From: Azoarcus sp. Aa7
GTDB lineage: Bacteria; Pseudomonadota; Gammaproteobacteria; Burkholderiales; Rhodocyclaceae
Length of the DNA: 34,302 nt
Assembly (NCBI RefSeq): GCF_014822185.1
Contig: NZ_QVLR01000039.1
Coordinates: 1-34,302 of the forward strand
Reading direction: 5' to 3'
Shown: piece after piece, positions 1 through 34,302 of the stretch
How positions within the stretch are numbered: position 1 is the stretch's first letter
Layout of the letters: every line of letters starts with the position of its first letter
Position numbers and translations under genes: made by a program
The notes under the pieces: generated by a model
Told to the model about the DNA's origin: nothing
Databases searched by the model: none
Seen by the model: the letters and a program-made list of their open reading frames with translations, nothing else

Positions 1-121
1 CGACCGACTCGGCGTACCTCGGCTCTCATGACCTCAACTGCTCGAACCGCCCGGTGCGGACCCGCATGCCGGGTGGTGTGGGAGGGGAACGGTCAGGTGA
101 CCTGACCGCCCCTATCCCGAT
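1..121 (+). mobile_element. Group II intron, 3' end (domains V and VI), truncated by window edge
   Basis: The sequence folds like the catalytic domain V and branch-point domain VI of a bacterial group II intron. Domain V: 46-54 pairs with 69-77, upper stem 55-58 with 63-66, tetraloop GACC at 59-62, two-base bulge TG at 67-68. Domain VI: 80-82 pairs with 116-118, 84-87 with 109-112, 91-97 with 101-107. An unpaired A at 114 lies 7 nt before the proposed end (CCGAT, 117-121), where a lariat branch point is expected. The domain V shape matches the bacterial type beginning GAACCGCC and ending GGTGGTGT. The reverse transcriptase/maturase and domains I-IV would lie to the left of the window. Whether the intron is full length is unknown. 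Confidence 0.8.
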
Positions 122-327
122 CCTGCGTCCTGCGCCGCGTCCCTTGGAGTTGGGAGCAGTCAGGCAAGATTCGGCCAACTTCCGTCATTGAGAGAAGCGG
201 AGAATGCGTTCGTGGGACGGCCGGTGCATCTCCGAACCCGGATTTCGTTGCAACGCGAGCCGGCAGAAAAAATCCGGCGCGGCCCCTGTGCCACGTTCCT
301 GCCACGCCGAATCAATGCTTTAGTGCT
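122..327. other. Intergenic stretch, no gene seen
   Basis: Between the intron end and the GYD gene. Open frames here lack ribosome binding sites and recognisable protein. It would hold the right-hand flank of the intron insertion site. No convincing terminator for the leftward gene ending at 328 was found. Confidence 0.5.
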
Positions 328-648
328 TCAGCGACCGGGCGGCCGATACTCAACGGCCTTCTTGCTTGCCTTGTCCACGTCCTCCGGTGTCATCAGCACA
401 ACAGTCTTCACGCTGGCCCCACCACTCTGATTGACTGCGAGCGCAACGGCAGCGGCAGTTATGCTGTCCGGGATATCAACAATGACGTAGGCATCGATAT
501 CGCCGAATGCGAAGTAGAAGCTCTCCAACTTCCCACCCAAACCTTCCGCCATCGCTGCGACCGCAGCACGACGCCCGGAACCACCTTCGCGGACAAGCCC
601 CTTGGCTCCTTCAGCGGTGTAACGTGCTTCGAAGAGATACTTAGCCAT
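328..648 (-). CDS. GYD domain-containing protein
   Basis: A 106-residue protein of the GYD family, small alpha/beta proteins with a ferredoxin-like fold and no established biochemical role. It begins MAKYLFEARYT and shows the family pattern: a YTAEGAKGL segment near residue 10, a central FGDIDAYVIVDIP stretch, and a C-terminal strand VKTVVLMTPEDVD. The start at 648 is chosen because GGAGG sits 8 nt upstream on this strand. A longer reading to 825 adds residues unlike any GYD protein. It has no signal peptide or membrane segment, so it is probably cytosolic. It stands alone between intron remains and a long gap, so context gives no hint of its job. Confidence 0.8.
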   Translation of the reverse strand: MAKYLFEARYTAEGAKGLVREGGSGRRAAVAAMAEGLGGKLESFYFAFGDIDAYVIVDIPDSITAAAVALAVNQSGGASVKTVVLMTPEDVDKASKKAVEYRPPGR

Positions 649-1110
649 CTCGTCCTCCATGTCGTGAGCTAATCGCCCAAGACTGGCGTAGCAACAGCGC
701 GACGGTCGCACGGGCGAATCCTCAGTATAGGAGTCGATATCACCATTTCCTACCGAACTTGGGCTACGCGAGCGCCATGAAGTGCCTAGTTGCCTATTCA
801 ATAAAGCGGGCGGGCGAACGACCACTGAGCCTCAACAACTGGCCCTTCGTTCGCTCGAAACCCGATTAGCTGTTGTGGGTCGCAAGCCGTCTGAACAGTA
901 GCTATTCCCTGCGCTCGATGAGCGCAAAGACATGTTGGCAATACGTCATGTAGAAGTACGGTCGGCTTCGCCGGGCCGGTCTTCACGGTATTTCAGCGTG
1001 TGGTCGATGGCCCCTTGGCGCTTCTCCGGGCACCGCACCCCGCAGGTCGCCCAGTTTTCCAGCTTCGACGGTACCGGGATCGCATTCCAGGACGCGGTCG
1101 CGTGGGGAGT
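649..1110. other. Long intergenic region, nothing recognised
   Basis: No open frame here has both a ribosome binding site and recognisable protein. Short frames on both strands (for example around 946-1263 on the minus strand) have no detectable family features and may be noise or decayed DNA. The right end leads into the control region of the glutamate uptake operon. Confidence 0.4.
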
Positions 1111-1111
1111 G

Positions 1112-1125
1112 TTCGGAAAACCGAA
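1112..1125. promoter_or_regulatory. AauR-type operator box 1
   Basis: TTCGGAAAACCGAA is a perfect match to the inverted repeat TTCGG-N4-CCGAA, which I recall as the motif reported for AauR, regulator of acidic amino acid use in Pseudomonas putida. It is about 135-150 bp upstream of the predicted sigma-54 transcription start, a normal distance for an enhancer-like activator site. Confidence 0.75.
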
Positions 1126-1143
1126 CGTCTTTCGGGGTTGAAA

Positions 1144-1157
1144 TTCGGTTTTCCGAA
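1144..1157. promoter_or_regulatory. AauR-type operator box 2
   Basis: TTCGGTTTTCCGAA is the reverse complement of box 1. The two centres are 32 bp apart, about three helical turns, so two activator dimers would sit on the same face of the DNA. This paired arrangement is typical of upstream sites for NtrC-class activators. Confidence 0.75.
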
Positions 1158-1233
1158 CGCGTCCGCACAAATCCGTATCCGTAGTCTCGGGCATTCCGCG
1201 GGCTTCTTGCCTTGCGCGGTGCAGCAAAAAAGC

Positions 1234-1249
1234 TGGCACGGCGTCTGCA
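1234..1249 (+). promoter_or_regulatory. Sigma-54 (RpoN) promoter of the glutamate uptake operon
   Basis: TGGCACGGCGTCTGCA fits the -24/-12 consensus TGGCACG-N4-TTGCA with one mismatch. The invariant GG (1235-1236) and GC (1247-1248) are exactly 10 nt apart. The start of transcription would be near 1260, about 40 nt before gltI. A sigma-54 activator with a GAFTGA motif is encoded at 9038-10393, and its likely boxes lie just upstream. Confidence 0.75.
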
Positions 1250-1299
1250 ATGGATATGGCCATCGGGATTATTTATCCCGCCATACCAAAGGAGACATG

Positions 1300-3361
<2,062 letters not shown>

Positions 3362-3379
3362 ACCCGGCTTGAGCCGAAC

Positions 3380-3401
3380 GCCCGGAACCTCCGTTCCGGG
3401 C
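3380..3401 (+). terminator. Hairpin 1 between ansB and gltJ
   Basis: GCCCGGAAC (3380-3388) and GTTCCGGGC (3393-3401) form a perfect 9-bp stem with loop CTCC. No T-run follows. It is probably an attenuator or RNA-processing element separating the abundant secreted products from the permeases. Confidence 0.45.
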
Positions 3402-3455
3402 TCCCACCCCTGAACATCCCGTACCGCCGGCGCCGCGCGCTCCGGGGGCAGGGGA

Positions 3456-3489
3456 CGGCTGCGTCCGCCGCAGCCGCAGGGGCCTTTTT
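3456..3489 (+). terminator. Hairpin 2 with T-run between ansB and gltJ
   Basis: CGGCTGCG (3456-3463) pairs with CGCAGCCG (3469-3476), and five Ts follow at 3485-3489. The gap of 8 nt between stem and Ts makes it a weak intrinsic terminator, consistent with partial read-through into gltJ. Confidence 0.4.
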
Positions 3490-3512
3490 CTCCGACGTTT
3501 CTGGAGTCTTGC

Positions 3513-4250
3513 ATGGAATACCAATGGAATTGGGGCGTGTTTCTGCTCCCCAGCGCCGTCAATGACGGCACCTACCTCGACTGGATGATTGCCGGTCTGC
3601 AGACGACGCTGTTGCTGTCGCTGTCGGCCTGGGTGATCGCGCTGCTGCTGGGCGCCGTCGTCGGCGTGCTGCGCACGGTGCCGCATCGCGGGCTCTCCGG
3701 CGTGGCGACGGCCTACGTCGAGATGTTCCGCAACATCCCGCTGCTGGTGCAGCTGTTCTTCTGGTATTTCGTGCTGCCGGAAATGCTGCCCACGGCAGCC
3801 GGCGACGCCTTCAAGGCGCTGAACCCGATCGCGCAGCAGTTCGTCGCGGCGATGGTGTGCTTGGGCTTCTTCACCAGCGCGCGGGTCGCGGAACAGGTGC
3901 GCTCGGGCATCAACGCGCTGCCGCACGGGCAGAAGAACGCCGGACTCGCGCTGGGCCTCACGCTGCCGCAGACCTACCGCCACGTGATGCTGCCGATGGC
4001 CTTCCGCCTCGTCGTGCCGCCGCTGACGTCCGAATTCCTCAACGTCTTCAAGAACTCGGCGGTGTGCTCGACGATCGGGCTCCTCGAGCTCGCCGCACAG
4101 GGGCGCCAGCTGGTCGATTACACCGCGCAGCCCTACGAGTCCTTCGTCGCGGTGACGGTGGCCTACCTGATGATCAACGTCGTCGTGATGCTCCTGATGC
4201 GCAAGGTGGAAGTCCTCGTGCGCGTCCCCGGTTACCTCGGAGGCAAGTGA
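3513..4250 (+). CDS. gltJ: Glutamate/aspartate ABC transporter permease
   Basis: A 245-residue inner-membrane permease of the HisM/GltJ type, one of two different subunits forming the import channel. The first transmembrane helix ([21 protein letters not shown]) starts near residue 29. The cytoplasmic coupling loop that contacts the ATPase is seen as [23 protein letters not shown] near residues 139-161, matching the AG...LG...LP pattern. The ATG follows CTGGAG by 6 nt. It is one nucleotide from gltK, so the two are translationally linked. Hairpins upstream probably lower its expression relative to gltI and ansB. Confidence 0.93.
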
Positions 4251-4251
4251 A

Positions 4252-4941
4252 ATGTTCGGTTCCTACGAATTCGACTGGTCGTCGATCCCCGGCTCGCTGA
4301 CCTTCCTCGGCCAGGGCCTGATGGTGTCGCTCGAGATCACGGCGCTGGCGATCGTCTCCGGCATCGTGTGGGGCACGCTGCTGGCGATGGCGCGCCTGTC
4401 GTCGATCAAGCCGCTGGCGTGGGCCGCCGCGGCCTATGTGAACCTCTTCCGCGCGATCCCGCTGGTGATGGTGCTGCTGTGGTTCTTCCTGATCGTGCCG
4501 AAGTTCCTCGAGAGCTTCCTCGGCCTGCCGCCGGGCTCCGACGTGCGCCTCGCCTCCGCGATGATCGGCTTCGCGCTGTTCGAGTCGGCGTACTACGCCG
4601 AGATCATCCGCGCCGGCATCCAGTCCGTGCCCAAGGGCCAGCTCGCCGCCGCCCACGCGCTGGGCATGAGCTACCCGCAGGCGATGCTGCACGTCGTGCT
4701 GCCGCAGGCCTTCCGCAACATGGTGCCGTTGCTGCTGACGCAGGCAATCATCCTGTTCCAGGACACCTCGCTGGTCTATGTGTCGGCGCTCGCCGACTTC
4801 TTCGGCGCGGCCTACAAGGTCGGCGACCGCGACGGGCGGCTCGTGGAGCTGGTGCTCTTCGCCGGCGCCGTCTACTTCGTGCTGTGCTTCGCCGCCTCGC
4901 AAGCGGTGCGCTACTACCAGAAACGTCTGCAGACCGCCTGA
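4252..4941 (+). CDS. gltK: Glutamate/aspartate ABC transporter permease
   Basis: A 229-residue membrane protein, partner of GltJ in the heterodimeric channel. It has an N-terminal segment without a signal peptide, about five hydrophobic helices, and the coupling loop [25 protein letters not shown]. Its ribosome binding site (GGAGG, about 4240-4244) lies within the last codons of gltJ, and only one base separates the genes. The ATPase gene follows after 50 bp. Confidence 0.93.
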
Positions 4942-4991
4942 GCCCGCGGCGTCTGCGTTCCCGATACACACCTCAGCGAAAAGGCATCGTC

Positions 4992-5720
4992 ATGATCACT
5001 ATCGACAAGGTCAGCAAGCATTACGGCAATTTCCAGGTCCTCACCGACTGCTCCACCCACGTGAACAAGGGCGAGGTGGTCGTCGTCTGCGGTCCCTCGG
5101 GTTCCGGCAAGTCCACCCTCATCAAGTGCGTGAACGGGCTGGAGCCGTTCCAGCAGGGCGACATCCACGTGAATGGCACCTCGGTCGGTGCGGCCAAGAC
5201 CAACCTCTCGAAGCTGCGCGCCCACGTCGGCATGGTGTTCCAGCACTTCGAGCTGTTCCCGCACATGACGATCCGCGACAACCTGAGCCTCGCGCAGATC
5301 AAGGTCCTGAAGCGCGACAAGGACGAGGCCGCGGAGAAGGGCATCTACTTCCTCGACCGCGTCGGCCTCAAGGCGCACGCGCACAAGTTCCCCGGGCAAC
5401 TGTCCGGCGGCCAGCAGCAGCGCGTCGCGATCGCCCGCGCGCTCGCGATGGACCCGATCTGCATGCTCTTCGACGAGCCGACCTCGGCGCTCGACCCGGA
5501 GATGATCAACGAGGTCCTCGACGTCATGACCGAGCTGGCGCAGGAGGGCATGACGATGATGTGCGTCACGCACGAGATGGGCTTCGCCAAGCGCGTAGCG
5601 CACCGCGTGATCTTCATGGACCACGGCAAGATCGTCGAGGACGACAACAAGGAAGCCTTCTTCGCCAACCCGCGCTCGGAGCGCGCGCAGCAGTTTCTCG
5701 CGAAGATCCTGCAGCACTGA
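4992..5720 (+). CDS. gltL: Glutamate/aspartate ABC transporter ATP-binding protein
   Basis: A 242-residue cytoplasmic ATPase that powers GltJK. All motifs are intact: Walker [10 protein letters not shown] at 34-42, Q-loop FQHFELFPH near 83-91, signature LSGGQQQR at 137-144, Walker B MLFDEP at 158-163, and the switch His in CVTHEMGF. The start [12 protein letters not shown] fits the family length; a longer reading from 4368 only overlaps gltK in another frame. The binding site before the ATG is weak (AAAGGC). This completes the set gltI, gltJ, gltK, gltL, called aatJQMP in pseudomonads. Confidence 0.95.
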
Positions 5721-5765
5721 TTTTCCGCAGCACCCACGCCAAAGACCACAAGCACCGGAGACCGC

Positions 5766-7049
5766 ATGCATCACGAGAACCTTCCGTCCTACCTGTCCGC
5801 CGACCACCTCGGCCCGTGGGAGACCTACCTCAGCCAGATCGAGGCCGTCGCCCCCTACATCGACGCGCCGCTGCGTCCGTGGATCGAGACCCTGCGCCGA
5901 CCGAAGCGCATCCTCGTCGTCGACGTGCCGATCCGCCTCGATAACGGCGAGATCGCGCACTACGAGGGCTACCGCGTGCAGCACAACGTGTCACGCGGCC
6001 CCGGCAAGGGCGGCGTGCGCTTCCATCCGGACGTGACGCTCTCGGAAGTGATGGCGCTGTCGGCGTGGATGACGATCAAGAACGCAGTGGTGAACGTGCC
6101 CTACGGCGGCGCCAAGGGCGGCATCCGCGTCGACCCCAAGCCGATGTCGCGGGCCGAGCTGGAGCGCCTGACGCGCCGCTACACCAGCGAGATCAACATC
6201 CTCCTCGGGCCGGACAAGGACATTCCCGCGCCCGACGTGAACACCAACGAGCAGGTGATGGCGTGGATGATGGACACCTACTCGATGAACCAGGGCCGCA
6301 CCGCGACCGGCGTCGTCACCGGCAAGCCGATCGCGCTCGGCGGCAGCCTCGGTCGGCATGATGCGACGGGCCGCGGCGTGTTCGTGAGCGCCCGCGCGGC
6401 CGCCGAGAAGATCGGTCTGCCGGTCACCGGGGCGCGCATCGCCGTGCAGGGCTTCGGCAACGTCGGCGAGGCCGCGGCCCGCATCTTCCACGACGCCGGC
6501 GCGAAGCTCGTCGCGATCCAGGACGTCGCCGCGACCCTGCACAACCCCGCTGGCATCGATCCGTACCAGCTGCGCAAGCATCTCGCCGAGGGCGGCAAAC
6601 TCACCGACTATCCTGGCGCGACCGAGATCGCCCCGGCGGATTTCTGGGAGCTCGACTGCGAAATCCTCGTGCCGGCGGCCGTCGAAGGGCAGATCACGGC
6701 CGCGAACGCGCCGCGCATCCGCGCCAAGATGATCGTCGAGGGCGCCAACGGCCCGACGACACCGGAAGCCGACGCGATCCTCCACGACCGCAACGTGCTG
6801 GTCGTGCCGGACGTGCTCGCCAACGCGGGCGGCGTGACGGTGAGCTATTTCGAGTGGGTGCAGGACTTCTCGAGCTTCTTCTGGACCGAGGCGGAGATCA
6901 ACGCCCGTCTCGAGCGCATCATGACCGAGGCCTTCGGTGCCGTGTGGCACATCGCCGAGGAGCGCAAGCTCACGTTGCGTACCGCAGCCTTCGTCGTCGC
7001 TTGCCGTCGCGTGCTCGAAGCGCGCGCGGTGCGGGGCCTGTATCCCTGA
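5766..7049 (+). CDS. gdhA: Glutamate dehydrogenase (GDH family)
   Basis: A 427-residue member of the Glu/Leu/Phe/Val dehydrogenase family, catalysing reversible deamination of glutamate to 2-oxoglutarate and ammonia. The substrate region [14 protein letters not shown] (about 77-90) and PYGGAKGG (112-119, catalytic Lys117) are intact, and the nucleotide-binding glycine motif GFGNVG is at 229-234. The length is that of hexameric GDHs. The coenzyme cannot be fixed by eye; NAD is plausible for a catabolic role. CGGAG precedes the ATG by 5 nt. Its position, 45 bp after the transporter ATPase and before the regulators, suggests it disposes of imported glutamate. Confidence 0.9.
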
Positions 7050-7059
7050 TACGGCAAGG

Positions 7060-7094
7060 GTGGGGCGGATGCGTTGAAGCGCCTTCCGCCCCAC
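7060..7094. repeat. Hairpin element after gdhA (copy 1)
   Basis: GTGGGGCGGA (7060-7069) pairs with TCCGCCCCAC (7085-7094), a perfect 10-bp stem. It shares its right arm AGCGCCTTCCGCC with a second hairpin after aauR at 10394-10419. The repeated GGGCGGA/TCCGCC design suggests a small dispersed 3'-end element. There is no T-run, so termination is not certain. Confidence 0.55.
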
Positions 7095-7157
7095 TCCCGC
7101 CGCGATTCATCGAGCGGACTGCACTAGAATCCCCGCACAGTCCCTCGATCCCCATCG

Positions 7158-9037
7158 ATGCTCCCGCGCCCACGCTTCCACGTTGCCGTCCGCCTTGCCC
7201 TGGTCGCCGCCTGCATGCTGCTGGCTGGCGTCGCGGCCTATCAATTCAGCGCCCGTGTCGGGCTGGCGGCCCTGCGCGCCGACGCGCGCCACGACCTCGA
7301 CCTGCTGGCGACCGCCGTCGATGGTTCGGTCACGCGCTACGAGCATCTGCCCAGTGCCGTCGCGCTGAGCAGCGAGGTTATCCGCCTGCTGCGAGCGGGT
7401 AAGGACGAGTTTGAGCCGCTGCAGCCGGCGGCGAATCATTACCTCGAACGGCTCAACAGCTTCTTCGGCGGCCTCGCGATCTTCGTCCTCGACACCGAAG
7501 GCACCGTGGTCGCATCCAGCGACTGGATCTACTCCGACAACCTGCTCGGCCAGAACCAGAAGCTGCGCTCCTATTTCCAGGCCGCCGTGCGCGGTGCGCC
7601 GGACCGCTACTACGCGATCGACGAGACGCGCAACGAAGCGGGCTACTTCTTCGCCCAGCCGATCCGCGACGAAGGCCAGGACTGGCGCGTCGTCGGTGTG
7701 GCGGTCGTGAAGATCGGCCTTGCCGAACTCGAACGCCGCTGGATGCCGCGCAACGAGCCGGTGCTGCTTGCCGACGCGAACGGCGTGGTGATCGTCGCAT
7801 CGGTGCCGGACTGGAAATACACCGCGCTGCGCCCGCTGAGCGGCGAAGTCGCCGCCGAGATCGGTGCGACGCGCCGCTTCGCCGACAACGTGATCCGTCC
7901 GTTCCCGGTCGCGCTCGGCACAACGGGCGCAGCCGACGCCACGCTCGTCGCTTTCCCCGAAGCGCCGGTGCTCGCCGGCGAGCGCCGCCTGAAGGCACGC
8001 GATTTCCTTGTCGAGACGCGCCTGCTGTCGGGCACCGGCTGGCAGCTCGTGACCTTCGCCGACCTGCGCGGGCGCCGCGCCGATTCCCTGACCGACGCCG
8101 CGCTGGGCGCCGCGGCGACGGGCTGCGTGCTGCTGCTCGGCCTCTTCCTGCAGCAGCGCCGCCGCACGCTGAAGAGCCGCGCCGAAGCGCAGGCCCTGCT
8201 GCAAAAGGCGAACGCCGAACTGGAGCAGAAGGTCGGCCTGCGCACCGCCGACCTGACCGCCGCGAACGAGCGCCTGCGCGCCGAGGTCGCCGAGCGCGAG
8301 CGCGCCGAGCAGACCTTGCGCGCGGCGCAGGACGAACTCGTGCAGGCAGCCAAGCTTGCCGTGCTGGGCCAGCTCGCGACCGGCATCACGCACGAGCTCA
8401 CCCAGCCGCTGGGCGCGCTGCGCACCCTCGGCGGAAACGCGATCGAGTTCATGCGCCGCGGCGACCTCGCGACTGCGCAGGGCAACCTGGAAATCATGGC
8501 GACGCTGGTCGATCGCATGGGCGAGATCATCGACCCGCTCAAGACGTACGCGCGCAAGTCGCCCGCGCGGCCCGCGTCCGTCGACGTCGCGCACGCGCTG
8601 CGCAATGCGCTGTTCCTGCTCGACCAGAAGCTGCGCCGCGCCGGCGTCGCGGTCGACAACCGCTGCGAGCCGGGCAGGGCGCTCGCATGGTGCGACCAGA
8701 ACCGTCTCGAACAGGTGCTCGTGAACCTGATCGGCAACGCGGTCGACGCGATGAGCGAGAGTCCGGTGCGCAAGCTGCGCCTGGAGGCCGAGGCAGTGCC
8801 ATCCGGTCGGCTCCTCGTGCGCGTCATCGACAGCGGACCCGGCCTGTCGGAAGATGCGATCGCGCACGTCTTCGAACCCTTCTTCACCACCAAGCCGGTC
8901 GGCGTCGGCCTCGGGCTGGGCCTCGCGATCTCGCAGGACATCGTCCGCGACTTCGGCGGCGACCTCGCCGCGGCCAACCATCCCGATGGCGGTGCCGTCT
9001 TCACGCTCGACCTGCCGACGGCCGGAGAACAACAGGC

Positions 9038-9041
<4 letters not shown>
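7158..9041 (+). CDS. aauS: AauS-like sensor histidine kinase
   Basis: A 627-residue membrane kinase of the DctB/AauS type. The order is: transmembrane helix near 9-27, a periplasmic ligand-binding region (about 28-310, double-Cache-like), a second helix near 315-333, a coiled linker, a HisKA domain with phospho-acceptor His412 in GITHELTQPLGAL, and a HATPase with N box NLIGNAVDAM, DSGPGLS and GVGLGLGL. It would sense an acidic amino acid outside the cell and phosphorylate the adjacent regulator, whose start overlaps its stop codon (ATGA). Identification as AauS rather than DctB rests on the neighbouring glutamate genes and AauR-type boxes. No strong ribosome binding site is seen before 7158. 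Confidence 0.85.
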
Positions 9042-10393
<1,352 letters not shown>

Positions 10394-10419
10394 GGCGGAA
10401 AAGCGCAGCGCCTTCCGCC
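10394..10419. repeat. Hairpin element after aauR (copy 2)
   Basis: GGCGGAA (10394-10400) pairs with TTCCGCC (10413-10419), overlapping the aauR stop codon. It is similar to the hairpin at 7060-7094. It may end or stabilise the transcript, so the aldehyde dehydrogenase downstream may have its own promoter. Confidence 0.5.
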
Positions 10420-10518
10420 GAATGTGCGGTGGCTGCAAACGTCACGACTTGTTGTCAGCCCGCCCCGACGTCCATCGCCGGCTAGAATCCCCGGGTTCCC
10501 TTCTGCAAGGACAGCCCC

Positions 10519-11949
10519 ATGACCATCCTGCGCGACAAACTCTACATCGGCGGCCGCTGGGTCGCCCCGGCCGGTTCCGGCCTCATCGACGTGATCGACC
10601 CGAGCGACGCCTCGGTCTACGCCCGCATCCCCGAGGGTGCCCCCGCCGACGCCGAAGCCGCCATCGCCGCGGCCCATGCCGCCTTCGATGTGTGGTCGCG
10701 CCTGCCGGCCGCCGAGCGCGCGGACTGCATCGAGCGCGTGGCGGCCGGACTCGAAGCGCGCCGCGACGAGCTCGCCGCCGCGATCGCCCACGAAGTCGGC
10801 ATGCCGTTGAAGATGGCGGGGCGCTTCCAGGTCGCCGGGCCGGTCGGCAGCTGGAAGCACTACGCGAAGCTCGCGCGCGAGTTCCAGTGGGAAGAGCGCG
10901 TCGGCAACTCGCTCGTCGTGCGCGAGCCGATTGGCGTGGTCGGCGCGATCACGCCGTGGAATTTCCCGCTCAACCAGATCTCGCTGAAAGTCGCCCCGGC
11001 GCTCGCGGCCGGCTGCACGGTCGTGCTGAAACCCTCCGAAGTCGCGCCGATCAACGCCTTCATCCTCGCCGACGTCATCGCCGAGGCGGGCCTGCCCCCA
11101 GGCGTGTTCAACCTCGTCACCGGCTATGGCCCGGTGGTCGGCGAAGTCCTCGCGTCCGATCCGCGCGTCGACATGGTGTCCTTCACCGGCTCGACGCGGG
11201 CCGGGCGGCGCGTCGCCGAGCTTGCCGCGGCGACGGTGAAGAAGGTCGCGCTGGAACTCGGCGGCAAGTCGGCCGCGGTGATCCTCGACGACGCCGATCT
11301 CGCCGCCGCGGTGAAGGGCACGGTGTCGAGCTGCCTGCTCAATTCCGGCCAGACCTGCTCGGCGCACACGCGCATGCTGGTGCCGCGCGCGAAGCTCGCC
11401 GAAGCCGCCGAACTCGCCGCGTCGGCCGCCTCGGCCTTCAAGGTCGGCCCGGCCTTTGCCGAGGACAGCAAGCTCGGCCCGCTGGTGTCGGACGTGCAGC
11501 GCGAGCGCGTGGTCGGCTACATCCGCCGCGGCATCGCCGAGGGCGCGAAGCTCGTTGCCGGCGGACCCGATGCGGCGCCGGCGGGCAAGGGCTTCTTCGT
11601 CGCACCGACCGTGCTGGTCGTCGAGGACCGCAGGGCCACCGTCGTGCAGGAGGAGGTCTTCGGCCCGGTGCTGGTGATCCTGCCGCACGACGGCGACGAG
11701 GACGCGATCGTGCTGGCGAACGATTCGATCTACGGGCTGGGCGGTGGCGTGTGGGCGGGCAGCGAGGCGCATGCCCTGGCGGTCGCGCGGCGCATTCGCA
11801 GCGGCCAGATCGACATCAACGGCGCGCCGTGGAATCCGCGCGCGCCCTTCGGCGGCTACCGCCAGTCCGGCCTCGGCCGGGAGAACGGCGTCTACGGGCT
11901 GGAAGAATTCCTCGAGTACAAGGCAATCCAGCTGCCGCAGAAGGCGTGA
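10519..11949 (+). CDS. NAD(P)-dependent aldehyde dehydrogenase
   Basis: A 476-residue cytosolic aldehyde dehydrogenase oxidising an aldehyde to its acid. The fold is complete: PWNFPLNQ with the catalytic Asn, the cofactor segment VLKPSEVAP, the FTGSTRAG turn, the general base Glu in LELGGKSA, nucleophile Cys280 in NSGQTCSA, and EEVFGPVL. The [12 protein letters not shown] ending is typical of the broad betaine/coniferyl/acetaldehyde-like group, so the substrate cannot be named. AAGGA lies 9 nt before the ATG. A possible -10 (TAGAAT, 10483-10488) has no matching -35 at standard distance. It may or may not belong to the AauRS regulon. Confidence 0.88.
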
Positions 11950-11977
11950 ATGCCGTGTCGGTGCAGGCCGGCGCGCT

Positions 11978-12682
11978 TCAGTAGCCGCCGCGGCCCGGCG
12001 TCGGTGCGCGCCGGGCGCGGAAGTCCGGCGTCAGCACTATCGTCGTTGCCGCGTCGACCGTGCCGGCCGGCGGCACCGCGAGCGGCCGCGCGGTCGCCTG
12101 CTCGCCGCCTTCGAGCCGCGGATGCCACACCCGCAGCGTGTAGTCGCCGCCGGGCAGGCCGCCGAGCGTCGCTTTGCCGTCGGCGCCGGTCTTCGCGAAA
12201 TGCGGGCTTTCGGACACGTAGATGTAGCCGACCATCCAGTCGTGGATGTTGCACCCCAGGATGACTACGCCGGGCTTGTCGAAGAGCACCGGCGAGGTCG
12301 GCGTGCCGCTGTAGAGCGGCAGCTCGAAGGTCTTGGCCGGCGAGAACGAATAGACGTGGTGCCGGATGTTGTCGTTGTTCGGGAAATGGACCCGAGTGCC
12401 TGCCTGCACCGGCAGCACGTATGGGACGAATTCCTTGTCGCGCTGGTCCTCCTCGGCGACGCCCGGAGGGGCGCCAGCGCCCGCAGCGCCGCCGGACGGA
12501 ACCGCGACCACGACCGCATCGGCGACGGGTTTGCCGTCGCGGTCGCGCACCGTGGCGCGGATGTCCCCCGCGGCGGTGGGGGCTGCCGGCAATGCGAGCA
12601 CCAGCAGCGCAAGCAGGCCGCCGAAAGCGGCCTTTGATCCGCCGACGCGTGGTGCAGCAGGTAAGCGTGCGCGTGTATTCAT
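11978..12682 (-). CDS. Cupredoxin-like periplasmic protein (methylamine-utilization-type annotation)
   Basis: A 234-residue secreted protein with signal peptide (about 1-38, hydrophobic LLALLVLALPAAPTA). A carboxypeptidase-regulatory-like beta domain starts near 40 (GDIRATVRDRDGKPVADA). A cupredoxin section follows with likely type 1 copper ligands His108 or His109 in NIRHHVYSF and Cys144, His147, Met150 in GCNIHDWM. A last beta segment resembles the first (DGKATLGGLPGGDYTLRVWHP). Proteins of this build are often called methylamine utilization protein, a label without functional support here. It is the last gene of a three-gene set with an outer-membrane barrel and a c-di-GMP enzyme. Confidence 0.75.
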   Translation of the reverse strand: MNTRARLPAAPRVGGSKAAFGGLLALLVLALPAAPTAAGDIRATVRDRDGKPVADAVVVAVPSGGAAGAGAPPGVAEEDQRDKEFVPYVLPVQAGTRVHFPNNDNIRHHVYSFSPAKTFELPLYSGTPTSPVLFDKPGVVILGCNIHDWMVGYIYVSESPHFAKTGADGKATLGGLPGGDYTLRVWHPRLEGGEQATARPLAVPPAGTVDAATTIVLTPDFRARRAPTPGRGGY

Positions 12683-12688
12683 CGCTGT

Positions 12689-13561
12689 TCAGAATCCGTA
12701 AAGATAGGTCGCGCGGAACAGGTTCCCGCTGTATTCGATGCCGCCGTCGGCGCGGCTGTCGCGGTATTCGTAGCCGAGGCTGACCGAGGACTGGCGGCCC
12801 ACTTCGCGGCTCACGCCGATGCTGAACACCCGCGTCCGTGCCGGCATCGTGTATGCGTAGGTATCATCGCCGAACACCGGATCGGGTGCGATGGCGCTCG
12901 ATGCGAGGAAGATCGGCAGGTTGCGCTGCGTCGTGGACACGATGTCGCCACGGTGCCAGGTGAAGCCGAGCGAGACGAGGTAGCGCGGCGCGTACGCGAA
13001 GTCGGCGCCGATGCCTGCGCTGCGGCTGCTCAGGTCGAAGACGTTGGCGCGGATGAAGGGGACCACGCGCGCGGGCACGTCGTCCGATTCGCGCCGCTCG
13101 CTGCGCACGAAGGCACGCAGCGCGAGGCGCTCCGTCACCCGCTTGCTCGCCTCGGCGTCGGCCGCATACAGCCATCCGTCGCGCAGGCGGCTGTCGTACT
13201 CCAGCCGCGTCGCCGATCCGGTCAGCGCGAGCTGCGGCACGTAGGGGCCGAGACCGAACTTCCGCCGATAGCCCAGCGCCAGGCCGGCGTTGATGTTGTC
13301 GAGGCCGTCGTAATGGCGGTACTTGGTGGCGGCCAGGGTGCCCTTCAGCGACAGGCTGTCATGGTCGGTGAGCTGGAAGCGCGGGCCGCCCGACGTGGAG
13401 ACGGAAAGCGCGAGGTCGCCCTTGATGTCCCGCCCGAGTTGCGCGCGCGTGAGGTTGTCGTCATAGACGAGCTCGACGCCCAGGTCGTCGAACGGCGCCG
13501 CCCAAGCCTGGGGCGCGCACAGAACCAACGCGAGGCAGGCCAGTCCCTCATCGAACTTCAT
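12689..13561 (-). CDS. Predicted outer-membrane beta-barrel protein
   Basis: A 290-residue protein with a signal peptide ending APQAWA at residue 21. The rest alternates polar and hydrophobic residues in short strands rich in Tyr, Arg and Gly, and the protein ends in Phe (RATYLYGF), the recognition signal for outer-membrane insertion. No named family was recognised. The ATG has a good site (AAAGGAG) inside the end of the upstream GGDEF-EAL gene, and only one base separates the two, so they are co-translated. The cupredoxin gene starts 6 bp beyond its stop. Confidence 0.65.
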   Translation of the reverse strand: MKFDEGLACLALVLCAPQAWAAPFDDLGVELVYDDNLTRAQLGRDIKGDLALSVSTSGGPRFQLTDHDSLSLKGTLAATKYRHYDGLDNINAGLALGYRRKFGLGPYVPQLALTGSATRLEYDSRLRDGWLYAADAEASKRVTERLALRAFVRSERRESDDVPARVVPFIRANVFDLSSRSAGIGADFAYAPRYLVSLGFTWHRGDIVSTTQRNLPIFLASSAIAPDPVFGDDTYAYTMPARTRVFSIGVSREVGRQSSVSLGYEYRDSRADGGIEYSGNLFRATYLYGF

Positions 13562-13562
13562 G

Positions 13563-16058
13563 TCATGTCTCCTTTGCCGTCGTGCTGTGCAGCGCCATAT
13601 CGCGCGCGAGCCAGGGTTCGAGCTGCTCGGTCGGCAGCGGCTTGCAGATGTGATAGCCCTGCAGGTAGTCGCAGCCCATGTCGTACAGCAGTTGGCGCAC
13701 CTCGTCCGTCTCGACGCCCTCGGCCACCACGCTCAGCCCCATGTTGTGGGCGAGATCGATCACCGAGCGCACGATCGTCATGTCGTCGGGATCGCGCGCC
13801 ATGTCCATGACGAAGCTCTTGTCGATCTTCAGTTCGGCCACCGGCAGGCGCTTGAGCTGCGCGAGCGAGGAATAGCCCGTGCCGAAGTCGTCGATCGACA
13901 GGCTGAAACCCATCTCGTGCAGCTGCGTCACCGTGTCCAGCGCGCGTGCAGGGTCATCGACGATCGCACTTTCGGTGATTTCCAGCAGGAACCATTGCGG
14001 CGAGGCACCGTGGCTAGACAGCAGTTCGGCGCAGCGCTGCGGCAGTTCCGGACCGAGCAGGTCGCGCGCCGAAAGGTTGATCGACACATCCAGCGCCAGC
14101 CCCGCCGCGCGCCAGCGGGCGCACTGCTCGAAGGCGCGGCCGATCACCCACTGGGTGATCTCGCGGATACAGCCGGTCTGCTCGGCGAAGGGGATGAACT
14201 GGTCGGGCGGCACGAAACCGCGCACCGGATGCTGCCAGCGCACCAGCGCCTCGACGCCGGTGATCGCGCCGCTGGCGAGATCGAGGCGCGGCTGGTAATA
14301 CAGCACGAACTGGTCTTCCTCGACGGCCTGGCGCAGTTCGCCGGTGAGCGACAGCCGGCCGTGATTCTCGGCTTCCGTATCGAAGCTGACGTCGTAGACC
14401 GCGCAGCCCGTGCGCTTGCGCTTCGCCACGTACATCGCCGCGTCGGCCCGGCTCATCAGCACGTTGGCGTCGTCGCCGTGCTCGGGGAAGGTTGCGACGC
14501 CGATACTGCCGCCGACGTCGAGCTGCCGGCCTTCGACGAATACCGGCGCTTCGAAGGACTGCAGGATCTTGCGCGCGGTCGTCTCGGCCATCGCCTCGCT
14601 GGCGGTGGGCAGCAGCACCGCGAATTCGTCGCCGCCGAGGCGGGCGGGCGTATCGGACGCGCGCACGAGAACCGCACGCAGGCGCTCGGCAACTTCGCAC
14701 AGCAGGCGATCGCCGACATGATGGCCGAGCGTGTCGTTGACCTCCTTGAAGCGGTTCAGGTCGATGAGCAGCACGCTGACCGGCTGCGCAAGCCGGCGGG
14801 CGAGCCCGAGCGCCTGCTGCAGGCGCTCGTTGAACAGCGCACGGTTGGGCAGGCCGGTCAGCGCATCCTGCAGGGCCATCGACTTGATCTGCTGCTCGCG
14901 CGCGGCGATCGCCAGCCGCATGCGGTTGAAGCTGGCCGCGAGTTCGCCGAGTTCGTCGGAACGGGTCTCCGGCGGCCCCTGGTCGTATTCGCCGCGTTCC
15001 ATGCGGCGCGCGAATTCGGCCAGCGCCGACACCGGCCGCGAAATGCTGCGCGCGATCCACAGGCTGCCCGCCACCGTCGCGCACAGGCTGAAAGCGGCGA
15101 GTGCGAGCAGGATCACGCGCAGCCCGTCGAACCGCGCGACCGCGTCGCGCAGCGAGCTCTGCAGGATGGCGACGACCGCAGCGTCGTTCTCGCGGCCGAG
15201 GACCGAGCCGGAAAGCAGGAAATCGGCGCCGAGCAGGTCGGGCGCGATCGGCGGCACGGCGGTTCCCGCCGGCGGGCCGAGCGCGCCCAGCAGGGCGCGG
15301 GTCCCTGCCGGCCGCAGCGTCGTCGCGGCAACGTTCCAGCCGCGCTCCCGCGTCCAGGTGGAGAAAGAGACGTCGAGGCCGGTGAGCAGGCCGAGATCCT
15401 GCGCAAGCTTGTTGTCGACGCTGAACGCCACCATCACCCACGCGACCGGAACCGGCGCCAGCACCGGTACGACGACGAGCTGGAAGGGCGCATGTTCGAT
15501 CAGCGCGATCGTGGAAGCAGCACCCTTGCGTTCGGCATCCTCGATCAGGTGCGGAAACGGAAACACCGGCCGCTCGCCGCTACTGCCCTGTGCCGCGGTT
15601 TCACCCAGCACCCGCCGGTCGAGGCCGATCAGCATCATCTTCGCGGCGCCGATGCGCGCGCCGTGGTTGTTCAGCGCGGATACGATGGTCGCCTGGTCGC
15701 TGCTCATCAGCGCCTGACGCAGGCCGAAATCCGAGGCCAGCACGCTTGCGGCCGTTGTCAGTTGCTGGGTGCGGTCCTCCATCATGCGCACGAAGATCCG
15801 TCGCCCGACGTCGACTTCCTTGCGCACCGACTCCCGTGCGTTCTCCGACACCGCCCAGTTCAGCGCAACCAGGGTCACGAGCTGGATCGCCACCAGCAGC
15901 AGCGCGACGAAGACGATGACCTGATGCGCGACGAAGCGCGTCATGCTTACGCGGTCGGCGAACAGCTGCGGCAGCGCGCTGCGCGCCCGCTTCAGCAACG
16001 CCGCGGCGGCCTGCAGGGGGCGGGATGAACAACAGGAACCGGGTAGTTGCGCTGCCAT
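13563..16058 (-). CDS. Membrane sensor with GGDEF and EAL domains (c-di-GMP synthase/phosphodiesterase)
   Basis: An 831-residue bifunctional c-di-GMP enzyme. A transmembrane helix (FVALLLVAIQLVTLVAL) lies near 48-66, followed by a periplasmic Cache-like sensor to about 310, a second helix (LLALAAFSLCATVAG), a HAMP linker (SRPVSALAEFARRMERGEYDQ), GGDEF with intact RLGGDEF near 472-478, and EAL with EALVRW near 602. The EAL catalytic set NLSARD, ESAIVDD, DDFGTGYSS, KIDKSFV and EGVETDE is intact. Both activities look possible. The start is uncertain: 16058 has only a weak site, while Met at 15944 (MTRFVAHQ) would also keep the first helix. It heads the set with the barrel and cupredoxin genes. 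Confidence 0.88.
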   Translation of the reverse strand: MAAQLPGSCCSSRPLQAAAALLKRARSALPQLFADRVSMTRFVAHQVIVFVALLLVAIQLVTLVALNWAVSENARESVRKEVDVGRRIFVRMMEDRTQQLTTAASVLASDFGLRQALMSSDQATIVSALNNHGARIGAAKMMLIGLDRRVLGETAAQGSSGERPVFPFPHLIEDAERKGAASTIALIEHAPFQLVVVPVLAPVPVAWVMVAFSVDNKLAQDLGLLTGLDVSFSTWTRERGWNVAATTLRPAGTRALLGALGPPAGTAVPPIAPDLLGADFLLSGSVLGRENDAAVVAILQSSLRDAVARFDGLRVILLALAAFSLCATVAGSLWIARSISRPVSALAEFARRMERGEYDQGPPETRSDELGELAASFNRMRLAIAAREQQIKSMALQDALTGLPNRALFNERLQQALGLARRLAQPVSVLLIDLNRFKEVNDTLGHHVGDRLLCEVAERLRAVLVRASDTPARLGGDEFAVLLPTASEAMAETTARKILQSFEAPVFVEGRQLDVGGSIGVATFPEHGDDANVLMSRADAAMYVAKRKRTGCAVYDVSFDTEAENHGRLSLTGELRQAVEEDQFVLYYQPRLDLASGAITGVEALVRWQHPVRGFVPPDQFIPFAEQTGCIREITQWVIGRAFEQCARWRAAGLALDVSINLSARDLLGPELPQRCAELLSSHGASPQWFLLEITESAIVDDPARALDTVTQLHEMGFSLSIDDFGTGYSSLAQLKRLPVAELKIDKSFVMDMARDPDDMTIVRSVIDLAHNMGLSVVAEGVETDEVRQLLYDMGCDYLQGYHICKPLPTEQLEPWLARDMALHSTTAKET

Positions 16059-16689
16059 CGCTCAGCGCGCCTTCATCCGTGGGTGTACCGACGCACGGGC
16101 AGCCGAGCGCCGCCGCCTCGCCGTACGGGGATTGTCGTCGTCGCTCAGGATTGCCGTTTGCATGCTAACGCTCTCGTCGTGGCGCGACCGGTCTGGTGAG
16201 CTCGGAGTGAGGCGGCTGCACGCCGTGACGATGATCCGTGCGGCGCCTGCGCGATCGCAGCCGGCCTGCCGGCCGCGCGATTGAGCCTCGTCATACGAAT
16301 TGTGTCGGAGCGCATCGGCCTCACCTGAGAAATTGTTCCCCATGCAGGCGAATGCGTGGGGCAGGGAAGGAGATTGTTGCCCGCGACGCCATCACGAGCC
16401 CCGTCCGCGCCGCACTGCAGCGCGCGAACCGGGCCCGGCAACCCCGCTATCGTGACCTCGAGAAGGTTGTAGACCGGAAGCTTTGCGACCCCGCCTTTCG
16501 TGCGGGAGTGCCGATTTGTGTTACGGATTGTTGCGCCCAAGATACGCGGAAGCGTTGACGCGTGTCAATTTGCGCGGGCCAGAATTGCGATTGCAAGTCA
16601 GAGGCTTGTCCAATTCGCGATACATCGAAAGGAATAGGTGCCGGCCGGTGTTGCCGCCCCGTCGGATCGTGCCCAGCGGTCGGATCCTC
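16059..16689. other. Intergenic region upstream of the GGDEF-EAL gene
   Basis: It should hold the promoter of the leftward GGDEF-EAL operon and the 3' end of the chromate transporter unit. A 33-codon frame on the minus strand (16163 to 16062) has a weak GAGAG site and ends 3 nt before the GGDEF-EAL ATG, so it could be a leader peptide, but nothing else supports it. No terminator, RNA gene or insertion sequence is recognised. Confidence 0.35.
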
Positions 16690-17238
16690 TCAGACCCCGC
16701 CCAGTGCCCCAACCGTTGCGCCGACGACGATCATCCAGATCGGCGCAAGCCGGGTCTTCAAGGTCACCGCCATGGTCGCGGCAATCAGCGCCAGCGCGCC
16801 GAGCCGATGCTCCGGCGCCGCGATGAAGGGCAGACTCAGCAGCCAGCCGGTCGCGAACACCAGTCCGACCGACACCGGAGCGAGGCCTGCGGTGAAGGCG
16901 CGCACGGCCGGCGCATCGCGGCGTTGTGCCCCCCAGCGGCTCACGCCCAGCGACAGCAGGGTGGATGGCAGCAGGATGCCGAGCAGCGCGGCGGCCGCGC
17001 CGACCACGCCGGCGACCTGGAAGCCCAGCACCGGCACGAACAGCACGTTCGGCCCCGGTGCGGCCTGCGCCAGCGCGATCGCGGTCGTGAAGTCGGCGTC
17101 ATTGAGCCAGCCACGCTCGGCGACGAGGAAGCGGTGCATCTCGGGCGCCGTCGACATCGCGCCGCCGATCGACAGCAGCGACAGCATCAGGAAGCGCAGG
17201 AAGAGATCGACGAGGTCGGCCAGCGGCAGGCTGCTCAT
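16690..17238 (-). CDS. chrA: Chromate transporter, short-chain subunit 2
   Basis: A 182-residue integral membrane protein of the CHR family. It has the family marks LSIGGAMSTAPEMHR (family pattern FGGP) near 22-36, and AQAAPGPNVLFVPVLG. Six hydrophobic stretches follow. It represents one half of the two-domain ChrA pump; short-chain members usually work as a pair encoded side by side. Its ATG overlaps the stop of the other half (ATGA), supporting a heteromeric transporter. Chromate (or a related oxyanion such as sulfate) efflux is the family role. Substrate and resistance are not shown by sequence alone. Confidence 0.85.
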   Translation of the reverse strand: MSSLPLADLVDLFLRFLMLSLLSIGGAMSTAPEMHRFLVAERGWLNDADFTTAIALAQAAPGPNVLFVPVLGFQVAGVVGAAAALLGILLPSTLLSLGVSRWGAQRRDAPAVRAFTAGLAPVSVGLVFATGWLLSLPFIAAPEHRLGALALIAATMAVTLKTRLAPIWMIVVGATVGALGGV

Positions 17239-17825
17239 CGCCGGGCACCTTCCTGGCGTGCGATGCACCAGCGCGCAATGCACCAGCCGGCGGTGCCCAG
17301 CCCGATCACGACCCACGCCAGCGGCACCCGGAACACCGTCACCGCGACCAGGGTCGTCAGCCCGAGCAGCGCGCACAGCGCCGGCCCGAGCGGATTGCGG
17401 CGTAGCGTGCCGAGCATCTTCAGCGCCATCGCGAGGATCAGCCCGGCCGCCACCGCCCCCATCCCGCGCAGGGCGCCGGCGACCGCGGGGAAGCCCGCGA
17501 GCTGGTTGTAGCCCGCGGCCAGCACGATCACTAGCACCAGCGGCGCGAACAGCATCCCGCTGATCGCCGCGAACGCGCCGCGCCAGCCGAAGAAGCGGTC
17601 GCCGAGCATCAGCGACAGATTGACGACGTTGGGGCCGGGCAGCAGCTGCGCGACGGAGTAGGCATCGACGAATTCCTCCCGCGTCATCCAGCGGCGGCGG
17701 TCGACGAGCTCGCGCTGCGCGACGGCGAGCACCCCGCCGAAGCCTTGCAGCGCGAGCACGGTGAAGGCGATGAACAGATGCAGCGGCGAGCGCGGGCGGG
17801 GGTGGTCTGGCGCGGCGGGAGTCAC
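17235..17825 (-). CDS. chrA: Chromate transporter, short-chain subunit 1
   Basis: A 196-residue CHR-family membrane protein, partner of the following gene. It shows LQGFGGVLAVAQRELVDRRRW near 25-45, the entry signature of the N-terminal CHR domain, and SVAQLLPGPNVVNLSLMLG. About six membrane helices follow. The C-terminus carries a local duplication, WCIARWCIAR, from an imperfect 15-bp tandem repeat near 17255-17284. It is read divergently from the amidase operon, with a shared control region of about 225 bp. No chromate regulator (chrB) is present. Confidence 0.85.
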   Translation of the reverse strand: MTPAAPDHPRPRSPLHLFIAFTVLALQGFGGVLAVAQRELVDRRRWMTREEFVDAYSVAQLLPGPNVVNLSLMLGDRFFGWRGAFAAISGMLFAPLVLVIVLAAGYNQLAGFPAVAGALRGMGAVAAGLILAMALKMLGTLRRNPLGPALCALLGLTTLVAVTVFRVPLAWVVIGLGTAGWCIARWCIARQEGARR

Positions 17826-17974
17826 GGGCGGTGTGTTCTTGCTGTGGGTGCGGGCCGGACATCGGCCGCGATCGAACGCGAGAGCTTAGCGCAAAGAGGC
17901 AAGGACGGCGTTGCCCGAGGTCGGGCGGGGGTACAGGCCAGTCATCAAAAAATCTTATCGAGCAATCGAAACTG

Positions 17975-18003
17975 TTGACAGGTGCCTGCGTCGGTCGCAT
18001 AGT
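17975..18003 (+). promoter_or_regulatory. Sigma-70 promoter of the catabolic operon
   Basis: A perfect -35 TTGACA (17975-17980) and a -10 CATAGT (17998-18003, four of six consensus bases) are separated by 17 bp. Transcription would begin near 18010, about 40 nt before the amidase gene. The operator palindrome at 18002-18017 overlaps the -10 and start, a layout for repression. Confidence 0.6.
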
Positions 18004-18017
18004 TTGTCCGGACAAAC
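18002..18017. promoter_or_regulatory. Operator palindrome upstream of the amidase gene
   Basis: GTTTGTCCGGACAAAC is a perfect 16-bp palindrome covering the predicted transcription start. It fits the loose GT...AC pattern of GntR-family operators. The only regulator encoded in the operon is a GntR/HutC-type protein at 28117-28890, the best candidate to bind here; this pairing is inferred. Confidence 0.6.
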
Positions 18018-18050
18018 GGACATACGTACAAATAGCCGCCGACGAGAACC

Positions 18051-19724
18051 ATGAACCTGCCTCCCGCCCCCGAACAAGAGGTACTGCAGAAGCGCATCAC
18101 GGTGACGCCGCAGGCGCGCATCGACGCGCACGAGGTGTTGCTGGCGCAACGGGAATTTGCAGTTCCGGCGGTCGATCTGTCCGATGTCCTCGCCGCATGC
18201 GACAACCTCGCCGCCGCCGTCGCGGGCGGAATTGCCGGTCTCGACATGGTGCACACCGCCGAGCCGTTCGGTGAGGTGTTGCGACGACTGGCACGGCCGG
18301 CTCTTGCCGGCGCCGCGGGTTCCGGTGAGGCGGCTCCGGCCGGGGCGGCGAGACCCTCCGAACGCTGGGTGAGCGACTGTCTCGGGCGCATCGACATGGC
18401 TGCGCCCGGTCGGCTCGCATGGCGCGAGATCGATAGCGAGCCGGCGCTGCGCCGTGCCCGCGCGCTGGACATCGAGCGCGAGCAGGGCCGCGTCCGCGGC
18501 CCCCTGCATGGCATGCCGATCGGCATCAAGGACATGATGGATCGGGCGGGGCGCGTAGCGGGCTGGGGCTCGCCGCTGCGCAGTGACGCCCGGCCCGCGG
18601 CGGTCGATGCGACGGTTGTCGCGCGTCTGGAGCAGGCCGGCGCCGTGATCCTCGGAACGCAGCACATGGCGGAATTCGCGATGTCCCCGACCGGCCTCAA
18701 TGCGGCTTTCGGTCCGGGGCGCAATCCGTGGAATGTCGAACATGTATCAGGCGGCAGTTCGAGCGGCGGCGGCATGTCGGTGGGAGCGGGGCACGTGCCG
18801 CTGGCGATCGGCTCCGACACCGGCGGGTCCGTGCGCCTGCCGGCGGCCCTGTGCGGCGTGACCGGTTTGAAGCCTACCCAGCATCGCATCAGCGTCGCGG
18901 GGGTGATGCCCTTGTCGCCGAGCCTGGACTGCATCGGGCCGCTGGGCCGCTCGGTCGAGCACTGCGCGTGGGCCTATGCGGCCATGGCCGGGATGGACCC
19001 CGCGGACGCGTCATGCCTTGCCGCGCCGGTGAGTCCGCTCGCTTTCGATGTGCCGGCAGGGGCGTTGACGGTGGCCGTCCCGCGGCTCGCCGCGGGTGCC
19101 CTGTTGTCCGGCGACATGCTGCGCGTCTTCGACGATGCGGTGCGGACGCTCGCCGCTGCCGGGGTGAGGATCGTGGCGATCGACCTGCCGGACCTGGATC
19201 TGCCGGGGCGGCTTGCATCGGTGCTGCTCGCGACGGAATCGACCGCGATGCACCGGCTGTGGCTGCAGGCGCAACCCGAGCGGTATGGCCGACAGGTTCG
19301 CCGGCGGCTGTCCCGTGGCCTGCTGACGGCAAGCATCGATTACTACGATGCGCTCCGCCTGCGCGCACCGATGCTGCGGCGGTTCATGGATCTGGCGCTG
19401 GAGGGCGCCGATGCGCTGCTTTTGCCGGTTACCCCCGACGTAGCGCCGCGCGTCGCCGATACGCTGGGGCCGGACGAGGCGCTGCTCGAGAAGGAGTTTT
19501 CGAAGCTCTCGTTCTGGACCCGCGGCATCAACTACCTCGGCGTCCCGGCCCTGTCGCTGCCGGCCGGGGTCGGGGCGCGGGGATTGCCGCTCGCGGTCCA
19601 GTTCGTCGGTCCGCCGCTCGGCGAGGACCGTCTGTTCGCCCTGGGGCAGTGTTTTCAGCAGCACACCCGCTGGCATCTGCGCCTCCCTGGCGCGGACGAT
19701 CCGGCATCGATTTCCGCCCAGTGA
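18051..19724 (+). CDS. Amidase signature family hydrolase with N-terminal extension
   Basis: A 557-residue amidase hydrolysing a carboxamide or related C-N bond. The catalytic triad is complete: Lys160 in GMPIGIKDMMD, cis-Ser near 236 in SGGSSSGGG, and nucleophile Ser260 in GSDTGGSVRLPAALCG. Spacings of about 76 and 24 residues are as in fatty acid amide hydrolase. About 90 residues precede the usual amidase start and match nothing I recognise. There is no signal peptide, so it is cytosolic. It is not a GatA: no gatB or gatC is nearby. Being first in a TRAP and CoA-ester operon, it may release a carboxylate from an imported amide. Its codon use is looser than that of genes from 20828 onward. 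Confidence 0.88.
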   Translation: MNLPPAPEQEVLQKRITVTPQARIDAHEVLLAQREFAVPAVDLSDVLAACDNLAAAVAGGIAGLDMVHTAEPFGEVLRRLARPALAGAAGSGEAAPAGAARPSERWVSDCLGRIDMAAPGRLAWREIDSEPALRRARALDIEREQGRVRGPLHGMPIGIKDMMDRAGRVAGWGSPLRSDARPAAVDATVVARLEQAGAVILGTQHMAEFAMSPTGLNAAFGPGRNPWNVEHVSGGSSSGGGMSVGAGHVPLAIGSDTGGSVRLPAALCGVTGLKPTQHRISVAGVMPLSPSLDCIGPLGRSVEHCAWAYAAMAGMDPADASCLAAPVSPLAFDVPAGALTVAVPRLAAGALLSGDMLRVFDDAVRTLAAAGVRIVAIDLPDLDLPGRLASVLLATESTAMHRLWLQAQPERYGRQVRRRLSRGLLTASIDYYDALRLRAPMLRRFMDLALEGADALLLPVTPDVAPRVADTLGPDEALLEKEFSKLSFWTRGINYLGVPALSLPAGVGARGLPLAVQFVGPPLGEDRLFALGQCFQQHTRWHLRLPGADDPASISAQ

Positions 19725-19764
19725 CAACCAGAACAACCGGGCAGCCATCCATCAAGGAGGAAGC

Positions 19765-20757
19765 ATGAAAAGTCGACTCAATCGATTCGTTCGTTGGTCC
19801 ATGATTTTTGCAGCGGCGTGGGGGGCGCAGACGAGCGCGGCCGACATGGTGATCACCAGCGAGGTGCCCGTCACGACCAATCCGAGTCCCTACGTCGAGC
19901 AGTTCATCGCGGAGGTGGCGAAGCGCACCAACGGCGCGATACAGGGGAAGTATTTTCCCGCCGCGCAGCTCTACAACGATCGCGACGCACTCGCTGCGCT
20001 GGGTACCGGCGCGGTGCATATGGTGTGGCCGGTGTCGTCCCGCCTGGAACTGATGGACCCCCGGCTCGGAGCGATCAGCCTGCCTTTCACGCTGGGCACG
20101 CGTGAAATGACCAATCGCTGTTTTGCCGAGGGATTCACCCGCCAGGTGTCCGGCTACATCGAGCCGCGCGGCGTCAAGGTGCTGGGTTTTCTGCGCACGG
20201 CCGAGCTGCTTTTCATCATGAAGAGTCGCGACGTGCAGGGCGTAGGGGATCTGAAGGGGCAGAAGGTACGTGTGGTCGGCGGCAAGGTGATGCTGGATGC
20301 GATGCAGTCGGTGCAGGCGAGTCCCGTGTCGATGGCCGCGTCGGAGATGTCGGCGGCTCTTGCCCAGGGCGCCATCGATGGCGTGATGACCTCGCCCGCC
20401 GGCTGGGTCGATGTGCTGGGCAACACCGCCAAATTCGCCACCCTGGTCCCGGGCATGGCGCTCGCCACGTCCGCGGTGGCGGTCGACAAGGCGTGGTTCG
20501 ACGGCTTGCCCGGTGATCAGCGCAAGGTCGTTCAGACCGTCCTGGACGAAATCATCGCGCGCCAGTGGCAGGAAACGGTGACCAAGGACGAGCAGCTGGT
20601 GAAGAAGATGGTCGATCAGGGCGGCACCTATCGCGTGATGCCTGTAGCGGAGACCGATCGTCTGAAGGAGCGTTTCGTCGCCGCGGGCCAGAGCTTCAGG
20701 GACAAGCACGGCGACGTCATGAAGCAGGTCGACGAGCTGCGCAAAACCTGCCTTTGA
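19765..20757 (+). CDS. TRAP transporter solute-binding protein (DctP type), copy 1
   Basis: A 330-residue periplasmic binding protein of the TRAP family, which captures small carboxylates. The signal peptide ends QTSAADM near residue 27. Family features include the conserved Arg that salt-bridges the substrate carboxylate in GQKVRVVGGKV and the SPAGWVDVLG region. A strong AAGGAGG precedes the ATG. It is clearly paralogous to the protein at 21441-22442 (shared stretches AKRTNGA, DALAALGTGAVHMVWPV, FLRTAEL/FLRTADL, SPVSMAASEMS), yet only one DctQM pair follows. Codons such as AGT, ATA, TTT and CGA are commoner here than in the second copy. Confidence 0.9.
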   Translation: MKSRLNRFVRWSMIFAAAWGAQTSAADMVITSEVPVTTNPSPYVEQFIAEVAKRTNGAIQGKYFPAAQLYNDRDALAALGTGAVHMVWPVSSRLELMDPRLGAISLPFTLGTREMTNRCFAEGFTRQVSGYIEPRGVKVLGFLRTAELLFIMKSRDVQGVGDLKGQKVRVVGGKVMLDAMQSVQASPVSMAASEMSAALAQGAIDGVMTSPAGWVDVLGNTAKFATLVPGMALATSAVAVDKAWFDGLPGDQRKVVQTVLDEIIARQWQETVTKDEQLVKKMVDQGGTYRVMPVAETDRLKERFVAAGQSFRDKHGDVMKQVDELRKTCL

Positions 20758-20827
20758 CCGCATCGGGCACGTATCCGGACCGGAGCCGGGATCAACCCGG
20801 CCAACATCATCGAATCAGGAGACATGA

Positions 20828-21340
20828 ATGACCGTAAGACAAATCGGCGAACAACGCTACCGTGGCCAGATCGGCCGTTACTTCGAGGACTTCGAGGTGG
20901 GCGACGTGTATGAGCACCGTCCGGGGCGCACCCTCACCGACAACGACAACATCCAGTTCTCGCTGCTGACGATGAACTACCACCCGATGCACTGCGACGC
21001 CGCCTTCGCCGAGAAGAGCGAGTTCGGCAAGCTGCTGATGAACAGCGGTCTGACCCTCGCGGTGGTGCTCGGCATGACCGTGCCCGACGTCAGCGGCAAG
21101 GCGATCGCGAACCTCGGCTGGAAGGAGATCAAGCTCCTGGCGCCGGTGTTCGCCGGCGACACGATCTACGCCGAGTCCGAAGTGCTTGAGAAGCGCGAAT
21201 CGAAGTCGCGCCCGACGCAGGGCATCGTCACCGTGCGCACGCTCGGCAAGAAGGCCGACGGTACGGTGTTCATGGAGTTCGTGCGCAGCGCGCTGATCCA
21301 GAAGCGCGAAGGCAGCAAGGACGCCGAGGCTGGTTATTGA
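20828..21340 (+). CDS. MaoC-like hot-dog hydratase/dehydratase
   Basis: A 170-residue single hot-dog-fold protein of the MaoC family, adding or removing water across the double bond of an enoyl-CoA. The start RYFEDFEVGDVYEHRPGRTLTDNDN and the hydratase motif around NYHPMHCDAAFAEKSEFGKLL (catalytic Asp/Asn-His) are intact. The ATG at 20828 has AGGAG 6 nt upstream; another ATG at 20824 is out of frame. In the pathway suggested by the neighbours it would hydrate itaconyl-CoA or mesaconyl-CoA to citramalyl-CoA. It is short relative to my memory of two-domain mesaconyl-CoA hydratases, so the exact substrate is open. Confidence 0.85.
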   Translation: MTVRQIGEQRYRGQIGRYFEDFEVGDVYEHRPGRTLTDNDNIQFSLLTMNYHPMHCDAAFAEKSEFGKLLMNSGLTLAVVLGMTVPDVSGKAIANLGWKEIKLLAPVFAGDTIYAESEVLEKRESKSRPTQGIVTVRTLGKKADGTVFMEFVRSALIQKREGSKDAEAGY

Positions 21341-21440
21341 GCCGGCGCACCAAGGCCGCCGCCGCAGCGGCGCCACGCAACGCGAACACAAAGCGGGCGA
21401 CAGACACCGCCCCGACACAACCCAGAGGAGACCTTCCGTG

Positions 21441-22442
21441 ATGACATTCAAGCATCTTGCCGCGACCGCGATCGCTTCCCTGTGCGTGATGGCGCACGCG
21501 GGCAGCGCGTCGGCCGTCGATCTGGTCCTTCCCAGCGAGGTCGCTGCGACCCACTGGAAGACCAAGTACATGAACCAGTTCGCCGAGGGCGTCGCCAAGC
21601 GCACCAACGGCGCGCTCAACGTCAAGGTCTTCCCCGCGGGCCAGCTCTACAATGACCAGGACGCGCTCGCCGCGCTCGGCACCGGCGCGGTGCACATGGT
21701 GTGGCCGGTCGCGGTGCGTGTCGAATCGATCGAGCCGCGCACCGGCATCGTCAACCTGCCGTTCGCGGTCAGCGACGAGATGATGACCAACCAGTGCTTC
21801 TCCGAAGGGCTGACAACGCTGATGTCGTCCTACGTCGAGCCGCGCAACCTGAAGATCCTCGGGTTCCTGCGTACCGCCGACCTGTTCTTCGTGTTCCGCA
21901 ACCGCGACGTGCAAAAGATGGAGGACCTGAAGGGCGCGAAGATCCGCGTCACCGGCGGCAAGGTGTTCCAGGAGACGATGAAGAGCCTGAACACCAGCCC
22001 GGTGTCGATGGCCGCCTCCGAGATGAGTACCGCGCTCGCGCAGGGCGCCATCGACGGCGTGTATACCTCGCCCGCCGGCTGGGCCGAGATGATCGGCATG
22101 ACCGGCAAGTACGCGTGGTACGTGCCCGGTTTCACGCTGTCGACCTACGCGGTCGTCGTCGACAAGGGCTGGATTGATGGCCTGCCTGAAGCGCAGCGCA
22201 AGGCGATCGCCGACACCATCAAGGAGATCACGCCGCGCCAGTGGCACGACGTCGCTGCCGAGGACAAGCTGCTCATCGACAAGATGGTCGCGCAGGGCGC
22301 CGTGTTCCGCACCGCATCCCCGGAAGAGTCGAAACGCTGGCGCGCGCTGGCGAAGAGCAACGAGAAGGTGTTCTCCGACAAGTATCCGGAGGCGATCCAG
22401 AAGCTCGGCGAACTTGAGAAGAGGTGTGGCTATGGCAGCTGA
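21441..22442 (+). CDS. dctP: TRAP transporter solute-binding protein (DctP type), copy 2
   Basis: A 333-residue periplasmic binding protein for a dicarboxylate-like substrate. The signal peptide ends SASA near residue 24. The conserved Arg is in GAKIRVTGGKV and the SPAGWAEMIG segment is present. A GTG at 21438 is in frame and also well spaced from GAGGAG; the ATG is preferred. The stop overlaps dctQ by 11 nt, so this copy is the direct partner of the DctQM membrane pair. It is more uniform in GC-ending codons than copy 1. Confidence 0.9.
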   Translation: MTFKHLAATAIASLCVMAHAGSASAVDLVLPSEVAATHWKTKYMNQFAEGVAKRTNGALNVKVFPAGQLYNDQDALAALGTGAVHMVWPVAVRVESIEPRTGIVNLPFAVSDEMMTNQCFSEGLTTLMSSYVEPRNLKILGFLRTADLFFVFRNRDVQKMEDLKGAKIRVTGGKVFQETMKSLNTSPVSMAASEMSTALAQGAIDGVYTSPAGWAEMIGMTGKYAWYVPGFTLSTYAVVVDKGWIDGLPEAQRKAIADTIKEITPRQWHDVAAEDKLLIDKMVAQGAVFRTASPEESKRWRALAKSNEKVFSDKYPEAIQKLGELEKRCGYGS

Positions 22443-23037
22443 GTCAGCGACGATGAAGCACGAGCACATTCCGGCGCCCGCGCCGACGAATGCCCCCCAG
22501 GAGAGCGCCACGAAGCCGCGCCAGGACTGGTGGCAGCGCCTCGAATCGGGTGCGCTGGTGAGCTTCGCAACGGTGCTGTTCCTGTGTTCGACGGCGATCA
22601 TGCTGATCGAAGGCGGCAGCCGTTCGCTGTTCGACGAGAGCTTCTTCTGGGCCGAGGAGTCGGTGCGCTACCTGATGGTATGGGCCTTCTTCCTGACGCT
22701 CGGAGCGGCGGGCACGGCGGGTAACCACATCCGCACCGAGCTCCTCGTCGATCACATGCCGGCCGGCATCCGCAAGGCGATGCACGTTCTCGCCAGCCTC
22801 GTCGGCATCGGCTTCAGCGGGGCGCTGTTCTACGCGTCGCTGCCGCAGGTCCAGCGCTATTACACGATGGGGATGATGACCGAATCGAACCTGGATCTGC
22901 CGGTATGGATCCTGTTCCTCGCGATGCCCCTCGGAGCGTTGCTGATGCTCGCCTACTACGCCCGCTGCCTCGTGCGCGCGGTGCGCGGCGAGGACCCCTA
23001 TGCGTCGGCGCATGGCCCGACCGGTTCCGAACTCTAG
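22432..23037 (+). CDS. dctQ: TRAP transporter small permease (DctQ)
   Basis: A 201-residue small membrane subunit of a tripartite ATP-independent periplasmic transporter. After a charged N-terminal tail of about 38 residues come four hydrophobic helices. The DctQ family pattern FWAEESVRYLMVWAFFLTLGAAGTA and HIRTELLVD is clear. GAGG lies 7 nt before the ATG inside the end of dctP, giving an overlapping start. It stabilises DctM and docks the binding proteins. Confidence 0.9.
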   Translation: MAAESATMKHEHIPAPAPTNAPQESATKPRQDWWQRLESGALVSFATVLFLCSTAIMLIEGGSRSLFDESFFWAEESVRYLMVWAFFLTLGAAGTAGNHIRTELLVDHMPAGIRKAMHVLASLVGIGFSGALFYASLPQVQRYYTMGMMTESNLDLPVWILFLAMPLGALLMLAYYARCLVRAVRGEDPYASAHGPTGSEL

Positions 23038-23045
23038 GAGACATC

Positions 23046-24317
23046 ATGCTCATTGCAACGTCACTCGTGCTGATGCTGGTCCTGCTCGCCGTCGGCACGC
23101 ATGTCGCCGTCGCGCTGGGGCTGGTCAGCACCGGCCTGATCCTGATGCTGGACGGCGTGCCGACCACGGTCATCGCGCAAACCGCCTTCAAGTCGGTCAA
23201 CAGCTATCCCCTGATGGCGATCCCGATGTTCGTGCTCGCCGGTAACCTGATGATGCGCGGCAACATCGCGAGTCTGATGATCGACCTCGTCGGCAGCCTC
23301 GTCCGTGCGGTCAAGGGCGGGCTCGCGCTGACGGTGATGATCGCCAGCGTGTTCTTCGCCGCGGTGTCCGGCTCCAGTGTCGGCTCCGCGGCCGCGATCG
23401 GCGCTTCCACCGTCGATGGCCTCAAGCGCGAGCAGTATCCCGCGCGCTTCTCGGCCGGCATTGTCGCGGTCGGCGGCACCCTCGGCCTGATGATCCCGCC
23501 TTCGCTCGGCTTCATCCTGATCGGCTCCATCGTCGGCCTGCCGGTCGACAAGCTGTTCATCGCCGGCGTGCTGCCCGGACTGATGGAAGCCGCGCTGCTG
23601 ATGCTGGCGGTGGTGTTCATCTCGCGCCGCTACAACTTCGGCGCCAGCGCGCAGAAGGCCGATTGGAACGGCTTCTCCCGGCGGTTGCCGGGTGCGGGGG
23701 CGGCGCTGATGATGCCGGTGCTGATCCTCGGCGCGATCTACACGGGCTACCTGACCCCGACCGAGGTGTCCGCCTTCGCCGCGGCCTATGCCGTCCTGCT
23801 GTGCGTGCTGATCTACCGCAGCGTGACGATCGGCGGCGTGTGGCAGGTCGCGAAGGACTCACTGCTGCAGACGACGATGATCTTCGCGGTCGTCATGGGC
23901 GGCAGCCTGGTCGGCTTCGTGCTGGCGCGGATGGGCGTGTCGGCGCAGCTCGTCAGCGCCATCACCGCAATGGACATGAGTCCGTGGCAGTTCCTGCTGC
24001 TCGCGAACATCGTCCTGCTGATCCTCGGCATGTTCCTCGACGGCGTTGCCATGATCGTGCTGACTGCGCCGCTGCTGTTCCCGGTCGCGACCGCGCTGGG
24101 CATCAACCCGATCCACTTCGCCGTGATCATGGTCGCGAACGTCGAGATCGCGACGCTGACCCCGCCGATCGGCCTGAATCTCTTCGTGATGAGCGGCATC
24201 GCCAAACTGCCCGTGCATGAAGTCGCCCGCGGCGTGCTGCCCTTCTACGGCGTGCGCCTGATGGGCCTGATGCTGATCTCCTACATCCCGCAGATCTCGC
24301 TGTTCCTTGTCGATTGA
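23046..24317 (+). CDS. dctM: TRAP transporter large permease (DctM)
   Basis: A 423-residue inner-membrane protein with about a dozen helices, the transport subunit that uses the sodium gradient. Family marks are seen: SYPLMAIPMFVLAGNLM near 57-73, FFAAVSGSSVGSAAAIG near 101-117, IPPSLGFILIGSIVG, and TPPIGLNLFVMSGI near the end. AGGAG precedes the ATG by 5 nt, and the gene is 8 bp from dctQ. Together with two binding proteins it probably imports the operon's substrate. Confidence 0.93.
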   Translation: MLIATSLVLMLVLLAVGTHVAVALGLVSTGLILMLDGVPTTVIAQTAFKSVNSYPLMAIPMFVLAGNLMMRGNIASLMIDLVGSLVRAVKGGLALTVMIASVFFAAVSGSSVGSAAAIGASTVDGLKREQYPARFSAGIVAVGGTLGLMIPPSLGFILIGSIVGLPVDKLFIAGVLPGLMEAALLMLAVVFISRRYNFGASAQKADWNGFSRRLPGAGAALMMPVLILGAIYTGYLTPTEVSAFAAAYAVLLCVLIYRSVTIGGVWQVAKDSLLQTTMIFAVVMGGSLVGFVLARMGVSAQLVSAITAMDMSPWQFLLLANIVLLILGMFLDGVAMIVLTAPLLFPVATALGINPIHFAVIMVANVEIATLTPPIGLNLFVMSGIAKLPVHEVARGVLPFYGVRLMGLMLISYIPQISLFLVD

Positions 24318-24330
24318 GGAAGAACTCCCG

Positions 24331-25734
24331 ATGAATGCTCCGAAATCCCCCGCCGATGCGCTGATCGCACCGGTCCTCGCCAAGTTCGCCGCCGACCTCG
24401 ACTACGACGCGATCCCCGCGGAGGTGCGCGAACGCGCGAAGTACCTGATTCTCGACGCTGTCGGTATCGCCCACGCCTCGACGCGCTACGACTTCGCCCA
24501 CCGCTCGCTGTCCGCGGTGTCGGAGCTGGGCCGCGGAGACGCCGACGTGATCGGCCTCTCCGCCAAGCTCACGCTGCGCGACGCGGTGCTGATGAACGGC
24601 ATCCTCGTGCATGGCCTCGACTACGACGACACCCACGCCCGCGGGGTCATCCACGCTACCGCGAGCTGCTTTCCGACGGCGCTGGGCGTGGCCGCGCAGG
24701 CGGCGCTGTCGGGCCGTGAGCTCCTCGCCGCCTACATCGTCGGCATGGAGGTCGCGACCCGCCTCGGCTCGGTCGCCAAAGGCGGCTTCCACCAGACCGG
24801 CTTCCATCCGACCGGCCTCATCGGCACCTTTGCGTGCGCGCTGATCGCCGGCCGCCTGCACGGCATGAACGCCGACCAGCTCGCGATGGCGCAGGGCATC
24901 GCGCTCTCGGTCGCCTCTGGCAGCCTCGAGTTCCTGCAGGATGGCGCCTGGACCAAGCGCATGCACCCCGGCTGGGCGGGTGTCGCCGGCATCACCGCCG
25001 CGACGCTCGCGAAGCACGGCTTCGTCGGACCGAAGGCGGCCTACGAAGGACGCTTCGGCCTCTTCAACAGTCACCTCGGCCCGCTCGCCGAGAATTGCGA
25101 CTACACGCTCGCGACCGCCGGCCTGGGCGAAGCCTGGGAAGTCGGGCAGGTCGCGGTCAAGCCGCTGCCCGCCTGCCACTTCACGCACTCGTGCGCCGAC
25201 TCGGCGATGGCGATTGCCCGCGAGCACAAGTTCCGTCCCGAGGACATCGAGAAGGTGAGGGCGCTCATCCCGGCCGAGGTCGTGAAGACCGTGTGCGAAC
25301 CGGTCGCCAACAAGCAGAAGCCGCAGAACAGCTACGACGCGCAGTTCAGCATCCCGTACGCAGTCGCTTCCGGCCTCCTGCGCGGACGCTTCGGCCTCGC
25401 GGAGCTGGAGGACAGCGCGCTATCCGAAGCCGACGTGCTGGCGGTTGCGGGCAAGGTCGCCTACGAGGTCGATCCCAACTCCGCGTTCCCGCAGTACTAC
25501 TCGGGCGAAGTCATCGTGACGCTGCGCGACGGCCGCGAGTTCTCGCACCGCGAGCACGTCAACCGCGGCGCCGCCGACCGCCCGATCACCAACGACGAGA
25601 TCGTCGAGAAGTACATGGAAAACGCCTGCCTCGCAGTCTCCCCGCAGCGTGCGCGCCAGATCCGGGACGCGGTGCTCGCGCTCGACGAGATGCCCGCCGG
25701 CACCTTCTCCGACGCGCTCGCCGCACAGGCCTGA
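24331..25734 (+). CDS. MmgE/PrpD family protein
   Basis: A 467-residue protein of the MmgE/PrpD family, which includes 2-methylcitrate dehydratase, cis-aconitate decarboxylase and iminodisuccinate epimerase. The family motif HGLDYDDTHARGVIHATASCF (about 91-111) is intact, with further blocks GTFACALIAGRLHGM and RMHPGWAGVAG. The ATG at 24331 is chosen with GAGGA upstream, rather than an in-frame TTG inside dctM. No prpB, prpC or acnD is present, so a methylcitrate cycle is unlikely. A MmgE/PrpD gene also accompanies the itaconate genes of Pseudomonas aeruginosa, as I recall; its reaction there is unclear. Confidence 0.88.
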   Translation: MNAPKSPADALIAPVLAKFAADLDYDAIPAEVRERAKYLILDAVGIAHASTRYDFAHRSLSAVSELGRGDADVIGLSAKLTLRDAVLMNGILVHGLDYDDTHARGVIHATASCFPTALGVAAQAALSGRELLAAYIVGMEVATRLGSVAKGGFHQTGFHPTGLIGTFACALIAGRLHGMNADQLAMAQGIALSVASGSLEFLQDGAWTKRMHPGWAGVAGITAATLAKHGFVGPKAAYEGRFGLFNSHLGPLAENCDYTLATAGLGEAWEVGQVAVKPLPACHFTHSCADSAMAIAREHKFRPEDIEKVRALIPAEVVKTVCEPVANKQKPQNSYDAQFSIPYAVASGLLRGRFGLAELEDSALSEADVLAVAGKVAYEVDPNSAFPQYYSGEVIVTLRDGREFSHREHVNRGAADRPITNDEIVEKYMENACLAVSPQRARQIRDAVLALDEMPAGTFSDALAAQA

Positions 25735-25749
25735 CCCCCGACCCCGACA
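25733..25749 (+). repeat. 17-bp direct repeat, copy 1
   Basis: GACCCCCGACCCCGACA begins at the stop codon of the MmgE/PrpD gene, in the short spacer before the acyl-CoA dehydrogenase. It is identical to 30110-30126. Confidence 0.6.
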
Positions 25750-25775
25750 GACGAACCGAATACAGAGAGCACGAC

Positions 25776-26933
25776 ATGAACATGGCTACCAATCTTGAAG
25801 AGGAACAACTGATCCTCGACTCGCTCGACCGCTTCCTCGAGACCGAAGTGAAGCAGCACGTGCATCAACTCGAGCACGACGACATCTACCCGGCGGAGAT
25901 CGTCGAGAAGATGAAGGAGCTCGGCCTCTTCGGCTGCATCATCGCCACCGAATACGGCGGCCTGGGCCTCTCCACCTCGACCTACGCGAAGATCGTCGCG
26001 CGCATCTCCGAAACCTGGATGTCGCTGTCCGGCATCATCAACTCGCACCTCATCATGGCCGCCGCCGTGCAGCGCCACGGCACGCCCGAACAAAAAGCGC
26101 ACTACCTGCCCAAGTTCGCCACCGGCGAACTGCGCGGCGGCATCGGCCTCACCGAGCCCGACGCCGGCACCGACCTGCAGGCGATCCGCACGGTCGCGAA
26201 GCGCGACGGCGACCACTACGTCGTCAATGGCACCAAGACCTGGATCACCAACAGCATGTACGGCAATACGATCGCGCTGCTGGTGAAGACCGACCCCAAC
26301 GCCCAGCCGCGCCACACGGGCATGAGCCTGCTGATCGCCGAGAAAGGCCCCGGCTTCAAGGTCGCGCGCAAGCTCGAGAAGCTCGGCTACCGCGGCATCG
26401 ACACCTGCGAGCTCGTGTTCGAGGACTACCGCGTGCCGGTCGATCGCCTCATCGGCGGCGTCGAGGGCGTCGGCCTGAAGCAGGTGTTGTCGGGTCTGGA
26501 ACTGGGCCGTATCAACGTCGCCGCGCGTGGCGTCGGCGTCGCGAGCGCCGCGTTGAAGGAGGCGACCACCTACTCGCAGGTACGCAAGACCTTCGGCAAG
26601 CCGATTTGCGAGCACCAGGCCATCCAGCTGATGCTCGGCGAGATGGCGACCCGCGTCGAAGCCTCGCGCCTGCTCGTCGAATCGGCCGCCAAGGCCTACG
26701 ACGAGGGCCGCCGCTGCGACATGGAAGCCGGCATGGCCAAGTACTTCGCCACCGAATCCGCCGTGACCAACGCCATGGACGCGATGCGCATCCACGGCGG
26801 CTACGGCTATTCGAAGGAATACAACATCGAGCGCCTGTACCGCGACGCGCCGCTGCTGACCATCGGCGAAGGCACCAACGAACTGCAGCGCATCATCATC
26901 GCCAAGCAACTCATCGAGAGGAACCCGGCATGA
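25776..26933 (+). CDS. Acyl-CoA dehydrogenase
   Basis: A 385-residue FAD enzyme oxidising an acyl-CoA to the enoyl-CoA. It shows the FAD/substrate motif GGIGLTEPDAGTD, the WITNSMYGN region, and C-terminal RDAPLLTIGEGTNELQR with catalytic Glu365 in the standard position. Glu at this place is typical of short/branched-chain and glutaryl-CoA-like members. In this cluster a plausible substrate is methylsuccinyl-CoA, giving mesaconyl- or itaconyl-CoA, but this is inferred from the neighbours. A second ATG lies two codons downstream. The stop overlaps the start of the CoA-transferase by ATGA. Confidence 0.92.
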   Translation: MNMATNLEEEQLILDSLDRFLETEVKQHVHQLEHDDIYPAEIVEKMKELGLFGCIIATEYGGLGLSTSTYAKIVARISETWMSLSGIINSHLIMAAAVQRHGTPEQKAHYLPKFATGELRGGIGLTEPDAGTDLQAIRTVAKRDGDHYVVNGTKTWITNSMYGNTIALLVKTDPNAQPRHTGMSLLIAEKGPGFKVARKLEKLGYRGIDTCELVFEDYRVPVDRLIGGVEGVGLKQVLSGLELGRINVAARGVGVASAALKEATTYSQVRKTFGKPICEHQAIQLMLGEMATRVEASRLLVESAAKAYDEGRRCDMEAGMAKYFATESAVTNAMDAMRIHGGYGYSKEYNIERLYRDAPLLTIGEGTNELQRIIIAKQLIERNPA

Positions 26934-28120
26934 GTCTCCCACTTGAAGGCGTGCGCATCATCGCCGTCGAACAATACGGCGCGGGGCCTTTCGGCACGCA
27001 ACATCTGGCGGACCTCGGCGCCGAGGTCATCAAGGTCGAGAACCCGGGCGACGGCGGCGATGTCGGCCGCAGCGTCGGCCCCTACTTCTTCGGCAACGGC
27101 GACAGCCACTTCCACCAATCCTTCAACCGCAACAAGAAGAGCATCACCCTCGACCTGAAGAAGCCCGAAGGGCAGGACGTGCTGCACGAACTGGTGAAGA
27201 CCGCCGACGCGGTGTTCGACAACCTGCGCGGCGACATCCCCGCGAAGCTCGGCCTGACCTACGAGCACCTGAAGGAATACAACCCGAAGATCGTCTGCGG
27301 CCACCTCTCCGCCTACGGCCGCACCGGCGAGCGCGCGAAGTGGCCGGGTTACGACTACCTGATGCAAGCCGAGGCCGGCTACCTCTCGGTCACCGGCGAA
27401 CCCGACGGCCCGCCCGCGCGCTTCGGCATCTCCATCATCGACATGATGACCGGCACGATGTCGGCGCTCGGCCTGGTGTCGGCGATCGTCGGCGCGCGCG
27501 CGACCGGAGTGGGGCGCGATGTCGACGTGAGCCTCTTCGACGTCGCGATGCACAACCTCAGCTACCTCGCGACCTGGTACCTCAACGAAGGCGTCGTCAC
27601 CGGCCGCGCGCCGCGCTCGGCGCACCCTTCGCTCACGCCCAGCCAGCTCTACCGCACCCGGGACGGCTGGATCTTCATCATGTGCAACAAGGAAAAGTTC
27701 TTCGGCGTGCTGTGCGAGCTGATCGGCCGACCCGAATGGGCGACTGACCCGCGCTTCGAGAACTTCGCCGCGCGCCTCGCGCACCGCGACGAACTCACCG
27801 AGATGCTCGACGGCGTGCTGATGACGGCCACCACGGCCGACTGGATGCAGCGCTTCGGCGGCAGCGTGCCGGCCGCCCCGGTCAACGACATCGCCCAGGC
27901 GCTCGACAACCCGTTCGCACGCGAACAGGGCCTCGTCGTCGATGTCCCGCACCCCGCACGCGGCACGATCCGCACCGTCGCCTGCCCGATCCGTTGCCCT
28001 GGCGAGGAACTCCCCAAGCGCCCCGCGCCCCAGCTCGGAGCGGATACACTCGCCGTCCTCGGAAGCCTCAGGGACGATGACCAATGGATGGCGAACTTGA
28101 GCAGGAATCAGGTGATATGA
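26930..28120 (+). CDS. CaiB/BaiF family (class III) CoA-transferase
   Basis: A 396-residue CoA-transferase moving CoA between carboxylic acids by an aspartyl-CoA anhydride route. The opening LEGVRIIAVEQYGAGPFGTQHLADLGAEV and the nucleotide-contact NRNKKSITLDLKKPEG are classic. The catalytic Asp is Asp171 in ISIIDMMTGT, matching Asp169 of formyl-CoA transferase. Given CitE, MaoC and TRAP neighbours, it most likely activates itaconate, mesaconate or methylsuccinate with succinyl-CoA. GAGAGGA precedes the ATG, which overlaps the preceding stop. The same order, dehydrogenase then transferase, supports use of the same CoA ester. Confidence 0.92.
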   Translation: MSLPLEGVRIIAVEQYGAGPFGTQHLADLGAEVIKVENPGDGGDVGRSVGPYFFGNGDSHFHQSFNRNKKSITLDLKKPEGQDVLHELVKTADAVFDNLRGDIPAKLGLTYEHLKEYNPKIVCGHLSAYGRTGERAKWPGYDYLMQAEAGYLSVTGEPDGPPARFGISIIDMMTGTMSALGLVSAIVGARATGVGRDVDVSLFDVAMHNLSYLATWYLNEGVVTGRAPRSAHPSLTPSQLYRTRDGWIFIMCNKEKFFGVLCELIGRPEWATDPRFENFAARLAHRDELTEMLDGVLMTATTADWMQRFGGSVPAAPVNDIAQALDNPFAREQGLVVDVPHPARGTIRTVACPIRCPGEELPKRPAPQLGADTLAVLGSLRDDDQWMANLSRNQVI

Positions 28121-28890
28121 ACACCCAACCCCCGCAGCTGCTGGCCTCCGGTCAGCCGCGCTATCTCGTGCTCGCGCAGGCGCTGATGGACGACATCCGG
28201 TCCGGACGCTACCCGCTCGACAGCCTGCTGCCGACCGAGATCGAACTGTGCGAGCAGTTCAACGTCAGCCGGCACACGGTGCGCGAAGCGATCCGGCGGC
28301 TCGCCGACATGGGCCTGATCAGCCGGCAGCCGGGGGTGGGCACGCGCGTCAAGGCGACCCAGGTCGCCTCCCGCTATACCCAGTCGAGCGACGGCATCGC
28401 CGACCTATACCAGTTCGTGCGCGACGTGAGGCTGGAAGTGACGGGCAACGGCGACGTCATCGCCGACGAGGAGCTTGCCGAGCTGCTCGAATGCAAACGT
28501 GGCCAAGCCTGGCTGCACGTCGAGGGCCTGCGCTACGTCGCCGACGAGACGGTCCCGATCGCGCGCACCGACGTCTATATCGCGCGCCCCTACCGCGGCA
28601 TCGTCGCCGACCTGGGCGACGAGCAGGTGCCGATCTACTCCCTGATCGAAAAGCGCTACGGGCTACGCGTCGTCGAAGTGCGCCAGCAGGTCCGCGCGGT
28701 GAATATCGGCGAGTCCGACGCCGCCCGCCTGCATGTCGAACCGGGTGCGGCCGGCCTGTTGGTCGTGCGCAAATACATTGCCGCCAATGACGAACTCCTC
28801 GAGGTCGGCGTCAGCCTCCATCCGGGCGAACGCTTCACCTATTCGACGACGCAGCGCCTCGAAATCCAGAATGGGAGCAAGACCCGGTGA
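28117..28890 (+). CDS. GntR family regulator with UTRA domain (HutC subfamily)
   Basis: A 257-residue transcription regulator. The N-terminal winged helix (about 15-85) has LPTEIELCEQFNVSRHTVREAIRRLADMGLISRQPGVGTRV, the GntR hallmark. The C-terminal UTRA ligand domain runs from about 105 to 240. HutC-type proteins usually repress and release DNA on binding a pathway metabolite. The start at 28117 overlaps the CoA-transferase stop (ATGA); an in-frame ATG at 28084 would add 11 residues. Placement inside the operon suggests autoregulation through the palindrome at 18002-18017. Confidence 0.9.
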   Translation: MNTQPPQLLASGQPRYLVLAQALMDDIRSGRYPLDSLLPTEIELCEQFNVSRHTVREAIRRLADMGLISRQPGVGTRVKATQVASRYTQSSDGIADLYQFVRDVRLEVTGNGDVIADEELAELLECKRGQAWLHVEGLRYVADETVPIARTDVYIARPYRGIVADLGDEQVPIYSLIEKRYGLRVVEVRQQVRAVNIGESDAARLHVEPGAAGLLVVRKYIAANDELLEVGVSLHPGERFTYSTTQRLEIQNGSKTR

Positions 28891-30092
28891 ACGGGGTCGT
28901 CGTCCCGCTTGCGACCACGCTCGCAGTACAGGCGCTGGTGTCGATGGCCGCGCTGACTGCGCCGGTTCTCGCGCCCGAGGCGGCGGCCGACCTGGGCATC
29001 CCGGCGACGCTGGTGGGCGTGTTCGTCGCGCTGATCTACGTCGGCGCGATGATCTCCAGCCTCGCGAGCGGCAACCTCGTTGTCCGCTACGGTGCGATCC
29101 GCGTCAGCCAGGTCTGCCTCGTCCTGTGCGGCGCGGGCCTCGCCCTGGGGACCGCGGGCTCGCCCGCACTGATGGCCGCAAGCGGGCTGCTCATCGGCCT
29201 CGGCTACGGCCCGGTCACGCCCGCGAGTTCGCACATCCTCGCGCGCACGACGCCCGCGCACCTGATGGGCTTCATGTTCTCGCTGAAACAGACCGGCGTG
29301 CCGCTCGGCGGCGCCCTTGCGGGCGCCCTGGTGCCCAGCTTCGCCATCCTGTGGGGCTGGCAGGGCGCCGCCATCGCCGTCTGCGCTGCCTGCATGCTGA
29401 TGGCGCTGTTGGCCCAGCCCACGCGCGCCGGCTTCGACGCCGACCGCGACCCTGCGCGCCGCTTCTCGCTCGCCGGCGTGTTCACGCCGCTCGCGATGGT
29501 CTTCGCCTATCCGCGCATCCGCGACCTCGCGATCTGCACCTTCTTCTTCGGCGCGATGCAGCTGTGCCTGACGACCTATCTCGTCACCTACCTGACTACC
29601 GCCTACGGCATGCCGCTCGTCACCGCCGGCCTGGTGCTGTCGCTCACACAGGCCGCCGGCATCGGCGGGCGCCTCGTATGGGGCCTCGTCGCCGACCGTT
29701 GGATGACCCCGCGCCGCCTGCTCAGCCTGCTCGCCATCGCCATGGCCATGTCCTCGCTCCTCACCGCAGCCTTCGAGCCGGACTGGCCGCTCGTCGCGGT
29801 GATCGCCGTCAGCATGGTCTTCGGTGCCACGGCAATCGGCTGGAACGGCGTCTATCTCGCCGAGGTCGCGCGCCTCGCCCCGGCCGGGCAGGCCGGCGTG
29901 CTCACCGGCGGCACGCTGTTCTTCACCTACTTCGGCGTCGTCGCCGGCCCGCCGGCCTTCGCCGCACTGGTCGGCGTCACCGGCTCCTTCGCCGCTGGCT
30001 ACGCTGCAATCGGCAGCGTGATCCTCGCCATCGGCGTCCTGCTGGTGCTGACGCAGGCACGCCGTCCGGCCGAATGCACCGAAACCGCGTGA
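28887..30092 (+). CDS. Major facilitator superfamily transporter
   Basis: A 401-residue permease with about twelve hydrophobic helices. It starts with GTG, 9 nt after GGGAG, overlapping the regulator stop by GTGA. LIGLGYGPVTPASSHIL near 109-125 and the FSLKQTGVPLGGALAGALVP segment are of the type seen in bacterial carboxylate or drug MFS proteins. No narrower family was recognised. With a TRAP system in the same operon, it may bring in a second related substrate or export an intermediate. Confidence 0.85.
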   Translation: MNGVVVPLATTLAVQALVSMAALTAPVLAPEAAADLGIPATLVGVFVALIYVGAMISSLASGNLVVRYGAIRVSQVCLVLCGAGLALGTAGSPALMAASGLLIGLGYGPVTPASSHILARTTPAHLMGFMFSLKQTGVPLGGALAGALVPSFAILWGWQGAAIAVCAACMLMALLAQPTRAGFDADRDPARRFSLAGVFTPLAMVFAYPRIRDLAICTFFFGAMQLCLTTYLVTYLTTAYGMPLVTAGLVLSLTQAAGIGGRLVWGLVADRWMTPRRLLSLLAIAMAMSSLLTAAFEPDWPLVAVIAVSMVFGATAIGWNGVYLAEVARLAPAGQAGVLTGGTLFFTYFGVVAGPPAFAALVGVTGSFAAGYAAIGSVILAIGVLLVLTQARRPAECTETA

Positions 30093-30109
30093 TTCCCTTT
30101 CAGCAGACG

Positions 30110-30126
30110 ACCCCCGACCCCGACAC
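30110..30126 (+). repeat. 17-bp direct repeat, copy 2
   Basis: GACCCCCGACCCCGACA occurs in the spacer between the MFS and lyase genes, identical to 25733-25749. The identity between two leader-like spacers may mark past rearrangement within the operon, or simply shared low-complexity sequence. Confidence 0.55.
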
Positions 30127-30152
30127 ACGCTAAAGACACAGGAGACAAGCGC

Positions 30153-30956
30153 ATGTCCCCCCGTTCCTACCTCTTCGTCCCCGGCGACCGCGCCGAGCGC
30201 TTCGACAAGGCCTGCGCCGCCGGCGCCGACGCCGTCATCATCGACCTCGAGGACGCCGTGACGCCCGAACGCAAGGCCGTCGCACGCGAATCCGTCATGG
30301 CCTGGCTCGCCGCCGGCGGGCGCGCCTGCGTGCGCGTGAATGGCACCGACACGGAATGGTTCGACGACGACTGCGCGCTGCTCGACCAGCCCGGCGTCCT
30401 CGGCGTCGTACTGCCCAAGGCCGAGCGCGCCGAACAGCTTGCGCGCCTCGCCGCCCGCCTGCGTCCGGGCGTGCGCATCGTGCCCATCGTCGAAACCGGT
30501 CTGGGCCTGTGGAACGCCCTCGAACTCGCCAGCGCACCCGGTGTCGAGCGGCTCGCCTTCGGTTCGGTCGACTTCCAACTCGACTGCGGCATCCTCGGTG
30601 ATGGCGAAGAACTCCTCTACGCGCGCTCCCGTCTCGTCCTCGCCTCCGCGATCGCCCGCATCGATTCCCCGGTCGACGGCGTCACCGTCGCGATCCACGA
30701 CATCGACCAACTGCAAGCCGACACCCGTCGCGCCCGCCTGCTCGGCTTCGGCGCCAAACTGTGCATTCACCCGAAGCATGTCGTCCCGGTAAACGAAGGC
30801 TTCATGCCCGCAGAGGCCGAAGTCACCCACGCCCGCACGATCATGGCCGCGGTCGACGCCGCCGCCGGAGTCGGTGCGATCACCCTCGACGGCAAGCTCA
30901 TCGACCGCCCCGTGATCGAACGCGCGCGCAAGATCCTGGAGCGCGTCGCCGCATGA
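30153..30956 (+). CDS. HpcH/HpaI aldolase / CitE-like CoA-ester lyase
   Basis: A 267-residue (beta/alpha)8 lyase of the CitE/malyl-CoA lyase family, cleaving a hydroxyacyl-CoA. Motifs in order: RSYLFVPGDR at 4-13, IIDLEDAVTPERK near 29-41, VRVNGTD with the substrate Arg, VPIVETGLG with a metal-binding Glu, FGSVDFQLDCG with a metal-binding Asp, and CIHPKHV. The length is that of free-standing CitE and citramalyl-CoA lyase. There is no citD, citF or citrate CoA-transferase nearby, so citrate lyase is excluded. With the CoA-transferase and MaoC protein, citramalyl-CoA cleavage to acetyl-CoA and pyruvate is the likeliest role. GGAGA precedes the ATG. Confidence 0.9.
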   Translation: MSPRSYLFVPGDRAERFDKACAAGADAVIIDLEDAVTPERKAVARESVMAWLAAGGRACVRVNGTDTEWFDDDCALLDQPGVLGVVLPKAERAEQLARLAARLRPGVRIVPIVETGLGLWNALELASAPGVERLAFGSVDFQLDCGILGDGEELLYARSRLVLASAIARIDSPVDGVTVAIHDIDQLQADTRRARLLGFGAKLCIHPKHVVPVNEGFMPAEAEVTHARTIMAAVDAAAGVGAITLDGKLIDRPVIERARKILERVAA

Positions 30957-31159
30957 ACGCCCCGCGTGCCGACACCGCCGAACTCGTCGCCGACGAGTTC
31001 GCATTTCTTGCGCGCATGCTGCACGTCACGCATTCACGATTCGATCGCGATCCGGACCGGATCGAACGGGTCCGGCGGCGCTTCATGCAATCCGCGGATG
31101 CCGACGGCGCCCGCTTCGAGCGTCCGATGCGCGTCAACCGCCAGCGCCGGCCCGGCTGA
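30953..31159 (+). CDS. Small protein coupled to the CitE-like lyase
   Basis: A 68-residue basic protein, not recognised. It starts MNAPRADTAELVADEFAFL and ends RRPG. A predicted amphipathic helix over ADTAELVADEFAFLARMLHVT is followed by an Arg-rich tail. It has no signal or membrane segment. Its ATG overlaps the lyase stop (ATGA), so it would be translated from the lyase message. A terminator structure follows within 100 bp. It may be an accessory to the lyase or a chance frame; the overlap and codon bias favour a real gene. Confidence 0.55.
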   Translation: MNAPRADTAELVADEFAFLARMLHVTHSRFDRDPDRIERVRRRFMQSADADGARFERPMRVNRQRRPG

Positions 31160-31178
31160 AGCGGTCGGAACCTGTCTC

Positions 31179-31221
31179 TTCGGCGACCAGTCTTCTCTCC
31201 CTCTCCCGCAAGGTCGCCGAA
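31179..31221. repeat. Inverted repeat before the operon terminator
   Basis: TTCGGCGACC (31179-31188) and GGTCGCCGAA (31212-31221) are perfect 10-bp arms with a 23-nt pyrimidine-rich loop. It lies just upstream of the terminator and could act with it to protect or end the transcript. Confidence 0.5.
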
Positions 31222-31226
31222 CCTTC

Positions 31227-31269
31227 CCCGGCCGCCCGAAGAAGGTGTCGGCGGCCGGGATATTTTTTT
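31227..31269 (+). terminator. Intrinsic terminator of the catabolic operon
   Basis: CCCGGCCGCC (31227-31236) pairs with GGCGGCCGGG (31250-31259). A run of seven Ts follows at 31263-31269, three bases past the stem. It is the best rho-independent terminator in the window and marks the end of the operon that begins at the amidase. Confidence 0.85.
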
Positions 31270-31493
31270 CGATCCCGCAGTCAACTACATGCCGGTGCCG
31301 TGGGGCCGAGGTTGTGTGCCGCGGACGTCGCAGTCGCGAGAGCAGCCGGGAATACGCTGAAGCGGCATGGTCCGCCTGCTGAAGCGGTTCCCCCTACGCG
31401 GCCCCGGCATCCCGCCTGCGCCGTTTGTTCGTGCAGCGCGCCGAAGAACGACCTCCGCCCAAAGCGGATCCCCGCGCCCCTGGAACGATTCGC

Positions 31494-31937
31494 GTGCGGC
31501 CCGTCTCTGCAAGCCCCCCCCGTACTCTTGCCTCGCGCCTCGCCGCTGCGGGCTGCATCGCGTTGTCCGTCGCCTGGGCGCCGAACCTTCCCGCACAGGA
31601 CCAGGCCGTCCCCGCCACCATCGACAACGACGGCGTCCAGCGCATCACCATCATCGGCGGGAGCTACTTCTTCCGGCCCGATCGCATCCTTGCAAGGGCC
31701 GGCCAGCCGCTTCATCTCATCGTCAGGATGGCGGAGGGCATCGTTCCGCACCGTTTCGTCCTCGACGGCCCGGATGGCAAGCCGGTCGCCGATATCGAAC
31801 TCGCCACGACGCCGAAAACGGTTCAGATCGACCTGCCGCCGGGCCAGTATCCATTCAGCTGCCCGAACCGCCTCCTCATGTTCAAGAGCCATCGCGAACG
31901 CGGCATGTCCGGCACGCTCGAAATCCGCAACGAGTGA
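31494..31937 (+). CDS. Small secreted cupredoxin-like protein
   Basis: A protein of about 147 residues if it begins at GTG 31494 (TGGAAC is 8 nt upstream); an in-frame TTG at 31425 would add 23. A signal-like N-terminus (basic start, hydrophobic LAAAGCIALSVAW, then NLPAQ) leads to a beta-rich domain. Likely copper ligands, numbered from the GTG, are His86 in VPHRFVL and Cys123, His133, Met138 in the CPNRLLMFKSHRERGM loop, a type 1 copper arrangement. A run of eight Cs occurs in the signal region. It probably sits in the periplasm. Electron transfer or copper storage are possible; nothing nearby decides. Confidence 0.6.
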   Translation: MRPVSASPPRTLASRLAAAGCIALSVAWAPNLPAQDQAVPATIDNDGVQRITIIGGSYFFRPDRILARAGQPLHLIVRMAEGIVPHRFVLDGPDGKPVADIELATTPKTVQIDLPPGQYPFSCPNRLLMFKSHRERGMSGTLEIRNE

Positions 31938-32069
31938 GTGCCACGTCCCGCAGCGGATCGCCTCCCGCAAAGACTCCGGCCGATCCAGAAACCACCATGT
32001 CCCGGCTTCACTCTAATAAACGAGGTTGTGATAAGCATTGATCACCCCTCGACAAACCCGGAGCCAGAG

Positions 32070-32342
32070 ATGCGTACAGCCCTCCTTCTCGCGCTCGCCG
32101 CGCTGCTTGCGTCCTGCGCCACCCCAGCCGAGCGTGCAGCCCAGGTCGAACGCGAGGTCGAACAGATGATCACCGTGTATGGACCGGCCTGCGAAAGACT
32201 CGGCTACAAGCAGGACACCGACCCGTGGCGCGACTGCATCCTGCGGCTCAATGCGCAGGAGCGCTACGAGCGTTACAGTCGGATGCCCACGTCCACCACC
32301 TGCATTGGCCATCGCGGTTTCTTCCATTGCTCCACGTTCTGA
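32070..32342 (+). CDS. Small lipoprotein
   Basis: A 90-residue precursor with a lipoprotein signal: MRTALLLALAALLASC, lipobox LASC and lipidated Cys16. The mature part has an acidic helical stretch (AERAAQVEREVEQMITVYG) and four further Cys (in GPACERL, WRDCIL, TTCIG and FHCSTF) that may form disulfides. GGAG lies 6 nt before the ATG. No function is recognised. It stands alone between the cupredoxin and the LolA-like gene. Confidence 0.75.
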   Translation: MRTALLLALAALLASCATPAERAAQVEREVEQMITVYGPACERLGYKQDTDPWRDCILRLNAQERYERYSRMPTSTTCIGHRGFFHCSTF

Positions 32343-32440
32343 TACCGGACCCGGGAGCCTCAGGTGCGCGATCCCGCCGTTAAGCCGCGGACCACGCCCG
32401 CGTTTCGGGCCTGTGTCGTCATGACCCGCGGGGATGCGAC

Positions 32441-33073
32441 GTGCGGTGGCTGATGCTAGCCCTGGCCCTGAGCACGGCCGGCCCGGCTGCCGCGGATCTC
32501 CTGCACGACGCGCAGGAGCGCTTTCGTGCGCTCGAAGGCTACCGCGTCACCCTCCGTTCGCTCGCGGCCGACGGCCAGCGACAGAACATCGCATGTGCCT
32601 ACCGCAAGCCGGGCTGGATACGCCTGGACTTCGTCGAACCCCACCGCGGTGCGGTGCTTGTTTATGATCCCGCCGCACGCCGCGTGCACCTCTGGCCATT
32701 CGGCGCCGGGCACTTCCCCGTCCTCAACCTCGCCCCCGACAACCCCCTGATCCGCAGCGCCGGGGGGCACAGCGTCGACCGCTCCGACGTCGGCTCGCTG
32801 CTCGCAAAGCTTGTCGAACTGCGCGCAAGGGGCGGGGCCGACACGCCGGTTGATGCCGAACTCGCAGGACGCCCTGCGCACCTCGTCGAAATCACCGGAG
32901 CCGGGAATGCCCACGTCGACGGCGTGCATCGCTACCGCGTCTGGTTCGAGCAGGGAACCCTCTTTCCCCTGAAAGTGCAAAGCTACGACGCGGCACTGGA
33001 CGTCATCGAAACGGTCGACATGAGTGACGCAGAGCTCGATCCAGTCTTTCCGGAGCGTTTCTTCACCCCCTGA
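32441..33073 (+). CDS. LolA-like / DUF1571-type periplasmic protein
   Basis: A 210-residue protein beginning with GTG (alternative ATG at 32453). The signal peptide is MRWLMLALALSTAGPAAA. The mature part resembles outer-membrane lipoprotein-sorting proteins: an early helix (LLHDAQERFRALEGYRVTLRS), then antiparallel strands with KPGWIRLDFVEPHRGAVLVYDP and a final VETVDMSD-like strand. It is not the main LolA by context, since no ftsK or rarA is adjacent. It is followed by an SRPBCC gene after 12 bp, so it is probably part of a small operon. Confidence 0.65.
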   Translation: MRWLMLALALSTAGPAAADLLHDAQERFRALEGYRVTLRSLAADGQRQNIACAYRKPGWIRLDFVEPHRGAVLVYDPAARRVHLWPFGAGHFPVLNLAPDNPLIRSAGGHSVDRSDVGSLLAKLVELRARGGADTPVDAELAGRPAHLVEITGAGNAHVDGVHRYRVWFEQGTLFPLKVQSYDAALDVIETVDMSDAELDPVFPERFFTP

Positions 33074-33085
33074 CAGGGAGCAAGC

Positions 33086-33586
33086 ATGCGACCGTCGGCC
33101 AGCAATCGATACCACCTCACAACGCTCTGGCAACTCGACGCTCCGCTCGAGACCGTCTGGGACGTCATCACGCACCCCGAACGCTGGCCCGACTGGTGGG
33201 CCGGCGCCGAATCCGTCGTCGCTCTGGACGCCGGCGACCCCGACGGCATCGGTGCGCGTCAGCAATACACCTGGAAAGGGCGCCTGCCCTACCGCCTGCG
33301 CTTCACCAGCTGCGTCACCCGTGTCGAACGCCACCGTCTCCTCGAAGCGCGGGTCGTCGGTGAAGTCGAAGGCATCGGCCGCTGGCACTTCGCCTTCAGC
33401 GATGGAATGACGATCCTCCGCTACGAATGGCTCGTGTCCACCAGGCCCCGGTGGATGAACCTGCTCGCCCCCCTGGCTCGTCCCGTGTTCCGCTGGAACC
33501 ACGATGCCCTCATGCGCGCGGGCGGCGCAGGCCTCGCCCGCCACATCTGCGCGCGGCTGCATCGTCACGAGACCCGGTCCTCATGA
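33086..33586 (+). CDS. SRPBCC (START-like) family protein
   Basis: A 166-residue cytosolic protein with the helix-grip fold that binds hydrophobic ligands. The opening strand and helix (LWQLDAPLETVWDVITHPERWPDWWAGAESV) is typical of polyketide cyclase/dehydrase-like SRPBCC proteins. GGGAG is 5 nt before the ATG. Its stop overlaps the next gene's start by ATGA, linking it to a membrane protein. The ligand is unknown. Confidence 0.8.
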   Translation: MRPSASNRYHLTTLWQLDAPLETVWDVITHPERWPDWWAGAESVVALDAGDPDGIGARQQYTWKGRLPYRLRFTSCVTRVERHRLLEARVVGEVEGIGRWHFAFSDGMTILRYEWLVSTRPRWMNLLAPLARPVFRWNHDALMRAGGAGLARHICARLHRHETRSS

Positions 33587-34071
33587 TCCGCCTGCACGCT
33601 GCCGCCGGTGCCGGCATCATTGCCGGCACCGGCGCCACCATCGCCCAGATGCTGCTATGGTGGTTCGACGGCACGCCCGTCATCGACACGCTCCTGCGCG
33701 ACGCCCGCCTGACTGCAGCCATCGTCATGGGCACTGGCGTGCTGGGGCAGGGGCCTGTCTGGCGCTGGGACGTGATGGCCTGGGCGACCGCCATCCACTT
33801 CGCGCTGTCGTTCATCTACGCGCTGATCGCGTGGCCCCTCGCGCGCACCCTGAACGTCCCGTCCTCCGTCGGCGTCGGAGCCCTCTACGGTGCGGCAATC
33901 TACGCGATCAACCTCCACGGCTTCACCCACGTCTTTCCCTGGTTCGACGTCTCCCGCGGATGGGTGACCATCCTCGCCCATCTGGTCTTCGGGGCTTCCC
34001 TGTTCGCGAGCTGCGTCGTTCTCGCTCACCGAGCGTCTCACCCGCACCGATTCGGCGTGCCGAATCGGTAA
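33583..34071 (+). CDS. Uncharacterised inner-membrane protein
   Basis: A 162-residue membrane protein with four predicted helices: around 8-26 (GAGIIAGTGATIAQMLLWW), 67-88 (WATAIHFALSFIYALIAWPLA), 94-114 (SVGVGALYGAAIYAINLHGF) and 128-148 (VTILAHLVFGASLFASCVVLA). No family was recognised. It overlaps the SRPBCC gene and ends within a perfect hairpin that contains its last codons and stop. Confidence 0.7.
   Translation: MIRLHAAAGAGIIAGTGATIAQMLLWWFDGTPVIDTLLRDARLTAAIVMGTGVLGQGPVWRWDVMAWATAIHFALSFIYALIAWPLARTLNVPSSVGVGALYGAAIYAINLHGFTHVFPWFDVSRGWVTILAHLVFGASLFASCVVLAHRASHPHRFGVPNR
34046..34069. terminator. Perfect hairpin at the end of the membrane-protein gene
   Basis: ACCGATTCGG (34046-34055) and CCGAATCGGT (34060-34069) form a 10-bp stem with loop CGTG. 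The right arm runs into the TAA stop. There is no T-run, so it may block 3' exonucleases or act as a weak terminator before the strong promoter downstream. Confidence 0.5.
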
Positions 34072-34163
34072 CTGTCCGAGCCGCATTTCCCGCCACAGGC
34101 GAACCCGTCATCCCCTCGGCGCGCCCCGAAATAAATTAATTCTTGGCAGCCGCAACAAAGCGC

Positions 34164-34191
34164 TTGACGGCCTGTTTGAGGTCTATATAAT
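34164..34191 (+). promoter_or_regulatory. Strong sigma-70 promoter, probable rRNA operon P1
   Basis: TTGACG (34164-34169) and a perfect TATAAT (34186-34191) are 16 bp apart, followed by the GC-rich discriminator TCGCGCCTC typical of rrn promoters under stringent control. An AT-rich stretch at 34130-34144 may serve as an UP element. About 110 bp of GC-rich leader follows without a start codon and good binding site, as expected ahead of a structural RNA. Confidence 0.65.
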
Positions 34192-34290
34192 TCGCGCCTC
34201 TTCAGCGCTGCGGCGGAGTGTGCGGCGGCGGTGGAGGGCAGGAAAGAGGGGGCGGTGCGGCGGCGGATTCAAATAAGTTTGCTGCGGTGC

Positions 34291-34302
34291 TTGACGAAAG
34301 CA
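34291..34302 (+). promoter_or_regulatory. Possible second tandem promoter (-35 only), cut by window end
   Basis: TTGACG (34291-34296) occurs in the context GCTTGACG, the same as in the promoter at 34164. The -10 would lie beyond the window. Tandem promoters are usual for rRNA operons. Confidence 0.4.

Follow-up and report, generated by a model that had tools for sequence, protein, structure and literature searches.

Background

The described systems closest to the locus analysed here are the ich-mcd-msi-ict-ccl cluster for itaconate and methylsuccinate in Pseudomonas aeruginosa and Cupriavidus necator, the RipABC enzymes of Yersinia and Salmonella, and the ethylmalonyl-CoA module with its methylsuccinyl-C1-CoA dehydrogenase, mesaconyl-C1-CoA hydratase and malyl-CoA lyase. 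According to PMC12290011, the Yersinia-type itaconate pathway consists of three genes, it and the Pseudomonas-type pathway are a precedent for convergence, and the substrate of Mcd is a C4 ester.

We report on a window of 34,302 nucleotides from Azoarcus sp. Aa7 (contig NZ_QVLR01000039.1), the whole stretch of DNA that was analysed, and on an operon within it, the Aa7 operon. It shares enzyme superfamilies and pathway logic with the P. aeruginosa/C. necator cluster and, like the P. aeruginosa copy (IctPQM), is linked to TRAP transporter genes, but it does not retain the catalytic residues of Mcd and Msi. A sequence-only reading had taken it for an itaconate-type operon in variant form that might degrade itaconate, mesaconate, methylsuccinate or an amide of these.

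Methods

Gene families were assigned using Pfam and NCBIfam, and start positions were refined for six genes. Pairwise comparisons with the P. aeruginosa proteins were made using blastp. Gene order was compared with that of an annotated cluster from P. aeruginosa; the PA locus numbers that we take to be those of its genes follow the papers. Related (Aa7-type) loci were selected by identities of at least 50% for mmgE and at least 60% for the acyl-CoA dehydrogenase gene (acad), which gave 52 loci.

Overview of the operon and its control region

The Aa7 operon comprises twelve tightly packed genes, all on the plus strand, between positions 18051 and 30956, with overlaps of four bases at three neighbouring gene pairs and of 11 bases at dctP2/dctQ. 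All twelve are under purifying selection (dN/dS 0.009-0.21 against two same-genus genomes). The gene set ends at 30956; the sequence-only reading had extended it to the end of an open reading frame at 30761-31159, which has no Pfam match. The gene types that this reading named are all present, as are its points of contrast with P. aeruginosa: a GntR instead of a LysR regulator, an MFS transporter, an amidase, a second TRAP binding protein and another gene order. To these we add an operator of its own.

Upstream of the operon, a promoter-like site (TTGACA-17-CATAGT, 17975-18003, plus strand) is the sole one found in 17500-31500, where 1.1 are expected by chance; both hexamers are identical in the two same-genus genomes. 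The last two bases of its -10-like box are overlapped by a palindrome, GTTTGTCCGGACAAAC, at 18002-18017. Its palindromic core, TTGTnCGnACAA, is conserved in 40 of the 52 related loci as against none of 16 canonical regions, and TTTGTCCGGACAAA occurs once in the 5.39-Mb genome. The palindrome is probably the binding site of the GntR regulator with a UTRA effector domain encoded at 28117-28890 (plus strand; Pfam). An intrinsic-terminator-like hairpin lies 22 bases downstream of the last stop codon (30979-31001, plus strand); since ten such hairpins were found in 14 kb against 5.8 expected, the argument for this one is its position.

Enzymes of the core

The MmgE/PrpD protein (24331-25734, plus strand) carries the two Pfam domains of its superfamily, together with the His and Lys residues that bind carboxylates, and is 29% identical to Msi. 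Enzymes of this superfamily whose reactions are known include Msi, IDS epimerase, cis-aconitate decarboxylase and PrpD. In the alignment, H88, H102, H152, K202 and K266 of Msi are retained in all 53 Aa7-type rows, while the columns of Msi E91 and Y148 hold Asp and His in 53/53 of these as against Glu and Tyr in 13/13 Msi-type rows. The Asp matches IDS epimerase; the His replaces the catalytic Tyr of both Msi and IDS epimerase, at a position where the fungal decarboxylase has Asp. NCBIfam scores to PrpD are weak.

The acyl-CoA dehydrogenase (25776-26933, plus strand; Pfam) is FadE3-like, scoring 453.8 bits to FadE3, 254.8 to 6es9 (a 551-aa acyl-CoA dehydrogenase) and 172.7 to 8ciw, which is named (2S)-methylsuccinyl-CoA dehydrogenase. 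Identity to Mcd is 31%; canonical loci keep Mcd at 73-93% among themselves. Among Aa7-type dehydrogenases, 75 of 76 rows have Glu in the GEGT motif, the remaining row having a gap there, and all 76 have Gly at the second base column, whereas the Mcd rows have Pro and Glu at these two columns (21/21). The presumed catalytic base is at the opposite site from that of Mcd. Dehydrogenases acting on unbranched or alpha-branched acyls usually have a base of the GEGT type.

The class III (CaiB/BaiF) CoA-transferase (26930-28120, plus strand; Pfam, NCBIfam) is 33% identical to Ict; among canonical loci Ict is kept at 49-81%. In two of the core loci, L047 and L096, its place is taken by a transferase that resembles Ict more closely, at 42% and 45% identity.

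For the MaoC-type hydratase (20828-21340, plus strand; Pfam), 170 aa as compared with 275 aa for P. aeruginosa Ich, similarity to Ich is not significant (blastp E 0.17 over 40 residues). Its Pfam label is mesaconyl-CoA hydratase, its best solved relative is the beta-methylmalyl-CoA dehydratase 8hgn, and its best NCBIfam model is RipB_Ich (225.6 bits, cut-off 340). RipB-type MaoC proteins 56-57% identical to it occur near true Mcd in three loci (L061, L064, L065), and it could therefore hydrate mesaconyl-C4-CoA.

The HpcH/HpaI (CitE-like) acyl-CoA lyase (30153-30956, plus strand; Pfam) is nearest to citramalyl-CoA lyases. It is 43% identical to P. aeruginosa Ccl and 49-54% to the lyases of four canonical Burkholderiaceae loci (L075, L176, L177, L179), and scores 174.5 bits to the P. 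aeruginosa lyase versus 101.6 to malyl-CoA lyase; this closeness to true citramalyl-CoA lyases favours a C5 end product. Its best NCBIfam model is RipC_Ccl (168.2 bits, cut-off 375), and in the lyase tree the Aa7-type lyases, minus five Azospirillum-type ones, group apart (SH-aLRT 93, not starred).

Judged by these comparisons, the Aa7 operon is not an orthologue of the P. aeruginosa itaconate/methylsuccinate cluster, only the lyase being near. RipB and RipC supply the nearest NCBIfam models for the MaoC protein and the lyase, but at scores far under the equivalog cut-offs, and compared with RipABC the operon adds the dehydrogenase, MmgE, amidase and TRAP genes. The ethylmalonyl-CoA module has reaction types as in the operon, yet the lyase is far from malyl-CoA lyase and the dehydrogenase far from 8ciw.

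Amidase and TRAP binding proteins

The amidase (18051-19724, plus strand) belongs to the amidase-signature family (Pfam PF01425, 2.6e-93); its N-terminal extension of about 100 aa has no Pfam match, and the 25 NCBIfam models listed for the protein all score below their cut-offs. An amidase lies within the operon, in several gene orders and always reading in the same direction as the core enzyme genes, in 13 of the 52 related loci as well as in the Aa7 operon; a mapped amidase is absent from the other 39, some of which are on short contigs. In a well-sampled tree the cluster-linked amidases form three groups among general amidases; the number of recruitments to the cluster is put at one to three. 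Three more amidase-like genes are present in the Aa7 genome, and 15 of 249 further genomes from the order encode amidases 37-43% identical to that of the operon.

DctP, DctQ and DctM domains of a TRAP transporter are all present: binding proteins DctP1 (19765-20757; Pfam PF03480) and DctP2 (21438-22442; Pfam), small permease DctQ (22432-23037; PF04290) and large permease DctM (23046-24317; PF06808, with TIGR00786 above cut-off), all on the plus strand. The MFS transporter gene is at 28887-30092 (plus strand; Pfam). DctP1 and DctP2 are 50% identical and the operon has one DctQM only. Compared with same-genus copies, amd-dctP1 has DNA identities of 71% and 81-82% and the other ten genes 85-95%, so that the pair diverges as one block.

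Pocket residues were mapped onto IctP at 21-22% identity, in an alignment that is gap-free locally, for K41, K94, R169, N209, N213 and Y236. Neither protein has the full IctP set: K94 is replaced by Arg and N209 and N213 are lost in both, DctP2 retains counterparts of K41, R169 and Y236, and DctP1, which lacks those of K41, N213 and Y236, retains R169 only. K41 and Y236 are absent in 5/5 DctP1 rows (at least 65% identity) and present in 10/10 DctP2 rows (at least 57%). By this mapping the residues absent from DctP1 would be those that hold a second carboxylate. Binding proteins of three other loci (L128, L130, L131; 26-31%) also lack K41 and their loci a mapped amidase, and a distant row (L063, 28%) has Tyr at 236.

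Distribution and co-occurrence

The core recurs in the 52 loci of Beta-, Gamma- and Alphaproteobacteria, with identities of 65-99% for maoC, 52-94% for mmgE and 61-98% for acad, of 61-97% for coaT in 49 loci, 35-90% for gntR in 50 and 39-92% for citE in 40. Msi (62-78%) is also encoded in 12 of 35 cluster-bearing genome entries (34 distinct genomes), in each case beside Mcd, and in five of these 12 the complete set of five genes lies within 16 kb; at 62% or more it was not seen in 22 of the 34. In the Aa7 genome neither Msi nor Ich (at 1e-15) was found, so the Aa7 cluster could be the sole C5 pathway there. Directly behind the cluster, L047 has genes annotated as acyl-CoA mutase, cobalamin-dependent protein, MeaB and carboxyl transferase.

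Discussion

We regard it as an evenly balanced proposition that the Aa7 operon serves the inducible catabolism of a substituted succinate-type dicarboxylate that is neither methylsuccinate nor itaconate, and of its half-amide. The diacid would be imported by DctP2-DctQM (and the MFS transporter) and the half-amide by DctP1 using the same DctQM, the amidase converting the half-amide to the diacid. The MmgE/PrpD protein would set the stereocentre as an epimerase, or as an isomerase with the same enolate chemistry; the transferase would make the CoA ester, the dehydrogenase introduce the 2,3-double bond and the MaoC hydratase add water, and the lyase would split the resulting compound into a 2-oxo acid and a short acyl-CoA. 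The likeliest products are acetyl-CoA with pyruvate or a homologue. The regulator, GntR-UTRA, would repress at the TTTGTnCGnACAAA operator until a pathway compound binds to the regulator.

The gene families fit the general scheme of the itaconate-type reading, in which a short, branched dicarboxylate is taken up, freed from its amide by hydrolysis, activated with CoA, oxidised, hydrated and finally split by a retro-Claisen reaction. A variant of the itaconate operon is another matter and lacks support, because four of the five enzymes are non-orthologous (Ict 33%, Ich unrelated; Ccl, at 43%, is near), the active sites differ group-wide and 12 of 34 genomes also hold Msi beside Mcd. We found no named pathway that fits better than the itaconate type, so a greater resemblance to the enzymes of some different pathway was not fully borne out, and no measured substrate was found for any enzyme of the Aa7-type group. 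The suggested amide substrate has been strengthened by the in-operon amidase in its several gene orders, the paired amidase-DctP1 block and the pocket of DctP1.

A second, independently assembled itaconate/methylsuccinate pathway, in which non-orthologous enzymes cleave citramalyl-CoA to acetyl-CoA and pyruvate, seems to us somewhat unlikely. The same set of gene types, the lyase at 43-54% to canonical lyases, the Ict-like transferases of L047 and L096, the absence of Msi and Ich from the Aa7 genome and the Yersinia/Pseudomonas convergence (PMC12290011) speak for it; RipB_Ich and RipC_Ccl are the best NCBIfam models, but both matches fall far under their cut-offs, and the dehydrogenase base, the MmgE catalytic pair and the additional Msi-Mcd of 12 genomes argue against it. 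That CoA is instead placed beside the branch, giving a mesaconyl-C1-CoA-type product, a beta-alkylmalyl-CoA and then propionyl-CoA (or a homologue) and glyoxylate, we consider quite unlikely: 8hgn, the Pfam label of MaoC and a GEGT-type base unlike that of Mcd (C4 ester; PMC12290011) are in keeping with it, and the genes behind the L047 cluster would suit a propionyl-CoA-type product, but the lyase is much nearer to that of P. aeruginosa than to malyl-CoA lyase, and among the genes of the operon we recognised none for handling glyoxylate. Such a C1-ester route resembles the ethylmalonyl-CoA pathway.

It is also unlikely that the pathway proper has no amide and that the amidase and DctP1, whose substrate would then be unrelated, are passengers. 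The 39 loci without a mapped amidase (some on short contigs), the three tree groups and the further amidase-like genes of the Aa7 genome would agree with this; against it, all 13 loci have the amidase among the cluster genes on the core-enzyme strand, amd and dctP1 diverge together, and DctP1, at 50% to DctP2, has a single DctQM to work with.

Returning to the substituted succinate and its half-amide, our confidence falls somewhat short of even that this is an undescribed, widespread pathway with its own GntR-UTRA operator and two TRAP receptors serving one permease. Matching by gene type would label such clusters itaconate/methylsuccinate degradation; the two kinds can be told apart in sequence by the operator, by the His/Asp signature of MmgE and by the position of the dehydrogenase base. 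If two receptors really do share one permease, this offers a directly testable example of how a TRAP transporter can widen its substrate range, and if the substrate is another acid, many proteobacteria use environmental branched dicarboxylates and their amides by a route that has no name.

Organization of the operon

Twelve genes on the plus strand occupy positions 18051-30956 in the order amidase (amd), a first TRAP binding protein (DctP1), MaoC, a second TRAP binding protein (DctP2), DctQ, DctM, MmgE/PrpD, acyl-CoA dehydrogenase (acad), class III CoA-transferase (coaT), GntR-UTRA, MFS transporter and CitE-like lyase (citE). Four adjacent pairs overlap, dctP2/dctQ by 11 bases and acad/coaT, coaT/gntR and gntR/mfs by 4 bases each, and dN/dS against two genomes of the same genus is 0.009-0.21 for each of the 12 genes. 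All 12 gene types were placed by family matches, confirming the operon and the gene list of the sequence-only reading; the ORF behind the end coordinate of that reading, 31159, is without Pfam match. A promoter-like site (TTGACA-17-CATAGT, 17975-18003) and a terminator-like hairpin (30979-31001) were predicted, and since promoter-like sites occur in the region at chance level and hairpins number 10 versus 5.8 expected, position is the argument for both. The flanking genes encode an aldehyde dehydrogenase (10519-11949), a dCache-HAMP-GGDEF-EAL protein (13563-16058), a chromate-transporter-type protein (16690-18015), a weak cupredoxin-like protein (31425-31937) and a polyketide-cyclase-like protein (33086-33586). 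Of 17 genomes of the genus that were searched, with the window's own among them, only three carry the MaoC gene (E <= 1e-40).

Comparison with the itaconate/methylsuccinate cluster

For comparison we used the full canonical region on an annotated P. aeruginosa plasmid record (LysR, MaoC-type Ich, dehydrogenase, VOC protein, MmgE/PrpD, transferase, lyase and TRAP genes), the lyase of which is 99.6% identical to a solved P. aeruginosa-type lyase. Gene order and family, following the papers, gave its genes the names Ich, Mcd, Msi, Ict, Ccl and IctPQM, and their functions were taken from PMC12290011, PMC12599236 and PMC9875883. The entire region with flanking genes is borne by L072, the 847-kb P. 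aeruginosa plasmid p2014S05-249-1, which is typed as conjugative.

In pairwise blastp the window MaoC gave no significant match to Ich (E 0.17), and identities to the P. aeruginosa proteins were 28.8% for MmgE (Msi), 31.1% for the dehydrogenase (Mcd), 32.8% for the transferase (Ict), 42.9% for the lyase (Ccl), 20.7% and 22.5% for DctP1 and DctP2 (IctP) and 36.1% for DctM (IctM). Canonical loci of other bacteria keep 73-93% (Mcd) and 49-81% (Ict) identity to P. aeruginosa, and the window's set thus falls outside the canonical group. Orthology to the P. aeruginosa set was rejected by this comparison for four of the five enzymes. Of the earlier proposal of a variant itaconate-type C5-dicarboxylate operon, the pathway logic stands, but the evidence does not support calling it an itaconate operon. 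The nearest NCBIfam models of the window MaoC and lyase, RipB_Ich (225.6 bits, cut-off 340) and RipC_Ccl (168.2 bits, cut-off 375), fall well short, and none of the models shown reached its cut-off with any operon enzyme. The best solved relative of the dehydrogenase is a FadE3 (4iv6, 453.8 bits).

Three further arrangements were observed. A CDS of the Pseudomonas luteola plasmid NZ_CP044084.1 (L073:5950-6777) bears the annotation "transposase" but is 59% identical to P. aeruginosa Ich and adjoins Mcd (92%) and a lyase (57%); it is probably a mis-annotated itaconyl-CoA hydratase. Loci L061, L064 and L065 carry a RipB-type MaoC (56-57% to the window's) near a true Mcd (73-74%), no P. aeruginosa-type Ich was matched in these stretches, and they represent a hybrid of two itaconate hydratase types. 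L068, on contig C34 of the window's own genome, has a second MaoC (45%) side by side with genes for a CitE-like lyase (33%) and for an Mcd-like dehydrogenase (44% identity to P. aeruginosa Mcd).

Active sites of the MmgE/PrpD protein and the dehydrogenase

In both alignments the rows, near-copies among them, were sorted into groups by overall identity, and the counts leave out those that fit neither group (25 for MmgE, 13 for the dehydrogenase). In PMC12290011 the base pair proposed for Msi is His102 and Tyr148, and Glu91 is counted as one of the carboxylate ligands. All 13 Msi-type rows read His, Tyr and Glu at columns 102/148/91, and all 53 window-type rows read His, His and Asp; at the Tyr148 column, the 25 ungrouped rows have His in 16 cases and Tyr in four. 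The Glu91 column is also Asp in IDS epimerase, fungal cis-aconitate decarboxylase and B. subtilis IRG1, and because those of their substrates that are known exceed methylsuccinate in size, an Asp here may point to a larger substrate. A further MmgE group (L050, L051, L054 and L055; 43-47% to the window's) has a GGFHHAGFHATG-like motif; with the exception of L054, these stretches matched neither kind of acad, maoC or citE.

The GEGT Glu is present in 75 of 76 window-type dehydrogenase rows (the remaining row has a gap) and this column is Pro in Mcd, while the Glu column of Mcd is Glu in 21 of 21 Mcd rows and Gly in 76 of 76 window-type rows. The GEGT-type base is that of short-/medium-chain, glutaryl-CoA and alpha-branched dehydrogenases, and the other base site would be the one used by isovaleryl-CoA dehydrogenase, which takes a beta-branched substrate, as methylsuccinyl-C4-CoA is. 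Given these preferences, the putative base position argues against methylsuccinyl-C4-CoA as the substrate of the window dehydrogenase, albeit as an indication rather than proof.

Recurrence of the cluster in other bacteria

Named genomes were scanned with an alignment of the MaoC of the window-type and one related cluster, and therefore the counts describe near relatives: 91 loci were mapped, i.e. 80 loci that are the best 80 of 569 confirmed relatives, plus 11 earlier loci. Among these, 52 have both a window-type MmgE (at least 50% identity) and dehydrogenase (at least 60%), near-copies included (L083 is from the same strain as L053, and several Azospirillum and Caballeronia loci are near-copies too). 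The 52 loci carry maoC (52; 65-99%), gntR (50; 35-90%), coaT (49; 61-97%), citE (40; 39-92%), mfs (19), dctM (14), amidase (13) and dctP1 (4), some loci stopping at contig ends. A frequent gene order is maoC, transport genes, mmgE, acad, coaT, gntR, (mfs), citE; coaT lies on the opposite strand in L110 and L115, and in L047 and L096 its place is taken by a transferase closer to Ict (42% and 45%). Among the recorded hosts are Stutzerimonas, Pseudomonas syringae, Caballeronia, Paraburkholderia, Bordetella, Achromobacter, Variovorax, Ramlibacter, Azospirillum, Novosphingobium, Frigidibacter and Roseovarius. The transport part varies, with one of two other ORF families often in the locus where DctPQM is missing: a family of 471-aa ORFs in 17 of the 52 loci (MFS by Pfam for one), and one of approximately 330 aa in 16 (Bug-type binding proteins by eye, exact position checked in part). 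In the open-access literature, searched with limited coverage, we found the known itaconate papers and no description of a window-type cluster.

Related maoC-acad(-coaT) clusters with another MmgE/PrpD protein (34-41% to the window's) upstream of maoC are present in L126, L132, L140, L145, L147, L150, L157 and L158. Behind the cluster in L100, L104, L106 and L107 are two adjacent ORFs that by eye resemble electron-transfer flavoprotein subunits, which would suit an acyl-CoA dehydrogenase. Behind the cluster of a Pseudosulfitobacter plasmid (L047:14072-21338), an acyl-CoA mutase, a cobalamin-dependent protein, MeaB, a thioesterase and a carboxyl transferase are annotated, a possible hint at a propionyl-CoA-type or branched acyl-CoA product.

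A shared putative operator motif

A palindromic putative operator, GTTTGTCCGGACAAAC, is located at 18002-18017 at the promoter-like site, and TTTGTCCGGACAAA was found once in the 5.39-Mb genome. The motif TTGTnCGnACAA is present in 40 of the 52 window-type loci (0.005 per locus in shuffled sequence), in 39 of them no more than 161 bases from a mapped cluster gene, the site in L101 being away from any; it is also present in nine of 35 other MaoC loci and in none of 16 canonical regions. Of the 12 core loci without the motif, three (L109, L047 and L096) have a near variant and none was found in the other nine. Exactly one copy of TTTGTnCGnACAAA was found in each of nine of the 15 genomes searched (control pattern, 1/15), in all nine on the same contig as a window-type mmgE, 1.6-7.6 kb apart. 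As gntR lies inside the operon, autoregulation by GntR through this site would be the natural reading. Azospirillum-type loci have two operator sites, and L048, L052 and similar loci a second GntR gene at the cluster end. The same open-access literature gave no paper that connects the operator words with such genes, only two unrelated titles.

The amidase and DctP1

The amidase is present in the window and 13 of the 52 loci, always in the same orientation as the core enzymes, and its position differs: before dctP1 and maoC in the window's genus, after dctP2 in Bordetella, between maoC and the MFS gene in Paraburkholderia, and between gntR and dctQM in Azospirillum. A single clade of the 14 cluster-linked amidases, starred with five outgroup rows, was lost when 18 general amidases of the order were added, and this claim was dropped; the larger tree has three groups (3 label changes), and a one-clade tree was not rejected (p-AU 0.134). 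L183 (amidase-like, one internal TGA) was left out of both trees, and the second tree also omits L198, whose match contains a stop. Either one cluster-bound lineage or repeated recruitment would tie an amide to the pathway. Against same-genus copies the DNA identity is 71% for the amidase and 81-82% for dctP1 versus 85-95% for the other ten genes, so amd-dctP1 diverged or was exchanged as a unit, although the amidase is also the fastest-changing gene in general (the two other same-genus copies share 85% and 91%, respectively). A small ORF before the amidase in Azospirillum and Paraburkholderia loci had suggested that the approximately 100-aa N-terminal extension, which has no Pfam match, is a fused AtzG-like small subunit; homology was not supported (47 of 500 shuffles scored as high; hhalign P 0.1-0.4) and the idea remains a guess.

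DctP1 and DctP2 are 50% identical. In the numbering of IctP in PMC12599236, which describes K41, N213 and Y236 as contacting the distal carboxylate of itaconate, DctP2 retains K41, R169 and Y236 (K41 and Y236 in 10 of 10 DctP2 rows of at least 57% identity), while DctP1 retains R169 and has Pro and Ser in place of K41 and Y236 in five of five rows (at least 65%). With these distal contacts missing, a half-amide is a plausible DctP1 ligand. Amidase-bearing Azospirillum-type loci have a single binding protein (45%) with K41 replaced by Thr in five of five and Y236 kept. The binding proteins of L128, L130 and L131 lack K41 and no amidase was mapped there, which weakens the correlation.

Substrate of the pathway

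We searched 35 genomes (34 distinct) for canonical genes: the window's own, G005, G009, the L053 genome and the genomes of 31 named core loci; metagenome bins were mostly set aside, as were plasmid records. Msi at 62-78% identity occurs in 12 of the 34 distinct genomes with a window-type cluster, beside Mcd (78-93%) in all 12 fetched regions; five regions hold the complete set (Ich, Mcd, Ict, Msi, lyase) within 16 kb, and the other seven show just Mcd and Msi. Ich homologues (39-75%) are present in 30 of the 34 genomes (one duplicate removed), at 50% or more in all 12 with Msi. That a third of the genomes would keep two pathways of the same function seems less likely than that the two serve different substrates. 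Msi at this level is absent from 22 genomes, the window's own included (where neither Msi nor Ich was found), and this counts against the two-substrate argument and for a pathway that serves itaconate/methylsuccinate themselves, as does the pathway logic; with the dehydrogenase base, the MmgE residue pair and the coexisting Msi-Mcd genes on the other side, we consider such a pathway unlikely. A C1-ester route appears more improbable still. These likelihoods overlap with each other and with the issue of whether the amidase is part of the pathway, and to the reading that we prefer we give about an even chance, namely that these bacteria would use the operon as a pathway for a different substituted succinate together with its half-amide.
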